Under the pieces are notes generated by a model. That model was not told the DNA's origin. It worked only from the letters and a program-made list of their open reading frames with translations, and did not search any database. This document shows, piece after piece, positions 1-64,000 of a stretch of DNA of 64,000 nucleotides. A program made the translations under genes and the position numbers. The stretch's first letter is position 1. Each line of letters starts with the position of its first letter. Source of the stretch: Pseudozobellia thermophila (GTDB lineage Bacteria > Bacteroidota > Bacteroidia > Flavobacteriales > Flavobacteriaceae); the NCBI RefSeq assembly GCF_900141855.1, contig NZ_FQYU01000001.1, positions 779,402 through 843,401 on the forward strand, read 5' to 3'.

Positions 1-860
1 TCCTTCCTTTTTTGTTCTTCCCTTAATTTTTTGTCGAGGGCGGCCGCATCCGTAGAGTCAATTTCATCTTCAAAAAGGCTACCCATGTCGTCTGCATCGA
101 TCTTGGTGCCGAATAGCCCCGACTTCACCTTAAAATAAGAATCCGTTTTTATGTTCTCCTTGACGATTTGATTAAACTTTTTCTCTAGTAGCTCCAGGTC
201 GAGGTCCTTGCTTTTGTCGTAGAGTTCCGAAGCTTTTATCAAATTCAGTTTCTGGCGGTCGGCATCGCCCGAACCGTATAGGTCGCCCAACATTTCGGTG
301 TAATAGGTGTTGGATTTGGGTATGGTCTGCACCACACTGTCCAAAAAGTTTTTATTAAAGGCATCGATCGTACTTTTTTTGATTTGGTAGTCCGTTCGCA
401 AAATCTCGTTTTGATAGGTCTCCCTTAGAAAAAGCCTTTTTTGGGTGAAAGAGGTCAAATAGTTTTTTTCGATGTTCTCCTCGACCAGTTGCAACAGTTC
501 CTTTGGGGTGTACTCCTTATTGGATACAATAACTTCCCTGAGTTCGATGGCCCGGGGGCTCAGGTAGATCAAGGTGTCGGTAAATTGTTCGATGGGTCTG
601 CCGATGCTTTTGTACCCGATACACGATATAAAAAGGGAGTCGGTCGGCCGAATGGTTTCGTTCAATGAAAATGTGAAGCGACCCTCTTCGTTGGTAATCA
701 TGCCGCGGTCTTTCAGTTGAACGCTTGCGTATGGAACAGGTCGTTGGGTGGCCGAATCGACAACCACCGAAGAAAGCGATTGTGCCTTGCCCAAGGTGGT
801 CAATAGAAAAAAGAGTAAGAAAACGGGTTTCGGCACTTGGGTCGGCTTGATGGGTTCCAC
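1..860 (-). CDS. Carboxypeptidase-like regulatory domain protein, C-terminus cut by the window edge
   Basis: An open frame runs on the minus strand from about 860 past position 1, so only about 286 N-terminal residues are visible. A hydrophobic signal segment (PVFLLFFLLTTLGKAQ) is followed by a carboxypeptidase-regulatory-like beta domain (SLSSVVVDSATQRPVPYASV, then ITNEEGRFTF). After that comes a charged, probably helical stretch rich in Lys and Glu. In Bacteroidota this layout is common in exported proteins of unknown role, some with a later beta-barrel or peptidase part. Two in-frame GTG codons, at 860 and 836, are the possible starts; I chose the longer. No ATG lies in frame. The function is not recognised. 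Confidence 0.7.
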   Translation of the reverse strand, partial: MEPIKPTQVPKPVFLLFFLLTTLGKAQSLSSVVVDSATQRPVPYASVQLKDRGMITNEEGRFTFSLNETIRPTDSLFISCIGYKSIGRPIEQFTDTLIYLSPRAIELREVIVSNKEYTPKELLQLVEENIEKNYLTSFTQKRLFLRETYQNEILRTDYQIKKSTIDAFNKNFLDSVVQTIPKSNTYYTEMLGDLYGSGDADRQKLNLIKASELYDKSKDLDLELLEKKFNQIVKENIKTDSYFKVKSGLFGTKIDADDMGSLFEDEIDSTDAAALDKKLREEQKRK

Positions 861-1021
861 ATTTCAAAAAAAGGAATAGCAATCGAACTTACGTCTTAAT
901 TTTAGATTTTGTTAGTACCGATTTATCCTTTTTTTAACTCAAAAGGCAGGAAACCGAACTTATCGATGTCCGGGAGTGGACTTTTTCAAAGGAAAAAGAG
1001 CCTGACTGGGGTCTAGGGAGA

Positions 1022-1165
1022 TTAACTGCATCCGCAACCGTCTTGCCCACAAGTCTTTGTGTTGTTTTTCTTGGACGCGAACAAGTGCTTTGGCAGAAGA
1101 AATTTCTTGACCAGATATGCGACGGATACGATAAGTACGATATAGACCAATACGGTTTGAAACAT
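1022..1165 (-). CDS. FeoB-associated Cys-rich membrane protein
   Basis: This is a 47-residue protein with one N-terminal membrane helix (TVLVYIVLIVSVAYLV) and a basic linker ending in a Cys cluster (TCGQDGCGCS). That is the signature of the small Cys-rich protein family encoded beside feoB in many Bacteroidota and Firmicutes. It lies 26 bases downstream of feoB on the same strand, so it is most likely the third gene of the feoAB operon. It may help iron transfer or the redox state of iron at the FeoB pore; that role is inferred from its position. Confidence 0.85.
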   Translation of the reverse strand: MFQTVLVYIVLIVSVAYLVKKFLLPKHLFASKKNNTKTCGQDGCGCS

Positions 1166-1191
1166 GTGTCCTGGTTTTTAGATGTGTCTAT

Positions 1192-3429
1192 TTATTTCAG
1201 TACTTGATAGGCGATTAGGGCTACAATGTAGGCAAAAGAGCTCATAAACACCAATTGTACGGTAGGCCATTTCCACGAGTTGGTTTCCCTTTTTACTATG
1301 GCCAGGGTACTCATGCACTGCATGGCAAAGGCGTAGAACAAAAGTAGTGAAATTCCCGAAGCCAAATTGAACAAGGGTTGATTGGTATAGGGATTTACCT
1401 CGGCGGCCATCCGGTTTTTTATGGTATCTTCCTCATCGCTGCCTACGCTATATATCGTGGCCAAGGTACCCACGAACACTTCCCTGGCGGCGAAGGAGGT
1501 GAGTACGGCAATGCCGATTTTCCAGTCGTAGCCCAGCGGTCTTACCACCGGCTCGATGGCCTTGCCCATGTTCCCAATGTACGAATTCTCAAGTTTATGG
1601 CTCGAGATCTCTTGGTGTAGGGCCCTTTCAAAAAGCAATGTTTTTCGAAGTTGCAGCGAATCGGCAATGGACGATTCGTTCAAGGCATAGGTGTTTTGGG
1701 CGATGCTGTCCCGTAAGGCATTTTCGTAACTCGTAAGGTTCTCGCTTATACTGGCTTGGTTGAATGGCGAAAAGCCTTCGCTTTCGATGCGTTGGGCCAC
1801 GATTTGCTCCGCATTTTTAAATTCTTCGGAATGGCCGTTCGAACCCAAAAACCAGAGGACCACCGAAATGGCCAGGATGATCTTACCGGCGCCAAGGACA
1901 AAACTTTTGGTCTTTTCCCAGACGGTATACCCTACGTTTTTAAGCAAGGGCAACTTGTAGTTGGGCATTTCAACCACAAAGAAGGTACGGCTCTTGAACT
2001 GAAGTATCTTGTTCAATACCATGGCCGAAATAATGGCCGCCCCGAAGCCTATAAGGTACAACAGCATCAAGGTAAGGGGTTTGTAGCCCAGACCCAAAAA
2101 ACTTCCTTCGGGGATGATAAGTGCTATAATAATCAGGTAGATGGGCAAGCGGGCCGAACAGGTGGTAAAGGGGGTGACCAGAATGGTGATCAGCCTTTCC
2201 TTCCAACTTTCAATGGTACGTGTCGCCATTATGGCCGGAATGGCACAGGCCGTTCCCGAAATCAAGGGAACAACGCTCTTGCCGCTAAGTCCGAACGGTC
2301 GCATGACCCGATCCATTAAAAAGACGACCCGGCTCATATATCCCGATTCTTCCAAGAGCGAGATAAAGAAAAACAGGAAGGCGATCTGAGGAATGAAAAT
2401 TACGATTCCACCGATGCCCGCAAGAATGCCCTCTGCAAGTAGATTGGTAAATACCCCGCTGGGCAAGGTATCCTTTACCCATTCGCTGGCCGAGGCAAAA
2501 AGTTCGTCTATGAGATCCATCGGATATTCGCTCCATGAATAGATGGCCTGGAAAATCAGGAGAAGGATCAAAAAGAAAATCAAGTAGCCAAAGACACGAT
2601 GGGTCAACACCTTGTCGAAGGTAGCCCTGAGCCCCTTGGCGGCTGCAAGGTCTACTTTATAGGTTTCCTTGAGGATGCCGTTGATAAACTGGTATCTAAG
2701 AATGGTCTCTTTTTGTTGTAGCCTCTTTAGTTCGGATTTTGATTTGGTCGAAAAGGAAGCGTCGTCGGCAATCAGCTTCTTTTCTATCGGCATAAAATTA
2801 ACGTCTTGGGTAATGACCAGCCACAATTTGTAAAGGTCTTGTTTCGGAAAGGTCTCTTTGAGCCTTTTGAAATACTCGGGAGCTATGACCGTAATGTCGA
2901 CGTTTTTGGCTGTGGATATGTTCCTGTAATCGGCAATCAGTTCCTTTAACCTTTCGATTCCGGTACCTTTTCGCGTGCTTATCAAGGCGATTTTGGTGTC
3001 GAGTTTTTCTTCGAGCAGTGGAATGTCAAGAGTGATGCCCTTGCGTGACATACGGTCCGCCATATTGATGACAAGAATGGCCGGAATGTTCAGGTCCTTT
3101 ATCTGTGTAAAGAGAAGCAGGTTGCGCTTTAGGTTCTCTACGTCCGAAATGACCACGGCCACATCGGGGTGGTCCTTGTCGTTTTTGTTCAGCAACAGTT
3201 CAACGGCGACACTTTCGTCCAACGAAGTGGTGTTGAGGCTATAGGTACCCGGAAGGTCTATGATGTGGGCCTTGACGCCCCGTGCCAATTTACAGACGCC
3301 TTCCTTTTTTTCAACGGTTATGCCAGGGTAGTTCCCTACCTTCTGTTTGAGGCCCGTAAGTTGGTTAAAGACCGAGGTTTTTCCCGTATTCGGGTTTCCT
3401 ATGAGGGCAACGTTGATCTGTTTGCTCAT
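1192..3429 (-). CDS. feoB: Ferrous iron transport protein B
   Basis: The 745-residue protein carries a complete N-terminal G domain: P-loop GNPNTGKTS at residues 11-19, DLPG at 58-61, and NMAD near 122. A helical regulatory domain follows, then a multi-helix membrane part with two gate repeats. FeoB moves Fe2+ across the inner membrane, coupled to nucleotide hydrolysis. Residues of about 540-610 form a long hydrophilic insertion between membrane segments. The start ATG overlaps the feoA stop by 4 bases, which indicates translational coupling. Length and motifs are those of an intact family member. Confidence 0.96.
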   Translation of the reverse strand: MSKQINVALIGNPNTGKTSVFNQLTGLKQKVGNYPGITVEKKEGVCKLARGVKAHIIDLPGTYSLNTTSLDESVAVELLLNKNDKDHPDVAVVISDVENLKRNLLLFTQIKDLNIPAILVINMADRMSRKGITLDIPLLEEKLDTKIALISTRKGTGIERLKELIADYRNISTAKNVDITVIAPEYFKRLKETFPKQDLYKLWLVITQDVNFMPIEKKLIADDASFSTKSKSELKRLQQKETILRYQFINGILKETYKVDLAAAKGLRATFDKVLTHRVFGYLIFFLILLLIFQAIYSWSEYPMDLIDELFASASEWVKDTLPSGVFTNLLAEGILAGIGGIVIFIPQIAFLFFFISLLEESGYMSRVVFLMDRVMRPFGLSGKSVVPLISGTACAIPAIMATRTIESWKERLITILVTPFTTCSARLPIYLIIIALIIPEGSFLGLGYKPLTLMLLYLIGFGAAIISAMVLNKILQFKSRTFFVVEMPNYKLPLLKNVGYTVWEKTKSFVLGAGKIILAISVVLWFLGSNGHSEEFKNAEQIVAQRIESEGFSPFNQASISENLTSYENALRDSIAQNTYALNESSIADSLQLRKTLLFERALHQEISSHKLENSYIGNMGKAIEPVVRPLGYDWKIGIAVLTSFAAREVFVGTLATIYSVGSDEEDTIKNRMAAEVNPYTNQPLFNLASGISLLLFYAFAMQCMSTLAIVKRETNSWKWPTVQLVFMSSFAYIVALIAYQVLK

Positions 3430-3671
3430 AGGGCAGGGGTGTCATCGATAAGCTCCAATTCTATTAGGTTGGCGGTTTCGCGCCGAATAGCAATATGCGA
3501 GCCGTTAACATTGATGTATATGGGGTCGTTGAGCGGTGCGATCTGCACCATTTCAACCTCGTTGCCGGGCAAACAGCCTAACTCCAATAGCTTAATGGGC
3601 AAGGTTTCGTCGGCAAATTCCTTTATAATTCCTTTTTGTCCTCTCCGTAACTGTGCGACTGTTGCTTCCAA
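3426..3671 (-). CDS. feoA: Ferrous iron transport protein A
   Basis: This 81-residue cytosolic protein with an SH3-like beta fold is typical of FeoA (LLELGCLPGNEVEMVQIAPL, then a core ending DPIYINVNGSHIAIRRETA). FeoA binds and modulates FeoB. The start codon is probably TTG: an in-frame TAA lies only two codons upstream and the fold begins straight after, so no ATG is available. It overlaps feoB by 4 bases. Confidence 0.92.
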   Translation of the reverse strand: MEATVAQLRRGQKGIIKEFADETLPIKLLELGCLPGNEVEMVQIAPLNDPIYINVNGSHIAIRRETANLIELELIDDTPAL

Positions 3672-3700
3672 TATTTATTTAGATTCAATATAAGTAAGGA

Positions 3701-3708
3701 CAAATTTA
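3701..3708 (-). promoter_or_regulatory. Probable -7 element of the feoAB promoter
   Basis: On the minus strand these bases read TAAATTTG, which fits the Bacteroidota -7 consensus TAnnTTTG, 30 bases before the feoA start. I see no convincing TTG element at the -33 position and no clear Fur or DtxR box. Confidence 0.4.
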
Positions 3709-3818
3709 AAGTAAAATTACCGAAAAAGCAGGGCTTTGGTTAAAAAAGAAGCCTTTACCAAGGGAGGGAACCACGTTGATTTTTGTGGTCGGTATGGCAT
3801 GTAAACTTGGCATAGGCC

Positions 3819-4493
3819 TTAGTCTTTATACGAATTCTTTAATAGGGCCAGGTCTTCAAGCAATTGGTCGACTTCCTCTTTCTTTGTTCCATCATAGAAT
3901 CCGCGTATGCGGCGTTCCTTGTCCACCAAGATGAAGTTCTCCGTATGGATCATGTCGTAGGGGCCGCCGTCGCCATCGTCCTTCACGGCCAAATACGATT
4001 TTCGGGCCAATTCGTAAATCTGTTTTTTGTCTCCGGTGACCAAGTTCCATTTGCTGTCGTCGACCCCTTTTTCAATCGCGTACTTTTTTAGTTGCGCTAC
4101 CGAATCGATTTGCGGGGTGACCGAATGCGATAAGAGCAATACCTCGGGGTCGTCTTTGATCTGCTCCTGTATATCGGCCATGTTCTTTGTCATTATCGGG
4201 CAAATGGTAGGGCAGGTGGTAAAGAAAAAATCGGCCACATAAATTTTTCCGTCATAGTCGTCTTGGGTAATCGTATCACCGTTTTGGTTGACCAGCGAAA
4301 AATCGGCAATGGTGTGGTATTTTTTTACATACTGTATGGTAGTGTCGACCAGTTCGGGGTTAACCATTGACGGTTGGTATATGGCAAGGGTCTTTTTCGG
4401 TTGAAGGGCGTTAAAGAAGAGATAGACGATTACCGCCGACAACCCGAACAGGGTGAGAATAAAAAATTTATACTTGCCAAAAATCGAGCGCAT
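3819..4493 (-). CDS. SCO1/SenC-family copper chaperone
   Basis: This 224-residue thioredoxin-fold protein has one N-terminal membrane anchor (residues about 9-28) and the copper-binding CxxxC motif at Cys94 and Cys98 (FFTTCPTICPI). The third ligand is His183 (DMIHTENF). SCO proteins work on the outer face of the inner membrane and deliver or reduce copper at the CuA site of cytochrome c oxidase. The gene lies upstream of feoA on the same strand with 147 bases between, so it is probably a separate unit. All key residues are present. Confidence 0.92.
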   Translation of the reverse strand: MRSIFGKYKFFILTLFGLSAVIVYLFFNALQPKKTLAIYQPSMVNPELVDTTIQYVKKYHTIADFSLVNQNGDTITQDDYDGKIYVADFFFTTCPTICPIMTKNMADIQEQIKDDPEVLLLSHSVTPQIDSVAQLKKYAIEKGVDDSKWNLVTGDKKQIYELARKSYLAVKDDGDGGPYDMIHTENFILVDKERRIRGFYDGTKKEEVDQLLEDLALLKNSYKD

Positions 4494-4620
4494 AATCTTT
4501 TTTACAAAGATACGTTAGTAGACATAAGCATTCAAGGTCAAGGTACTTAACGACGTACTAAAAGTTTCTTAAAAACCATTTCGGTTTAAACTTTCCTTTT
4601 TTTAAGACTTGTTAAAAGCG

Positions 4621-4628
4621 TACTTTTG
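4621..4628 (+). promoter_or_regulatory. Probable -7 element of the rseP promoter
   Basis: TACTTTTG fits TAnnTTTG and lies 24 bases before the rseP start. The -33 region is a run of T without a clear TTG, so this is a partial match. Confidence 0.4.
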
Positions 4629-4652
4629 TGCGTTTAATTTTAGAAAACTCAG

Positions 4653-6008
4653 ATGAGTCCATTACTGATCAAGACGATACAATTTTTTTTAAGCCTTTCC
4701 CTGCTCATCGTACTCCATGAGCTTGGACATTTTATCCCAGCCAAGCTGTTCAAGACCCGGGTAGAGAAGTTTTACTTGTTTTTCGATGTTAAATTCTCCC
4801 TTTTTAAAAAGAAGATAGGTGAGACGGTATATGGTATCGGATGGCTTCCGTTGGGAGGCTATGTGAAGATTGCGGGAATGATCGATGAGAGTATGGATAC
4901 CGAGGCGATGAAAGAGGAGCCCAAGGAATGGGAGTTTCGCAGTAAGCCGGCCTGGCAGCGTTTGATCATCATGTTGGGCGGTGTAACGGTAAACTTTATA
5001 CTTGCCCTGGTCATTTACATAGGAATGGCCTTTGTTTATGGAGAGCAGTTTATACCCGCCGATAGTTTGAAAGATGGGGTACATGTGGTCGAAAAGGAGA
5101 TCGGTGACAAGATAGGCATCCAAACCGGTGACAAGATCTTGGCCGTAGACGGTAACAAAATCGAGGATTTTCAAAGCGTTTATATGGAGATCATCAATGG
5201 CAATACCATTACCATTGAGCGCGACGGAAAGGTAATCGAACAAGAGATTCCGGTCGATTTTATCTCGACCCTTATCGACGATATGGACAAGGCCCGCTTT
5301 TTGAGTTTGAGGCGGCCGTTTATCGTAAAGGAAGTCGCCCCGGGTTCGCCCAATATGGGGGTTGATTTACGGGAGTACGACTTGCTGATGGCCATCAATT
5401 CGAAGCCCGCTACTTATATGGACCAGGCCGTACCCCTTCTGGAGGCCAATAAGGGTAAGGAAGTGACCATTACCGTAAAGCGATTGAACGGCGACTTGCA
5501 AGACCTGAAGGTAAAGGTGAACGATGAAGCCAAGATCGGGGTGGCCATCGCCACGAGTATAGAAGATTATGAAAAACTCGGCTTTTACCGGATTGAGACC
5601 AAAAATTATACTTTTTTAGAGTCGATTCCCGCAGGAATTAATAAAGGGGTATCCACTCTAACGGGCTATTTGAAGCAACTGAAGAAAATCTTTAACCCCG
5701 ATACAGGGGCCTATAAGGGTGTCGGCGGTTTTGCGGCCATTGGGGGGCTTTTTCCCGATGCGTGGAACTGGGAAGTCTTTTGGAGTACTACGGCCTTCCT
5801 TTCCATTATGTTGGCCGTGTTGAACCTGTTGCCCATACCTGCCTTGGATGGCGGGCACGTCATGTTCTTACTGTATGAGATCGTGACCGGAAGAAAGCCA
5901 AGCGACAAGTTTTTGGAGTATGCGCAAATGGTCGGCTTCTTTTTGTTATTGGCCCTTATACTCTTTGCCAATGGTAATGACCTGTACAGGTGGTTGACCG
6001 ATAAATAG
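4653..6008 (+). CDS. rseP: RIP metalloprotease RseP (site-2 protease)
   Basis: The 451-residue protein has four or more membrane helices and the zinc site HELGH at residues 22-26 in the first helix. Central PDZ-type domains (about residues 125-290) follow, and a second metal motif near residue 390 (NLLPIPALDGGHV) completes the M50 family signature. The protein cuts anti-sigma factors and other substrates inside the membrane. It is transcribed divergently from the SCO gene and runs to within 79 bases of the tRNA. It is intact. Confidence 0.95.
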   Translation: MSPLLIKTIQFFLSLSLLIVLHELGHFIPAKLFKTRVEKFYLFFDVKFSLFKKKIGETVYGIGWLPLGGYVKIAGMIDESMDTEAMKEEPKEWEFRSKPAWQRLIIMLGGVTVNFILALVIYIGMAFVYGEQFIPADSLKDGVHVVEKEIGDKIGIQTGDKILAVDGNKIEDFQSVYMEIINGNTITIERDGKVIEQEIPVDFISTLIDDMDKARFLSLRRPFIVKEVAPGSPNMGVDLREYDLLMAINSKPATYMDQAVPLLEANKGKEVTITVKRLNGDLQDLKVKVNDEAKIGVAIATSIEDYEKLGFYRIETKNYTFLESIPAGINKGVSTLTGYLKQLKKIFNPDTGAYKGVGGFAAIGGLFPDAWNWEVFWSTTAFLSIMLAVLNLLPIPALDGGHVMFLLYEIVTGRKPSDKFLEYAQMVGFFLLLALILFANGNDLYRWLTDK

Positions 6009-6021
6009 TATAAAAAATTTG

Positions 6022-6057
6022 TTGGGTGCAAATAAAAAAACATTTATATTTGCACCC
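6022..6057 (+). promoter_or_regulatory. tRNA-Asn promoter overlapping a 10-bp inverted repeat
   Basis: TTG at 6022-6024 and TATATTTG at 6045-6052 are separated by 20 bases, the usual Bacteroidota promoter layout, and stand 34 bases before the tRNA. A perfect inverted repeat (GGGTGCAAAT at 6024-6033, ATTTGCACCC at 6048-6057) spans the same stretch. It could act as a terminator hairpin for rseP, as a protein-binding site, or both. Confidence 0.6.
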
Positions 6058-6086
6058 GCTTTGAGTAATTAAAGCGCAAGATACCT

Positions 6087-6160
6087 TCCTCCTTAGCTCA
6101 GTTGGTTAGAGCATCTGACTGTTAATCAGAGGGTCCTTGGTTCGAGCCCAAGAGGAGGAG
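6087..6160 (+). tRNA. tRNA-Asn (GTT anticodon)
   Basis: The 74-base cloverleaf is complete. The acceptor stem pairs TCCTCCT with AGGAGGA, followed by discriminator G6160. The D arm holds AGCTCAGTTGGTTAGAGC. The anticodon stem is TCTGA/TCAGA around loop CTGTTAA (anticodon GTT), and the T arm is CTTGG-TTCGAGC-CCAAG. CCA is not encoded, as is usual in this phylum. Confidence 0.98.
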
Positions 6161-6170
6161 CAAAAGCACA

Positions 6171-6204
6171 AATCCAATCTATTAGTTTAGGTTGGATTTT
6201 TTGT
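6171..6204 (+). terminator. Rho-independent terminator after tRNA-Asn
   Basis: AATCCAA and TTGGATT pair in a 7-bp stem around a loop of about 14 bases. A run of T follows. Confidence 0.6.
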
Positions 6205-6222
6205 TTGTTCAGGGCAACGGGC

Positions 6223-6263
6223 CTTGGGCGAGAAGTCCATCCCGCTGCGGCGGGAAGCCCAAG
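6223..6263. repeat. GC-rich nested hairpin containing a tRNA 3'-end copy
   Basis: The outer arms CTTGGGC (6223-6229) and GCCCAAG (6257-6263) enclose an inner perfect stem, TCCCGC (6240-6245) with GCGGGA (6250-6255). The right arm lies inside AGCCCAAGAGG (6256-6266), an 11-base copy of the tRNA-Asn 3' region (6145-6155). The GC content contrasts sharply with the AT-rich DNA that starts about 20 bases later. Confidence 0.65.
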
Positions 6264-6271
6264 AGGGGGGG
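6259..6271 (+). repeat. Left direct repeat bracketing the AT-rich island
   Basis: The sequence CCAAGAGGGGG, followed by two more G, resembles the tRNA-Asn end CCAAGAGGAGG (6148-6158). It recurs exactly as CCAAGAGGGGG at 8631-8641. The pair encloses about 2.36 kb of AT-rich DNA and looks like old attachment sites. No integrase gene remains. Confidence 0.5.
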
Positions 6272-6394
6272 TAAGTAAGTCGAGCAAGACACTGATTTTA
6301 CTGGGTTTTCCTATTTTTGTTTATTGGATTATCTAACACTTTATCAAAAATTTCAATTAGTAAAGTATTCTTTTGTTGCTTTACCGAAATAATT

Positions 6395-7291
6395 ATGGGG
6401 CAGTTTGTTTTCAAAATGGGTGATTCTGTTTCCAGTCATGAAGAAGTCTTAAAACGAACTCATGAAATGGTTACATATTTTATAGAGAAACCTGATTCCA
6501 CAATTCTAATGGATTTCAGTGGTTTAAAATTCATATATCCTGATTACGCCCTAATGATTTTATGTTCTATTAAACATTTGGAAGACTTAGGTATCAAGGT
6601 TTCGGGGACAATAAGATATTCTGATAATGAAGCAGTGGGTTACCTGTCAAGAATGCGATTCTTTTCTAGTTTGTCAGTAAAAATCCCTCAATCATTAAAA
6701 AGAGAATACCCAGATAGTTTTGTACATATTCAAGAATATAACGAAGGTAATCAAGTTGAGGTACTTGAATCAATATTGAGAATATTGAGGGCAAACAGTG
6801 ACATGGAAGATGATGTATATGCATCCTTGGATTATTGTTTTAATGAAGTTTTAGATAATGTATTAAATCACTCGACAAAAGATAAGGGGTGGGTAGTTGG
6901 TCAATATTTTCCAAATCTTAACTCTATTAGATTAATGGTTTGTGATTATGGTATAGGAATAAGAGAGGCTCTAAAGGAAAAGTATAATTTTAGTGGAGAA
7001 AAGGCGTTATTGAGTTGTATAGAAGAAGGAGTTACAAATGGAAAGGGGCAAGGTCATGGACTTTTTGCTACGTCGGAATTTATAAAAATGAATAAAGGAT
7101 GGTTGAGTATAATAAGTGGAGAATACAAACTGGACTATAACGAGAATAGAATCATTGTCACTCCATGCTCGAATTGGCAAGGAACTTGTGTTTACATGAG
7201 GATAAATACGAATATCAAGGTAGATTATAAAAAATTTACCGGAAAGTATTACGACTATAAAGAGCATTTATTCGGTAAAATGTTCACTTAA
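6395..7291 (+). CDS. STAS domain fused to a GHKL (anti-sigma-like) ATPase
   Basis: The 298-residue cytosolic protein begins at the ATG at 6395; the frame also opens upstream at a TTG, which is not convincing. Residues about 1-100 fit a STAS fold (STILMDFSGLKFIYPDYALM). Residues about 120-270 form a histidine-kinase-type ATPase: N box FNEVLDNVLNHS at 149-160, G1 CDYGIGI at 183-189, G2 GKGQGHGLF at 216-224. There is no dimerisation/His-phosphotransfer region, so it resembles SpoIIAB/RsbW anti-sigma kinases more than sensor kinases. The Ser normally phosphorylated in SpoIIAA-type STAS domains is missing here (PDYAL). The gene is strikingly AT-rich and probably forms a unit with the next one. Its target is unknown. 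Confidence 0.8.
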   Translation: MGQFVFKMGDSVSSHEEVLKRTHEMVTYFIEKPDSTILMDFSGLKFIYPDYALMILCSIKHLEDLGIKVSGTIRYSDNEAVGYLSRMRFFSSLSVKIPQSLKREYPDSFVHIQEYNEGNQVEVLESILRILRANSDMEDDVYASLDYCFNEVLDNVLNHSTKDKGWVVGQYFPNLNSIRLMVCDYGIGIREALKEKYNFSGEKALLSCIEEGVTNGKGQGHGLFATSEFIKMNKGWLSIISGEYKLDYNENRIIVTPCSNWQGTCVYMRINTNIKVDYKKFTGKYYDYKEHLFGKMFT

Positions 7292-7356
7292 GTATTGTAT
7301 TTATTAAAAATAATTGTATTTTTTACAAACATTTGTATCATTGCATTGTGGAAATA

Positions 7357-7635
7357 ATGACTGAAAACATCAAAGTAATTAAGTTTGGAGACATTGCTTC
7401 AAGTCTAGGAACTAGAAATCTTGCATCCAAATTAAGGGAAGATGTTCTTTTAGATTTGGAAACAAGAGATAAAATCTTTTTTGATTTTTCTGGAGTAGAA
7501 GTAGTTACTAATTCGTTTGCAAATGAATATTTTGGGAAGTTAATTGAAATTGTTACGGTAGAAAAGTTCAAAGAAAAATTTGCATTTACCAACGTTAATG
7601 ATTTTATACAAAGAGTTTTAATATCTTCATTTTGA
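7357..7635 (+). CDS. DUF4325 (STAS-like) protein
   Basis: This 92-residue protein matches the DUF4325/STAS-like pattern: a first strand and helix, then KIFFDFSGVEVVTNSFANEY with a Ser at the loop where STAS proteins are phosphorylated, then a closing beta-helix unit. Start at 7357; the frame also opens at an upstream TTG. It lies 65 bases after the STAS-ATPase gene and ends in a strong terminator. The pair resembles a partner-switching module (kinase plus antagonist), which is an inference from the domain types. Confidence 0.75.
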   Translation: MTENIKVIKFGDIASSLGTRNLASKLREDVLLDLETRDKIFFDFSGVEVVTNSFANEYFGKLIEIVTVEKFKEKFAFTNVNDFIQRVLISSF

Positions 7636-7656
7636 TATTAAATTAACGAAACAATT

Positions 7657-7686
7657 AAACGCCTTAATGAAAGGCGTTTTTTTTTA
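7657..7686 (+). terminator. Rho-independent terminator
   Basis: AAACGCCTT and AAGGCGTTT form a perfect 9-bp stem around a loop of five bases, followed by a long T run. It closes the two-gene STAS unit. Confidence 0.9.
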
Positions 7687-8106
7687 CTTATCTTTTGTAT
7701 TTAGAGTGTTAAATGGAGTCCTTCATAAGTGCACCTCATTAGGAAGCAGTGATTAAGATTGTCAAAAGGTTGAAACTAAGTTTAAATTTAGTGCTGATTT
7801 CTAATCCACAATTTAAAACAAGTGAATGTTTCGCCTTAAAATCCAACCAGTTATCCTTTCGCTAAACATAAAAAATGCGTTTCAAGGGGGCTTATATGAT
7901 TTAATCATGTACTAAATCTATAGCTCAAATGTTTTTCTGAGTGATTCTGTTTGAGAGAGGTTAAATAGCCAATTGTAATGTCAACTTGGGGAAAGGGTGT
8001 TATAGTGGTAAATCCCTGTTAGTAAGGTGTATATGTTTGCTTTTTAGGTGTTGGTGGTTTAATACTAAATAGTTTAAACTTGGTTCTCTTTACAATATTC
8101 TTTAAA
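7687..8106. other. AT-rich intergenic DNA
   Basis: About 420 bases without a supported gene on either strand. I see no repeat array, RNA fold or recognisable operator. Confidence 0.5.
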
Positions 8107-8490
8107 ATGAAAACTAAATTTCTGTTATTGATTTTCTTTTATTCTTTCCTGCGATTTTCTTTTGCTCAAAATTATTCAATACCATTGGGTGGTGTGGGTT
8201 ATTTGGCATGTGATAAACTAGAAGAAGCGATTGTTAGTAAAGCGAAACTTGTAAAAGGTTGGGATGATTACGAATTAAATTCACATGCGCTTAAAAGAGT
8301 GAAGTTCTATAGTACGCGGCTTTATTACAATTTTGCTTTAGTGCAATTTAAGAATTCTAAAGAAACATATGTCTTTTGTGGTATATCTAATAATGATATT
8401 GTTTTGTTTGAAGTAATGATAGAAACCGGAGAAAGCCCTGGGAAAATGTTCAAAAAGTATATTTCGCCTTATAAGTGTGATTGCAATTAG
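8107..8490 (+). CDS. Small secreted protein of unknown function
   Basis: The 127-residue product starts at the ATG at 8107; an upstream TTG in frame is unlikely. A signal peptide (KFLLLIFFYSFLRFSFAQ) is clear. The mature part is about 105 residues with four Cys, two of them in a C-terminal CDC. Beta-strand-like stretches are visible (RLYYNFALVQFKN, TYVFCGI, IVLFEVMI). I do not recognise a family. It shares the low GC of the two STAS genes and lies inside the direct repeats, so it is probably cargo of the same island. Confidence 0.6.
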   Translation: MKTKFLLLIFFYSFLRFSFAQNYSIPLGGVGYLACDKLEEAIVSKAKLVKGWDDYELNSHALKRVKFYSTRLYYNFALVQFKNSKETYVFCGISNNDIVLFEVMIETGESPGKMFKKYISPYKCDCN

Positions 8491-8630
8491 TTTAGACCAT
8501 CTTTCTCAATGGGATTTATGGTATCATTTTTTCTATTAGATTTGGTTATACTGGTGGTTACTTAGTGGCTTAAAATAGAACGTTTTTGATTGTATTTAAG
8601 GAGGTTTGATTTTATGAGGTTAAAATTACA

Positions 8631-8641
8631 CCAAGAGGGGG
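8631..8641 (+). repeat. Right direct repeat bracketing the AT-rich island
   Basis: CCAAGAGGGGG followed by CAAAA resembles the tRNA-Asn end plus its flank (CCAAGAGGAGGAGCAAAA at 6148-6165) and matches the repeat at 6259. GC-richer coding DNA resumes about 90 bases later. Confidence 0.45.
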
Positions 8642-8727
8642 CAAAATGAAAGGCTCTACAGAAATGTAGGGACTTTTTGGTGGTAAAAAAAAAAGGGGGT
8701 TGCATTGTCAGTGCAGGCAGGTGCAAG

Positions 8728-10116
8728 TCACTCCTTCAGCGCATCTTCCAGTAATACCATTACGCTTTCAGAGGGCTTTATGTTGTGTGACTGCACCAAA
8801 TGTTCCCTTTCTCGAAGAATTAGTTTTCTAAACCGTAGGTTACTGATGTTTCCTTGCTTAAAATCGATCAAGGCCATAAACCATTTGAAATAGGGAAAGC
8901 CTATGTAGGTCTTTAGTTGGGCGCTCTCCCGGTCTAAAAGTCCGTAGCGTTTTATGGTCTTTTTGGCGTGCTTGTAATCGCCCAAATGCAAGAGGGTTTC
9001 CAAATAGGTTCTAAAAAATTTGTTCCAATTGTGCTCCAAAATATCCTTTTCGTACTGGACCAGTTGGTTTTCGGCGTACTGACGGGCATTTTTAAACTGC
9101 CCGTTGTCGTTATAGCACTTCACTAATGAAGAGATAAAGAGCGATTTGTTGTATTTGTTCGACATTTGCCGGGCAAAGGGCAGGGCATCCTTCAGCAATT
9201 GCAAGGCCTCCTTTGCCCGCCCCAACTTTAATAGGTTAAAGCAGTAATTATTGAGGTACATGATGTAATCGTGCCCTTGCTCGCTAATGGACAAACGCCC
9301 ATAATAGAGGGCCTGGTCGTATTTGTGCAGTTTCATTAGTATCAACTGCCGGTTGCCGTAAAAATTGAGCAAGAGCTTTTTGGAGTAGTACGACCCGTCC
9401 TTTAACCGTGCTTCGAGCTGATCGTAATACCCAATGGCGGGTTCCAATAAATCGCTCTTTAAGAGGGCCAGGTACGATAAAAGAATCAAGGTTTGGTAGC
9501 GGTTGAATCCGTCTATGGACTCATCCTGAAAAAGCCGCTCCAGCCAAGGAGACCATTTAAGCGAATTTTCGGTAAGGCGACCGCTATGATAATCGGTAAC
9601 GATGTCCGAAGTCGCCTGGGTCATTCTGTCACCAATGTTCTTGCTTCGGATATAGTCGTCGTGATAATTGTGTACAAACCTATTGATCAACTCGTAATCG
9701 TTTAACCGTACCCGTACCAACAGAAAGTTCAGGTAGTTTTTGACCACCTCGTAAAACCGGATAAAATGAAAATGGTGGGGGCTGTAGTTCTTAATGAGCT
9801 TCAGCAAGATGCGCTCCTCTTCCGATGAGAGGGTATCGGTCTTTATCTTGTTGTCGAAATAGTTGAGGCGTTCGTAGTAGTTATCGGTACAATGCTCGTC
9901 GAGGCGGGCCTGCATCCAATTCATCATATGCGAATATTTTCGCTTGTCGCAAGTCAGCGAAAACGCTTTCTTTTTACCCTTGGAAAGGATGTTGTGTTTG
10001 ATGGTTTCAAAAATTTCGATGCGGTCAACATCCTGAAATTGGGCACAACGCTCCAACAACAGTACCTCGTGGGGTAGAAGCGAGTCGACAAACCTCGAAA
10101 ATTTTTTTAGTTTCAT
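8728..10116 (-). CDS. Helical repeat (TPR-like) protein of unknown function
   Basis: The 462-residue protein has no signal peptide or membrane segment and is almost all helical. From about residue 200 there are TPR-like pairs, for example YDQALYYGRLSISEQG, RAKEALQLLKDALPFAR, FKNARQYAENQLVQYE and YKHAKKTIKRYG. The N-terminal 150 residues are rich in His, Lys and Tyr and match nothing I know. The start ATG shares a base with the stop of the preceding reductase gene (TGATG), so the two are translationally coupled. A scaffold role is a guess from the fold only. Confidence 0.7.
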   Translation of the reverse strand: MKLKKFSRFVDSLLPHEVLLLERCAQFQDVDRIEIFETIKHNILSKGKKKAFSLTCDKRKYSHMMNWMQARLDEHCTDNYYERLNYFDNKIKTDTLSSEEERILLKLIKNYSPHHFHFIRFYEVVKNYLNFLLVRVRLNDYELINRFVHNYHDDYIRSKNIGDRMTQATSDIVTDYHSGRLTENSLKWSPWLERLFQDESIDGFNRYQTLILLSYLALLKSDLLEPAIGYYDQLEARLKDGSYYSKKLLLNFYGNRQLILMKLHKYDQALYYGRLSISEQGHDYIMYLNNYCFNLLKLGRAKEALQLLKDALPFARQMSNKYNKSLFISSLVKCYNDNGQFKNARQYAENQLVQYEKDILEHNWNKFFRTYLETLLHLGDYKHAKKTIKRYGLLDRESAQLKTYIGFPYFKWFMALIDFKQGNISNLRFRKLILREREHLVQSHNIKPSESVMVLLEDALKE

Positions 10117-10853
10117 CACATTACGAGTCCCCCGTCAACGCTCAGGGTGGTCCCATTGATAAAGCTGGCCTCTTCCGACGATAGAAAGACATAGGCATTG
10201 GCAATATCTTCAGGTTTTCCCAAACGGCCTAAGGGCGTTTTTGTTTCTAGATCTTTGATTACTTTTTCTGGAATGGTCTCTACCATTTCGGTAGCGATAA
10301 ACCCGGGCGCCACCGCATTTACATTGATGCCCTTGCGGCCCAGTTCCCTGGCCCATACCTTGGTAAGGCCAATTACCCCCGACTTTGTGGCTACATAGTT
10401 GCTTTGGCCAAAATTACCGTACAACCCAACTACCGACGAGGCACTGACGATTTTCCCACTGCCTTTCTCCACCATGTGTTCCGATATGGCCTGCGTACAA
10501 TTAAAGACCCCTGTTAGGTTGACGTCCAAAACCGATTGCCATTGTTCTTGGGTCATTTTTCTCAGGGTGGCGTCCCTGGTTATGCCTGCATTGTTGATCA
10601 AAATGTCAATACAGCCATATGTTTTGATAATGTAGGCCACGGCTTGGTCTACTTCGCTTCTGTTTACGGTATTTACCTGTTGAAACTCTAGGCTTTTTCC
10701 CTTGTTCTGCTCCATCAATTTCTCACCGGCTTCCTTGTTGATGTCCCAACAGATGACCTTGGCTCCTTCTTGCAGGAATTTTTCAACGGTTATCTTTCCT
10801 ATGCCGTTGGCCCCTCCGGTAACTACGGCAACTTTGTCCTTTAATCTGTTCAT
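10116..10853 (-). CDS. fabG: FabG-like short-chain dehydrogenase/reductase
   Basis: This is a 245-residue classical SDR: TGGANGIG at residues 12-19, NNAG at 87-90, a catalytic Ser around 139-140, and Tyr153 with Lys157 (YVATK). The PGFIATEM segment and the C-terminal SFINGTTLSVDGG stretch resemble 3-oxoacyl-ACP and acetoacetyl-CoA reductases. It is NAD(P)H dependent and cytosolic. It is divergent from a gene cluster with an acyl-CoA ligase and a KAS III-like protein, so it may act on a 3-oxoacyl product of that cluster rather than in housekeeping fatty acid synthesis. The exact substrate cannot be read from sequence. Confidence 0.88.
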   Translation of the reverse strand: MNRLKDKVAVVTGGANGIGKITVEKFLQEGAKVICWDINKEAGEKLMEQNKGKSLEFQQVNTVNRSEVDQAVAYIIKTYGCIDILINNAGITRDATLRKMTQEQWQSVLDVNLTGVFNCTQAISEHMVEKGSGKIVSASSVVGLYGNFGQSNYVATKSGVIGLTKVWARELGRKGINVNAVAPGFIATEMVETIPEKVIKDLETKTPLGRLGKPEDIANAYVFLSSEEASFINGTTLSVDGGLVM

Positions 10854-11335
10854 ATTGTAAGTTTTATGGCCAAAGCTATCGTTTTATTTATAGCATGAAA
10901 TTATAAAAATTGAATTAATTGCTATTGACTATATTTTAATAAGTGGGTGTTTAATATTTTATATTATTTACAATCAGTGTTTTAAATATATAAAATTAGA
11001 TATTGACTTTTGATTAATATTGATGTTCAGGTCACTCTTCGAAATCCGTATTTCATCCATTTGATTCTTCATCCGTAGTGTCACAAAAATTTTTTACTGT
11101 TTCCGGTATTGTATGTAACAACTGTTTTTTCAGTAGTTTACGGTAAATTGAAGCCTTTTCTTCCCTTTCTAAAACCCTTTTTATTCTTCACGAAACGTTG
11201 TTAGGCCAATTTAAAAATCGAAAAAAGTCCATATCATAAAACTGAAATATAAAGACGAATAGTAAATTTCTTTGTTTCTATATTTAGTCAACCCTTAAAT
11301 ATCGATTACGTAAAAAATAGGTCAATATATTACGA
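10854..11335. promoter_or_regulatory. Divergent promoter region
   Basis: A 482-base AT-rich spacer lies between the divergent reductase and symporter genes and must hold both promoters. I could not assign a clean TAnnTTTG box. ATCGATTAC at 11301-11309 resembles half of the LacI operator seen later but matches only about 9 of 12 positions. Confidence 0.5.
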
Positions 11336-12838
11336 ATGAACGAATATTACCCACAAATAACACTTATATCGCTGCTGGCCTTTTTGGCCGTATTATGTTA
11401 TTTGGTCATAAAGTCAAGAATAAAGGACGAAAATATAGAAACCTACGCCTTGGGGAGTAAATCGTTTTCTTCGTTCTCGGTAGCCCTTTCCTTGGCGGCT
11501 TCCTTGACCAGTGCAGCCACGTTTATCATCAATCCGGGCTTTATTTCTCTGTACGGACTAAGCGCCTACCTTGCCTTTGGGGTCGTGATGCCCTTGGCCA
11601 TTTTTGTAGCCTTGGTAGTACTCATGAAAAGGTTCCGGCAATACGGCATTAACGTTAAGTCGCTGACCATTGCCGATTGGGTGGGCAAACGTTATGGGTC
11701 TTCTTTTCTGAAATTGTTTTTCGGGCTTTTAAGCACCCTTTTGATAACGTTTATTGTATTGATCTGTGTTGGGATCACCAAGGTAATTGCCAAGGCCGTG
11801 TCGGCCGATGAGCTTACCATTTTAATTATTCTGGTGGCCGTGGTGTTTTCCTATATGTTGGCCGGCGGTGCCAACTCCATGGTCTATACCAATTCGCTGC
11901 AAGCCATCATGATGGTCGTTGTTGCCGTATTGTTGTTGGGCTCGGGTGCGGAATACTTTTTTGCGGGTGGCGGGGAGTCGATACTTTCCAGGTTGAACGC
12001 AATAGACCCCAACTTGACCAAAACCTTTAACGGGTCCAGCCCCCTTTTTCGCGATTTCTTTGAAGTGGTCGTCTGCAATGCCATCGTAGGGATCGCCATT
12101 GTTTGTCAACCTCATATTTTGACCAAATCGCTACTCATTAAAAAAGACAAGCAAGTAAATCGGTTTTTGGTTTATTCAATCTTGCTATTGGTCATCTTCT
12201 TTTCGGTCGTGATTACCGGGTTTTACGCCCGTCTAAATTTTCCCGACCTCATGGATGGCGGCCAATTATTGACAATGGACGGCATCATCCCCGCCTACGT
12301 GGTAGACCGTTTTCCCATCTACGTAGGTATTCTTGTGATTTTGGGATTGATCGCTGCGGGGCTCTCCACCTTAGAGGGATTGATACAGTCCATTCCCACC
12401 ACCTTGACCAACGATTTGGTCATGCCGATCGTGGGCCGATACAGAGAGGGCATCAGCGCCATCCATGTAAATAGGGCCATTACTTTTTTGGTGGCGATTG
12501 CGGCCATTATACTCTCTTACGGGCAATTGGTAAACCCCAGTTTAAGTGTGGGCATTTTTGCACAAAATGGGGTATATGCCTTTTTCTCGGCCGCCTTTGT
12601 ACCCGTGTTTTTCGGCATTTTTACAAAGACCACCAACAGATATATCCCCATTGTTTCCTCTATTGTGGCGGTAGTCGTCCATTTTGGTATCTATTATCTG
12701 GAATTGACGCCCTATATGGAAGGGGCCACGGTAAAAAACCCCGCCATCGCATCGGCTATTGCCTTGATGGTGTCTACGGCGGTGGGCACGGCCATTTATC
12801 TAGTCAAACCTATGAAAACCATGTCCCATGAAAGTTAA
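11336..12838 (+). CDS. Sodium:solute symporter (SSS family)
   Basis: The 500-residue inner membrane protein has about 13 helices and the SSS family pattern (FSVALSLAASLTSAATFIINP near the first core helices, and later GLIAAGLSTLEGLIQSIPTTL). It should import an organic acid or similar solute with Na+. The next gene overlaps its end by 11 bases. The substrate is unknown; the neighbouring secreted hydrolase, TonB receptor and acyl-CoA ligase suggest an acid released from an ester outside the cell. Confidence 0.9.
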   Translation: MNEYYPQITLISLLAFLAVLCYLVIKSRIKDENIETYALGSKSFSSFSVALSLAASLTSAATFIINPGFISLYGLSAYLAFGVVMPLAIFVALVVLMKRFRQYGINVKSLTIADWVGKRYGSSFLKLFFGLLSTLLITFIVLICVGITKVIAKAVSADELTILIILVAVVFSYMLAGGANSMVYTNSLQAIMMVVVAVLLLGSGAEYFFAGGGESILSRLNAIDPNLTKTFNGSSPLFRDFFEVVVCNAIVGIAIVCQPHILTKSLLIKKDKQVNRFLVYSILLLVIFFSVVITGFYARLNFPDLMDGGQLLTMDGIIPAYVVDRFPIYVGILVILGLIAAGLSTLEGLIQSIPTTLTNDLVMPIVGRYREGISAIHVNRAITFLVAIAAIILSYGQLVNPSLSVGIFAQNGVYAFFSAAFVPVFFGIFTKTTNRYIPIVSSIVAVVVHFGIYYLELTPYMEGATVKNPAIASAIALMVSTAVGTAIYLVKPMKTMSHES

Positions 12839-13754
12839 GTATTTGTTTTCGGCCCTCATTTTTCTAACCCTTTCTACGCTTATGAGCCAAGAAATAAAGT
12901 CATCGGAACTATTGTTGCCAACCAGTAATATCACCCTAAGTTACCATGAAGCCGGCACTGGAGACCATACCGTGGTTTTGATCCATGGTTTGGGCAGCAA
13001 CGCCAAGGCCTATCAAAAGAACATTCCGGCCTTGTCGGAAAAAGCAAGGGTGGTCGCCTTGGACCTTCCCGGTTTTGGGAATACCACATTGGGAGACTTT
13101 GTACCGGGTATGGATAATTATGCCAAGGTTGTTTCAGAATTTATCACTCTAAAAAAATATAGCCATGTAACCTTGGTAGGACATTCCATGGGGGGACAAA
13201 TAGCCTTGCAATTGGCCGCTTCACAACAACCCGAGTGGTTGAAAAATGTGGTATTGTTGGCCCCCGCCGGTCTGGAACAGTTTACCCAAGAGGACAAAAA
13301 CTGGTTCCAAGCCGTGGTCAACGATCAGCTGTACCTTAATCTTACAGATGCGCAGATCCAACAAAACTTCGATATCAATTTTTATGGAGCCAAGGTTCCC
13401 GATGACGCCCAATTTATGGTCAACGATCGGTTCAAAATCAAAGAGGACACCGAAAAATACAAGACCTATGTATCTACCGTCGTACGCAGTATCCATGCCA
13501 TGCTAGCCGAACCGGTATACGATAAGATAGCGGATATAAAAGTGCCGATACAGGTCATTTATGGCAAGAACGACATGCTGATACCGAACAAGATGCTTCA
13601 TCCCCAACTTAGCTTGGATGACCTCTTGGAAAAACTACGCACAGATTATCCAAAAATTAAAATACAACAGTTGGACGAAGCCGGCCATTTTGTGCTCTGG
13701 GACCAAAGTGATGCCGTAAACACCTGTATTATCGAAACAATAGACGACAAGTAA
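12828..13754 (+). CDS. Secreted alpha/beta hydrolase
   Basis: The 308-residue protein has a signal peptide (residues 1-20). The oxyanion segment HGLG at 53-56 is followed by the nucleophile elbow GHSMGG with Ser120. An Asp in YGKNDMLIP and a late His in EAGHFVLWDQ complete the triad. It is probably a periplasmic esterase, lipase or peptidase-like hydrolase. The start codon lies inside the end of the symporter gene (11-base overlap), so the two are coupled. Confidence 0.85.
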   Translation: MKVKYLFSALIFLTLSTLMSQEIKSSELLLPTSNITLSYHEAGTGDHTVVLIHGLGSNAKAYQKNIPALSEKARVVALDLPGFGNTTLGDFVPGMDNYAKVVSEFITLKKYSHVTLVGHSMGGQIALQLAASQQPEWLKNVVLLAPAGLEQFTQEDKNWFQAVVNDQLYLNLTDAQIQQNFDINFYGAKVPDDAQFMVNDRFKIKEDTEKYKTYVSTVVRSIHAMLAEPVYDKIADIKVPIQVIYGKNDMLIPNKMLHPQLSLDDLLEKLRTDYPKIKIQQLDEAGHFVLWDQSDAVNTCIIETIDDK

Positions 13755-13814
13755 TCTAAAACAGAAATACAACAACAAAATTTAAAATCAATTAACTCAT
13801 AAAACCAAACGAAA

Positions 13815-16271
13815 ATGAAACATTTAGCTGTAATGATGCTGTTCTTTGTAGGCTGTATAGCCCTGAACGCACAAGAAGTCACGGTTACCGGAAAGGTCAC
13901 CGATGAGGAGGGCATAGGTTTATCGGGTGCCACCGTATATGCCATTGAACTCGGGGTGGGAACCACTGCCGATATGGATGGTAACTACGAACTTTCACTG
14001 CCTACGGGAAAGGTCTTGCTCGAGGCTTCGTACGTCGGTTTTTCGGCTTCCTCAAAAAATGTGGAGGTCTCCGGGGCCACCACGATAGATTTTGTACTGT
14101 CCCCTGCTAGTTTTCTCGACGAGGTAGTAGTATATTCCGGATCAAAGAAGGCCGAAAAATTGACCAGTTCCATCGCCACCGTCATCACCATCGGAGCCCG
14201 TGAAATAGACCGTTATGCAGGTAATCCTGCAGAGCTGTTGGCCCGCAAAAAAGGGGTCGATTACTTTAGGGCGGGTATTGCCGCACCGGCCTTTAATATT
14301 CGAGGCTTTAATTCCAATTTCAACTCCAAAAACCTTCAGGTGGTAGACAATCGTTTTTCGTCCTTGATCGCTACGGGGCTTCCCATGGGGCCTTTGACCA
14401 CCACGATCAAGGAAGATACGGAGCAGGTAGAACTCATCTTGGGCCCGAATGCCACACTTTACGGTCCCAATGCCCATAACGGACTCATCAATACCATTAC
14501 CAAAGACCCTCGTAAACACGAAGGGCTGACGGTTGCCGGCAACCTTGGGGTTACCGGGGATGGTGACGCCTATTATTCGGGAAGGTTGCGATTTGCCAAA
14601 AAGTTTAACGATAAATGGGCCTTCAAGGCCACCGGTGAATACACCAAGGCCAAGGAATTCCACTATGCCGATTCGGTTTACATCGACCGTAAGTTGGCCG
14701 ATGGAAGTCCGGGAATGGACGGTGTTAAAGAGGCCTATGAAGAATTTGAACTCGACAACAACGTCGAATTCTTTAAGACCGAGGCAAGTGCCTATTTTAC
14801 CCCAAAGGCGGGTACCGACCTTATCGCTACCTACGGCCATAGCAACAGTACCTACCTTTCACCTACCAATGTGGGTAGAAACCAGATTATAGATTGGCGC
14901 ATCAATGTCTTTCAACTGCGGTTCAACACCAAGAACTTCTTTGCACAGACCTATTTTACCACGAGTAAGACCGATGATACCTATTCCATAGACGACCGTA
15001 CAAAGCAATATTATGTGGGTATCGATTCAGGATTGAGTCCCGAGGAAGCTGCAGGTGAATTTTCCTATCTCAGTGGAGCCCGCTTTAAGGACGATTCAAA
15101 ACGATGGAACGCGGAAGTGCAATACAGCAATACCCTGTTCGAAAACCTGGAACTGATTACAGGTATCCAATACCAAAAGGATATGGCCAATAGTTTGGGC
15201 ACCTATCTTTTAGACGAGAACGAAGACGACACCATCGATGTGGCACAGCTTGGCGGCTACCTGCACCTGAATTATGATTTTGGTAGCGGATTCAAGGCGC
15301 TTGCCGCCGCACGGGTGGACAACCACGATATTTACGGCACCAATTTTATTCCCAAACTCGGACTTTCAAAAGAGATGGAAAAAGGAAGCTTTAGGCTTAC
15401 CTACGGGCAGGGGATCGCCGCACCTACCATTCTGAACATGTACGGAAACCTTTTTGGGGGACTTATTCTGGGTAACGCCGAGGGCTTTACCTTGGCCGAT
15501 GGCTCCAAGGTAGATCCCCAGGACGTAGAAAAGGTAAGCACCTATGAAATTGGTTACCGCGGTGCCCTTGCAGATAAACTGTATACCGATATCAATGCAT
15601 ACTACAATGTAAACAAAGACTTTTTGAGTCCCGTTACCGTCGTGGGCGTTACCACCCATCGTGGCGATACCCAGATAGAAGAGGTACAGGCCGCCTATGG
15701 GGTGTATAACGGATTGGTGGCTACCTACATCAATTTTGGGGAAGTGAATACCTACGGGGCCGACCTTAGCCTTACCTATTCCTTTTCCCCGGAATGGAGC
15801 ATGACGGCCAATTATTCCTATTTCGATTATTCCTTTGACGAGGACAATATGGAAAACGACTTTAATAACGATGGTGAGGTCAACTTCCTCGATTTCTTGG
15901 TCAATGCTCCGAAAAACAAGGGCGGACTCGGTATCAACTATTACGGTTCGCGCTTCTTCGGTTCCGTTTTCGGAAGGGCCGTACAGAAGTACAATTACTT
16001 CTCCAGTTTCCAGATCGCTTCCGAGACCCTTCCGGGGATGACCTACAGAGGGGTTCCCATTGTTGAGGATGCACCTAGTGGAGATGCCTATAACTACGGC
16101 CCCTTGGGCGGCTTTGTTACCATGGACCTGAATATCGGGTACAAGGTAAGCGACAAGGTTACCGTTTCCTTGGCAGCCACCAACCTGTTCAACAACGAGC
16201 TGCGCGAGTTTACCGCTGCACCTCCCACACGCGGACTCTATGTTCTGGAAACAAAAATTCATTTGGATTAA
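13815..16271 (+). CDS. TonB-dependent outer membrane receptor (no SusD partner)
   Basis: The 818-residue protein has a signal peptide (about 1-19), a carboxypeptidase-regulatory-like domain (20-110), a plug domain (ELLARKKGVDYFR, AFNIRGFNSNF, VELILGPNATLYG) and a 22-strand-type barrel. It is of the FecA/siderophore-receptor type rather than SusC and has no SusD neighbour. One barrel loop contains an EF-hand or dockerin-like stretch, DFNNDGEVNFLDFL. The last residues (TKIHLD) lack the usual terminal aromatic residue. Likely role: energised uptake of the ligand used by the surrounding genes. Confidence 0.92.
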   Translation: MKHLAVMMLFFVGCIALNAQEVTVTGKVTDEEGIGLSGATVYAIELGVGTTADMDGNYELSLPTGKVLLEASYVGFSASSKNVEVSGATTIDFVLSPASFLDEVVVYSGSKKAEKLTSSIATVITIGAREIDRYAGNPAELLARKKGVDYFRAGIAAPAFNIRGFNSNFNSKNLQVVDNRFSSLIATGLPMGPLTTTIKEDTEQVELILGPNATLYGPNAHNGLINTITKDPRKHEGLTVAGNLGVTGDGDAYYSGRLRFAKKFNDKWAFKATGEYTKAKEFHYADSVYIDRKLADGSPGMDGVKEAYEEFELDNNVEFFKTEASAYFTPKAGTDLIATYGHSNSTYLSPTNVGRNQIIDWRINVFQLRFNTKNFFAQTYFTTSKTDDTYSIDDRTKQYYVGIDSGLSPEEAAGEFSYLSGARFKDDSKRWNAEVQYSNTLFENLELITGIQYQKDMANSLGTYLLDENEDDTIDVAQLGGYLHLNYDFGSGFKALAAARVDNHDIYGTNFIPKLGLSKEMEKGSFRLTYGQGIAAPTILNMYGNLFGGLILGNAEGFTLADGSKVDPQDVEKVSTYEIGYRGALADKLYTDINAYYNVNKDFLSPVTVVGVTTHRGDTQIEEVQAAYGVYNGLVATYINFGEVNTYGADLSLTYSFSPEWSMTANYSYFDYSFDEDNMENDFNNDGEVNFLDFLVNAPKNKGGLGINYYGSRFFGSVFGRAVQKYNYFSSFQIASETLPGMTYRGVPIVEDAPSGDAYNYGPLGGFVTMDLNIGYKVSDKVTVSLAATNLFNNELREFTAAPPTRGLYVLETKIHLD

Positions 16272-16291
16272 GCCCCTTACAAATAATATTT

Positions 16292-17278
16292 ATGAAGAAC
16301 GCAAAGATCATTGCCTCGGGGATGTACGTTCCCGATCAAATACTCCCCAATGCCTATTTTAACGAGTTGTTGGGCGAGGATGTGGATACCTGGTTACGAG
16401 AAAACGTACAGATTTACGAACGTAGATGGTGCAAAGAGAACGAGTCTACGGCCGACCTATGCCACGGTGCCGCTTCGGAAGCCCTGCAGAATGCGGGACT
16501 GAAAGCAACGGAAATAGACCTTATTATCGTAGCCACCGATACCCCGGAATACATTTCACCGTCAACGGCCGCAGTATTGCAACACCGTTTGGGGGCCAAA
16601 AACGCAGGTACTTTTGACCTAAATGCCGCCTGTGCAGGTTTTGTGACGGCCACCGAAACGGCCACCCACTACATCCGCAGCGGATCGGTAAACAACGTAC
16701 TGGTCGTAGGCGCCTATGCCATGAGCAAATATTTAAACAAGACGGACAAGAAGACCGTAACCCTATTTGCCGATGGCGCCGGGGCCGTGGTACTCACGGC
16801 CACCGACGAGAAGAACAAGGGGCACCAAACCGGAAAGCTCATCTCGCAAGGGCAGTATACCGATTGGATGGGCATTTACGGTGGAGGCACCAAAAACCCC
16901 ATCTCGGACAAGGTATTGCAACAAAAGGACCACAAACTGAAGTTCGTGAAGAAATTTCCGCCCGAACTGAATCCCAATATGTGGAGCGGCCTGGCCAAAG
17001 AGCTTGCCGGCAACATGAATATCGACATAGGGGAAGTAGCTCAATTTTTTATTACCCAAATCAATATCAATGCCATTAAGGAAACCCTTCGTATCTTGGA
17101 TGTGGACCAGAACAAGGCCCATACCGTGATGCACCATTATGGCTATACGGGTTCGGCCTGTATACCGATGGCCTTTCACGAGGCATGGGAACAGCGAAAA
17201 GTAAAAGAGGGCGACACCCTGTTTTTTATCGGATCAGGAGGAGGACTGGCCTTTGCGGCAAATGCATTTATACTATAA
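16292..17278 (+). CDS. KAS III (FabH)-like thiolase-fold protein with degenerate active site
   Basis: The 328-residue protein follows KAS III over its length, with the nucleophile Cys114 in LNAACAGF and the glycine-rich end FIGSGGGLAFAAN. The other two FabH catalytic residues are replaced: where FabH has PHQAN the protein has TQIN (Thr255 for His), and where FabH has GNTS it has GYTG (Tyr285 for Asn). The 30-residue spacing between these sites equals that of E. coli FabH (244 and 274), so the alignment is firm. Decarboxylative condensation is therefore unlikely; acyl transfer or another thioester reaction fits better. It lies 20 bases after the TonB receptor gene and 8 before the ligase. Confidence 0.85.
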   Translation: MKNAKIIASGMYVPDQILPNAYFNELLGEDVDTWLRENVQIYERRWCKENESTADLCHGAASEALQNAGLKATEIDLIIVATDTPEYISPSTAAVLQHRLGAKNAGTFDLNAACAGFVTATETATHYIRSGSVNNVLVVGAYAMSKYLNKTDKKTVTLFADGAGAVVLTATDEKNKGHQTGKLISQGQYTDWMGIYGGGTKNPISDKVLQQKDHKLKFVKKFPPELNPNMWSGLAKELAGNMNIDIGEVAQFFITQININAIKETLRILDVDQNKAHTVMHHYGYTGSACIPMAFHEAWEQRKVKEGDTLFFIGSGGGLAFAANAFIL

Positions 17279-17286
17279 GAATACCC

Positions 17287-18780
17287 ATGTTCAATACGTT
17301 TGATTGGTTTAACAAGTGGGCGGACTACCACCCCAATAAAACGGCGGTCAAAGACCCCGTTTCGGGTAGGAGCCTCACGTATAAAGAAATAGATACGGCG
17401 GCGAATGCCTTGGCACAACACCTACGGGAACGTTACCAAATGGCCATGGGCGACCGGGTGGCGATTATTGCCGAAAACCACCTGGCCCAAGTGATTCTTT
17501 TTGCCGTCGCCCAAAAGACGGGCATCATCTTGGTGCCCATAAATTTTAGATTGGCATCCAAGGAAATGGAGGCGCTGCTGACCGACTCGCAGTGCAAATT
17601 GGCCTATACCGATGGTTGTGTCGACCTTAAAGACCTTACGACCAAGACCGAATTCGCAGACCTGGCATCGGTGTATAATTTTACGGAGAAAGAGGCGCCT
17701 TTGGCCTTCGAGCCGCAACTCACCGAAGACGCGCCCCTATTTATACTGTACACTAGTGGCACTACGGGCCTTCCCAAAGGGATTCTCTATACCCATAAAA
17801 TGCTTTTTTGGAACAGTATAAACACCACCCAGAGCCTATTGATCAATAACGACACCGTTACGCTCAACTGCATGCCGCTGTTCCATACCGGCGGTTGGAA
17901 CGTACTTTTAACGCCCGTGCTGCATCGTGGCGGTACGGTAATCATGTTCAAAAAGTTTGATGCCCTTGCCGTGCTCAACTGTATTGTAGAGGAACGGCTA
18001 GACCTGTTCATGGCCGTGCCCACCATGCTAAAAATGATGGCCGAACTACCGGAATTTACAAGGGCCGACATAAGCTGCCTGCACTATATTGTGGTAGGCG
18101 GGGAAAGTATGCCACTGAACCTTATCGAAACCTTCCACCGTAAAAACGTACCTATCAGACAGGGTTACGGACTTACGGAAGCCGGCCCCAACCTGACCTC
18201 TTTGCACCAAGACGATGCCCATAGAAAGCAGGGCTCTATCGGTAAGCCCAATTTTTATGTGGATGTAAAAATTTTAGGGGAAGACGGAAACGAAGCCCCT
18301 ACCGACACCCCCGGTGAAATATTGATCGGTGGCCCTATGGTCATGCCCGGATATTGGAAGAATCCTGAAACCACCAAGGCGGCAAAAATGGGCCATTGGC
18401 TGCGCACCGGCGACATTGGAAGAATGGATGATGAGGGCTTTATCTATATTATGGACCGCAAAAAGAACATGTACATCAGTGGTGGTGAAAACGTATACCC
18501 TGCCGAAGTGGAACGGGCCTTGCTACAGCACCCGAACATACGGGAAGCCGTTGTCATCGCCGGGCCGCACAAAAAGTGGGGCGAATGCGGCGTGGCCTTT
18601 CTGGTAGCGGAGCCCCAGCCCGACAAAGAGGAGCTTAAAAGCTTTTGCAAAACGCATTTGGCCAAGTTTAAGATTCCCTCGGAATTCTATTTTGTGAAAA
18701 ACATCCCCAAGAACGAAACGGGCAAACTGGACCGAAAAAGGGTCAAGTCCGACTTCCTAAAACAACAGCTTACCCCATAG
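17287..18780 (+). CDS. AMP-dependent acyl-CoA synthetase/ligase
   Basis: The 497-residue protein has the class I adenylate-forming motifs: ILYTSGTTGLPKG, YGLTEAG, HWLRTGDIGRMDDEG, and the C-terminal NETGKLDRK with the catalytic Lys. It activates a carboxylic acid to acyl-AMP and then the CoA thioester in the cytosol. I use the ATG at 17287, 8 bases after the KAS III-like gene; the frame is open further upstream but that part only overlaps the previous gene. It is the last gene of the unit, followed by a strong terminator. Whether the substrate is a fatty or an aromatic acid is not visible. Confidence 0.92.
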   Translation: MFNTFDWFNKWADYHPNKTAVKDPVSGRSLTYKEIDTAANALAQHLRERYQMAMGDRVAIIAENHLAQVILFAVAQKTGIILVPINFRLASKEMEALLTDSQCKLAYTDGCVDLKDLTTKTEFADLASVYNFTEKEAPLAFEPQLTEDAPLFILYTSGTTGLPKGILYTHKMLFWNSINTTQSLLINNDTVTLNCMPLFHTGGWNVLLTPVLHRGGTVIMFKKFDALAVLNCIVEERLDLFMAVPTMLKMMAELPEFTRADISCLHYIVVGGESMPLNLIETFHRKNVPIRQGYGLTEAGPNLTSLHQDDAHRKQGSIGKPNFYVDVKILGEDGNEAPTDTPGEILIGGPMVMPGYWKNPETTKAAKMGHWLRTGDIGRMDDEGFIYIMDRKKNMYISGGENVYPAEVERALLQHPNIREAVVIAGPHKKWGECGVAFLVAEPQPDKEELKSFCKTHLAKFKIPSEFYFVKNIPKNETGKLDRKRVKSDFLKQQLTP

Positions 18781-18797
18781 TTCATTAAAATATATAT

Positions 18798-18823
18798 CCC
18801 CCGACAAACGTCGGGGGTTTTTT
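18798..18823 (+). terminator. Rho-independent terminator
   Basis: CCCCCGAC and GTCGGGGG form a perfect 8-bp stem with loop AAAC, followed by six T. It ends the symporter-to-ligase unit. Confidence 0.95.
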
Positions 18824-18922
18824 AGCTTATGAATGCCCAATTATGGAACAATCGTAAAAGGATAGGGGCTATGCCCCACGTTTATTTGGCAGGGCAATGT
18901 TTATTCGTTACCTTGAAATACG

Positions 18923-19585
18923 ATGAAAACAGGTGCATTTTTTTTACTCTTGTTGTTGGCCGTGCCACAAGGGTTTTGCCAAAAAGGAATCGACCTAGGT
19001 GGCGATAAACTTTTGATCGAAATTTTTAACCCAAGCCAGATACAGGGCTTGGAATCCATAGTTAGGTACGTTGACCATAGGGTTTTAGAAGGAAGGGATA
19101 CGGCCGATGCCAATGAGGCCTATCATCTTTTTTTGGAGGAAATGGCGCTTTTTAATGATAAGGCCGCAAAGCCTCCAGGGGATAAGGTGCCTTTTCAGGA
19201 GGAGGAAAAATATAAATTCTTGGAAGCTGTGGATGCCTCTCTCTTCAATGCTGTCTGGAAATTTGAAGACCACAGTGGTGTACTACGCTATAAGGATACC
19301 GTCTATCGCAACCTTAAAAACTTCAAATCCCTCAAATTAAGGCCGTTTGGTAAGTACATGGACTATATGGGCGAAATTGGAAAAAACGATCCGTATTTTC
19401 TATCCCTACGAAAGCAAATGGGCGATGTTGGAAACCTAAGTGCGGGCTCTGCATATGGCTTTGTCAAAAACCACGCAAATTTTGATTTTAATGTTCCGAA
19501 AAACAGATTATGGGCGGCAATCTATCTCATAAGTATAGAGGAAGATTATGAAACAAAGCTCGACAGGTATTTTAAGGCCCAATAA
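18923..19585 (+). CDS. Secreted protein of unknown function
   Basis: The 220-residue protein has a clear signal peptide (GAFFLLLLLAVPQGFCQ). The mature part is mostly helical and charged, with no motif I recognise. It stands alone, after a terminator and convergent with a lacI gene, so its neighbours do not suggest a role. Base composition is like that of the flanking genes. Confidence 0.7.
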   Translation: MKTGAFFLLLLLAVPQGFCQKGIDLGGDKLLIEIFNPSQIQGLESIVRYVDHRVLEGRDTADANEAYHLFLEEMALFNDKAAKPPGDKVPFQEEEKYKFLEAVDASLFNAVWKFEDHSGVLRYKDTVYRNLKNFKSLKLRPFGKYMDYMGEIGKNDPYFLSLRKQMGDVGNLSAGSAYGFVKNHANFDFNVPKNRLWAAIYLISIEEDYETKLDRYFKAQ

Positions 19586-19658
19586 ACCGATTGCCCACCA
19601 TGGGTCCGTAAGTATGGGTCGAAAATAGCAAAGACTTTCATTTTTTTAGCAGTTGCTG

Positions 19659-20687
19659 TCAATTGGTGCCTAGTGAAGAATCCCTTACAATAAGATTGGT
19701 TTTTATTTCTACCGTTTTGGTAACGATTTCGTTTTTGGGGTTTTTGATTTCGTCGATCAAGAATTTTACGGCGGTGCGGCCAATTCTATCCCCTGGTTGG
19801 TCTACGGTCGTTAGGGCAGGCTGTATGATCGTTGAGTTGACCGAGTTGCTAAAACCGACTACGGCCACTTCATCGGGTATTTTAATGTTGAGTTTATGCA
19901 GGGCCTTGATGGCCCCGATGGCGGCGTTGTCGGTAATGGCAAAAATGGCATCCGGCCGTTTTTTTAGGCTGAGCAGTATGTTGGTCAAACGCCGGCCATT
20001 GGCTATGGATATATCCTCGGTACTTTGAATGATCTTTTTGCGAATGGGAAGTCCGTGATGGTTGAGGGCCCTCAAATAACCGGCGTAGCGTTTTTCCGAA
20101 TTATAGGAATTCTCGGTTTCCTTAATTATGGCAATTCTTTGCTTACCTAGTTCGATCAGGTGCTCAACGGCATTAAAGGCAGCTTCCTCTTCGTTGATTA
20201 CTATTTGAGTGCAGGGCACCTTGCTCGACACCTTATCGAACAAAACGATGGGTACCCTTTCCAAAACGTTTAAGACTTCATCTACCCTGGTGGTTTTTCT
20301 GGCCAAAGACATTAAAATACCGTCTACCCCGAACTGGTTCATGGTCCGCAGCATCTCTATTTGCTTGGTCTCACTGTTCTTTGATTCCGATATGATTACC
20401 CGATAGCCCCTAAGCTCCGCTTCCTCTAGAATGCCCTTTAAGATGGTCGAGGTAAACATATGGGAGATATTGGGCACGATTACTCCCAACATATAGGTTT
20501 CATGCGATCGAAAGCCCCTGGCGAACAAGTTGGGGGCATAGTGCAATTGCTTGGCCAACTTCTGTACGCGTTCCTTGGTTTCGATACTGATATCGGGGTG
20601 GTCGTTCAACGCACGCGAGACGGTTGAAATCGATAGGTTCAGTTCTTGGGCGAGTTCTTTTAGGGTGATGTTTCTCTTTTTGCTCAC
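19659..20687 (-). CDS. LacI-family transcriptional regulator of the glycosylglycerate locus
   Basis: A protein of about 342 residues with the N-terminal LacI helix-turn-helix (ITLKELAQELNLSISTVS), hinge helix and a periplasmic-binding-type sensor domain. The best start is the GTG at 20687; a TTG two codons earlier is also in frame and a stop precedes it. It is divergent from the TonB receptor gene, with a LacI-type palindrome between them, so it probably represses both the receptor operon and itself until the pathway sugar is bound. Confidence 0.9.
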   Translation of the reverse strand: MSKKRNITLKELAQELNLSISTVSRALNDHPDISIETKERVQKLAKQLHYAPNLFARGFRSHETYMLGVIVPNISHMFTSTILKGILEEAELRGYRVIISESKNSETKQIEMLRTMNQFGVDGILMSLARKTTRVDEVLNVLERVPIVLFDKVSSKVPCTQIVINEEEAAFNAVEHLIELGKQRIAIIKETENSYNSEKRYAGYLRALNHHGLPIRKKIIQSTEDISIANGRRLTNILLSLKKRPDAIFAITDNAAIGAIKALHKLNIKIPDEVAVVGFSNSVNSTIIQPALTTVDQPGDRIGRTAVKFLIDEIKNPKNEIVTKTVEIKTNLIVRDSSLGTN

Positions 20688-20706
20688 ATTCAATCAATTA
20701 TAAAAT

Positions 20707-20714
20707 CAAAAATA
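20707..20714 (-). promoter_or_regulatory. -7 element of the lacI promoter
   Basis: On the minus strand it reads TATTTTTG, a match to TAnnTTTG, 19 bases before the GTG start. The operator palindrome begins 8 bases further upstream, between the -33 and -7 positions, which fits autoregulation. Confidence 0.5.
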
Positions 20715-20722
20715 ATCTTTTT

Positions 20723-20748
20723 GCAAACGTTTGCGGTAACGTTTGCAT
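20723..20748. promoter_or_regulatory. LacI operator: perfect palindrome plus second imperfect copy
   Basis: GCAAACGTTTGC at 20723-20734 is a perfect 12-base palindrome with the central CG typical of LacI sites. A second copy, TAACGTTTGCA at 20738-20748, keeps the right half. Centre-to-centre spacing is about 14 bases. The pair lies between the divergent lacI and TonB receptor genes. Confidence 0.8.
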
Positions 20749-20856
20749 ACGAAATGCGCAAAAATTTTGTCATATGGTTATGGTATTCGAATAATTTCAC
20801 CCCTCAATTTATTGTTTAATGAATTTTTAACTCAACTCACTACAAATTTTAACATT

Positions 20857-23532
20857 ATGAAAAAAATTATTTTTGCGGTAATGGGGCTATTGACCGCAAT
20901 TCATTCCTTTGCCCAGACCGATATCAGCGGTAGCGTTACCGACAGCGCTGGCGAACCGATTCCCGGAGCGAATATTTTTATCGTGGGAAGTACTTCGGGT
21001 ACCACCTCCGATTTTGATGGAAATTTTACATTTACTACCGATCTTATGGGTAGCCAAGTACTTAGGGCTTCTTACCTCGGTTTTACCACTGTAGAGCAAA
21101 CGATCGACCTTAACGGTAGTCCGTTGACCGTTGAATTTGTCATGCAGGAAGGCGGGCAGCAGTTAGATGAGGTTGTTCTTACCGCTTCGAGTACCTTTCG
21201 TTCACAGAAACAGGCGCCCCTTTCGATAAGCTCCGTTAAAATGAAGGAAATAACCAAATTGTCGGCCAATAGCCAAGCCGATATTTTAAGAAGCGTACCG
21301 GGCATTACCGCGGAAGGTGGTGGAGGTGAAACGGCAAGTAATATATTCGTAAGGGGACTTCCCTCTGGGGGGCAATACGTTTTTAACCCCTTGCAATACG
21401 ATGGTATGCCCTTGATCAGTTCTTTCGGACTCAACTCTTCGGCCCACGATGTCTATGCCAGGCCCGATATCGGTTTCAAGGGTGTGGAATTCGTTCGTGG
21501 GGGTGCAGCTGTACTGTACGGTGCCGGATCTGTGGCCGGAATCATCAACTATACCAGTAAAACCGGGGATACCAACCCCGGTAATGTCATTAACCTAGAG
21601 GTGGCCGACCAAGGAAGGATAAAAACCGATTTCTATAGCGGAGGCCAACTGGGTGGTGAAGACTCGAACACCTACTATGCGTTTACAGGTTTTGTTCGAC
21701 ATGATCGCGGGCCCATCGATGTCGGTCTGCCTACCAAGGGTGTACAGTTTCGCGGCAATATTAAAAAGAAATTTGATAAGGGGTCGTTTACGATCCATGG
21801 CCAGTTTATAAATGACAATGCCCAATTCTATCTGCCCATACCCCTTTCGGGAGGAAGCCGCGAACGGATCAATGGCAACGATGGCGAGCCGGTAGAGCAA
21901 TTACTTACCGGAGCATTGGCCAATACCTCCTTTAATACCCCGGGGGGAATGTATCAGAGTCCCATTGCAGACGGGGTATCGACTACGGGAGGTTACCTCT
22001 TGGGCGATTTCAACTATCGCTTCAACGACGACCTTAAACTACAATCAAAAATAAGGTACGCCAACTACAAACATAACTTCGCGCTCTACGTGGCAGGAAA
22101 CGGAAACAACGGTAACCCGATTAGCCTTGACAACTATGTAGAGAGTATCGCTCCGGCCAACCAAGGGTATACGGCCACATATCAAAGTGGGTCCGGAGCC
22201 CAGATCAACGGTTCCGATTTGGTAATCGACAACCTACATGTAGATCGCTTGCGACCCATGACCGACTATTCTGGTGAAATCAATCTTACAAAAACGATCA
22301 ACACCTCCAACGGTGGAAGCCATAACATTACCCTGGGTTCATTTATAGCGCGAAGTGAGGCCGAAGACGTAAACTATCAGTATCGGGTATTGACCGAGTT
22401 CAACAACAACCCTCAATTGGTGAACTTGAGTTATGTCGATGCCGACGGCAACAATGTTATCTATTCGCAGGGAGGCCTTTACGACCGTATTGGCCAGACC
22501 TCAAACAACTTCTTGTCGCAAAACAGGGTCGCCCTGTATCTGACCGATGAGATCATTGCCGATAAATGGCGCTTTGACGTAGGCTTTCGTTGGGAACATA
22601 CCGATGGCGAAAATAGCCGCGGCGGCATCTATTCCGAAACCGTTTATACCGATGCCGATATCACCGCCGAACTAAGTGATGTACAATCGGCCGACGGTAC
22701 TTTTTTAAGAACAAAGGTAAGTGCCGATGCTTGGGCCCTTTCCTTGGCGGGTCTTTATGAACTGACAGAGACCACGAATTTGTACGCCAACTTTTCAAAA
22801 GGCTATTTCTTTCCGCAACTTAGAGGTTTTACCCCCGTTCCCGGTATTGATGAAAGTAAGTACGACCCTGAAAATATAATCCAGTTCGAAGCGGGGGCAA
22901 AATTTGGAAACGAGAGGTTTTCGGGGTCAATTGCGGGGTATTACGTGGGGCTGACCGACAGGGTTTCCATTCGTCAGGCCATTGTTGGCGGCCAACTGAT
23001 CGATGAGACCAGGGCAGAGCAAAACACACGGACCATAGGTTTGGAGGCAACGTGGGATTACACCCTTGTCGAAAACCTAAACCTACGGGGTACCGCCACC
23101 TATCAAGCCCATGAAATAACCAAAAATACCAATTTTGACCTGGTGAACGGTACATCTACCGAAGCCAACGTGGGCAATGAGCTGGCAAGACAGCCCAACT
23201 TTTTGGGAGGCCTGGGCCTTTACTACGATAATTCTGTAATCGATGCCAACTTCGGTGTCAACCATACCGGTAAAAAATTTACCGACGACACCAATAATAT
23301 TGAGCTCGATGCGATAAATATTGGACGCTTGGGAGCTGGGTACACTTTTGGGGAACTCGAAAACAACCAGTCGCTACGCCTTGGTTTCTCGGTTTTCAAT
23401 CTTTTCGATAGCTCGGGTATTACAGAAGGTAATCCGAGAGCGGGCGTTGCCGGGCAGAGCGAATCGGAATTCTTTGTCGGTCGGCCGATCCTGCCCAGAA
23501 GGTTCTTCTTGACCGCTACCTTTAATTTTTAA
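20857..23532 (+). CDS. TonB-dependent receptor, probable glycosylglycerate uptake
   Basis: An 891-residue protein from the ATG at 20857; the frame opens further upstream, but that part lies inside the operator. It has a signal peptide (KKIIFAVMGLLTAIHSFAQ), a regulatory-like domain (ITGSVTD-type, residues about 20-105), a plug and a barrel ending in an aromatic residue (FFLTATFNF), as expected. There is no SusD partner, so the ligand is probably a small molecule. It is followed by a strong terminator and then by the hydrolase, symporter and kinase genes. The substrate is inferred from those genes. Confidence 0.93.
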   Translation: MKKIIFAVMGLLTAIHSFAQTDISGSVTDSAGEPIPGANIFIVGSTSGTTSDFDGNFTFTTDLMGSQVLRASYLGFTTVEQTIDLNGSPLTVEFVMQEGGQQLDEVVLTASSTFRSQKQAPLSISSVKMKEITKLSANSQADILRSVPGITAEGGGGETASNIFVRGLPSGGQYVFNPLQYDGMPLISSFGLNSSAHDVYARPDIGFKGVEFVRGGAAVLYGAGSVAGIINYTSKTGDTNPGNVINLEVADQGRIKTDFYSGGQLGGEDSNTYYAFTGFVRHDRGPIDVGLPTKGVQFRGNIKKKFDKGSFTIHGQFINDNAQFYLPIPLSGGSRERINGNDGEPVEQLLTGALANTSFNTPGGMYQSPIADGVSTTGGYLLGDFNYRFNDDLKLQSKIRYANYKHNFALYVAGNGNNGNPISLDNYVESIAPANQGYTATYQSGSGAQINGSDLVIDNLHVDRLRPMTDYSGEINLTKTINTSNGGSHNITLGSFIARSEAEDVNYQYRVLTEFNNNPQLVNLSYVDADGNNVIYSQGGLYDRIGQTSNNFLSQNRVALYLTDEIIADKWRFDVGFRWEHTDGENSRGGIYSETVYTDADITAELSDVQSADGTFLRTKVSADAWALSLAGLYELTETTNLYANFSKGYFFPQLRGFTPVPGIDESKYDPENIIQFEAGAKFGNERFSGSIAGYYVGLTDRVSIRQAIVGGQLIDETRAEQNTRTIGLEATWDYTLVENLNLRGTATYQAHEITKNTNFDLVNGTSTEANVGNELARQPNFLGGLGLYYDNSVIDANFGVNHTGKKFTDDTNNIELDAINIGRLGAGYTFGELENNQSLRLGFSVFNLFDSSGITEGNPRAGVAGQSESEFFVGRPILPRRFFLTATFNF

Positions 23533-23563
23533 GACAAATAGAGTTAGAAAGTTAGTTTACTCA

Positions 23564-23604
23564 AAAAAGACATTGGCGAATCAAAGGGCCGCCAATGTCT
23601 TTTT
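23564..23604 (+). terminator. Intra-operon terminator between receptor and hydrolase
   Basis: AAAAAGACATTGGCG (23564-23578) and CGCCAATGTCTTTTT (23590-23604) are perfect 15-base complements around an 11-base loop, ending in T. The hairpin covers an ATG at 23595, so the hydrolase must start at 23619. It may let the receptor be made in excess over the enzymes. Confidence 0.9.
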
Positions 23605-23618
23605 ACCAAATAAAAATT

Positions 23619-24929
23619 ATGATCGAAAATTTGACACAGCGTGCCAAGGAAGTTTTGAATGGCAATTTTCAGGCCGAAGGCTTTACCATTCCCAGTAAAG
23701 GTTTGTATCCGTTTCAATGGAAATGGGACTCGGGCTTTATCGCGATAGGTTTTGCCCATTACGATATGGAAAAGGCCAAAGCGGAAATCGGAACCTTGCT
23801 AAAGGCCCAATGGGACAACGGATTTATACCGCACATTGTTTTTCATACCGAGAATGACTCCTATTTTCCGGGGGCTGATTTCCATCAGTCGAATTTACAC
23901 CCGCAGTCTTCTAAAAAATATAGGTCTACCGGTATGACCCAACCCCCGGTAACGGGCTTTGTGCTTCAAGAAATGTACCGGATCGCGGATGATAAGCAAG
24001 ACCTGCTAAGGTTTATCGAAGAACATATCGATAAGGTCTACCAGAATCACGCTTACTTCTATACCCATAGAGACCCGAACAACGAAGGCTTGATGTACAT
24101 ATATCACAATTGGGAGTCGGGAACGGACAACTCGCCCGTTTGGGACGCTATTTGGGAAACCATGAACCCTCCGCATTACGACGTAAAACGAAAGGATACT
24201 ACCCACGTAGATGTTTCCCAAAGGCCTTCCAACAGGGAATACGACCACTATCTTTACCTTATAGATATTGCCAAGGAACATCGATATGACGATGCCAAGA
24301 TAGCCGAGTTGTCACCCTTCTTGGTACAAGACCCTTTGTTCAATGCCATGCTGATCAAATCGAACGAGGCCTTGATCGAACTGTATGGGCTTATCGGAAA
24401 CAATACCGAAAAAATAAGGCAGCTCAAACAATGGCAGGAAAAAAGCATACGGGGCTGTAACGAAAAACTTTTTGATGAAGCCTTAGGGGCCTATGTACAC
24501 TATGATCTTAGAAATGACCGTCCGATCCGGCATGTTACTTCGTCTTCATTCTCTCCCCTGTTCGCTAAAATACCCGATCAAGACCGAGCGGCTATTTTGG
24601 TGAAAACCATGCTCGAAAGGTTTGGCGGCGACGATAAATATTTATGTGCTTCCTTCGACCCGACGGATGAACGGTTTGATCCGCGAAAGTATTGGAGGGG
24701 CCCCGTTTGGATCAATATGAATTGGATGCTGTACTACGGACTCAAAAATTACGGTTTTTTAAAGATCGCCGAGCGTATGAGGAAGGATTCTATAGAATTG
24801 ATCGAACGCGACGGTTTTTATGAGTATTTTGATTGTCGAAAAGACAATGGTGAGCCGAATCGAAGGGGATACGGCGGTAGTAATTTTTCATGGAGCGCCG
24901 CCTTGTTGATCGATCTTTTGAAGAATTGA
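23619..24929 (+). CDS. MGH1-type (GH63-clade) glycoside hydrolase, probable mannosyl-/glucosylglycerate hydrolase
   Basis: The 436-residue protein without signal peptide is the size of the cytosolic mannosylglycerate and glucosylglycerate hydrolases. Visible family motifs are WKWDSGF at residues 34-40, NWESGTDNSPVWD with Asp170 (candidate general acid), YWRGPVWINMNW at 358-369, and GEPNRRGYGGSNFSWSAA with Glu412 (candidate base). These enzymes release D-glycerate and a hexose. The presence of a glycerate kinase two genes downstream strongly supports this reading over trehalase or processing glucosidase. Mannosyl versus glucosyl specificity cannot be decided here. Confidence 0.82.
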   Translation: MIENLTQRAKEVLNGNFQAEGFTIPSKGLYPFQWKWDSGFIAIGFAHYDMEKAKAEIGTLLKAQWDNGFIPHIVFHTENDSYFPGADFHQSNLHPQSSKKYRSTGMTQPPVTGFVLQEMYRIADDKQDLLRFIEEHIDKVYQNHAYFYTHRDPNNEGLMYIYHNWESGTDNSPVWDAIWETMNPPHYDVKRKDTTHVDVSQRPSNREYDHYLYLIDIAKEHRYDDAKIAELSPFLVQDPLFNAMLIKSNEALIELYGLIGNNTEKIRQLKQWQEKSIRGCNEKLFDEALGAYVHYDLRNDRPIRHVTSSSFSPLFAKIPDQDRAAILVKTMLERFGGDDKYLCASFDPTDERFDPRKYWRGPVWINMNWMLYYGLKNYGFLKIAERMRKDSIELIERDGFYEYFDCRKDNGEPNRRGYGGSNFSWSAALLIDLLKN

Positions 24930-25019
24930 TTTGGGTGTAGATACCTGTAAAAATCCTAGTCTGTATTTTCCCGATTGAAATTGGAAGGGGGGCTCTCGTA
25001 TAAAAAACAAGCTTGTTGT

Positions 25020-26624
25020 ATGAACTATTTAGATTATATCGTAATTGTCGTTTATTTGGCCGGGTTTCTGGGCTTGGGCTTCCTGTTCAAGGAAAACAAC
25101 TCGGGGGGCGACTATTTTTTGGGAGGACGCAAAACCTCATGGCTGCCTTTGAGCCTGTCGGCCATGGCGACCCAACTTTCGGCCATAAGCTTTATTTCCG
25201 CACCCGCCTTCGTAGGCCTTAAGGACGGTGGCGGTATGCAATGGCTCACCTATGAGTTTGGGGTGCCCCTGGCCATGGCTTTTTTATTGATCGCCCTCTT
25301 GCCCACCCTTTATAAGTCGGGGATCGTTAGCGTTTATGAATACCTTGAGAAACGCTTTGATGCCTCTTCGCGCTTGTTGATCAGTTTTGTCTTTCAGATA
25401 AGCCGTTCAGTGGCGACGGGGGTTATGGTCTATACAATGGCCTTGATCTTACAGGCTACCATTCAATTGGATTTTTGGATTTCCATTCTGATCATCGGCC
25501 TTATTACCATGGTCTACTCTTTTCAGGGCGGCATGAAAGCAGTGATATGGGGCGATGTAATACAAATGGGCATTCTCTTTTTGGGCATAGTTATCTGCCT
25601 TTACTACGGTTTTGGCGAACTCGGTGGAATAGATAATTTCCTTACCCATGTAGACCAAGATCGTATTACAGCTGTAGATTTTGGTAAATGGGGCTTTAAT
25701 AATGCCGACGGAAACGACGAATTCGGATTTTGGCCCATGGTCATCGGTGGTTTTTTTCTTTATGCCTCCTATTATGGAACGGATCAAACACAGTCGCAAA
25801 GACTGCTGTCTTCAAGTAGCATGTCGAACCTGAAGAAACTGATGATGGCAAACGGACTCCTTCGTTTTCCCTTTACGTTAACCTATTGTATCATGGGGCT
25901 TGTACTGGGCACACTGTTACTACAGGATGTAAGCTTTCAAGAACAAATGGAAACGGTCTACCAGGCCAATATCGGTTCCTTGCAAGGAAAGAAAGCGGAT
26001 CTAATGGTGCCCGTATTTATTATCAAGTACCTGCCAAACGGGGTAATCGGAATATTGATCGTGGCCATTATGTCGGCCGCCATGTCGACCTTGAGCTCAA
26101 CGGTAAACTCCCTTTCCGCGGTAACTATGGAAGATTTCGTAAAACGTTTCAATCCGGGTATGTCCGATAAAAAATATATGGGCTATTCTAGATTGTTGTC
26201 TATTTTTTGGGGACTTGTTTGTCTGTTCTTTGCCTTTTTTGCGGGCAATATCGAGGGTACCGTAATTGAGGTGATCAATAAGATCAGTTCGGTTTTTTAC
26301 GGACCGATTTTGGCAGCCTTTATCTTGGCCATTTTAACTAAAAGGACACACGCACTGGGGGCCAACATAGGTATTGTTGTAGGCGTATTGTTCAATATTT
26401 ACCTCTGGCTCTACGTTCCGCAGATTTTTTGGTTCTGGTGGAACGCCTTGGGCTGTCTGGTCACCATTCTGGTGGCACTTGCGGTAAGTTTTACAATCAA
26501 GCGAAAGGCCAACGAAGGCCTTGAGGTAGTCTATTATGCAGGTAAGAAGGAAGTGGCGATTTTGGCCGCTTATTTTATTGCAATTGTCTTGTTCAGTATA
26601 TCTTTACCTAACATCCTTAATTGA
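25020..26624 (+). CDS. Sodium:solute symporter (SSS/SGLT type)
   Basis: A 534-residue inner membrane protein with about 14 helices, using the ATG at 25020; an upstream TTG in frame is rejected. SSS hallmarks include GGDYFLGGRKTSWLPLSLSA, GDVIQMGILFLG and MSAAMSTLSSTVNSLSAV. It probably carries the intact glycosylglycerate from periplasm to cytosol, because the hydrolase has no signal peptide. The stop lies 8 bases before the glycerate kinase start. Confidence 0.9.
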   Translation: MNYLDYIVIVVYLAGFLGLGFLFKENNSGGDYFLGGRKTSWLPLSLSAMATQLSAISFISAPAFVGLKDGGGMQWLTYEFGVPLAMAFLLIALLPTLYKSGIVSVYEYLEKRFDASSRLLISFVFQISRSVATGVMVYTMALILQATIQLDFWISILIIGLITMVYSFQGGMKAVIWGDVIQMGILFLGIVICLYYGFGELGGIDNFLTHVDQDRITAVDFGKWGFNNADGNDEFGFWPMVIGGFFLYASYYGTDQTQSQRLLSSSSMSNLKKLMMANGLLRFPFTLTYCIMGLVLGTLLLQDVSFQEQMETVYQANIGSLQGKKADLMVPVFIIKYLPNGVIGILIVAIMSAAMSTLSSTVNSLSAVTMEDFVKRFNPGMSDKKYMGYSRLLSIFWGLVCLFFAFFAGNIEGTVIEVINKISSVFYGPILAAFILAILTKRTHALGANIGIVVGVLFNIYLWLYVPQIFWFWWNALGCLVTILVALAVSFTIKRKANEGLEVVYYAGKKEVAILAAYFIAIVLFSISLPNILN

Positions 26625-26632
26625 TCAAATCT

Positions 26633-27763
26633 ATGAAATTCGTAATCGCTCCCGATAAATTTAAGGGCTCGTTGACCGGTTTTGAATTCTGCAATGCGGT
26701 CGAGGAAGGACTTCGTATGGTCTTTCCTGATGCGGAAATAGTAAAAATGCCCTTGGCCGATGGCGGTGACGGTACCATGGAGGTCATTAAGCACTACCTC
26801 AAGGGAGAAACGGTGGCGGTAAACGTACACGACCCCTTGTTCCGAACCATCGAGGCCCCTTACCTATATGCCGGGGAAAATGGAGTGGCCTATATAGAGA
26901 TGGCCGAGGCATCGGGACTTAAATTACTGAAGGACGATGAAAGAAATTGTATGCAATCGACTAGTCTGGGAACAGGGGAGCTTATGGCGCATGCCCTGGA
27001 TAGGGGTGCTAAAAGCATTATTTTGGGTATCGGTGGCAGTGCCACCAACGACGGGGGCATGGGCGTGGCCTCGGCATTGGGATATCGGTTTCTCGATGAC
27101 AAGGGTGCCGAATTGAAACCGATAGGCCGTAGCCTGTCGGCTATTAAAGGCATAGATGCCTCAAAGGTACATTCCAAGCTTCGGGAGGTTGAGGTAAAAG
27201 TGGCCTGTGATGTAAACAATCCGCTTTACGGCAAGGAAGGGGCCGCCCATGTTTTTGCCGCCCAAAAAGGGGCTACCGATAAGGAAATAGAACAGTTAGA
27301 CGCGGGCCTGCGCAACTATGCGGAAGTCGTATTGGGGCAATACGGCATCGATCTGCAAAACATAAAGGGAGCCGGTGCCGCCGGAGGAATCGGAGGGGGT
27401 GCCATGGCCTTTTTAAACGGACAATTGACGTCGGGGATCGAATTGATCAAGGAACTGGCACATTTTGATCGGGCCATCGAAGGGAGCGATTGGGTCATAA
27501 CCGGGGAGGGCCGCTTGGATGCACAGACCCTTACCGGAAAAACGATCCAAGGCGTAGTGGTGTCGGCCCAAAGGAAAAATATACCGGTAGCGGCCCTTTG
27601 TGGTTCGCTTGAAATTACGGTAGAACAGCAAGAGGCCCTAGGGCTAGACTACGTAACGGCCATCGTACAGGGTATTACAACACTACAAGAGGCCATGGAA
27701 TCCAGTTATTCGAATTTGGTCAAGTCTACCTATAACTTTGCAAAAGTTTTGGGCGCCCCATGA
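26633..27763 (+). CDS. Glycerate kinase (GarK/GlxK type)
   Basis: A 376-residue class I glycerate kinase: it begins MKFVIAPDKFKGS, then PLADGGDGTME, GGSATNDGGMG, AGAAGGIGGGAMAF and ITGEGRLDAQTLTGK, all typical of the family. Members of this class phosphorylate D-glycerate at the 2-position and feed 2-phosphoglycerate into glycolysis. It is the last gene of the LacI-controlled unit and makes sense of the upstream hydrolase. The start at 26633 is preferred over an in-frame TTG at 26621. Confidence 0.94.
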   Translation: MKFVIAPDKFKGSLTGFEFCNAVEEGLRMVFPDAEIVKMPLADGGDGTMEVIKHYLKGETVAVNVHDPLFRTIEAPYLYAGENGVAYIEMAEASGLKLLKDDERNCMQSTSLGTGELMAHALDRGAKSIILGIGGSATNDGGMGVASALGYRFLDDKGAELKPIGRSLSAIKGIDASKVHSKLREVEVKVACDVNNPLYGKEGAAHVFAAQKGATDKEIEQLDAGLRNYAEVVLGQYGIDLQNIKGAGAAGGIGGGAMAFLNGQLTSGIELIKELAHFDRAIEGSDWVITGEGRLDAQTLTGKTIQGVVVSAQRKNIPVAALCGSLEITVEQQEALGLDYVTAIVQGITTLQEAMESSYSNLVKSTYNFAKVLGAP

Positions 27764-27812
27764 GTATGGAAGAGGACCAAAGGGGGTATGTCGAACATCT
27801 TGGCTTTGCTTT

Positions 27813-29630
27813 TTACTCCTTTTTCAGCTGCTCGATCAATTTTGGGGAAACTTTAAGTACCGTTCCGTGTCGGGTTCCTTCGGGAAAAACGATTTGGTCT
27901 GAAATATCTTCCCAGTTTTCTAGGTCTTTTGAACGAACGGCCCCGTATTTATGGTCCCTATATTTGTCAAAGTAGACTACCCACTCGTCGTTGATCTTGA
28001 TAGCGGTCGGCCCTTCGGCCCAATAGTCTCCCGTAATGGGCTCGCTTGCGGCCGTGTAGGGGCCCTTTAACCTATCGGCGTAGGCAATCTTAATGTTTTT
28101 CTGGGGAGGGTCGGGGGTCTCGTCCTTTAAGAACATGATGTACTTGTCGTCCAATTTTTGAATGGAGGCATCTATTACGTTGAATCCGGGATCGTACAAC
28201 AATTCGGTAGGCGTAAAGGTTTCAAAGTCTTTGGTCGTAGTGGCGTACATACGGTGGTTGTAGCCATTCTCCTTTTTTGATTTGGTTTCCGGAAAACGGC
28301 CTTTGATGGTGCTGGCCCAATAGATCATATAGCTTCCGTTTTCGGGGTCGTAGGTAATCTCGGGTGCCCACGTATTCTTGGTGTCCGGTTCATGGGCCAT
28401 TACGGGAATGAATTTTTGTTCCGACCAATGGATCAGGTCTTTCGAACGCGCATAGCCAATGCCCTTGTCCGTCCAGCTTACCGTCCATACCATATGAAAA
28501 TTCCCGTCCCTGCCCTTGATGATACAGGGGTCGCGCATGAGGGAATCCTTGCCTACCCTTGGGGTTAAGAACGATTGGTCGTTTTTTAAGGATTGCCACT
28601 TATAACCGTCTTCACTGTAAGCAAAATGAAGTCCGTCTTCACCGTTCCCTTTAAAGTACGAGAAGAGATAAACGTCTTTGTTCGGCAACCAATCGTTGGC
28701 CCTTAGCCAGTTTTCACAATCGGTGGGCCAATGTTTGTTGGTGCCAAAGACACCGAGGCCCATACCGTGTTTTCCTTTTTCGTACAAATGCATTTCGGCG
28801 GGCACTTTGTTTTCCTTTAGGGCCAAGTAGTAGCGTATACTGTTTTCGACCGGTACGGCCTGGTCTTCGGTAGTGTGAACAAGAAATGCCGGCGGGGTGT
28901 GCTGGTCTACCTGCTTTTCGTTGGAAAATTTTGATAGGTCGGAAGGGCTGGGGCTTTCGCCCAAAAGCTTGGTTCTGGATCCCATGTGGGTAATGCCTTC
29001 TTCCATAGAGATGACCGGATAGATCAGGATCGAGAAATCGGGTCGGGCACTGGTTCCGTCCTTTACCTCATAGACCTTGTCGTTATAGTGGGTAGAAAGG
29101 GTAGCGGCCAGATGACCGCCTGCCGAAAAGCCCATAATGCCCACTTTGTTCGGGTCGATATTCCATTGGGCGGCATTTCTGCGTACCGTTCGCAAGGCTT
29201 CCTGGGCATCTTGCAAGGGTCCGACGGACTTGTTTTTCATGGTGCCGTCATAGGGCATCCTATACTTGAGTACCAGGGCCGATATTCCTAGGGAATTGAA
29301 CCATTTGGCCACTTTATACCCTTCTTTGTTGATGGCCAAATGCGAATAGCCCCCACCTGGGCAGATGACCACGGCAGTGCCCGTAGCAATTTTTTCATCC
29401 GCCTGAAAAAGGATGAGCTCGGGATCCGATACCTTGCTGTAGCCCCGTACGGTGCCCGTTGGGTCGTATTGAACCTGCTCTTTGTACGAGGCATCGTTAA
29501 GGGCGTCGGGCGCACCGTTTGGCCAAAGGGGCAGGGTCTTTTCTTGTGGGTAGACGAATTGGATTGTTGTTAACAGTAAGGCTAAGGTTCCCAGGAATGG
29601 GGCACGTCCCATTTTTTTCATTTGTATCAT
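27813..29630 (-). CDS. Esterase-GH43 fusion protein, exported
   Basis: A protein of about 605 residues with a signal peptide (PFLGTLALLLTTIQFVYPQ). The first half is an alpha/beta hydrolase of the acetyl-xylan-esterase-like type: ICPGGGYSHLAI, nucleophile motif GFSAGGHLAA, TTEDQAVPVEN with the Asp, and KHGMG with the His. The second half is a five-bladed GH43-type domain: MRDPCII (base Asp), WAPEITYD, and AEGPTAIK (acid Glu). Both active sites look complete. It would remove acyl groups and clip side chains, probably arabinose or galactose, from pectin-type glycans. I take the ATG at 29630; a TTG further upstream also fits the frame. Confidence 0.85.
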   Translation of the reverse strand: MIQMKKMGRAPFLGTLALLLTTIQFVYPQEKTLPLWPNGAPDALNDASYKEQVQYDPTGTVRGYSKVSDPELILFQADEKIATGTAVVICPGGGYSHLAINKEGYKVAKWFNSLGISALVLKYRMPYDGTMKNKSVGPLQDAQEALRTVRRNAAQWNIDPNKVGIMGFSAGGHLAATLSTHYNDKVYEVKDGTSARPDFSILIYPVISMEEGITHMGSRTKLLGESPSPSDLSKFSNEKQVDQHTPPAFLVHTTEDQAVPVENSIRYYLALKENKVPAEMHLYEKGKHGMGLGVFGTNKHWPTDCENWLRANDWLPNKDVYLFSYFKGNGEDGLHFAYSEDGYKWQSLKNDQSFLTPRVGKDSLMRDPCIIKGRDGNFHMVWTVSWTDKGIGYARSKDLIHWSEQKFIPVMAHEPDTKNTWAPEITYDPENGSYMIYWASTIKGRFPETKSKKENGYNHRMYATTTKDFETFTPTELLYDPGFNVIDASIQKLDDKYIMFLKDETPDPPQKNIKIAYADRLKGPYTAASEPITGDYWAEGPTAIKINDEWVVYFDKYRDHKYGAVRSKDLENWEDISDQIVFPEGTRHGTVLKVSPKLIEQLKKE

Positions 29631-29805
29631 TGTTTTGTTCGGTACACTTGCTTGGGTCAAAAAAGCATTCTAAGGCCCTGCTTTATGGATTTTTGGAAAT
29701 AGGACGACCTTAACGACCCCTTTTTCGCGGGATTGAAGATAGCTAAAAATCCGAATCCGTAAAAACCATTCCCGGATCAGGGACATGTATTGACGACTAT
29801 TGCGA

Positions 29806-31083
29806 TCAAATTGCGGTACCCGGTCCGATTTTGCTTTTTGGGGTTACCGATAAAGAGGAGGGAAGCTCAAAGACCTCCAGTCCGAAATAGGGCAATGCGG
29901 CCAAGAGATGGTCAAAGATATCGGCCATGATGTATTCGTAGTTTTCCCATCTCTTGTCTGAACTAAAGGCATAGACTTCCAAGGGAATGCCCTGGGATGT
30001 AGGAGCCAATTGACGGACCATTAAGGTCATGCCCTTGTTGATGACCGAAAGGTTTTGCAGGTAATCGTTTACGTACTTTCTGAATATGCCGATATTGGTA
30101 AGGTTTCTGCCGTTGACGGGCAAGGCTTTGTCTATGCCGTTCGAGGTGTTGTAAGACCGTATTTGGTCGGTTCGCGTGACAAGGTATTGTTCTATCAACT
30201 GTACCTTTTTGAGGTTCTCTACATCGTCATCGCTTAAAAAACGGACGCTTTTTTGGCTAATGACCAATGCGCGTTTTATACGTCGCCCTCCCGACTCTTG
30301 CATGTTGCGCCAGTTCTTAAAGGAATCCGAAATCAAAGAGTAAGTGGGTATGGTGGTCACCGTCATGTCAAAGTTGCGCACTTTTACCGTGGCAAGGGTA
30401 ATTTCGATAACATCGCCATCGGCCCCGTATTTTTCAAAAGTGATCCAATCGCCGATACGCACCATATCGTTGATACTCACCTGTATGCTGGCGACCAGGC
30501 CAAGGATGGAATCCTTGAATATCAACAGGATTATTGCCGAACCTGCGCCCAAGGCCGTAAAGAACTTCCAGATCTGAACATCGGTAATTATGGCAACGAT
30601 GGTCAACGAACCAATGAACCAGGCAAAGATCATGAATACCTGTATGTAGCTATCCATGGGTTTGTCGCGAAACCTCGGCTTGGTCTTCAGGTAGTCGTTC
30701 GTACTTCTAAAAACGCTCTTGACCACAATAAGGGTCAAGATGACGAAGGATATGCGCAGTATTTTAAAGGCGATGTTGCCGGCGTACTCAAAATCGACGA
30801 AGGCAAAGGGCAGCAACTCGTACAATAGGCCTAAGGGCAGAATGTGGGCAACATATCGGGGTACTTTGTTGGCCACCAAAAAATTGTCGTAGTTGGTTTT
30901 CGATTTTCGGGCCAATCGGACGGATATGGAACGCAGGACTTTCCAGACCAATATGTCTAGAAACCAAGCCAAAATCAGTCCTCCGATCAATACAATCGCT
31001 AGGTTGAGGTATGCGGCCACGTCTTCGCTCAAACCTATTTCCAACAGGTATTTGTAGAGTAAACGAGATAGTCCGGGTTTCAT
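29806..31083 (-). CDS. MscS-family mechanosensitive channel
   Basis: A 425-residue inner membrane protein with several N-terminal helices, a pore-lining segment (FTALGAGSAIILLIFKDSILG) and the MscS beta domain (GDWITFEKYGADGDVIEITLATVKVRNFD). A long cytosolic C-terminal part makes it resemble the YbdG/mini-conductance type. It releases solutes on osmotic downshock. It lies after a terminator and is probably independent of the glycan genes around it. Confidence 0.9.
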   Translation of the reverse strand: MKPGLSRLLYKYLLEIGLSEDVAAYLNLAIVLIGGLILAWFLDILVWKVLRSISVRLARKSKTNYDNFLVANKVPRYVAHILPLGLLYELLPFAFVDFEYAGNIAFKILRISFVILTLIVVKSVFRSTNDYLKTKPRFRDKPMDSYIQVFMIFAWFIGSLTIVAIITDVQIWKFFTALGAGSAIILLIFKDSILGLVASIQVSINDMVRIGDWITFEKYGADGDVIEITLATVKVRNFDMTVTTIPTYSLISDSFKNWRNMQESGGRRIKRALVISQKSVRFLSDDDVENLKKVQLIEQYLVTRTDQIRSYNTSNGIDKALPVNGRNLTNIGIFRKYVNDYLQNLSVINKGMTLMVRQLAPTSQGIPLEVYAFSSDKRWENYEYIMADIFDHLLAALPYFGLEVFELPSSLSVTPKSKIGPGTAI

Positions 31084-31176
31084 TTTTTGAATCGTTTTGA
31101 ACGAAAGAAAGCAAAATTACATCTTGCAAGGTAATTTTGGGACAATAACCGAAGTTATAACAAAAAATTATAGAAA

Positions 31177-31204
31177 AGGCAAGGTGCGGAAAAGCACCTT
31201 GCCT
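31177..31204 (-). terminator. Terminator after the GH106-GH105 operon
   Basis: AGGCAAGGTGC and GCACCTTGCCT are perfect 11-base complements with a 6-base loop. On the minus strand a T-rich stretch follows. It lies 37 bases beyond the GH105 stop. Confidence 0.85.
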
Positions 31205-31241
31205 ATACATACCTACGCCGAAGGGGTATTGACTGCCGAGT

Positions 31242-32360
31242 TTACTTCATTTTATAGACCTCACTGCCCGCCAGGAGAAAGCAACCCAAGCCATAATCTT
31301 CAAAGTCGGGAATTTTGTCGTACGAAAGGGGTTGTCCGTCTTTTGGCTCTTTTCCGGTGGACTGAAGGTAGCCCAAAAACCCTGATTCGTGCAAGCCTTC
31401 GGTTACCATGGCGTTCCATGCCTTTTTGATTACCGGTAGGTAGGTGGCCCTGTCCAACAGTCCGTTGTTTACGCCATAGGCCATGGCATAGGTAAATAGG
31501 GCCGTACCCGACAGTTCTTTGCCCCCGTAATTTTTTGGGTCGTGTAGGCTAACGTTCCAAAAGCCGTCCTTTCTTTGAATGGGTACCAGGGCTTCTGCCA
31601 TGGCCCTTAGATCGGCCACGTATTGTTGGCGATGGGGCGCATTCTCGGGAATGATCGAGAGTACCTTTGCGAGGGCTGCAATAACCCATCCGTTGCCACG
31701 GCTCCAATAACAATCTTCCCCATTGGGCTCGGTGTACGGGGGGTCGAAGTCCGCATCGCGCCACCACAGGCCGTCTTCGGGGTTAAAAAGCCCGTTGTCG
31801 CCGTGTTCGTTGCGGGTATACATATACATTTGGTGCATTTTTTCGTAATAACGATTGTCGTTTTCAAGGACGCCCATTTTGGCAAATACGGGCATGCCCA
31901 TTTGTATGGCATCGATCCACGACCAGTCGTCAAGTTGCGGGGTGTTGAGCAGCATGTTCATGGTGGCCCTTGTGCTCTTGAGCTTTCGGGGGTCGGGTTC
32001 TAGGTTGTACAGGTCGATATAGGTCTGCGCGGCGCAATAATCGTCGGCATTTCGATTGGCGGCGCCATACCTGAAGCTCCACTTGTGAAATTCGGCCCAA
32101 TCGTAGGCATATTGGTAGTATTCTTCCTTGGGCCATATTTCGTACAGGGCCATTAGTCCTTCGTAATAGACGCCGCGGGTCCAGATGTTGCTGGGCCTCT
32201 CCTTATTGGTGATGATCGTCTTGCCCACATCGGGCCATTTTTTCATGAAATAGGCATTGGCGGTCTGCATGTTTTCCAGCACCTTTTCCCGATCAAAGGG
32301 TTGTGCCTGGAGCAATGTAATACCAAATAGGGCAAAAATTAGCAATGTAAATGATTTCAT
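31242..32360 (-). CDS. GH105 unsaturated rhamnogalacturonyl hydrolase
   Basis: A 372-residue (alpha/alpha)6-barrel protein with a signal peptide (FTLLIFALFGITLLQAQ). Family landmarks are TRGVYYEGLMALYEI, DDWSWIDAIQMGMPVF with the catalytic Asp, YWSRGNGWVIAAL and GTALFTYAMAYG. GH105 enzymes remove the unsaturated uronate left at the non-reducing end by lyases. The gene follows the GH106 gene by 11 bases. With rhamnosidase and CE12 genes near, rhamnogalacturonan I fragments are the best guess; ulvan oligomers are an alternative. Confidence 0.9.
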   Translation of the reverse strand: MKSFTLLIFALFGITLLQAQPFDREKVLENMQTANAYFMKKWPDVGKTIITNKERPSNIWTRGVYYEGLMALYEIWPKEEYYQYAYDWAEFHKWSFRYGAANRNADDYCAAQTYIDLYNLEPDPRKLKSTRATMNMLLNTPQLDDWSWIDAIQMGMPVFAKMGVLENDNRYYEKMHQMYMYTRNEHGDNGLFNPEDGLWWRDADFDPPYTEPNGEDCYWSRGNGWVIAALAKVLSIIPENAPHRQQYVADLRAMAEALVPIQRKDGFWNVSLHDPKNYGGKELSGTALFTYAMAYGVNNGLLDRATYLPVIKKAWNAMVTEGLHESGFLGYLQSTGKEPKDGQPLSYDKIPDFEDYGLGCFLLAGSEVYKMK

Positions 32361-32371
32361 AGGGTCGAGTT

Positions 32372-35137
32372 TTAGTTGTTTTGTTCAAGTTTTAGGGGTA
32401 CGAGGGTCGGGGTTTGCAAAAGCCCGGAAGGCATGGGGCGCCACTTGGTGGCGTCGAATTTTTCATAATCCTTGTTGACCATGTTGATTTCATGGAAGAT
32501 TTTCCATTCTTCCCCCCGAAGTTCTTTGGCACGGATTCTATTGGCGGGCAAGTTGGTCACCTCGATCCTAAGCTTGTTCTTCCCTTTTTTTAACGAGCCT
32601 ATATTTAAGTTAAAGGGAGCGGACCAGACGGTGCCGATATACTTTTCGTTTACAAATATCTTGGCGCTTTCGCGAACATCGCCCAATTGTAGCTGCCAAT
32701 TTGTTATTTCTTCGGATGGATTGTCGAATGTTATTTCGTAGCTGCCCGTTCCGGAAAAATACTCGGCGGCCTCCGAAAGGGCTGTCCATGAGCCGAATTG
32801 CCTGACCGTCGCGGCTTCGGGAAGCTTTGGACCTCCCTTTAAGAACGAAAGTTTCCAGTCGCCTTCAATGGGGTACTCGATGTCCATTGGGCGAAAATAG
32901 GGCCAATCCTGTAGCCCTTCGTTTGCACCCGTTTTTAGGAACAAGGCCCCTCCTGATGGAATGGAGACCTTTACCATGGTCCGGTTGCTTTCCCTTTTGA
33001 TTTTCGCTTTGCCGTAGTTGCCGTCCAAGGGGTCGAGAAGGGTGACCCCTTCCGTTGTATGTGTGATGGGAATATAGGAGTCGATGTGCTTGGCGGTATG
33101 GTTGACGAGGTAGTATATTTTCTCTTTCCCGATACGCCTTCGAATAAATTTGAGACCTGTTTCTACCAAGGTTTCGGCCTGTACGTCGGCATCTTGTAGG
33201 TCGTGCAAAAGGTTTTGGGTTTCTTTGGTTTCAGGTATATTCGAAACAAGTTTCGTCAATTCTTCGTTTCTTGTTTTATACCTATAAAAGCCGGGTACAC
33301 TTTTTGGAAGCCCCTCGAATATGACGGAAGCCCCTTCCTGTTTTAGTGCAATCAGTTTCTTTAGGGTCGACAAAGGCATGTTATCGCATTTGGGAACCAC
33401 TAGGCTTTTGTAGCTTCCGCCGGGCAGAACGATTTTATTGTCGACAACCTCGGCCTTTTCTATAAAGCGATCCGAAATAAAATCGGTGCTTATGCCTTGG
33501 GACATCAATTTTTGTGTTGTCCGATAAAATGGGGTGTTCAACAACCATTCGTCCAATGAGTGGATCTTGAATTGAAAGAACAAGGTGCCCTTTAGGTAAT
33601 CGTCCCAAACATCGTAAATGGGCCAATAGATAAGGGTTTCATTATCGGGTTGGCCCGTTTGGAGCATGCTTTGGCAGCGGGTGATGTACGAAAAAAGTGC
33701 GGGGGCATCTTCCCAAATGGTATTGTTCGCATTAAAGTTTACCGAGGCGTAGAATTTCCAGCCGGGCCACTCGGCATGGGCCGGGGAATAGGTCGATCCG
33801 TGCAGAAAAATGTGGTTTACCCCGTTCAACAATAGGTCTTCGGCTTCCGGTTTGCATTGTGAAAGCGCTGTTTTAAAATGGTCTCGAAGCCACGTAAAGG
33901 TTTCCGAAGAGGTTAGGGGTTTGCCCGAAATATGCGCCGCCGAGGAGGAAAATTTTAGCATTACGGGATCGGCATCGCCCTGTCTAATGTCTTCATGTTC
34001 CCTTCTAAAGCCTTTGATGTCGTAGGGCATGGAGCCAAAGGTCTCACACTCGGGAATATCGGCGGAGGCATACATGTCGATCAGGTTTCCCGGCGAACCG
34101 TGGGCCTGTAAACGTGTTTTAAAACCCTTGTTGTTGGCCCACGCCGTCCATGGTTCGTCAAATTGGGTCAACAACAGATCCGATAGGGTCTCCCTGTAAT
34201 CGCTACGTATGCGGTTTCCTTTGGGGTTTTTGTCTTTGTCGAACAGCAAGTGCACATAGGGCGCCAGGTCGTAGCCCCTGAGTTTTTCGAATGCCTCGAA
34301 GAAATCGGGGGTAAGATCGGTGTGGTATACCTCATAGCTATCGTTAAAGATGCTCCTGATTTTTTGTCCGTGGCTCTCAAAGGCTTGGTCGAAGGGTTTT
34401 ACATAGTTGTCGAAGGCTTCCTTTGAGTAGTGGTCTACGGTCGGGCCTTGTCCCCCGGGGGCGGCCCTTTTGACTTGTTGTCCGGTTTTGCCGATATATA
34501 GAATGTACAAGGTATGGTCGCTCTTTTTGGCCTTCCACTTTAGAAAGGAGTTCTCAACAAGTGGGGTAAGGTTTTTAAAAGTGCCCGATGCATCGTAGGC
34601 AAGTACATATTTTAATTCGGCCTGGGGCCGGTCTTTTTTGTTGGAGGGGTGCAGTCTCCTTTCGATTTTGGTACCTTTCTCGAGGCGAAGGGTATCTACC
34701 ACTAGTTTTGTCGCCGCATATTCTTGGGTTACCTGCGGACCGCCATAGGGCCAACCCGTTCCCAAGGTCATGTCGACCTGCATCCCTAGGCTGTCGGCAA
34801 GGGCTATGGTTTTGTCGAGGGCCAGAAGCCATTCTTCCGAAAGGTAGTCCAAGTAGTTGGCCTCTTCGCCCTTTACCCCGTATATGGGTTGTATCTCTAC
34901 CCCGCCGAGGCCCGCCTTGCCCATAGATACCAAGGCTTTTTCTATGCCGGCGCCATCGACGGCATTGCCCATCCACCACCAGCGGGTCCACGGTTTAGTA
35001 ATATTCGTGGTTTGCGGCCACGGGTCGTCCGTTTGGTACTGAGCAAAGGAGGCGTGGTGCGAACAAAGTACGACCACAGCAAATACAATCGATTGCACAA
35101 AAGAGGCGGACAAGGGTGCTTTTATCATTGGTTCCAT
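32372..35137 (-). CDS. GH106-family alpha-L-rhamnosidase-like protein
   Basis: A protein of about 921 residues from the ATG at 35137; upstream codons overlap the operator. A signal peptide (SIVFAVVVLCSHHASFAQ) is followed by the GH106 N-terminal pattern PWTRWWWMGNAVDGAGIEK, VEIQPIYG and TLGTGWPYGGPQV. A central catalytic barrel and a C-terminal galactose-binding-like beta domain come next (NWQLQLGDVRESAKIFVN). These enzymes remove terminal rhamnose from rhamnogalacturonan or ulvan fragments. It is cotranscribed with GH105, and the upstream operator is shared with the rhamnose catabolic operon, which supports rhamnose as the product. Confidence 0.88.
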   Translation of the reverse strand: MEPMIKAPLSASFVQSIVFAVVVLCSHHASFAQYQTDDPWPQTTNITKPWTRWWWMGNAVDGAGIEKALVSMGKAGLGGVEIQPIYGVKGEEANYLDYLSEEWLLALDKTIALADSLGMQVDMTLGTGWPYGGPQVTQEYAATKLVVDTLRLEKGTKIERRLHPSNKKDRPQAELKYVLAYDASGTFKNLTPLVENSFLKWKAKKSDHTLYILYIGKTGQQVKRAAPGGQGPTVDHYSKEAFDNYVKPFDQAFESHGQKIRSIFNDSYEVYHTDLTPDFFEAFEKLRGYDLAPYVHLLFDKDKNPKGNRIRSDYRETLSDLLLTQFDEPWTAWANNKGFKTRLQAHGSPGNLIDMYASADIPECETFGSMPYDIKGFRREHEDIRQGDADPVMLKFSSSAAHISGKPLTSSETFTWLRDHFKTALSQCKPEAEDLLLNGVNHIFLHGSTYSPAHAEWPGWKFYASVNFNANNTIWEDAPALFSYITRCQSMLQTGQPDNETLIYWPIYDVWDDYLKGTLFFQFKIHSLDEWLLNTPFYRTTQKLMSQGISTDFISDRFIEKAEVVDNKIVLPGGSYKSLVVPKCDNMPLSTLKKLIALKQEGASVIFEGLPKSVPGFYRYKTRNEELTKLVSNIPETKETQNLLHDLQDADVQAETLVETGLKFIRRRIGKEKIYYLVNHTAKHIDSYIPITHTTEGVTLLDPLDGNYGKAKIKRESNRTMVKVSIPSGGALFLKTGANEGLQDWPYFRPMDIEYPIEGDWKLSFLKGGPKLPEAATVRQFGSWTALSEAAEYFSGTGSYEITFDNPSEEITNWQLQLGDVRESAKIFVNEKYIGTVWSAPFNLNIGSLKKGKNKLRIEVTNLPANRIRAKELRGEEWKIFHEINMVNKDYEKFDATKWRPMPSGLLQTPTLVPLKLEQNN

Positions 35138-35160
35138 AGTGTTGTTCGGTCGATCGGGAC

Positions 35161-35206
35161 CTAAAATACAGGTTAAAGGTACAAATTCCATCCTGTGCTG
35201 TACTGT
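35161..35206 (-). promoter_or_regulatory. Operator and -7 box of the GH106-GH105 operon
   Basis: On the minus strand ACAGTACAGCACAGGAT (35206 to 35190) is followed after exactly 21 bases by TATTTTAG (35168 to 35161). The same 17-mer and the same 21-base distance to TATTTTTG occur before the rhamnose operon at 38099. The GntR regulator encoded between the two is the likely binder. Confidence 0.75.
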
Positions 35207-35321
35207 TTCTCTCAAGCAGGACGTTTGCCGAATGGGGCATTGTGCGGCACAGCGGATTTTCTTGGTTAGGGCCTGGTATAGGGCTATAAAAAACGAAATA
35301 GGCTAGGCTGGTTTTTGATGG

Positions 35322-36821
35322 TTAAAAAAAGATGTAGTCGTGCAATCCTGTTTCCTTATTGTTCCTCAATGCTGCTGCTGCGGCTTTGGCATTGAACAGG
35401 GCGCCTTCGCTGTTGGTATGGGTGTGGTCTTTTGGAAAGAAAAGGTCTACCTTCTCTTTGCCGATAAGTTCATACCGCTTCGCTATGGCGGCACTTAAAT
35501 CGATAAAGGGCACACTTTCGCTTTCAGCTATTTCCTTGGCCCATTGTACATAGGTGTCGTGCCGTTGGTCTACGCTGCCTTGGCTCCATTCGTTACGGGG
35601 CGTAAGGCTGAGGATGATGGGGTTGGCCCCCTTTTTCCGGGCATCCGAAACCATCTTTCTTAGGTACCATCCATAGGTGTGTACCGTTTCGGTAATGCTA
35701 TCGTTTCGTATAACATCTTTGGTTTCGTAGCCGACCCCCTCGAGGGATCCCTTGTACTTTTCCTTACCAATAGTGCCTTCGTCGTTGTGTCCGAATTGAA
35801 TCAAGACGAAGTCGTCGGGTTGCAATTCCTGTAGAACATCCTTCCAAAGACCGTCGGTAATAAATGTTCTACTGCTTCTGCCACTACGGGCGTGGTTGAA
35901 AAAGTTTATTCGTGTGGTATCGACAAACTTCTCGAAGGGAACGCCCCACCCGATCGCATTTTCATTGGCATTGTCGGCCATGGTCGAATCGCCTACCAAA
36001 TGAAGGTTTCTCTTTTTGGGCAGAACGATCTGTGGGTAGTCGATGAGATGGTCTTCCAGGCCGGAGTCTTGGGCGCGCAGTTCACTCGAGATCACCGAGG
36101 CGGCCAAAACCGCTCCGCGGGCCGTAGTGTGGGTGGGGTCCCTTTCGTAAAAGTGGTTGCCCGTAACCCCCATTTCACCCATTTTCTCCATTTCAAGGGC
36201 CATTTTTTCATTTAGATCGACAAAGCTGGCCCCTTCTTGCTCGGCAACCTGCTTGGCCCATAAGGGGTAGGATTCGGGTTCGCGGACCACTTTGCCGTTT
36301 CTCCAAAGGTTTCTGGGCATGGGCGACAATACAATGGGAACGGCCCCCTTGTTTTTGGCTTCGGCAACCATTTTTTTTAGGTACCAACCATAGCTGTGAA
36401 CGGTTTCGTGTTTGCCGGTAAGAATGTTGTCTATTTCCTTTGCTTCATCGCCTATTCCCTGTAGGCTTCCCCTGGCCCGAAAATTGTCGTTTATGGGGCC
36501 GTCGTCGTTATGCCCGAACTGTATCAAAACGTAATCGCCCTTGTTCAGTTTGAGATAAACACTGTCCCATAGGCCCTTGTCTATAAACGTTCTGCTGCTG
36601 GTACCTCCCATGGCATGGTTTTCTACACGGACTTCGGTACTATCCAAAAAATGTTGAATAAAATCTCCCCATCCCCAAAGGCCGTTGGCACCATCGCCAC
36701 GGCCACTTTTTACAGTGGAGTCACCTACGGTATAAACGACGGGTTTTACATTTGGTGCGTTGGAACAGGAATAGGCGAATAGTCCGATCATGACTATCAC
36801 AGTGGGTATGCGTAATCTCAT
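35322..36821 (-). CDS. Tandem CE12-type SGNH acetylesterase (two catalytic domains)
   Basis: A 499-residue exported protein (lipoprotein-like start, FAYSCSNAP) made of two similar SGNH domains of the rhamnogalacturonan acetylesterase family. Domain 1 (about 28-255) has VYTVGDSTV, NHAMGGTSSRTFI, IQFGHND and RDPTHTTARGA. Domain 2 (about 268-499) has LHLVGDSTM, NHARSGRSSRTFI, IQFGHND and KDHTHTNSEGA. Ser, Gly, Asn and the Asp-x-x-His pair are present in both, so both look active. It removes acetyl groups from galacturonate so that GH105 and GH106 can proceed. Confidence 0.92.
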   Translation of the reverse strand: MRLRIPTVIVMIGLFAYSCSNAPNVKPVVYTVGDSTVKSGRGDGANGLWGWGDFIQHFLDSTEVRVENHAMGGTSSRTFIDKGLWDSVYLKLNKGDYVLIQFGHNDDGPINDNFRARGSLQGIGDEAKEIDNILTGKHETVHSYGWYLKKMVAEAKNKGAVPIVLSPMPRNLWRNGKVVREPESYPLWAKQVAEQEGASFVDLNEKMALEMEKMGEMGVTGNHFYERDPTHTTARGAVLAASVISSELRAQDSGLEDHLIDYPQIVLPKKRNLHLVGDSTMADNANENAIGWGVPFEKFVDTTRINFFNHARSGRSSRTFITDGLWKDVLQELQPDDFVLIQFGHNDEGTIGKEKYKGSLEGVGYETKDVIRNDSITETVHTYGWYLRKMVSDARKKGANPIILSLTPRNEWSQGSVDQRHDTYVQWAKEIAESESVPFIDLSAAIAKRYELIGKEKVDLFFPKDHTHTNSEGALFNAKAAAAALRNNKETGLHDYIFF

Positions 36822-36849
36822 TGTGTGGGGTTAGGAGGATAAATACTGG

Positions 36850-36876
36850 AGTGCAATATACAACCTATCTTGCACT
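36850..36876. promoter_or_regulatory. Inverted repeat upstream of the tandem CE12 gene
   Basis: AGTGCAA (36850-36856) and TTGCACT (36870-36876) are perfect 7-base complements with 13 bases between. They lie 29 bases before the esterase start on the minus strand. This may be an operator; it resembles the 17-base GntR-linked element only loosely. Confidence 0.45.
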
Positions 36877-36896
36877 ATTCTAAGCGAATAAAAATT

Positions 36897-37943
36897 TCAG
36901 ACCGAATTCCGCTCGATATACCTAAAAACATTTTTAACGCGTTCTTTTTTGTTTTTGAGCACCATATAGGCTGCCGTTTCGCCCATGGCATTGAAGTCGG
37001 TACTGATAACGGTTATTCCCAGGAGCTCCTTTAACGGGGTCTCGTTGTATGAAATTATTCCGATATCGCTGCCCAAGGTTAAATTCTTCTTCCGAACTTG
37101 TCGTACGAGATTGACCAAGTCGGACTCTTCAATTATGATATAGGCATCGCGACTTTGCAACTCCATATCTTCATAGATTTCCCCTAAAATCTCAAAATCA
37201 AAACCTTGCTCGCCACAAAACCGTTTAAAGCCCCGCATAATGCGCATGGGATAGGGGTATACCTTTTTTTCAGGGTATACCAAGATCAATTTATCGTATT
37301 TCCTCAAGCGTTCCCGGCCCTCAAGGAGGGCTTGGTAAATGTCGTTTTCAAAATCTTGGTACAAAGCGGCGTAATTGCCCTTGATCTCAACCTGTGAATT
37401 GTCGAGGATAATAAGCTTGTTGTTGGGTATCTTGTTCAAGACCGAGGTAACCTTGTCCGTGGCCGAGGTATGGTTGAGGTTTTCATCCTTAAAATGGGGC
37501 ATGATCACGTAATAGTCGTAAGCCCCTAGATTGCGCTCAATGTAATGGGTAAACAACGACTCCTCGCAATGGTAGATAAAAAGATTGACATGGCCGTTTA
37601 CCCCGAGTTCGTTTACAAAGGAATTGTAGATGCGCATTTTATAGGAACTGGGCTTGTTGACCAAAAAGAACACATTTATTTTTGAGATCAGTTCCGTCTT
37701 GGCGATGTAATACCCCTTGCCCTTTACCGATATAATGGTTTTCTGGACCTTGAGCTGTCTGTATGCCTTTTCAATGGTGTCCCTGGAAAGCAGAAGGCTT
37801 TCACTTAGTTCGTTGATCGATGGGATTTTGCTTCCAATGGGTAGATTGCCCATGGCTATACTATCCACTATAGAATCGACAACCTGCATGTATTTGGGAA
37901 TACGGGAGGCTTCGTTAATCTTTATGTTCAAGGTCTCTGGCAT
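36897..37943 (-). CDS. GntR-family regulator with sugar-binding-type sensor domain
   Basis: A 348-residue protein with an N-terminal winged helix (PIGSKIPSINELSESLLLSR, then AYRQLKVQKTIISVKGKGYY) and a C-terminal periplasmic-binding-like domain of about 260 residues. This hybrid GntR/LacI-like layout is common in Bacteroidota sugar regulons. It lies between the GH/CE genes and the rhamnose operon and is divergent from the latter. It is the obvious candidate for the shared 17-base element; the effector may be rhamnose or rhamnulose, which is inference. Confidence 0.9.
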   Translation of the reverse strand: MPETLNIKINEASRIPKYMQVVDSIVDSIAMGNLPIGSKIPSINELSESLLLSRDTIEKAYRQLKVQKTIISVKGKGYYIAKTELISKINVFFLVNKPSSYKMRIYNSFVNELGVNGHVNLFIYHCEESLFTHYIERNLGAYDYYVIMPHFKDENLNHTSATDKVTSVLNKIPNNKLIILDNSQVEIKGNYAALYQDFENDIYQALLEGRERLRKYDKLILVYPEKKVYPYPMRIMRGFKRFCGEQGFDFEILGEIYEDMELQSRDAYIIIEESDLVNLVRQVRKKNLTLGSDIGIISYNETPLKELLGITVISTDFNAMGETAAYMVLKNKKERVKNVFRYIERNSV

Positions 37944-38098
37944 AGGTCTTTCAAATCAATATTCGCGTTCCCGATTTGATACCTTCAAATCTCCGCTTCG
38001 GCTTTTGGAATCCTCTACGTTCAAACAGGCTCTAAAAGTAAGCAAAAATTGAGGCAAGGCCATAGGGCTGGGTACTTCTTTTGTAAATTTTAAAGGGC

Positions 38099-38144
38099 AC
38101 AGTACAGCACAGGATAGTCGCGGGAAATGGAATATGTATTTTTG
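38099..38144 (+). promoter_or_regulatory. Operator and -7 box of the rhamnose operon
   Basis: ACAGTACAGCACAGGAT at 38099-38115 is followed after 21 bases by TATTTTTG at 38137-38144, a TAnnTTTG match. The operator covers the -33 region, where no TTG is visible. The same arrangement precedes the GH106 gene. Confidence 0.78.
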
Positions 38145-38190
38145 GTGAAAGTGAAAAAACAATCAGAAACCACTTTATAAGATATACGTT

Positions 38191-40287
38191 ATGCAAAAGA
38201 CATTTCAACATGTAAATTATCTATGGGACGAAAAAAAGGCAAATGAACTGGGCGACGACCAAGTGGCCCTTTTTCTTTACCGCTCCAATATCTTGGGTGC
38301 CGATTTAAGGATTACCAATTACGGAGGGGGCAATACCAGCTGCAAGACCATAGAGAAAGACCCTTTGACCAATGAAGAGGTAGAGGTAATGTGGATCAAG
38401 GGTTCCGGGGGAGATATCGGTACCTTGGACAGGGCGGGAATCGCCGGCCTTTATACCGAAAGGTTGAGGAACTTGAAGAACGTTTACGAGGGGCTGCATG
38501 ACGAAGACCGTATGGTCGGGCTGTTCAACCACTGTATTTACGATCTTGACAGCCGGGCCCCTTCAATAGATACTCCTTTGCACGGCTTGCTTCCTTTCAA
38601 GCACATCGACCATTTGCATCCCGATGCGCTGATCGCCGTGGCGGCGGCCAAGGACAGCGAAAAAGTAACCAAGGAAATCTGGGGCGATACCATGGGCTGG
38701 GTACCTTGGCAACGCCCCGGTTTCGACCTGGGGCTGCAGTTGGAGAAATGTTTGAACGACAACCCCGGAATTCGCGGCATTGTCTTGGGCAGCCATGGGT
38801 TGTTCACCTGGGGAGACACCTCCTACGAATGTTATATGAACAGTTTGGAAGTCATTGAAATGGCTTCGGAGTATATTGCCAAAAAAATAGAGGAACAAGG
38901 GGAAGTGTTCGGAGGACAAAAGGTACAAAGCCTGCCCGCCGACGAACGCAAGGATAAGGCTTCGCAGCTAATGCCTTTGTTGCGCGGACTTTGCTCTTCG
39001 GAGAACAGGATGATCGGTCATTTTACCGATACCGATGTGGTGCTCGAATACATTAACAGCAACGACTTGGAGCGGTTGGCCCCGATGGGGACCTCTTGTC
39101 CCGACCATTTTCTGAGGACCAAGATCCAACCCTTGGTATTGAAGCTCGATGCCAATGAAGACCTGGGCGACCCCGAGGCCATTTTGAAAAAATTGGAACC
39201 CGAGTTCGAACAGTACAGAAAAGAATATGCACAGTACTACGAGTCGTGCAAAAGGGACAATAGTCCCGCGATGAGAGACCCTAACCCGGTTATTATCATT
39301 TATCCGGGTGTAGGAATGTTCAGTTTCGCCAAGAACAAGCAAACGGCCAGGGTGGCCAGTGAGTTTTATGTCAATGCAATCAACGTGATGCGCGGGGCCG
39401 AGGCCATTACCGAGTATACCTCTTTGCCAAGGCAAGAGGCCTTTGATATTGAATATTGGTTGCTCGAAGAGGCAAAACTGCAACGTATGCCAAAGGAAAA
39501 ACCCCTGTCGCGCAAGGTAGCCTTGGTTACCGGTGGCGGTGGCGGAATCGGGAAGGCCATTGCCGACAAGTTGGCCGCCGAGGGGGCCAATGTGGTATTG
39601 ACCGATATCGCCGAAGATCGTTTGAAGGAAGGGGTGGCTACGTATAAAGGCGATACGGCATCCTATGCAGTTTGCGATGTGACCAAGTCCGAATCGATCG
39701 CTGCCGCCTACAAAAAGGCATGCTTGGATTTTGGAGGGGTCGACATCGTGGTGCACAGTGCCGGTCTGGCCATTTCAAAACCGTTGACCGAGACCACCGA
39801 GAAAGATTGGGACATCCTTCAAAATGTATTGGTCAAGGGACAGTTCGAATTGGCAAAACAGGCCGTAAAGATCATGAGGACCCAAGGTTTGGGCGGCGAT
39901 TTTATAAGCATCGCCAGTAAAAACGGATTGGTCTCAGGACCGAACAACGTAGGCTACGGCACCGCCAAGGCGGCGCAACAGCACATGGCCAGGTTGTTGG
40001 CCGCGGAGTTGGGAGGCGATAAGATCAGGGTCAATACCGTCAATCCCGACGGTGTGATCGTCGGTAGCAAGATTTGGGAAGGCGATTGGGCCGAAGGCCG
40101 TGCCAAGGCCTACGGCATTTCTGTCGAAGAACTGCCCGCCCATTACGCAAAAAGAAATTTGATGAACGAAATTATATACCCCGCCGATATCGCCGACGGT
40201 GTATTCGCCTTTGTCGGATTGCTGAACAAGAGTACCGGCAATATCATCAATGTGGATGGCGGAATGGCCAACGCTTTCGTGAGATAG
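38191..40287 (+). CDS. rhaEW: Bifunctional rhamnulose-1-phosphate aldolase / lactaldehyde dehydrogenase
   Basis: A 698-residue fusion. Residues 1-420 are a class II aldolase domain with metal-binding His141, His143 (DHLHPDA) and His202 (GSHGLFTWG). Residues 440-698 are an SDR: TGGGGGIG at 447-454, a YGTAKAA active-site motif, and the C-terminal STGNIINVDGGM. The first part splits L-rhamnulose 1-phosphate into dihydroxyacetone phosphate and L-lactaldehyde; the second oxidises the lactaldehyde to L-lactate. This RhaEW architecture is known from other bacteria. It opens the rhamnose operon. Confidence 0.93.
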   Translation: MQKTFQHVNYLWDEKKANELGDDQVALFLYRSNILGADLRITNYGGGNTSCKTIEKDPLTNEEVEVMWIKGSGGDIGTLDRAGIAGLYTERLRNLKNVYEGLHDEDRMVGLFNHCIYDLDSRAPSIDTPLHGLLPFKHIDHLHPDALIAVAAAKDSEKVTKEIWGDTMGWVPWQRPGFDLGLQLEKCLNDNPGIRGIVLGSHGLFTWGDTSYECYMNSLEVIEMASEYIAKKIEEQGEVFGGQKVQSLPADERKDKASQLMPLLRGLCSSENRMIGHFTDTDVVLEYINSNDLERLAPMGTSCPDHFLRTKIQPLVLKLDANEDLGDPEAILKKLEPEFEQYRKEYAQYYESCKRDNSPAMRDPNPVIIIYPGVGMFSFAKNKQTARVASEFYVNAINVMRGAEAITEYTSLPRQEAFDIEYWLLEEAKLQRMPKEKPLSRKVALVTGGGGGIGKAIADKLAAEGANVVLTDIAEDRLKEGVATYKGDTASYAVCDVTKSESIAAAYKKACLDFGGVDIVVHSAGLAISKPLTETTEKDWDILQNVLVKGQFELAKQAVKIMRTQGLGGDFISIASKNGLVSGPNNVGYGTAKAAQQHMARLLAAELGGDKIRVNTVNPDGVIVGSKIWEGDWAEGRAKAYGISVEELPAHYAKRNLMNEIIYPADIADGVFAFVGLLNKSTGNIINVDGGMANAFVR

Positions 40288-40314
40288 TACCAATACGGAT
40301 TTCAACCACTAATT

Positions 40315-41595
40315 ATGCAGATCAATAAAGAAGAGATACGGTCGGGCAACGAAAACTTGAGGGAGGCCCATAAGGCGGGCTTCGACTTTCTGGCGAACAC
40401 CTTGTCAGGACAGGGGGTAGACGTCAACGCCATAGTACAAAGGCTGGCCGATTTTCAAGTGGCCATCCCGAGTTGGGCCTTGGGTGCCGGAGGTACCCGT
40501 TTTGGTAGGTTCTCTTACTATGGGGAGCCATCGTCGCTCGAACAAAAGATTCAAGATGTCGGCGTCTTACACGCCCTGACCCAAACCGCCGGGGCCATAT
40601 CGTTGCACATACCATGGGACGTTCCCGAAGATTACAAGGCCATCAAAGAGGTGGCCGCCCTTAACGATATCGTTTTTGACGCCGTCAACTCGAATACCTT
40701 TCAAGACCAGAAAGACGCGGTCCATAGTTATAAGTACGGTTCGTTGAGCAACGTTGACAAGGCCGTAAGGGACCAAGCGATCGCACACAACATCGAAGTA
40801 GTCGAGATCGGTAAGAAATTAGGTTCCAAGAGCCTGACCGTATGGTTGGCCGACGGCTCCAATTTCCCGGGTCAAAGTAACTTTCAAACCGCCTTGCGTC
40901 ATACCGAGGACAGCCTTAAGCAGATCTATGGCGTTTTGCCTGAAGATTGGAAGATGTTCATCGAGTACAAACCCTACGAGCCCTATTTTTACAGTACGGT
41001 GATACAGGATTGGGGCACTTCGTTTATGCTGGCCAATGCCTGTGGCGAGAAGGCCTTTACCTTGGTCGATCTGGGCCATCATTTGCCCAATACCAACATA
41101 GAGCAGATTGTTTCGACCTTGATGATGAAAGGGAAATTAGGTGGTTTTCACTTTAACGACAGCAAGTACGGCGACGATGATAGTACCGTTGGCAGTGTCA
41201 AGCCCTATGCTTTGTTCCTTATTTTCAACGAGCTCGTCTACGGTATGAAGAACAATCCACAGAACCCGTATCCGGCCTGGATGATCGATGCGAGCCATAA
41301 CGTCAAGGATCCCTTGGAAGACCTGATACAATCGTTGGAGGCTATCCAGGAGGCTTATGCCAAGGCCTTGTTGGTCGATCAAGACCGGTTGAAGGCCGCA
41401 CAGCTCGAGAACGACGTGGTACAGTGCCAAGAGATACTTCAGAATGCCTATCGTACCGATGTCAGGCCGCTTTTGCAACGGGCGCGTTTGGAAAGGGACG
41501 GTGCCTTGAACCCCATACAGGCCTACCGATCAATGGGGATAAGGCAAAAACTGGTAGACGAACGGGGCAGGCATAGCGTTGCCTCCGGATTATAA
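40315..41595 (+). CDS. rhaI: L-rhamnose isomerase (RhaI type)
   Basis: A 426-residue TIM-barrel sugar isomerase of the RhaI rather than the RhaA group. It shows the metal-site landmarks FIEYKPYEPYF (Glu), VDLGHHLPN, GFHFNDSKYGDDD and MIDASHN. It converts L-rhamnose to L-rhamnulose. It starts 27 bases after the aldolase gene and ends 16 bases before the kinase ATG. Confidence 0.93.
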   Translation: MQINKEEIRSGNENLREAHKAGFDFLANTLSGQGVDVNAIVQRLADFQVAIPSWALGAGGTRFGRFSYYGEPSSLEQKIQDVGVLHALTQTAGAISLHIPWDVPEDYKAIKEVAALNDIVFDAVNSNTFQDQKDAVHSYKYGSLSNVDKAVRDQAIAHNIEVVEIGKKLGSKSLTVWLADGSNFPGQSNFQTALRHTEDSLKQIYGVLPEDWKMFIEYKPYEPYFYSTVIQDWGTSFMLANACGEKAFTLVDLGHHLPNTNIEQIVSTLMMKGKLGGFHFNDSKYGDDDSTVGSVKPYALFLIFNELVYGMKNNPQNPYPAWMIDASHNVKDPLEDLIQSLEAIQEAYAKALLVDQDRLKAAQLENDVVQCQEILQNAYRTDVRPLLQRARLERDGALNPIQAYRSMGIRQKLVDERGRHSVASGL

Positions 41596-41611
41596 ACTAG
41601 AATGGATTCAC

Positions 41612-42991
41612 ATGAAGGTAACCGCTGTATTTGACATTGGTAGAACCAATAAAAAGTTCTTTCTCTTTGACGGGAATTTTAAGGAGGTGTATAGGGAATA
41701 TACCCGTTTTGAGGAAATTACCGACGAAGACGGATATCCTACCGAAGATTTGACGGCACTTGAACATTGGGCGAAAAGTGTTTTTGACAGAATGATCGCT
41801 TCGCCCGATTTTGATATTGTAGCGCTTAACTTTTCGTGTTACGGGGCGAGTTTGGTACATATCGACGCCAACGGCAAGGTCCTTGCCCCACTATACAATT
41901 ATATGAAACCTTTAAAGAGCGAGGTTGTCGACAGCTTCTACGAAGCCTATGGCCCGGTAGACGAATTCTCGCGGGTTACCGGTTCACTGAACATGGGCAT
42001 GCTCAACACCGGAATGCACCTGTTTTGGTTAAAGCGCGAACGGCCCGAGGTTTTCAAAAAAATCAAATATTCCCTGCACCTGCCCCAGTACCTGAGTTAC
42101 TTGTTCACGGGTATACCCGTAAGCGAGTATACGAGCATTGGCTGCCATACCATTTTGTGGGATTATGAAAAAAACAAGTATCACGATTGGGTTTTTCGGG
42201 AAGGGGTCGATAAGAAGCTTCCGCCCATTGTCGATTCGAACCGTACGGTAAGTGTGGCCTTCGGAGACAGGAATATTGAGGTGGGTCCCGGGATCCACGA
42301 TAGTTCTTCGGCACTTTTGCCCTATGTGCGAAGTATCTCCGATCCGTTCTTATTGGTGTCTACCGGTACTTGGAGTATTTCCATCAATCCGTTTGCCAAA
42401 GGGATGCTTACCCTCGACGACATTAAGAGGGAAAGTATGTTCAACATGCGTATCGATGGGAGCCCGGTAAAAGTGGCCCGGCTTTTTTTGGGTAACGAAT
42501 ACAAGCTTCAGGTGAAGGAACTGACGGCCCGTTTTGGGGTACCTGCCGATTATCACCGAACAGTGAGGTTTGACGGGGAAACCTTTTTTGAGATCAACAA
42601 AGACTTTGAGCCCATGTTCAAGTGGAAGAGCATCGAGGGAAGGAACGAGCCCCGGGCCACTACCATTCCGTACGATAAATTTGAACATGCATACCACCAG
42701 CTGATGCTTGAACTGGTAATGCTTCAGGTAGAGAGTATTAAATCGGCCATTGGCGACCAACCGATTACAGATCTGTACATCGACGGAGGTTTTAGTGATA
42801 ACGATGTTTATATAAATCTATTATCTTATTACCTTCGGGACATGAAATTGCGAACGACCGATGCTTCGTTGGGTTCTGCGCTAGGGGCGGCCATCGTTAT
42901 CTCAGGTACAGCGCTCGACACTGGTTTTTTGGCTCGTAATTATGGCTTAAAAGATTATTCCTCCCTTAAATCGATTAACAATGAAGAGTGA
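41612..42991 (+). CDS. Rhamnulokinase (FGGY family)
   Basis: A 459-residue FGGY kinase: N-terminal phosphate-binding AVFDIGRTNKKFFLF, STGTWSISINPF in the hinge area, and C-terminal IDGGFSDNDVYINLL. By operon context it phosphorylates L-rhamnulose to rhamnulose 1-phosphate. The sequence differs from enterobacterial RhaB, as is usual in Bacteroidota, so I leave the symbol open. I use the ATG at 41612 rather than upstream in-frame codons inside rhaI. Its end overlaps the next gene by 11 bases. Confidence 0.88.
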   Translation: MKVTAVFDIGRTNKKFFLFDGNFKEVYREYTRFEEITDEDGYPTEDLTALEHWAKSVFDRMIASPDFDIVALNFSCYGASLVHIDANGKVLAPLYNYMKPLKSEVVDSFYEAYGPVDEFSRVTGSLNMGMLNTGMHLFWLKRERPEVFKKIKYSLHLPQYLSYLFTGIPVSEYTSIGCHTILWDYEKNKYHDWVFREGVDKKLPPIVDSNRTVSVAFGDRNIEVGPGIHDSSSALLPYVRSISDPFLLVSTGTWSISINPFAKGMLTLDDIKRESMFNMRIDGSPVKVARLFLGNEYKLQVKELTARFGVPADYHRTVRFDGETFFEINKDFEPMFKWKSIEGRNEPRATTIPYDKFEHAYHQLMLELVMLQVESIKSAIGDQPITDLYIDGGFSDNDVYINLLSYYLRDMKLRTTDASLGSALGAAIVISGTALDTGFLARNYGLKDYSSLKSINNEE

Positions 42992-44138
42992 GATAAACTC
43001 CCAGTACCCTTCCGTTGATGCTTTGCGTGAAAAAGCAAGAAAGAGAGTTCCAGGCTTTGCCTTTGAATACTTGGACGGGGGTTGCAATGAAGATGTGAAC
43101 ATTACCCGAAACACTTCCGAACTAAGGGAAGTCCAACTGCAACCACGTTACCTTCAAAATTACGGGACAAGTTCTACCAAGACCAAGGTCTTGGGAATGG
43201 AATTCGACGCCCCCTTTGGTATTTCCCCTGTAGGTCTACAGGGCTTAATGTGGCCCAATTCGCCCGAAATTTTGGCGAAATCGGCCCACAAGCACAACAT
43301 TCCCTTTATTTTGAGTACGGTTACCACCATGAATATTGAAAGGGCAAGCGAGCTTACCGAGGGCAAGGCATGGTTTCAGTTGTACAACCCGGTCGAGGAT
43401 GCCGTTCGAAACGACATCATTGATCGGGCACAGGCCGCCGGATGTCCCGTATTGGTCCTGTTGTGCGATGTGCCCACTTTTGGGTATAGGCCCAGGGATA
43501 TTCGAAACGGATTGGCCCTACCGCCAAAAATGTCGGTGAGAAACATACTCCAGATATTGGGCAAGCCTACCTGGGCGATCAATACCCTAAAGTACGGCCA
43601 GCCCACGTTCGAGAACCTAAAGCCCTATACGCCCGAAGGACTCAACCTAAAACAATTGGGACAGTTTATGGACCGGACGTTCTCGGGAAAGCTTAACGCC
43701 GAAAAAATTAAGCCCATCCGCGACCGGTGGAAGGGCAAACTCGTGCTCAAGGGGGTGGCCTCTGAACAAGACACCGAAGATGCCATAAAAATGGGCTTCG
43801 ACGGTATTATCGTTTCCAACCACGGGGGCAGGCAGCTCGATGCCGCACAATCGACCATCTCCTCTTTAAAGGATATCGCACCAAAGTATGGCGACCAAAT
43901 CGAGGTGATGATCGATAGCGGACTACGTTCGGGTCCCGATATTGCACGGGCCATGGCCAGTGGGGCCAAATTCACCTTTATGGGGCGCTCTTTTATGTAC
44001 GGGGCCGCCGCCTTGGGGAACAAGGGGGGAGACCATACCGTGGCCATGCTGAAAAGGCAGTTTCAACAGGTAATGGACCAACTGTGCTGCGAGCGGGTCG
44101 AGGATCTTCCGAAGCACTTGATAAACGATCAAAAGTAA
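42981..44138 (+). CDS. lldD: FMN-dependent L-lactate dehydrogenase
   Basis: A 385-residue alpha-hydroxy-acid dehydrogenase with the barrel motifs PVGLQGLMWPNSPEI, FQLYNPV, LKGVASEQDTEDA and the active-site VSNHGGRQLD. It then shows DSGLRSGPDIARAMASGA at the FMN phosphate site. It oxidises L-lactate, the product of RhaEW, to pyruvate and passes electrons to the quinone pool. Placing it in the rhamnose operon completes the route to central metabolism. Confidence 0.93.
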   Translation: MKSEINSQYPSVDALREKARKRVPGFAFEYLDGGCNEDVNITRNTSELREVQLQPRYLQNYGTSSTKTKVLGMEFDAPFGISPVGLQGLMWPNSPEILAKSAHKHNIPFILSTVTTMNIERASELTEGKAWFQLYNPVEDAVRNDIIDRAQAAGCPVLVLLCDVPTFGYRPRDIRNGLALPPKMSVRNILQILGKPTWAINTLKYGQPTFENLKPYTPEGLNLKQLGQFMDRTFSGKLNAEKIKPIRDRWKGKLVLKGVASEQDTEDAIKMGFDGIIVSNHGGRQLDAAQSTISSLKDIAPKYGDQIEVMIDSGLRSGPDIARAMASGAKFTFMGRSFMYGAAALGNKGGDHTVAMLKRQFQQVMDQLCCERVEDLPKHLINDQK

Positions 44139-44141
44139 TAT

Positions 44142-45560
44142 ATGACACTTTACAGCCAGGAAGAAGAAGTAATTGAGGAGTCGGCCAGCGGCGAATTTGA
44201 AAGACAGCCCGTGCCCCAGTCCAAACTGAAAAGTTGGAAAAGCTTTTTGGGCATGTACGCGGGCGAGCACGCCGCCGGTACCGAGTTTGTTATCGGTCCG
44301 TTATTTCTTACCACCGGGGTGAGTGCCTTCGATTTGATCATCGGCCTACTGGTGGGCAACCTTTTGGCCGTGCTCAGCTGGAGGTTTCTTACGGCCGAGA
44401 TTGCCGTTAAGTACAGACTTACCCTTTACTACCAACTCGAGAGGATATGCGGTAAAAAACTGGTCATTGGGTACAACTTGGCCAATGGGATATTGTTTTG
44501 TTTCCTGGCCGGGGCCATGATCACGGTTTCCGCTACCGCGGTCGGCATTCCTTTTGATATGGAAATGCCCAAACTGACCGATACCGTGCCCAACGGCCTT
44601 ACGTGGGTGCTCATAGTAGTGGCCTTGGGTGCCGTTATTTCCCTGATTGCTGCCAAGGGCTTCAATACGGTTTCAAAGGCTGCCAATTGGATGTCGCCGA
44701 TTATTGTCCTGGCTTTTTTGGCTTGTGGCATCGTTTCGCTCCAACAGTTGGGCGTTACCAGTTTTTCGGAGTTTTGGGATATCTGGGGCGAGGGCTCCGA
44801 CCCCTTTCCAGGACAGATCAAGTACACCTTCTGGCACGTCGTGCTCTGGTCGTGGTTCGCCAATGCGGCCATGCACGTGGGTATGTCGGACCTTTCGGTC
44901 TTTAGGTTTGCCAAAAAGGCCAGTGCGGGCTGGACCACCGCGGCCGGTATGTACGTCGGCCATTACATGGCCTGGATCGCGGCCGCCCTCTTGTATGCCG
45001 TTTATTTAAAGACTCCCGAGGCGCAGGTTTTAATAGGTAATGGCGAGGCGCCTACCGTGGCCCCCGGGCCCTTGGCCTACAATGCGCTGGGCTTTTTCGG
45101 GATTTTGGCGGTAATCTTGGCGGGGTGGACCACCGCAAACCCGACCATTTACAGGGCAGGCTTGGCATTTCAGGCCATCCTGCCGAAAACTTCCACGTTT
45201 TGGGTAACCATTATAGCAGGTACCGTGGCGACCGTGGCGGGACTGTTTCCGGCCTTTGCCATGAAGCTGCTCGATTTTGTGGCCCTATACGGCTTTATTT
45301 TGGCACCCGTGGGGGCCGTGATCGTATTTGAGCATTTCTTTGCGAAGAGTGCGGGGATTATTCCCAACTACGCCGAGTTCGGACATATAAGGTTCAATAA
45401 GGCCGTTCTCTTGGCCTGGGCCATTAGCTTCGGACTCTTTTATTTTATTTCGGTGCAGTTCGATGTCTTTTTGTCCTTCGTTACCTTGCCCGCTTGGTTG
45501 TTATGCGGAATACTGTTCTTGGTCTTTAGCAGGTATTTCCAGAAAAGGCCTAAGACATAA
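44142..45560 (+). CDS. NCS1-like permease, probable rhamnose or rhamnoside importer
   Basis: A 472-residue inner membrane protein with about 12 helices and a hydrophilic N-terminus, of the cytosine/purine permease (NCS1) fold. Visible core segments are GEHAAGTEFVIGPLFL, GFNTVSKAANWMSPIIVLAF and LAGWTTANPTIYRAGLAFQ. Known NCS1 members carry nucleobases, hydantoins or vitamins. Here it starts 3 bases after lldD inside the rhamnose operon, with no other rhamnose transporter in the window, so it more likely imports L-rhamnose or a related sugar or lactate. That is inference from position. Confidence 0.82.
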   Translation: MTLYSQEEEVIEESASGEFERQPVPQSKLKSWKSFLGMYAGEHAAGTEFVIGPLFLTTGVSAFDLIIGLLVGNLLAVLSWRFLTAEIAVKYRLTLYYQLERICGKKLVIGYNLANGILFCFLAGAMITVSATAVGIPFDMEMPKLTDTVPNGLTWVLIVVALGAVISLIAAKGFNTVSKAANWMSPIIVLAFLACGIVSLQQLGVTSFSEFWDIWGEGSDPFPGQIKYTFWHVVLWSWFANAAMHVGMSDLSVFRFAKKASAGWTTAAGMYVGHYMAWIAAALLYAVYLKTPEAQVLIGNGEAPTVAPGPLAYNALGFFGILAVILAGWTTANPTIYRAGLAFQAILPKTSTFWVTIIAGTVATVAGLFPAFAMKLLDFVALYGFILAPVGAVIVFEHFFAKSAGIIPNYAEFGHIRFNKAVLLAWAISFGLFYFISVQFDVFLSFVTLPAWLLCGILFLVFSRYFQKRPKT

Positions 45561-45563
45561 CGG

Positions 45564-45604
45564 GCCCGATCCATTCTTCTTCCTTAAGAAGAGACCGGGC
45601 TTTT
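45564..45604 (+). terminator. Terminator after the rhamnose operon
   Basis: GCCCG (45564-45568) pairs with CGGGC (45596-45600), and inner TCTTC pairs with GAAGA. A short T run follows. The stem has an internal loop, so strength is uncertain. Confidence 0.6.
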
Positions 45605-45727
45605 GATGGTCCCGTGGTCGGTTCGTATGCGCCCTTATTTCTTTGGAGGCATTGTTAAAAACTTCCAATAGGGGGCCCTTGGGGTAAAATTAAGGGAAGG
45701 TCCTTTCCGCCTCGTTTTAAAAAGTAG

Positions 45728-45748
45728 TATATTTGCGCAATCGATTAC
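45728..45748 (+). promoter_or_regulatory. kduI promoter -7 box with abutting LacI operator
   Basis: TATATTTG (45728-45735, TAnnTTTG) is followed after one base by GCAATCGATTAC (45737-45748). The operator would cover the transcription start, a classic repression position. Its reverse complement occurs exactly before susC-1 and susC-2. Confidence 0.78.
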
Positions 45749-45765
45749 ATTTAAAAAAAGGTAAA

Positions 45766-46599
45766 ATGACAAATTATGAGTTCAGGTATGCATCCCATCC
45801 CGAGGATGCCAAAAAATACGGTACGGAAGAACTTCGGGAGCATTTTTTGATCGAAAACCTCTTTCAGGACGATGCGATAAATTTGACCTATTCGATGTAC
45901 GACAGGTATATCGTTGGTGGTGCCAAACCGGTGGGCAAAGACCTTCCGCTGGAAACCATTCCCTATCTTAAATCCGATAATTTCTTGGACCGAAGGGAAT
46001 TGGGCATTGTCAACGTCGGGGGCAAAGGTAGCGTTTCGGTCGATGGTACCGTTTACGAATTGGATAAGAAGGAAGCCCTCTATGTCGGCAAAGGGACCAA
46101 GGAGGTCACCTTTCTGGCGGGTGGTACGCAGCCCTTGTTCTATATCAACTCGGCACCGGCACACCAAAGTTTTCCGACGACCAAGGTAGGTAAGGACAAG
46201 GCCGAGGTTCTCGAACTGGGGGAAACCAAGTACGCGAACAAGCGGATTTTGAACAAACTGATCGTCAACAGTATCGTCGAAACATGCCAGTTGCAAATGG
46301 GCATCACCGAATTGGTGGAAGGCAACGTGTGGAACACCATGCCCGCCCATACCCACGAGCGGCGTATGGAGGCCTATTTCTATTTTGACCTTGAAGAAGG
46401 CCAGACGGTATGCCACTTCATGGGCCAGCCCCAGCATACACGGCATATTTTTATGAAGGGCAATCAAGCCGTGCTATCGCCCGAATGGTCGATACACTCG
46501 GGGTCGGGAACAAGTAACTACTCCTTTGTATGGGGTATGGCGGGTGAAAACCTTGACTATGGCGATATGGACGTGTGTCCGCCCGACCAGTTAAAATAA
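45766..46599 (+). CDS. kduI: 5-dehydro-4-deoxy-D-glucuronate isomerase
   Basis: A 277-residue cupin-type isomerase with the zinc site PAHTHERRMEAY (two His and Glu) and a further His in QPQHTRHIFM. It converts the keto-uronate formed from unsaturated galacturonate or glucuronate to the 2,5-diketo form on the way to KDG. Start at the ATG at 45766, 17 bases after the operator; an in-frame TTG upstream lies in the promoter. Its substrate is supplied by GH105-type enzymes. KduD is not in the window. Confidence 0.95.
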   Translation: MTNYEFRYASHPEDAKKYGTEELREHFLIENLFQDDAINLTYSMYDRYIVGGAKPVGKDLPLETIPYLKSDNFLDRRELGIVNVGGKGSVSVDGTVYELDKKEALYVGKGTKEVTFLAGGTQPLFYINSAPAHQSFPTTKVGKDKAEVLELGETKYANKRILNKLIVNSIVETCQLQMGITELVEGNVWNTMPAHTHERRMEAYFYFDLEEGQTVCHFMGQPQHTRHIFMKGNQAVLSPEWSIHSGSGTSNYSFVWGMAGENLDYGDMDVCPPDQLK

Positions 46600-46675
46600 G
46601 ACGGCTGTCTTGTGCTACCCAAACGGGATAGGGAAGAAGGCTGTAATTAATAACCTAAAACAACCCAATAAATAG

Positions 46676-48142
46676 ATGAAAAGACTAAATAGGGGGAATG
46701 TGGCGGCGACCACCGACCTGCCGATAAAAATTCTTCAGTTCGGGGAGGGCAACTTTTTAAGGGCCTTCGTCGATTATGCCTTTCAAAAGTTGAACCAAGA
46801 GGCCGATTTTAATGCGGGAATAGCCGTCGTACAGCCCATACCCCAGGGAATGGTTTCCGTACTCAACGAGCAAGAAGGGCTTTATACCCTTTTTTTAAAA
46901 GGAATTAAAGACGGCAAGGAGGTCGAGGAAAAGGAACTTATTACCAATATCGTCAAAGGTGTCGACCCCTATTTGGATTTCGATGCTTATTTGGATTTGG
47001 CCAAGGAAAAGGAGCTGCGGTTCGTTATTTCGAATACGACGGAAGCGGGCATTGCCTACGTTGCATCCGATACGATGGATATGGCCCCGCCATCTTCCTT
47101 TCCGGCAAAACTGACAGTGCTCTTGCACCGTCGGTTCGAACATTTTAAAGGGGCCGCTGACAAGGGCCTTGCCATCATACCCTGTGAGTTGATCAACTAT
47201 AATTCCGATACACTTAAGAAAATCGTGTTCGAGTATATCGATTTGTGGAATCTATCGGAAGAATTCAAGAATTGGGTGAATACGGCCTGTAGTTTTCACA
47301 ACACCTTGGTCGACCGCATCGTACCAGGCTACCCAAAGGACCAAATCGACGAGTACAACAAACAATTGGATTATCAAGACAAGCTGATAGTCAGTGCCGA
47401 AACCTTCTTTCTATGGGTAATAGAGGGGGATGAAGCGCTAAGGAAAAAACTGCCTTTTGATAAGACCGATCTCGATGTTAAGATCGTTGCCGATATGCAG
47501 CCGTTCAGGACCCGAAAGGTGCGCATTCTTAACGGGGCCCATACCTCAATGGTGCCATTTTCCCTACTCTATGGAAATCAGACCGTTAAGGAAAGTGTGG
47601 ATGAAGGCTTTACCGGGACTTTTATCCGTTCGCTGGTTTTTGATGAAATTATCCCTACCTTAGATATGGATAAGGAAGAGCTGGAGGCTTTCGCCCACGC
47701 GGTTTTCGATAGGTTTAAAAACCCCTTTGTAAAGCACAGGTTGGCCAGTATCGCCCTCAATAGCATATCCAAGTTCAAGGTACGGGTCTTGCCCAGCCTT
47801 TTGGCGTATATTAGCCGCAAGAACGACCTTCCGCCACGTTTGGTCTTTGCCTTTGCCTGTTTGATCCGCTTTTATAAGGGAAGCTGGAAAAACCAGGCAC
47901 TTCCGGTGAACGACGATGCAGGGATAGTTGATGATATGGCGCGGATATGGAAATCGGCCTCCTTTGATAGTGTGGCCCAGCAGGTCTTGCAAAACGTACG
48001 GTATTGGGGAGAAGACCTAACGACCGTTCCCCATCTGAAGGATGCGGTGGCAAAAGGCCTTCGGTATATAGAGGAAGATGGTATACAAGAAGGATATATC
48101 AAATTTGAAAACGATTTAAAAGCAGGCAGATATGCAAACTAA
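46676..48142 (+). CDS. uxaB: Tagaturonate reductase
   Basis: A 488-residue member of the mannitol dehydrogenase family with an N-terminal Rossmann part (ILQFGEGNFLRAFVDY) and the family motif VRILNGAHTSMVPF with Lys and His residues of the active site. It reduces D-tagaturonate to D-altronate with NADH. It overlaps uxaA by 11 bases, which supports uxaB rather than the fructuronate enzyme uxuB. UxaC, the preceding isomerase, is not in the window. Confidence 0.92.
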   Translation: MKRLNRGNVAATTDLPIKILQFGEGNFLRAFVDYAFQKLNQEADFNAGIAVVQPIPQGMVSVLNEQEGLYTLFLKGIKDGKEVEEKELITNIVKGVDPYLDFDAYLDLAKEKELRFVISNTTEAGIAYVASDTMDMAPPSSFPAKLTVLLHRRFEHFKGAADKGLAIIPCELINYNSDTLKKIVFEYIDLWNLSEEFKNWVNTACSFHNTLVDRIVPGYPKDQIDEYNKQLDYQDKLIVSAETFFLWVIEGDEALRKKLPFDKTDLDVKIVADMQPFRTRKVRILNGAHTSMVPFSLLYGNQTVKESVDEGFTGTFIRSLVFDEIIPTLDMDKEELEAFAHAVFDRFKNPFVKHRLASIALNSISKFKVRVLPSLLAYISRKNDLPPRLVFAFACLIRFYKGSWKNQALPVNDDAGIVDDMARIWKSASFDSVAQQVLQNVRYWGEDLTTVPHLKDAVAKGLRYIEEDGIQEGYIKFENDLKAGRYAN

Positions 48143-49748
48143 ATTGATCAAGGTTCATGCGGAAGACAATGTGGCCATAGCCCTTGTGGACCTGGTCCAG
48201 GGAGATCGGGTGCAGTTTGAAGGACAGGAGATCATCGTTCTGTCCGATACCCGGGCCAAGCATAAGATCGCCTTGGTCGACTTGGCCCCTGAAGACGAAA
48301 TCTTTATGTACGGCGTGTTGGTGGGCAAGGCGGTTGCCGAAATAAAAAGAGGGGATGCCCTTACCGTGGAAAATGTCAGACACCAAAGCAGTCCCGTAGA
48401 GAAAAAGACCGCTTCGGTAAGCTGGACTCCGCCCGACGTGTCGAAATGGAAGGATAGGACCTTTATGGGCTATCACAGGCCCGATGGTCAGGTGGGTACT
48501 GCCAACGTGTGGTTGTTCTTTCCCCTGGTGTTCTGTGAAAACAGGAATATCGAAATTCTCAAGGATGTTTTTGAAAAAGAACTTTCCATCGGCAAGGTCA
48601 ATAAGCAAAGGAACTTGTTGCGAAACCTGATTAGTGGCAACCCCGAAGATACTGCGGGTGAAAAGGAGCAAGAATCCTCACAGACCTTCGATAACATCGA
48701 AGTAAAATTTATCACCCATCAAGGAGGATGCGGCGGTATCAGACAAGATTCTGAGACCTTGGCCAAGTTGTTGGCCGGATATGTCAAAAACCCCAATGTG
48801 GCCGGCGCGACCGTATTGAGTTTGGGATGCCAGAACTTGCAGATAGAAATATTGAAGAAGGCCTTGGCGGCCATAGATCCCGATTTAAAAAAACCTGTCC
48901 TTATTTATGAACAGCAGCAAATGGGCACGGTCGATAACATGCTCAATACCATTATCAAGGAGTCTTTTGAAGGGATTAAGGAGGCCAATAAGATCCAACG
49001 TATGCCGGCACCGATCTCCAAGTTGAAAATGGGGCTTGAGTGTGGTGGATCTGATGGTTTTTCCGGTATTTCCGCCAATCCCTCCCTCGGCTATGCCTCC
49101 GATATTTTGGCGGCCGTAGGTGGTTCCCCGATATTGTCGGAATTTCCCGAATTGTGTGGGGTAGAGCAAGAATTGGTGAACCGATGTGTCAACGATGAAG
49201 ATGGCGAACGCTTTATAAGCTTGATGAAGGCTTACGAAAGTGCAGCGGAGGCTGCCGGCTCGGGCTTCGATATGAACCCATCCCCCGGAAATATAAAGGA
49301 CGGCCTGATCACAGATGCCATGAAATCGGCGGGTGCGGCCAAAAAAGGGGGTACTTCTCCGATCGAGGCCATTTTGGATTATGGCGAGTACGTTACGAAA
49401 CCGGGCCTTAATTTGGTTTGTACCCCCGGTAACGACGTCGAAAGTACCACAGGAATGGTGGGCTCGGGAGCCAATATCGTCGTCTTTACCACGGGCTTGG
49501 GTACGCCTACGGGCAACCCCATCGCACCGGTGCTCAAGGTATCGTCGAATACCGTTTTGGCGGAACGTATGCCCGATATTATCGATATAGATACAGGGGC
49601 CGTGATCCGCGGGGAAAAATCGATAAGCGAGATGGGTGAGGAAATCCTGGACTACGTCATCAAGGTGGCCAGCGGTGAGATAACGGCCAAGGCCGATGCC
49701 TTGAACCAAAACGACTTTATACCCTGGAAAAGGGGCGTTTCTTTATAG
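48132..49748 (+). CDS. uxaA: Altronate dehydratase
   Basis: A 538-residue enzyme with an N-terminal SAF-like domain (residues about 1-95) and the large UxaA domain, including GYHRPDGQVGTANVW, THQGGCGGIRQDSETLAKLL, LGCQNLQ, LECGGSDGFSGISANPSLG and PGNDVESTTGMVGSGANIV. It dehydrates D-altronate to 2-keto-3-deoxygluconate. It ends 9 bases before a convergent lacI gene. Full length and intact. Confidence 0.94.
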   Translation: MQTKLIKVHAEDNVAIALVDLVQGDRVQFEGQEIIVLSDTRAKHKIALVDLAPEDEIFMYGVLVGKAVAEIKRGDALTVENVRHQSSPVEKKTASVSWTPPDVSKWKDRTFMGYHRPDGQVGTANVWLFFPLVFCENRNIEILKDVFEKELSIGKVNKQRNLLRNLISGNPEDTAGEKEQESSQTFDNIEVKFITHQGGCGGIRQDSETLAKLLAGYVKNPNVAGATVLSLGCQNLQIEILKKALAAIDPDLKKPVLIYEQQQMGTVDNMLNTIIKESFEGIKEANKIQRMPAPISKLKMGLECGGSDGFSGISANPSLGYASDILAAVGGSPILSEFPELCGVEQELVNRCVNDEDGERFISLMKAYESAAEAAGSGFDMNPSPGNIKDGLITDAMKSAGAAKKGGTSPIEAILDYGEYVTKPGLNLVCTPGNDVESTTGMVGSGANIVVFTTGLGTPTGNPIAPVLKVSSNTVLAERMPDIIDIDTGAVIRGEKSISEMGEEILDYVIKVASGEITAKADALNQNDFIPWKRGVSL

Positions 49749-49757
49749 AAACCGGAT

Positions 49758-50777
49758 TTATCCAAGGGTTTTCTGGGAAGATTTACGGATCTCGAGCGAA
49801 GGGCTGAGCACCACGTTTTTTTCTATTTTGACGTCATTGGATTCTATTTGCTCCAAAAACACCTTGGCCGCCGTTTTGCCCATAAGAAGGGGCGATTGGT
49901 CTACCGAAGAAATAGGAAGTTCCATAAACTGGGTAAACGGTTCGTTACTGAATCCGACGACACAGAAATCTTCGGGAATTTTTTTCCCTATTTCCCTGAG
50001 GTATTGAATGGCTCCCAAGGCCCCTAGGTCGGTAGCCGAAAAGATGGCATCGGGCGGTTCAGGCAAGCCCATAAGCTTTTTGGCGGCGTCTTTTCCCGCG
50101 ACGATTTCACTTTGTAGCGCGATGACATAATCGGGGTTGAATTCCATCCCGTGGTCGGCCAGGGCCTGCTTGTATCCCGCCAAGCGGTTTTGGTAAATAA
50201 GCAAGGATAGATCTATGGTCATATGGGCTATATGCTTGCAGCCCTGTTCGATGAGGTGCTTGGTGGCCTGGTAGGCCCCTTGGGCATCGTCCAAAGTAAC
50301 CGAGCTTATCCCTTCTATTTCTTTTTTTCGGTCGAAAAAGATAAGGGGCACGTTTTTGGAAAGTACGTATTTGAAATGATCATTGCCCTTGCTCTGTCTC
50401 GAAGCGGATATGATTATCCCGTCGACCTGGGCATTAAGAAGGTTTTGTACGATATCGATTTCCTTTTTGCCTTCTTCATGCGTCTGGGAGATGATGACGT
50501 TGTAGCCTTTGGGGTTCAATTCTTCTTCAATACCCCTGATTACGGTAGAAAAGAAATTCCGGTTGATATAGGGAACCACCACTCCAACATTTTTACTTTT
50601 GCCGCTTTTAAGGGCCAAGGCAAGCTTGTTTTGCTTGTAGTTCAACTTTTTTGCCGTTGCCAAGACCAGTTTTTTTGTGTCTTCACTGATCCTTGGGTTG
50701 TCGTTGAGCGCTCTGGATACGGTTGCCGCAGTGATATTTAATTCCTTGGCAATGTCATAGATGGTTGTTTTTTTCAT
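49758..50777 (-). CDS. LacI-family regulator, copy 1 of a paralogous pair
   Basis: A 339-residue LacI-type protein: helix-turn-helix TIYDIAKELNITAATVS, hinge NKLALALKSGKS, and a sugar-binding domain. It differs from the copy at 57650-58672 at only about 55 positions by eye, with an identical recognition helix, so both should bind the same sites. It is convergent with uxaA, whose operon carries the matching operator, and lies near susD-1. I find no clear copy of the operator before this gene itself. Confidence 0.92.
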   Translation of the reverse strand: MKKTTIYDIAKELNITAATVSRALNDNPRISEDTKKLVLATAKKLNYKQNKLALALKSGKSKNVGVVVPYINRNFFSTVIRGIEEELNPKGYNVIISQTHEEGKKEIDIVQNLLNAQVDGIIISASRQSKGNDHFKYVLSKNVPLIFFDRKKEIEGISSVTLDDAQGAYQATKHLIEQGCKHIAHMTIDLSLLIYQNRLAGYKQALADHGMEFNPDYVIALQSEIVAGKDAAKKLMGLPEPPDAIFSATDLGALGAIQYLREIGKKIPEDFCVVGFSNEPFTQFMELPISSVDQSPLLMGKTAAKVFLEQIESNDVKIEKNVVLSPSLEIRKSSQKTLG

Positions 50778-51298
50778 CTACATGGTTTTGGTAAAATAGG
50801 GTGGTAGGCCGAAGATGCTCTTCTTTTACCTGAATAACCCATTTATTGAAAATGAGATTACAATAGTATTATGTTCCATTTAATGCGAATCGACTTCTTT
50901 TATCTAACGTTAGCCTGTAACCGGATTAAAGACGTTTGCACAAACCAATGGCACATATGTTAAAAGGGGCTCAATTTAATCAAAAGAATCCAATAAACCC
51001 TAGATAGTTGGAATTTAGATGGAAAGCCCAGGGCACATTGTTTGGGCCTATTGGAGTCCATTCCCTATTATCGAAAATGGAATTAAGGAATGGGTCGGTT
51101 TTCAAAGGATGATTTTGATGGTCTGAATAAAAAACAAAGGGCAATTCAGGTTATCGCCAGCAACTAGGAAAATAGGGAACATTTCTTTGGTGCCGTTGCG
51201 AAATTCCTTGTGATTGCCCTTTGTAACCAAACTAACTCAAAAAAAACTAATCCTAAGAATACCAATTGCTTCCAACAATTGATTTTTTTAATTCGGTA
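50778..51298. other. Spacer between lacI-1 and susD-1
   Basis: About 520 bases without a supported gene. It contains the lacI-1 promoter region and the large-loop terminator of the SusC/SusD unit. No other element is recognised. Confidence 0.5.
51126..51224 (-). terminator. Large-loop terminator after susCD-1
   Basis: ACAAAGGGCAAT (51134-51145) and ATTGCCCTTTGT (51213-51224) are perfect 12-base complements. Read on the minus strand, the distal arm runs into TTTTTTATT. The loop is about 67 bases, unusually large, and may hold further structure. Confidence 0.65.
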
Positions 51299-53419
51299 CT
51301 ATTCCGAGGCATGTCCATATCCTTGGGTAATCAAGCCCTTCGACTTCGATAGGGTTTCAAAAGGTATGGCCCTCATATAACGCGGTGGTTCACCGGCGTT
51401 GTAATACGAGTCGGGGTATCCCTTGAATATATCGGAAGTGTATTGACTTTCATTGGCTATGATGTTGGCTCCCCATGGGGACTTTTCATATCCATCTGCC
51501 TCCAGGGCGGCGGCCACCGGACCATCGGGGTCGATGTACTCATATAGTCCGCGAATGGCCAGGTTTACCTTGTCGCTTTCCAATGTGTTGATGTAATCGA
51601 TCCACAGGTCGCTTGTACCTCGCCATCCGGGCACCAGTACGGGATAGGTCGGGTCATCCGGGGCAAGGCCTTCCGGGGTTTGTGTGGTGAGCAGGTTCAA
51701 CGACGGATCGATATCTTCCTTGATGTTGACATATTTGGTCCATACGTAGTTGGAAATGGTCATGCCGGTTTCGGGAAAGGTATAGTAACCATCGCTTTTT
51801 AAGCCTTCTACCATGGCAATTTGCCTATCCCGTAATTTTTTGATCCGCTCGGGCATCTTTCCATATAGGGTCATGTCCCATCGGGTTTTGCCTTCGCCCG
51901 CCAATTCCAGTTTTCGCTCAAAGGCGATGGCATCCAACAAGGCTTGGCCGGACAATGCCCCGATATAGCTGGTTACATGCTCGGCTTGGTCTGCCTCGGG
52001 AAAAGCCCGGCTTCTTACTTTGGTCAAGTAGGTCTTTGCCGTTGCCTCGTCACCGGTGGCCGCCGATGCATAGGCCAGGTCCAACATAACATCGGCCATG
52101 CGCAATTGCTGCCAGTTGCAACCCGACTTTCTTTGGGCGACGGTGTAGGGATCTTTAAAACGTGCTTCGTCCAATTTGTTTAGGGCCAGTCCGCCTTTTT
52201 CCCTACTGCCTGGCTCAAAATTGATAAGGCGCTCGGAAGCCGCTCCGGAGTTGGCCGTTACACAGGCCGTTACGTCGCGTCTTTTGTCATTGGGTAAAAA
52301 ATCCCCGTAATAGAAGCTGGCATAAATTCTGGCCTGTCCGTAATTCTTCGGGGGATAGGCATTGGACCCACCACCACCCGATGGGCGCCCGAAAGAATAG
52401 GGGAAATCTGAATTGAAGCCCCTGGTATATCCGGATTCGTAAATGGATTCGGGGCTTACTTCCAAATCCATCAAATATTGAAAGTTGCGCTGAAACGGAT
52501 TGTTAAAGCCCTCCCCCCTTTCATCGGATTCTATCAAACGGGCGGAGCCGGGGTTGTTCACCACGTTGAGGTAATGCTCTTTGGCAATAAGCATATAGGT
52601 TTCCCAATCGGTACGTCTTACGTATTTGGCCTGCCATGTGCTGTTTTCGACCCCAATTTGCTCAAAGGTCACATTGCCGTAATCGAAATCGGTTCTACGC
52701 AGTTGATAGCCAGCGGCGTCGAAGGCCAGCCTACCGATCAGGGCATCGCCATAGGTGCCCGAAAAGCGCTCGGCGTTTATGCCTCCTTCGCCCAATCGGT
52801 ACATCAATGGAACGGCCTTCTTAAGGGCCGCTATCTCCTTGTCGTATATCAAATCCCTTGAACTTAGTCCCAGGGTATCCGTCTGTTCGGTGCTTTTGAT
52901 GGCATAATCGAAGTAAGGCACATCGCCGTAATACCTGACCAGTAGCTTATAAGCGGTAGCACGGGCCGCGGTGGCCTCCCCGTAAAGTTGGGTCCATTCC
53001 GTGGGTTGTCCCTTGGAAACGGCCTCCTGGTATTCTTCCTTCTCCTCAATGGCCTCTATCATTATATTACACCTGTTGATCACGGTATAGCATTCCTTCC
53101 ATGTCGTGGCCGAGTTTCCGTCGTTGATATTAAACTCCGACGCAAAGAGGCCTTCAGGGATATGCCTGCCTTGGGAGGCATAGTTTTCAGGGTGACACTC
53201 CGAATCCGAACCTACCACTTCCGTTTCATAAAAGAGTAGGCGGTCAAGGTCGTACCAGATTTCGTAAATACCCGCCATCACTTTTTGGGCATCCCCCGTA
53301 GACACGAATACGGTATCTTCATCAACACTCGATGGGGCGGGCGCATCCAAAAAGTCGTCTTCGCATGCCGTGCCACAGACAAGAAGGGCAATTAGCGTTG
53401 TGTATATAAACTTTTTCAT
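51299..53419 (-). CDS. SusD/RagB-family outer membrane lipoprotein, pair 1
   Basis: A 706-residue lipoprotein: the signal peptide ends ALLVCGTACEDDF, with Cys20 as the likely lipidation site. The SusD helical (TPR-like) fold is visible in the segments EIWYDLDRLLFYETEVVGSD, AYKLLVRYYGDVPYFD and FERKLELAGEGKTRWDMTLYG. It is longer than most SusD proteins. It lies 20 bases after susC-1 and caps that transporter, binding a polysaccharide at the cell surface. The substrate is not visible but pectin is likely from context. Confidence 0.94.
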   Translation of the reverse strand: MKKFIYTTLIALLVCGTACEDDFLDAPAPSSVDEDTVFVSTGDAQKVMAGIYEIWYDLDRLLFYETEVVGSDSECHPENYASQGRHIPEGLFASEFNINDGNSATTWKECYTVINRCNIMIEAIEEKEEYQEAVSKGQPTEWTQLYGEATAARATAYKLLVRYYGDVPYFDYAIKSTEQTDTLGLSSRDLIYDKEIAALKKAVPLMYRLGEGGINAERFSGTYGDALIGRLAFDAAGYQLRRTDFDYGNVTFEQIGVENSTWQAKYVRRTDWETYMLIAKEHYLNVVNNPGSARLIESDERGEGFNNPFQRNFQYLMDLEVSPESIYESGYTRGFNSDFPYSFGRPSGGGGSNAYPPKNYGQARIYASFYYGDFLPNDKRRDVTACVTANSGAASERLINFEPGSREKGGLALNKLDEARFKDPYTVAQRKSGCNWQQLRMADVMLDLAYASAATGDEATAKTYLTKVRSRAFPEADQAEHVTSYIGALSGQALLDAIAFERKLELAGEGKTRWDMTLYGKMPERIKKLRDRQIAMVEGLKSDGYYTFPETGMTISNYVWTKYVNIKEDIDPSLNLLTTQTPEGLAPDDPTYPVLVPGWRGTSDLWIDYINTLESDKVNLAIRGLYEYIDPDGPVAAALEADGYEKSPWGANIIANESQYTSDIFKGYPDSYYNAGEPPRYMRAIPFETLSKSKGLITQGYGHASE

Positions 53420-53439
53420 AATCTATAAATTATTAAAAA

Positions 53440-56400
53440 TTAAAATTCAATGTTAACCCCTAGGGTGAAGGTACGTGGCCTTGGGTAAGAGCCGTAATCG
53501 AGCCCTGGTGTAGGGTAGTATCTACCGCTGTCGGGGTCGGGATCCGGATTTACATTGACTTCCGGATCGAAACCGCTATAGCTGGTCAAGGTAAAGACAT
53601 TAAACACGGAACCGTATATGCGCAATTTGTTTAACCCTATGTTACCGGAATTGGGTACGGTATAGCCCAAGGTTAAGGTGTTCAGTCTTAGGAAGGAACC
53701 ATCTTCGATACCAAAGGTGGTGTTGATACTGCTCTCGGGATAGGGCAAGAACGTTGTGGCGTTGGCATTGAGCGCATCCAGTGCGTCGGGATCGACCACG
53801 GGAGTGAGCTGACCGTCGACCACATCGTAAATTTTATAGTGGCCTGCGAGTTCTTGGAACCGGTTTCTGAAAAGGCCTGCCTCCTTGTTGCCCAAATAGG
53901 CCTCTACATGGGTGGCATTGTAGATGTCGTTGCCGTAGCTCCACACGAAGTTCAATCCGAAATCGAAGGCCTTATAGTTTCCTGAGAAACTAAACCCTCC
54001 CGTATGAACGGGGTTGGCGTTTCCTATTACACCGAGGTCTTCCTCGTCAATGGTTCCGTCCCCATTGGAATCCTTTACCTTTTGAACGCCCGGATAGGCG
54101 GTCTGGTCCCCTGGCTTATTGCTGAAGGTGCCATAAATATTGGGCAAGAGTCCACTGGCGTAATCGGGAATGCTTTCTTTTAGGGTATATATCTGCGTAG
54201 CCGGGTCGTAGTTGAAATCGTCGGTTGTATACCAGCCATCGTGTTCCCATCCGCGATAGAGTCCTACGGGCTCGCCTACGGTAAGGTAGTAGTCTCCCGA
54301 ACCGGGGGCATGCCTGACTCCGCCAAACTGCGATTTGTACTCGCCGTTTATTCCTTCGTCCAGTTCGTCTACGTTACCTCTGTTTAGGTTAAAGTTTATA
54401 CTTCCGTTCAATGTAAAGTCTTCGGTATCGACAAGGCCTCCGCTAAGGGATATTTCTATACCCTTGTTGCTTGTCGATCCGATATTGTCTTGGGTAAATT
54501 GAAACCCGGTCAAGTCGGATACAGGGGTAACCAATAAGAGATCCTTGACGGTGTTCTTGTATACCTCGACGGTACCCGACAACCTGTTGCTGAACAAGGT
54601 AAAATCGAGACCGATGTTCCTGGTTATGGTTGTTTCCCATTTTAGGTTCTCATTGGCTATAAGGCTGGAAGCGGGCCGGTATTGGGGTTGGAGTTGCTCG
54701 TTGATGGAGTAGGTGCCTTTTTGTGAGGCCCAGCTTTGTTTCCATAGTTCGGCGCTTATGGCATCGCTTCCCACCGAACCATAGGACAACCTTAATTTAA
54801 GGTCGTCTAGCCACCCGGCATCCTGTAAAAAGGATTCTTCCGAAATCCGCCATGCGAAGGCGGCGGCAGGGAAGTACCCCCAGCGGTTGCTCGGCGCGAA
54901 CCTCGACGAACCGTCGGCCCTGAACGTGGCCGTCAATAAATATTTGTCCAACAAGGAATAGTTGGCTCGCCCGAAATACGACTGCAATCGGTTGGCCGGG
55001 GCAACATAGGTTCGATAGAAGTTCAGGTCGGGGAAGTCGCTGTTCGAATCCCGCATATTCGCCCAGGCACGTTCCGAATCGTAGGCTTTCGGATACCGTA
55101 CACCCACGGCCTCTACGTATTCAGACCCTGAGTCGGCGATTTCCATACCGGCCAAAAAGCTTAAATCGTGATTTTCGCCTAGTCCTTGGACTTCGTAATT
55201 AAGTGTGTTTACCAAACGTAGGTTCCATCCTTGGCTAGACCTGACCCTGGCGTCGCCACCAAAGGTTTGCTCGCCATCACCGGTGAAATAGTTGTTTACA
55301 TAGGCCCCGGTCCATTCCTTTTCGGAGCCCCAGTTTGAACTTAGGCCTAAATCGGCCTTGGCCGTCAGGCCGTTCAGCACCTTCCAAGTCAATGCGGTGT
55401 TGAGCACCAGAGATCTCGATTTTGTCTCGTCATCCGAATCGTTGAGCAATGATACGGGGTTGAAAGTGTCTTGTAGCACCCTGTTGTAGTCTCCCAGTTG
55501 GGTATTGCTCGTTACGTCCGAATCGCCAAGGATATCGGCAGTATCGACCGGTCTGAACCAATAGGCGTTTGAGTTTCCGTCGTTGTTGCCATTCTGTACT
55601 TGGGAAAACCGGGTATTTAGTGAAAGGTCGAGCTTATCGTTGATTTTTTGATCGAGCTTTAGCTGTAGGTTGGTCCTTTTATAAAACGACCGTACCTTGT
55701 TTCCCTCTTGGTCTATATGGTTTAACGATAGAAGGTATCGGGTGTTTTCGTTACCGCTCGAAATGTTTATGTTATGGTTTTGTGAAATGGCCGAGTTGTA
55801 GAGCTCTTTGGTAAAATCACGGCTATTGACGTTTTTGTAATAGTCGATTCCGGCGGTATTGCTGCCTTCATATCGGCCTATTTTCCACAATTTCTCCCAA
55901 GCATCCGCATATTGGTCCCCGATTGCCGAGCCGTAGGCCCAGTTGAATAGGATGTAGTCGTAACTGTCCATTACGGGAATGTATTCGGGAATGTAGCTGT
56001 ATTGCGTGTAGCCGTCATAAGAGACGGTGGTTTTTCCTATTTTCCCCCCTTTTGTGGTCACGATGATTACCCCGTTTGCACCCCGGGCCCCGTAAATTGC
56101 GGTGGAAGATGCATCCTTAAGAACGTCTATGCTCTTGATTTGGTTGCCGGGAATGTTGCTAATGGAACTTACCGGAAAGCCGTCTACGATAAACAAGGGC
56201 TGGTTGCTTTGTGAAATGGAGCCTCCCCCACGTACCTTAATGGATACGTCGGCGCCTGGACGCCCGTCTTGGGTGGTGACGCTTACACCTGCCAATTTAC
56301 CTTGTAGGGCCTGGGCGGCATCGGCAACGGGCACTTCCGCTATTTCCGCTCCGGAGACGGAGGCAATGGAACCGGTTACGTCCCTGCGGGTAGATGTGCC

Positions 56401-56736
56401 GTAGCCTACCACCACTACTTCATCCAATACACTGGCATTTTCTTCCATGGTGACAATAATGTTGCTTTGTTGCCCTACGTTGATTTCCAAGGGCTTATAT
56501 CCAATATAGCTGAAGGATAGAACATCGCTTGGGGCGGCATCAATTGAAAAGTTTCCGTCAAAATCGGTGGCGGTACCGTTCGTTGTGTTTTTGATGATTA
56601 CCGATACTCCCGCGAGGGGCACCCCCGATTCATCGGTTACCGTACCGGTGACCTCATTGCGACTCTGGGCAGAGGCCAGCGAAACGATGAGGAAACAATT
56701 GGTAAAAACCAATAAAACCTTTAAGAACTGTCTCAT
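53440..56736 (-). CDS. SusC/RagA-type TonB-linked transporter, pair 1
   Basis: A 1098-residue outer membrane protein with a signal peptide (LVFTNCFLIVSLASAQ), a regulatory-like domain with the SusC hallmark DFDGNFSI, a TonB-box area DEVVVVGYGTSTRRDVTGS, a plug with IDVLKDASSTAIYGARGANG, and a barrel. It contains the common loop DSNGDGTIDEEDLGVIGN and ends in Phe, as expected. It works with SusD-1. The operator 32 bases before the start links it to the LacI pair. Confidence 0.96.
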   Translation of the reverse strand: MRQFLKVLLVFTNCFLIVSLASAQSRNEVTGTVTDESGVPLAGVSVIIKNTTNGTATDFDGNFSIDAAPSDVLSFSYIGYKPLEINVGQQSNIIVTMEENASVLDEVVVVGYGTSTRRDVTGSIASVSGAEIAEVPVADAAQALQGKLAGVSVTTQDGRPGADVSIKVRGGGSISQSNQPLFIVDGFPVSSISNIPGNQIKSIDVLKDASSTAIYGARGANGVIIVTTKGGKIGKTTVSYDGYTQYSYIPEYIPVMDSYDYILFNWAYGSAIGDQYADAWEKLWKIGRYEGSNTAGIDYYKNVNSRDFTKELYNSAISQNHNINISSGNENTRYLLSLNHIDQEGNKVRSFYKRTNLQLKLDQKINDKLDLSLNTRFSQVQNGNNDGNSNAYWFRPVDTADILGDSDVTSNTQLGDYNRVLQDTFNPVSLLNDSDDETKSRSLVLNTALTWKVLNGLTAKADLGLSSNWGSEKEWTGAYVNNYFTGDGEQTFGGDARVRSSQGWNLRLVNTLNYEVQGLGENHDLSFLAGMEIADSGSEYVEAVGVRYPKAYDSERAWANMRDSNSDFPDLNFYRTYVAPANRLQSYFGRANYSLLDKYLLTATFRADGSSRFAPSNRWGYFPAAAFAWRISEESFLQDAGWLDDLKLRLSYGSVGSDAISAELWKQSWASQKGTYSINEQLQPQYRPASSLIANENLKWETTITRNIGLDFTLFSNRLSGTVEVYKNTVKDLLLVTPVSDLTGFQFTQDNIGSTSNKGIEISLSGGLVDTEDFTLNGSINFNLNRGNVDELDEGINGEYKSQFGGVRHAPGSGDYYLTVGEPVGLYRGWEHDGWYTTDDFNYDPATQIYTLKESIPDYASGLLPNIYGTFSNKPGDQTAYPGVQKVKDSNGDGTIDEEDLGVIGNANPVHTGGFSFSGNYKAFDFGLNFVWSYGNDIYNATHVEAYLGNKEAGLFRNRFQELAGHYKIYDVVDGQLTPVVDPDALDALNANATTFLPYPESSINTTFGIEDGSFLRLNTLTLGYTVPNSGNIGLNKLRIYGSVFNVFTLTSYSGFDPEVNVNPDPDPDSGRYYPTPGLDYGSYPRPRTFTLGVNIEF

Positions 56737-56767
56737 AAGTTGTAAGTATTAATAAATATATTGTTGT

Positions 56768-56779
56768 GTAATCGATTGC
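56768..56779 (-). promoter_or_regulatory. LacI operator before susC-1
   Basis: GTAATCGATTGC on the plus strand, equal to GCAATCGATTAC on the minus strand. TAAATTTA, a near match to TAnnTTTG, stands just before it on the minus strand, as at kduI. It ends 32 bases before the start codon. Confidence 0.8.
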
Positions 56780-57358
56780 CTAAATTTATGATAATTTTTT
56801 ATTTTTACTAATTTTTTCTTAAAAAATTCGTTTTTTTTCGATATTGATGCTTCTAAATTGAGCATATGGTACCTGTTGAACTGCCTTTCGACCCGTAATG
56901 TTTTCGGCTATGGGGTGCCCAAGCTTGTTGGTTGCTGTTCAGGTAATTTTTTTGATATTTTACGTTTTTCGGACATTGGTATATAGAAATTGGCTGGGGA
57001 AGCCATGGTCGATGGTAGCTCAAAATGCTTTTTGGACCCGTTCCTTTTTGTGGTCTTTTATAAATGATAATCAGTGGTATGTATTGGTTTTGTTGGTATT
57101 TTTTGCTCTTTTGAGGAGAAGGTGAAATATAATATAAGTGGTTTTTCAAAGCTTGTGCATTTCCTGTTGTTGGGATTCGGGAATATACCCTAGGTTTTTG
57201 GGCACGGTGTTTATTTGAATCCTTTAAATGGTTGGGTTCGCCAATTTTTTAATATCGGAATTGGCTTTTAATTATGTTGCGGTACCTGCTGTAAAAGGAA
57301 GCTCCAATATTTAACACCCAATTTTTTGTTGGCTTATTCATGTAGGGTTAAGATTTTA

Positions 57359-57370
57359 GTAATCGATTAC
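57359..57370. promoter_or_regulatory. Orphan LacI operator, perfect palindrome
   Basis: GTAATCGATTAC is a perfect 12-base palindrome and the best copy of the motif in the window. The flank CCTAAATTT also matches the susC-1 site, so it once faced the minus strand like susC-1. No intact gene follows in either direction. Confidence 0.75.
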
Positions 57371-57417
57371 CTAAATTTTGATTACCCGTGTGCACTATGG
57401 GTCGATGTTGTTGGTGT

Positions 57418-57629
57418 ATGAAACCTTATATACGGCTTCTAGTCCTATTGCCTGTGGTTTGTCTGCCTGATCGATATGCCAACGATCAACATGCCGAATG
57501 CTTTATAAAATTGATGAGGACCTGTGGGAAGGCCGCAAGAGGTTTCTGGTTCTGGATTCGGGTCTGAGTCTCATGGGGAAACATCAAGGGCCTATGCCCG
57601 GCATTGGCCATATCGATACGGAGCGGTAA
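57418..57629 (+). pseudogene. Possible frameshifted remnant of a short exported-protein gene
   Basis: One frame from the ATG at 57418 gives a signal-like start (MKPYIRLLVLLPVVCLPD) and runs to a stop at 57567. A second frame from 57498 to 57629 reads MLYKIDEDLWEGRKRF and then LMGKHQGPMPGIGHIDTER. A single-base change would join them. The family is not recognised, and a chance open frame cannot be excluded. Confidence 0.3.
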
Positions 57630-57649
57630 TCCGTTGGAAAGAGGGTTGC

Positions 57650-58672
57650 TTATTTGCCGTTTTTTAGCGAAGATTTTCGAATTTCCAATGTTGGGTCGAG
57701 TACTACGCTTTTCTCTATCTTAACTCCTTTGGAGTTTATCTGTTCAAGAAACACCTTCGCCGCTGTTTTGCCCATAGGCAGGGGCGATTGGTCTACCGAT
57801 GAAATGGGCGGTTCCATAAACTGCGTAAAAGGTTCGTTACTGAATCCGACGATACAGCAATCTTCAGGAATTTTTTTTCCGATTTCCTTGAGGTATTGAA
57901 TGGCACCCAAGGCGCCCAGGTCGTTGGCCGAAAAGATGGCATCGGGCGGTTTGGGTAAGTCCATAAGCTTTTTGGCGGCGTCTTTTCCCGCCACGATTTC
58001 ACTTTTTAGGCCGACTACATAATCGGGGTTGAATTCCATTCCGTGGTCCTCCAAGGCTTGCTTGTACCCCGCCAAGCGGTTTTGGTAGATAAGCAGGGCC
58101 AAGTCTATGGTCATGTGGGCAATGTGCTTGCATCCCTGTTCTATAAGGTGTTCGGTAGCCTGATAGGCCCCTTGGAAATCATCGAGGGTTACCGAGCTTA
58201 CACCACCGAGTTCCAGTTTGCGGTCAAAGAAAATTAGAGGTATGTTCTTTCGTAAGACCTGTTTGAAATGTTCGTTGGTTCTTGTGTTTCTCGAAACGGA
58301 AATTAAAATACTCTCGACCTGTGAGTTCAATAAGTTTTGAACAATGTCGATTTCCTTTTTTTCGTCTTCGTGGGTTTGGCTTATAATAACGTTATACCCC
58401 TTGGGGTTGAGTTCCTCCTCGATGCCGCGAATGACCGAAGAGAAGAAATTTCTGTTGATAAACGGTACAACAACCCCGACGTTGTTGCTCTTGCCGCTTT
58501 TCAGGGCCAAGGCAAGCTTGTTTTGTTTATAGTTTAGCTTTGCTGCCATTGCCAAGACCAATTTTTTGGTTTCTTCACTGATCCTTGGGTTGTTGTTAAG
58601 TGCTCTGGATACGGTTGCCGCTGTGATGTTCAGTTCTTTGGCAATGTCATAGATTGTGGTTTTTTTTTTCAT
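57650..58672 (-). CDS. LacI-family regulator, copy 2 of a paralogous pair
   Basis: A 340-residue LacI protein nearly identical in its DNA-binding part to the copy at 49758-50777 (TIYDIAKELNITAATVS, NKLALALKSGKS). More changes occur in the sensor domain, for example around residues 115-165, so the two may answer to different sugars. It is divergent from susC-2. A one-mismatch operator copy lies 64 bases before its start, suggesting autoregulation. Confidence 0.93.
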   Translation of the reverse strand: MKKKTTIYDIAKELNITAATVSRALNNNPRISEETKKLVLAMAAKLNYKQNKLALALKSGKSNNVGVVVPFINRNFFSSVIRGIEEELNPKGYNVIISQTHEDEKKEIDIVQNLLNSQVESILISVSRNTRTNEHFKQVLRKNIPLIFFDRKLELGGVSSVTLDDFQGAYQATEHLIEQGCKHIAHMTIDLALLIYQNRLAGYKQALEDHGMEFNPDYVVGLKSEIVAGKDAAKKLMDLPKPPDAIFSANDLGALGAIQYLKEIGKKIPEDCCIVGFSNEPFTQFMEPPISSVDQSPLPMGKTAAKVFLEQINSKGVKIEKSVVLDPTLEIRKSSLKNGK

Positions 58673-58735
58673 GAAATGGAAGTGTTTTGCCCAAAATGTA
58701 CGGACAACCGCAAATCTTAAGGTAAAGAAATGTGT

Positions 58736-58747
58736 GTTATCGATTGC
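58736..58747. promoter_or_regulatory. LacI operator before lacI-2
   Basis: GTTATCGATTGC matches GTAATCGATTGC at 11 of 12 positions. Confidence 0.6.
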
Positions 58748-58909
58748 AATATCGTTTATATAATGTCAAAAATGGAATATATATCGATTATTTGTCGATT
58801 TTAGGGGTGTATAATTGAGATTATACGGTAAAATTAACTCATTTTTTGTTAAATATGGATATAAAATGGTTGAAGTATTGGGATGGATCAAAATTTTTAG
58901 TAATATTGG

Positions 58910-58921
58910 GTAATCGATTGC
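58910..58921. promoter_or_regulatory. LacI operator before susC-2
   Basis: GTAATCGATTGC, identical to the susC-1 site. It lies 215 bases before the susC-2 start and upstream of a -7-like TATGTTTTG. Confidence 0.75.
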
Positions 58922-59136
58922 GCAATTGTGTGGGTAATCGGGTGTTACTATGTTTTGGATTTTAAATAGCTCATAATCAGTATTTGAATGATTTTGAAAG
59001 ACCGTTTTAGGAGATTTTTATAATTCATTGAAAGGCTATTTGTTCGTTCTGATGGGCTATTTGGACTCGAAATGCAAAGATATTCGACAATCACGGATCA
59101 ATCGGAATGATTAACTAACTAAACTCCATTTACATT

Positions 59137-62100
59137 ATGACTGAATTCAAATTATTAAAATCGAGGCCTCCGAGATGGTTTTTTGGCCTTGCGATGCTAA
59201 GCTGTTTTCTGCTATCGGGAAACCTATTGGCACAAACCGGGAACACGGTATCCGGTATTGTACTTGACGGCGCCCTTGGCGAACCCCTTCCAGGGGCTAC
59301 CATTTTGGAAAAGGGAACCAATAACGGTACCCAAACCGATTTCGACGGTAATTTTTCCTTGACCCTGACATCCGAAAATGCGGTGTTGGTATTTAGTTAC
59401 GTGGGCTTTGCCGCCCAAGAAGTCCCCGTAAACGGAAGAAGCCGGATTGACGTGACACTTGAAGAGGATGCCCAATCCTTGGACGAAGTGGTCATTGTGG
59501 GCTATGGCTCGGTAAAAAGGGCCGATGTAACGGGGTCGGTTTCAAGTGTGACTACCGATGAAATTACCCAAAGAAGTGTAAACAACCCCCTCGAAGGCAT
59601 ACAGGGTAATTTGCCAGGCGTGGTCATAACGACCAACACGGGAAGGGTAGGCGATGGCTTTAGTGTGAATATAAGGGGTAACAATTCCTTCAGTGGGGAT
59701 GCCCAGCCTCTTTTTGTCGTGGATGGGGTGCCCACCGATGGCATCGATTTTCTCAATCCACAGGATATCGACCGGATTGATATTTTAAAGGATGCTTCCT
59801 CGGCGGCCATTTACGGATCTAGGGGGGCAAATGGGGTGGTTCTCGTAACTACCAAAAGCGGGGCCACGGCAAAGGGCGGTGTTTCCGTATCCGTTGAAAG
59901 CTCCTATGGTATTGTGCGCAGGGCGAGGTTTCCCGACTTTATGAACGGTCAAGAATGGTGGGCCTACCATCAGGTGGCCTACCTGAACCAAGATGATCCA
60001 TTGGGCGATACCCCGGAAAACAACTTTTCACTTGCCAGTAACAATAGCCCCGAATTGGTAAAACGGGCCAACTCCGGCTTTAATTTTGACTGGGCCGATG
60101 CCGTCTATCGCGATGGGGAAATCCAAAATAACTATGTTTCCGTCAACGGAAGGGCGAATAACGGCATGGCCTACAATATCGCCCTGGGCCTACAAAAAGA
60201 CAAGGGCTTGCTCCCCAACGAACAATTGGACAAATACACTTTTAAGGGAGGGATTACGCACCGTTTCAATGACAAGTTCTCCGCTGGGGTCAACCTTACC
60301 ATGACCCATGAGATCAACGACCTGGGGAGTGAACAGGCGGCCAGGGATGCCGTAAGGCTCAGTCCCTTGGCTTCTCCTTGGGCCATCGATGAAAATGGGA
60401 ACCAACTGGAAGGGGAACTGTACTTTCAGCCGGGCAAGCTGGTCTATCCCAACGGGGATTGGGCCTTTAACAAAACGAGCACCTTGAATCCGTTGGTGGA
60501 AATAGCCAATTCCAACCAGCAAAAAAGAAGGTGGAGAACACTTGCCAATATGTTTCTGGAATACAAGGCCGTGGATTGGTTGTCGTTCAAGACCACCTTT
60601 TCGGCGGGCCAATTGAACAGAAGGCACGGACAGGCCTATTCCGCCGAGTCCTATGTCGGGCAGTCCAACGGCGGAACCAATACCGCCAGTTTGGACAAGT
60701 TGGAAAATTTCAACTACACCTGGGACAATCAGTTCAATATCAACTATACCCTTGATGATGATCATTCGTTCAGCTTTTTGGGACTTCAGAGTTTTTATTC
60801 GAACAGAACCGAGGAGTCCTACGCCTTTTCAAGTGGCCAGCCCTTTGAAACCTTATGGTATAATTTAGGCTCCGGGGCACAGAATACCTTCAACATGTCC
60901 TCAGGGTTCAGAAAAAATACCCTGCTGTCATATGCGGGCCGTTTAAACTATGCGTTTCGGGATAAATACTTGGTAACGGCCTCTATTCGTTGGGACGGTT
61001 CCTCGGTACTTTCAGAAGGCAATAAATGGGAAAACTTCCCGTCCGTTGCCTTGGCATGGAAACTCTCGGAGGAAGGCTTCCTAAAAGATAGTCCGGTTGT
61101 CAGTAATCTTAAACTGCGGGCAAGTATTGGCTACACGGGCAATGATAATGTCGATCCTTATTCCACCCTTAACGGGGTCGACAACCAAAGATATTACGAT
61201 TTTAACGGCAATGCGGTCAATGGTTTTATTTCCGATGAACTGGCCAATAGGTTGCTGTCGTGGGAACGCACGAGGGAACTCAATTTTGGTTTGGACTTTG
61301 GACTCTTGAACAGTCGAATTTACGGTTCTGTGGATGTGTACGACCGATTGTCCGAAAATCTGATCGTTAGGCAAGATTTGCCCATAGAAACGGGAATACC
61401 CAGTGTAAACAATAATGTTGGGTCCCTAAGTAATAAGGGAGTGGAAGTCGCCTTGGTCACCAGAAACGTTCAAACCGAACGCGTTTCTTGGGAAACCAAC
61501 TTTACCTTCAGCAAGAACACCAACGCCTTGGAATCGGTCTATGGCCAAAGCGAACAAGACGACCCGGGCAACGGTTTCTTCATAGGGGAACCCTTGAACG
61601 CCCATTATAACTATGTGTTTGACGGGGTGTGGCAGGCGAGTGAAGCGGCCGAGGCGGCTTCCTATGGCATGAAGGAAGGCGAGGCAAAACCTAAGGACAT
61701 TAACAATGACGGGGCGTTCGACCCCGATGACGATCGGGTGATACTGGGAAGTACCCAACCCGATTGGATCGGTGGCATAACCTCGAATCTAAAGGTGGGC
61801 AATTTTGATTTTACCGTATCGGCCATCGCCATGCAGGGTGTTCTTGTCAAGAGTGATTTTCTTCAGGATTCCTTTGGCAACCCGAGCGATAGGGGACGTA
61901 ACCACTTGGCGTGGGACAGCTATTATGTGCCCGCCAACGGGGCGGGCCTACCGACCCAAGTATCCAACGAAATACCCAGACCTAGGGGCGAAGGGCAGTT
62001 CTGGGGTACCGGTTTCGGCTATTATCGCGATGCCTCCTTCGTCAAGGTGAAGAATATTGCCCTTGGCTACTCGTTCGATCAAAGCGTCTTGGATCAATTG

Positions 62101-62259
62101 AAGATCAAGGGCTTTAGAATTTACGCCAATGTTCTCAACCCCTTTGTGTTCGCCGCGAGTGAATTTGAGGGATGGGATCCCGAGTGGGCCGATGCGGATC
62201 AGAATTTGGCCAGGCCGAGTTCTATAACATATCAATTAGGGTTAAGCTTAAAACTTTAA
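59137..62259 (+). CDS. SusC/RagA-type TonB-linked transporter, pair 2
   Basis: A 1040-residue outer membrane protein: signal peptide (FGLAMLSCFLLSGNLLAQ), regulatory-like domain with TDFDGNFSL, TonB-box area DEVVIVGYGSVKRADVTGS, plug with IDILKDASSAAIYGSRGANG, and barrel with an Asp-rich loop NNDGAFDPDDDRVILG. It is clearly diverged from SusC-1, so the two pairs probably take different glycans or different fragments of one glycan. It is followed by susD-2 after 11 bases. Confidence 0.96.
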   Translation: MTEFKLLKSRPPRWFFGLAMLSCFLLSGNLLAQTGNTVSGIVLDGALGEPLPGATILEKGTNNGTQTDFDGNFSLTLTSENAVLVFSYVGFAAQEVPVNGRSRIDVTLEEDAQSLDEVVIVGYGSVKRADVTGSVSSVTTDEITQRSVNNPLEGIQGNLPGVVITTNTGRVGDGFSVNIRGNNSFSGDAQPLFVVDGVPTDGIDFLNPQDIDRIDILKDASSAAIYGSRGANGVVLVTTKSGATAKGGVSVSVESSYGIVRRARFPDFMNGQEWWAYHQVAYLNQDDPLGDTPENNFSLASNNSPELVKRANSGFNFDWADAVYRDGEIQNNYVSVNGRANNGMAYNIALGLQKDKGLLPNEQLDKYTFKGGITHRFNDKFSAGVNLTMTHEINDLGSEQAARDAVRLSPLASPWAIDENGNQLEGELYFQPGKLVYPNGDWAFNKTSTLNPLVEIANSNQQKRRWRTLANMFLEYKAVDWLSFKTTFSAGQLNRRHGQAYSAESYVGQSNGGTNTASLDKLENFNYTWDNQFNINYTLDDDHSFSFLGLQSFYSNRTEESYAFSSGQPFETLWYNLGSGAQNTFNMSSGFRKNTLLSYAGRLNYAFRDKYLVTASIRWDGSSVLSEGNKWENFPSVALAWKLSEEGFLKDSPVVSNLKLRASIGYTGNDNVDPYSTLNGVDNQRYYDFNGNAVNGFISDELANRLLSWERTRELNFGLDFGLLNSRIYGSVDVYDRLSENLIVRQDLPIETGIPSVNNNVGSLSNKGVEVALVTRNVQTERVSWETNFTFSKNTNALESVYGQSEQDDPGNGFFIGEPLNAHYNYVFDGVWQASEAAEAASYGMKEGEAKPKDINNDGAFDPDDDRVILGSTQPDWIGGITSNLKVGNFDFTVSAIAMQGVLVKSDFLQDSFGNPSDRGRNHLAWDSYYVPANGAGLPTQVSNEIPRPRGEGQFWGTGFGYYRDASFVKVKNIALGYSFDQSVLDQLKIKGFRIYANVLNPFVFAASEFEGWDPEWADADQNLARPSSITYQLGLSLKL

Positions 62260-62270
62260 AAAAAAGAGAG

Positions 62271-63926
62271 ATGAAAAGAATATATATAATAGGAATTATA
62301 TTCGCTGCCTTAACCTCATGTAGCGACTTCATAGAGGAAGAAAATTTATCCAGCGAATCAGCCGAAACATTTTATGTAACGCCCGAAGGCTTTAACTCGC
62401 TGGTAAATGCCAATTATTCCCAATTGCGGGACATATATGGCGACACGCCTTGGTTGTATATCGGGGGCACCGACCTCTATTCAAAGGGCAGGGGCCGAGG
62501 CCCCCTGGGTTTGGCGGAATATACCGATTTAAACTCTACATCTTCGGATGTAGACCATCTGTACAACGAATGCTATGAAGCCATACAGCTGGCGAACAGG
62601 GCCCTGTACTATTCCGAAATAACCGAACAGACCGCGGAACTATCTACTTTGGTGGGTGAAGTAAAGTTTTTAAGGGCCTTGTCATACTTCTTGTTGGTGC
62701 AGACCTATGGAGGGGTCGCCATTACCGATTACTACGACACCCCGGTCCTGGAGTTTGACAGGAACAGTGCCGAGGAAGTGTACCAGCAGATTATAACGGA
62801 CCTCGAGGATGCCATTGCCAATACGGCCGATGGGGCCTATACGGGCAGGGTCAACAAAAGGGCGGCAAGAAATTTATTGGCCAAGGTATACCTAACAAGG
62901 GGGTATGAAGATTTTGGTACGCCAAGCGATTTTGACACGGCCGCTTCCTTGGCCGATCAGGTCATTGGGGGGCAGGCGTTGAACCTTCCTTTTGAAGAGG
63001 TCTTTGCCCCGGGGAACGATATGAACGAAGAGGTGATTTTCTCGGTACAATTTAGCCCAAATTCCATCAGTGCCGATCCCGATGGACTGGGGAGCAGGCA
63101 ATATGCCTATTTTGGATCGTACTTAGGCGGTTCGGAGGTGCAGGGCCAAGCCCCGGCAAGGGATTATTCGGCCTGTCCTACGAATTTTGCCTTGGGCTTG
63201 TTTTCAAAAGAGGATTCCCGATGGGAAGGCACCTTTATGACCGAGATTTTTTATATAAATACGGATGATTATACGGGGCCTTCCTACTTTACCTATTATA
63301 GGGTGCCCAAGGAGGATCACGATAACCTCGTGGTCAACGAGTTCTATGAGCCGCAATGGTTCACCGAAGCGGATAGCTTAAACTACGTGAGTACGAATCT
63401 ATTGGCTCCGGACTTTAAGTATCACCGATGGGGCGAGTATTCCTCCGAATGGACGGACCAGGTTTCCTTGGATTATGAGGTGATATGTGTAAAGAAATTC
63501 GACGACCCCGACCCCGAGACCGCTTTTGGGGGGCGGTCAAGTACCCGGGATATTTTCTTGGCCCGATTGGCCGAAACCTATCTAATGGCGGCCGAGGCCT
63601 ACCTCAAGGCCGGTGACCCCGCCACAGGCCTGCAGCGCTTAAATGTGGTAAGGCAACGCGCCGGCGTGGCAGATGCCACCCTGGCCGAGTTCGATATCGA
63701 TTTTATTTTGGACGAAAGGGCACGCGAACTGTTCGGTGAGTACCACAGATGGTTCGACCTAAAACGTACGGGAAAACTGGTAGAAAGGGCGTCGCTGTAC
63801 AATGCCCAAATAGATGAAGCCAATTTTAATGGGGTGAACGCCTTGAAAATTTTGCGTCCCATACCGCAACAGGCATTGGATTTGAACCAGAACAACGATT
63901 TTCCCCAAAATCCGGCTTATAACTAA
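62271..63926 (+). CDS. SusD/RagB-family outer membrane lipoprotein, pair 2
   Basis: A 551-residue lipoprotein from the ATG at 62271; the frame continues upstream into susC-2 without a plausible start. The signal ends IIFAALTSCSDF with a lipobox Cys. SusD landmarks are ANRALYYSEITEQ, EVKFLRALSYFLLVQTYGG, RAARNLLAKVYLTRG and LDERARELFGEYHRWFDLKRT. It binds the glycan at the surface for SusC-2. Degradation genes of this locus probably follow beyond the window. Confidence 0.95.
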   Translation: MKRIYIIGIIFAALTSCSDFIEEENLSSESAETFYVTPEGFNSLVNANYSQLRDIYGDTPWLYIGGTDLYSKGRGRGPLGLAEYTDLNSTSSDVDHLYNECYEAIQLANRALYYSEITEQTAELSTLVGEVKFLRALSYFLLVQTYGGVAITDYYDTPVLEFDRNSAEEVYQQIITDLEDAIANTADGAYTGRVNKRAARNLLAKVYLTRGYEDFGTPSDFDTAASLADQVIGGQALNLPFEEVFAPGNDMNEEVIFSVQFSPNSISADPDGLGSRQYAYFGSYLGGSEVQGQAPARDYSACPTNFALGLFSKEDSRWEGTFMTEIFYINTDDYTGPSYFTYYRVPKEDHDNLVVNEFYEPQWFTEADSLNYVSTNLLAPDFKYHRWGEYSSEWTDQVSLDYEVICVKKFDDPDPETAFGGRSSTRDIFLARLAETYLMAAEAYLKAGDPATGLQRLNVVRQRAGVADATLAEFDIDFILDERARELFGEYHRWFDLKRTGKLVERASLYNAQIDEANFNGVNALKILRPIPQQALDLNQNNDFPQNPAYN

Positions 63927-64000
63927 AGGCGTAAAAACAAGATTTGAACTCTTTAAACTTAGTTTCTTTAAGTTAGTTTAGTTTGGAATTTGGCAAAGTT

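Follow-up and report, generated by a model that had tools for sequence, protein, structure and literature searches.

A predicted locus for mannosylglycerate (digeneaside) catabolism in Pseudozobellia thermophila

Within the 64,000 nucleotides of Pseudozobellia thermophila DNA analyzed here (the window) there is a divergent arrangement of intact genes, with a LacI gene on the reverse strand set against a TonB receptor, an MGH1-type hydrolase, an SSS symporter and a glycerate kinase that follow in that order on the forward strand. The features are as follows.

19659 to 20693, reverse strand: LacI-family repressor (PF00356, PF13377), divergent from the operon
20722 to 20747, no strand assigned: candidate paired, overlapping LacI-type operators TGCAAACGTTTGCG / CGGTAACGTTTGCA, 12 bp apart, a motif recurrent in relatives
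20857 to 23532, forward strand: TonB-dependent outer-membrane receptor without a SusD partner (PF13715, PF07715, PF00593)
23595 to 24929, forward strand, start at 23595 or 23619: predicted GH63-clade mannosylglycerate hydrolase (MGH1-like), cytoplasmic (PF22422)
25020 (probable start) to 26624, forward strand: SSS-family sodium:solute symporter (PF00474; TIGR00813 over its cut-off)
26633 (probable start) to 27763, forward strand: GarK-type glycerate kinase (PF02595; TIGR00045 over its cut-off)

The profile matches bear out the gene set named in the original prediction, that is LacI, TonB receptor, MGH1-type hydrolase, SSS symporter and GarK-type kinase. The interval then given, 20687 to 27763, contains the operator region but leaves out the LacI gene itself.

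The reading frame of the receptor is open from 20743 to 23532, with a preferred start at ATG 20857, and the N terminus encoded from there, MKKIIFAVMGLLTAIHSFAQ, resembles a signal peptide when judged by eye. The protein scores 100 bits on the SusC/RagA model, where the cut-off is 368, and it is therefore not a canonical SusC. There is no SusD gene beside the receptor, which is flanked by the LacI and hydrolase genes, and the sole SusC/SusD-like pair found in the window lies about 24 kb away at 51299 to 56736. The two marks of a SusC/SusD polysaccharide utilization locus, a receptor above the cut-off and an adjacent SusD, are thus both missing here, in agreement with the earlier description of the locus as SusD-less. 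The symporter matches PF00474 with 148 bits and TIGR00813 with 247 bits, over cut-off, an assignment at the level of the family only, and it is presumed to be the inner-membrane importer of the intact solute. We know of no characterized mannosylglycerate transporter, at either membrane, outside the phosphotransferase system (PTS) of E. coli.

The hydrolase covers profile positions 1-356 of the 356 in PF22422 with a score of 317 bits (cut-off 27), and by eye its N terminus carries no signal, as had been claimed. It matches the Protein Data Bank entries 2z07/4wva-c with E 1.6e-91. The predicted model (pLDDT 93) superimposes on the Thermus mannosylglycerate hydrolase 4wva with Z 58.4 and rmsd 1.3 over 412 residues, sharing the (alpha/alpha)6 fold and the same cap regions, while comparison with the mycobacterial glucosylglycerate hydrolase gives a lower Z of about 52. 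Taking the residue roles of the latter enzyme as the basis of comparison (PMC6608630), the catalytic and substrate-contacting residues are identical at 17 of 17 positions (residues 38-410 of the window protein), and all those contacting glycerate are kept (Tyr36, Trp40, Tyr88, Arg216 and Tyr375 in mycobacterial numbering). By profile, residues and fold this is a protein of the full-length, 440-450 aa PF22422 type, the mannosylglycerate/glucosylglycerate hydrolase clade of GH63. Other PF22422 matches in the genome are partial and lie inside proteins of 721-1193 aa, and we have rejected them as paralogues of the hydrolase. On NF047898, the glucosylglycerate hydrolase equivalog of NCBIfam, the protein scores 333.6 bits under a curated cut-off of 550; we have not adopted that name as the substrate, since the score falls well short of this cut-off and the residue at 434 differs.

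The kinase scores 465 bits on PF02595 and 446 bits on TIGR00045, over cut-off, and matches the Protein Data Bank entry 3cwc. It is of the GarK type (class II) and is the sole PF02595 protein of this genome; on both the glycerate 2-kinase and the 3-kinase equivalog models of E. coli it scores 336-351, under their cut-offs, and these scores do not separate 2-phosphoglycerate from 3-phosphoglycerate as its product. The kinase family is present in all 56 flavobacterial genomes that have a full-length hydrolase, compared with 125 of the 341 that lack one (Fisher p = 3e-22, a nominal value, since species are not independent and linkage itself contributes to the association).

Most of the 80 orthologous loci compared show the same order of genes, and on this comparison of sequences the arrangement is not due to chance. 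Linked to the hydrolase we find the symporter in 78 of these loci, the kinase in 74, and the receptor and LacI in 63 each; linkage of the kinase in relatives was one of the points on which the original prediction had asked to be judged. Seventeen of the 80 have no recognizable receptor, a few of them at contig ends, so that it is not an obligatory part. A full-length hydrolase gene is present in 56 of 397 sampled Flavobacteriaceae genomes, about one in seven, and Zobellia species carry the same locus (L017, L018, L021, L024 and L031). Full loci are found in Flavobacterium species, for which red algae are not an obvious source of the solute, and hydrolase-symporter-kinase sets in Bacteroidetes contigs derived from metagenome-assembled genomes (L083, L086 and L087). 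Beyond the family there are receptor-hydrolase-symporter units with other regulators, AraC in L150 and ECF sigma/FecR in L152. The same hydrolase clade is accompanied by two discrete classes each of receptor, symporter and kinase, and by at least three types of regulator. We put at an even chance the proposal that Bacteroidota have more than once built up, around this one hydrolase, a complete route from outer membrane to glycolysis whose TonB receptor and SSS symporter are devoted to an anionic glycosylglycerate.

Other genes lie near these loci. A GNAT acetyltransferase is a recurrent extra part, murQ is divergent from many second-clade loci, and genes resembling TonB receptors are convergent to some of them.

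The operator pair between the LacI and receptor genes is conserved and provides candidate LacI sites. A LacI orthologue stands at the equivalent position in 63 of 80 loci. Of 64 LacI-downstream intergenic regions, 52 contain CAAACGTTTG, where shuffling predicts 0.05, and adjacent pairs of AACGTT are spaced by exactly 12 bp in 43 of 44 cases. The sequence GCAAACGTTTGC is found once in the 5.04-Mb genome, at the putative operator region here.

Enzymes of the hydrolase clade can accept both mannosylglycerate and glucosylglycerate, and the mycobacterial enzyme cleaves the two but prefers glucosylglycerate almost tenfold (PMC6608630). Where the latter enzyme contacts the sugar through Gln434, Phe is found in the window, as it is in Thermus, in all 80 flavobacterial orthologues, in all 17 of the second-clade flavobacterial orthologues read and in 24 of 24 rows of A1. 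As a marker of specificity Phe434 has an indirect basis, namely two structurally studied enzymes and genomic context. In four loci (L034, L036, L048 and L071) manA comes directly after the kinase gene with a spacing of -4 to 3 bp, and the three sequences that were scanned score over the cut-off of TIGR00218; in six more (L037, L038, L041, L042, L067 and L076) the kinase is followed at -4 to 14 bp by a cupin assigned to PF01050 from one sequence scanned. This extension by a mannose-6-phosphate isomerase gene, manA or a PMI-like cupin, is thus found in 10 of 80 loci and is absent from the window. The cupin resembles full PMI enzymes weakly. In Lutibacter there are nucleotide-sugar genes some 500-590 bp past manA, and manA could there serve partly in polysaccharide synthesis. 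Finally, L154 and L159 each have a homologue with Phe434 that is divergent from genes for mannosyl-3-phosphoglycerate synthase and phosphatase; in L154 these two score over the cut-offs of TIGR02460 and TIGR02461. Because of Phe434, the isomerase genes in 10 relatives and the distant homologue beside mannosylglycerate-synthesis genes, we favor mannosylglycerate over glucosylglycerate as the predicted substrate. The original prediction had left the sugar open; its import, cytoplasmic hydrolysis, glycerate kinase and LacI control are well supported by comparison, and mannosylglycerate is now indicated.

It is unlikely that glucosylglycerate, released by bacteria that include picocyanobacteria, is instead the main natural substrate, and that mannosylglycerate is cleaved on the side in an otherwise unchanged pathway. 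Glucosylglycerate is made by Prochlorococcus (PMC11631117), the NCBIfam match carries its name (but at 334 bits, under the cut-off of 550), and loci are present in the metagenome-derived contigs and Flavobacterium species noted above; yet every orthologue checked has Phe and not Gln434, the operon gains mannose-6-phosphate isomerase genes and not glucose genes, a homologue adjoins mannosylglycerate-synthesis genes, and the structural match is better to the Thermus mannosylglycerate enzyme. We think it very improbable that the hydrolase recycles a glycosylglycerate osmolyte of the cell's own while the transporters serve something else. Such is the role of the mycobacterial enzyme (PMC6608630), and the homologue of L154 and L159 adjoins synthesis genes, but symporter linkage is conserved, an outer-membrane receptor and a repressor are present in most loci, and a search restricted to mannosylglycerate synthase found none in this genome, on which ground we have rejected this explanation. 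A different alpha-glycoside as the substrate, for instance trehalose or a fragment of an alpha-glucan, as weaker matches to trehalase and GH63 glucosidases might suggest, is scarcely credible with the glycerate-contacting residues all conserved and a glycerate kinase linked.

The locus is probably a catabolic unit for mannosylglycerate (digeneaside). The anionic solute, which may be of algal origin, would cross the outer membrane via the TonB receptor and then, still intact, the inner membrane via the SSS symporter together with sodium. In the cytoplasm the GH63-clade enzyme would carry out inverting hydrolysis to mannose and D-glycerate, Asp178 acting as the acid and Glu410 as the base. The kinase would phosphorylate glycerate for entry into lower glycolysis, and mannose would be phosphorylated by a hexokinase outside the locus and then converted by manA, of which this genome has a single copy away from the locus; both products of the cleavage would in this way reach glycolysis. 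LacI would repress the operon at the paired operators until its ligand is present, probably the solute or a product.

The original prediction considered that no such system had been described, and this claim is not supported. A 2021 paper on Maribacter dokdonensis 62-1 reports digeneaside degradation genes in that strain and treats them as a trait already known from Zobellia galactanivorans (PMC8072126, with reference to Barbeyron et al. 2016, doi 10.1111/1462-2920.13584), and a 2018 paper counts digeneaside among the substrates predicted for flavobacterial PULs (PMC6298971). To call it a major solute of red algae was also too broad, as most orders make floridoside; digeneaside is typical of Ceramiales and is said to have at most a minor osmotic role (PMC8523428). 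With its strong comparative support, the locus is a well-supported example of the predicted digeneaside degradation already reported from the genes of related bacteria, and not a new kind of system. If this is correct, a small solute of algae, beyond polysaccharides, would enter marine flavobacteria through a dedicated TonB receptor, and mannosylglycerate would be a widely used carbon source, judging by the 56 of 397 Flavobacteriaceae genomes with the hydrolase. The hydrolase gene could then be used as a marker for mannosylglycerate turnover, and the locus would provide transporter candidates for a solute that is of interest to biotechnology.

The digeneaside degradation genes reported for Z. 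galactanivorans and M. dokdonensis 62-1 belong to the same family and have the same proposed substrate as those here. The Thermus thermophilus mannosylglycerate hydrolase (2z07, 4wva-c) is alike in fold, catalytic residues and Phe at 434, but is about 40% identical to the hydrolase of the window. The glucosylglycerate hydrolase of Mycolicibacterium hassiacum (PDB 5ohc and others) is alike in fold and in all other contact residues, but is about 33% identical, has Gln434 in place of Phe, and acts in the turnover of a solute made by the cell itself, unlike the role proposed here. Escherichia coli has MngB and MngR, and there the phosphorylated product is cut by a GH38 mannosidase. Uptake of mannosylglycerate is by MngA, as cited in PMC8490865. 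The E. coli system thus resembles the proposed one in allowing growth on imported mannosylglycerate, but it imports by the PTS, whereas the locus described here has a TonB receptor, an SSS symporter and a GH63-clade hydrolase.

All genes of the predicted locus were identified in the window (positions 779402-843401 of its contig), which belongs to a 5.04 Mb genome whose closest named relatives, judged by the hydrolase, are Maribacter, Kriegella, Arenibacter and Zobellia.

19659-20693, minus strand: LacI gene, divergent from the four genes below
Opposite LacI, in order: TonB receptor, MGH1-like hydrolase, SSS symporter, glycerate kinase

The interval originally claimed, 20687-27763, covers the four operon genes but leaves out the LacI gene. 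With preferred start codons the symporter and kinase genes are separated by 8 bp. The receptor scores far below the SusC/RagA cut-off, no SusD gene adjoins it among its neighbors, and the sole SusC/SusD-like pair found in the window lies ~24 kb from the locus. Just upstream (11336-18780) is a co-directional run including a second SSS symporter, an alpha/beta hydrolase, another SusD-less TonB receptor, a beta-ketoacyl synthase III-like protein and an acyl-CoA ligase. Positions 27813-36821, the pectin/rhamnogalacturonan side adjoining the locus, encode a fused BD-FAE-type esterase and GH43-like protein, GH88/105-type and GH106 proteins and a tandemly duplicated GDSL/SGNH esterase. Next, at 38191-49748, comes a series of genes probably for L-rhamnose and uronate catabolism (aldolase-dehydrogenase, TIM-barrel isomerase-like, FGGY kinase, FMN dehydrogenase, mannitol-dehydrogenase-like, altronate dehydratase).

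The best solved relative of the hydrolase is the Thermus mannosylglycerate hydrolase (E = 1.6e-91), with the Mycolicibacterium glucosylglycerate hydrolase at ~1e-67. The AlphaFold2 model, for which 24 homologues were used (pLDDT 93.2), superposes on the Thermus structure 4wva with Z = 58.4 (rmsd 1.3, 412 residues); for the mycobacterial enzyme Z is 52-53. In the mycobacterial enzyme Asp182 and Glu419 are catalytic and a set of further residues contacts the substrate (PMC6608630); all 17 checked positions are identical in the window hydrolase and in 80/80 orthologues. Glucosylglycerate is the main rival substrate, and the 17 positions do not separate enzymes for the two solutes. Position 434 may distinguish them. 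Where the mycobacterial enzyme has its sugar-contacting Gln434, Phe stands in the Thermus and window hydrolases (Phe431 in the latter), in all 80 orthologues, in a second flavobacterial hydrolase clade (52-58% identical) and in every row of the 24-member alignment, down to 37% identity. Chain A of mycobacterial PDB entry 6g3n also aligns Phe here, where other entries differ; this looks like a site variant.

Independent pointers from gene content favor mannosylglycerate. A class I mannose-6-phosphate isomerase gene lies 3' of the kinase (-4 to 3 bp) in L034 (Aquimarina), L036 and L048 (Lutibacter) and L071 (Spongiivirga), these handles denoting compared loci from other genomes; all three scanned (L034, L036, L071) exceed the TIGR00218 cut-off. 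Six other loci (Flavobacterium, Frigoriflavimonas, two MAGs) have a 171-aa cupin gene there (-4 to 14 bp; PF01050 in the one sequence scanned), the final gene ahead of a convergent neighbor. The window genome has a single manA, away from the locus. In L154 and L159, from one Bacteroidota genus (g277; probably Rhodothermus, from gene content), a homologue with Phe434 and 43% identity is transcribed divergently to mannosyl-3-phosphoglycerate synthase and phosphatase genes, both over their profile cut-offs in L154. Recycling of the cell's own mannosylglycerate is unlikely, since no such synthase was found in the window genome. Mannosylglycerate is the most likely substrate.

Conserved linkage was borne out among 80 orthologous loci from named species: the symporter adjoins the hydrolase in 78, and the kinase is linked in 74, the receptor in 63 and LacI in 63. 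Three of the six loci lacking the kinase end at a contig edge (L054, L074, L077). Full-length hydrolase occurs in 56/397 sampled genomes of the family, and a PF02595 kinase in 56/56 of these and in 125/341 of the remainder; the window kinase is the only one in its genome. The second clade (L122-L138) keeps hydrolase, symporter and kinase in nearly all loci and has neither LacI nor the same receptor. In one locus, a GntP-family permease gene (L133:2896-4224) takes the usual kinase place beside hydrolase and symporter, and the kinase gene is on a different contig. Receptor-hydrolase-symporter sets recur outside the family. L150 has a GNAT gene between hydrolase and symporter and an AraC gene close by; in L152, ECF sigma and FecR genes come ahead of the three. 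Such recurrence argues that outer- and inner-membrane transport functions go with the hydrolase. On comparative grounds glycosylglycerate use is strongly supported, and we infer the transport steps of receptor and symporter.

Hydrolase identity to that of the window forms one unbroken range (63-81%). Receptors fall into two separate classes (64-88% or 45-50%), as do symporters (72-95% or 50-54%) and, less sharply, kinases (52-86% or 37-46%). All-first-class (30) and all-second-class (15) sets are the most frequent and mixed sets also occur, so partners have been exchanged around a stable hydrolase.

Additional genes are inserted in related loci. A GNAT acetyltransferase gene (PF13302), absent from the window locus, separates hydrolase from symporter in at least 20/80 loci and is present nearby in 23/80 (for example L034:5329-5961 and L065:11321-11914), and recurs in another family (L150:4880-5482) where the hydrolase is only ~45% identical. 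Five Allomuricauda/Flagellimonas loci (L069, L075, L080, L084, L085) carry an S66 LD-carboxypeptidase-like gene between symporter and kinase (PF02016/PF17676; one sequence scanned, L084). The Wenyingzhuangia heitensis locus has, between hydrolase and symporter, a gene for a secreted protein of 667 aa that is GH97-like by eye (L061:11290-13293).

Between the LacI and receptor genes lies TGCAAACGTTTGCGGTAACGTTTGCA (20722-20747). The motif CAAACGTTTG is present in 52 of 64 LacI-to-downstream-gene intergenic regions, against 0.05 expected (dinucleotide-block shuffle), and adjacent AACGTT pairs are spaced by exactly 12 bp in 43/44 cases. GCAAACGTTTGC occurs once in the whole window genome, at the LacI-receptor gap, and in the receptor-less loci L015, L028 and L066 the same site precedes the hydrolase gene. 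The simplest reading is that LacI would be a local repressor dedicated to the operon.

Digeneaside had been taken as a major solute of red algae; this is too broad, as it is typical of Ceramiales (PMC8523428). Among the papers searched, which did not include Barbeyron et al. 2016, none describes the receptor and symporter. The claim of a new kind of system was not supported: PMC8072126 reports digeneaside-degradation genes as known for Zobellia galactanivorans (citing Barbeyron et al. 2016) and also for Maribacter dokdonensis, and PMC6298971 names digeneaside as a predicted PUL substrate. E. coli grows on mannosylglycerate via the MngA PTS (PMC8490865), and Marine Group II archaea have a glycoside hydrolase possibly acting on it (PMC6336850). 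In general terms the idea was thus already known, and the novelty of the locus is modest.
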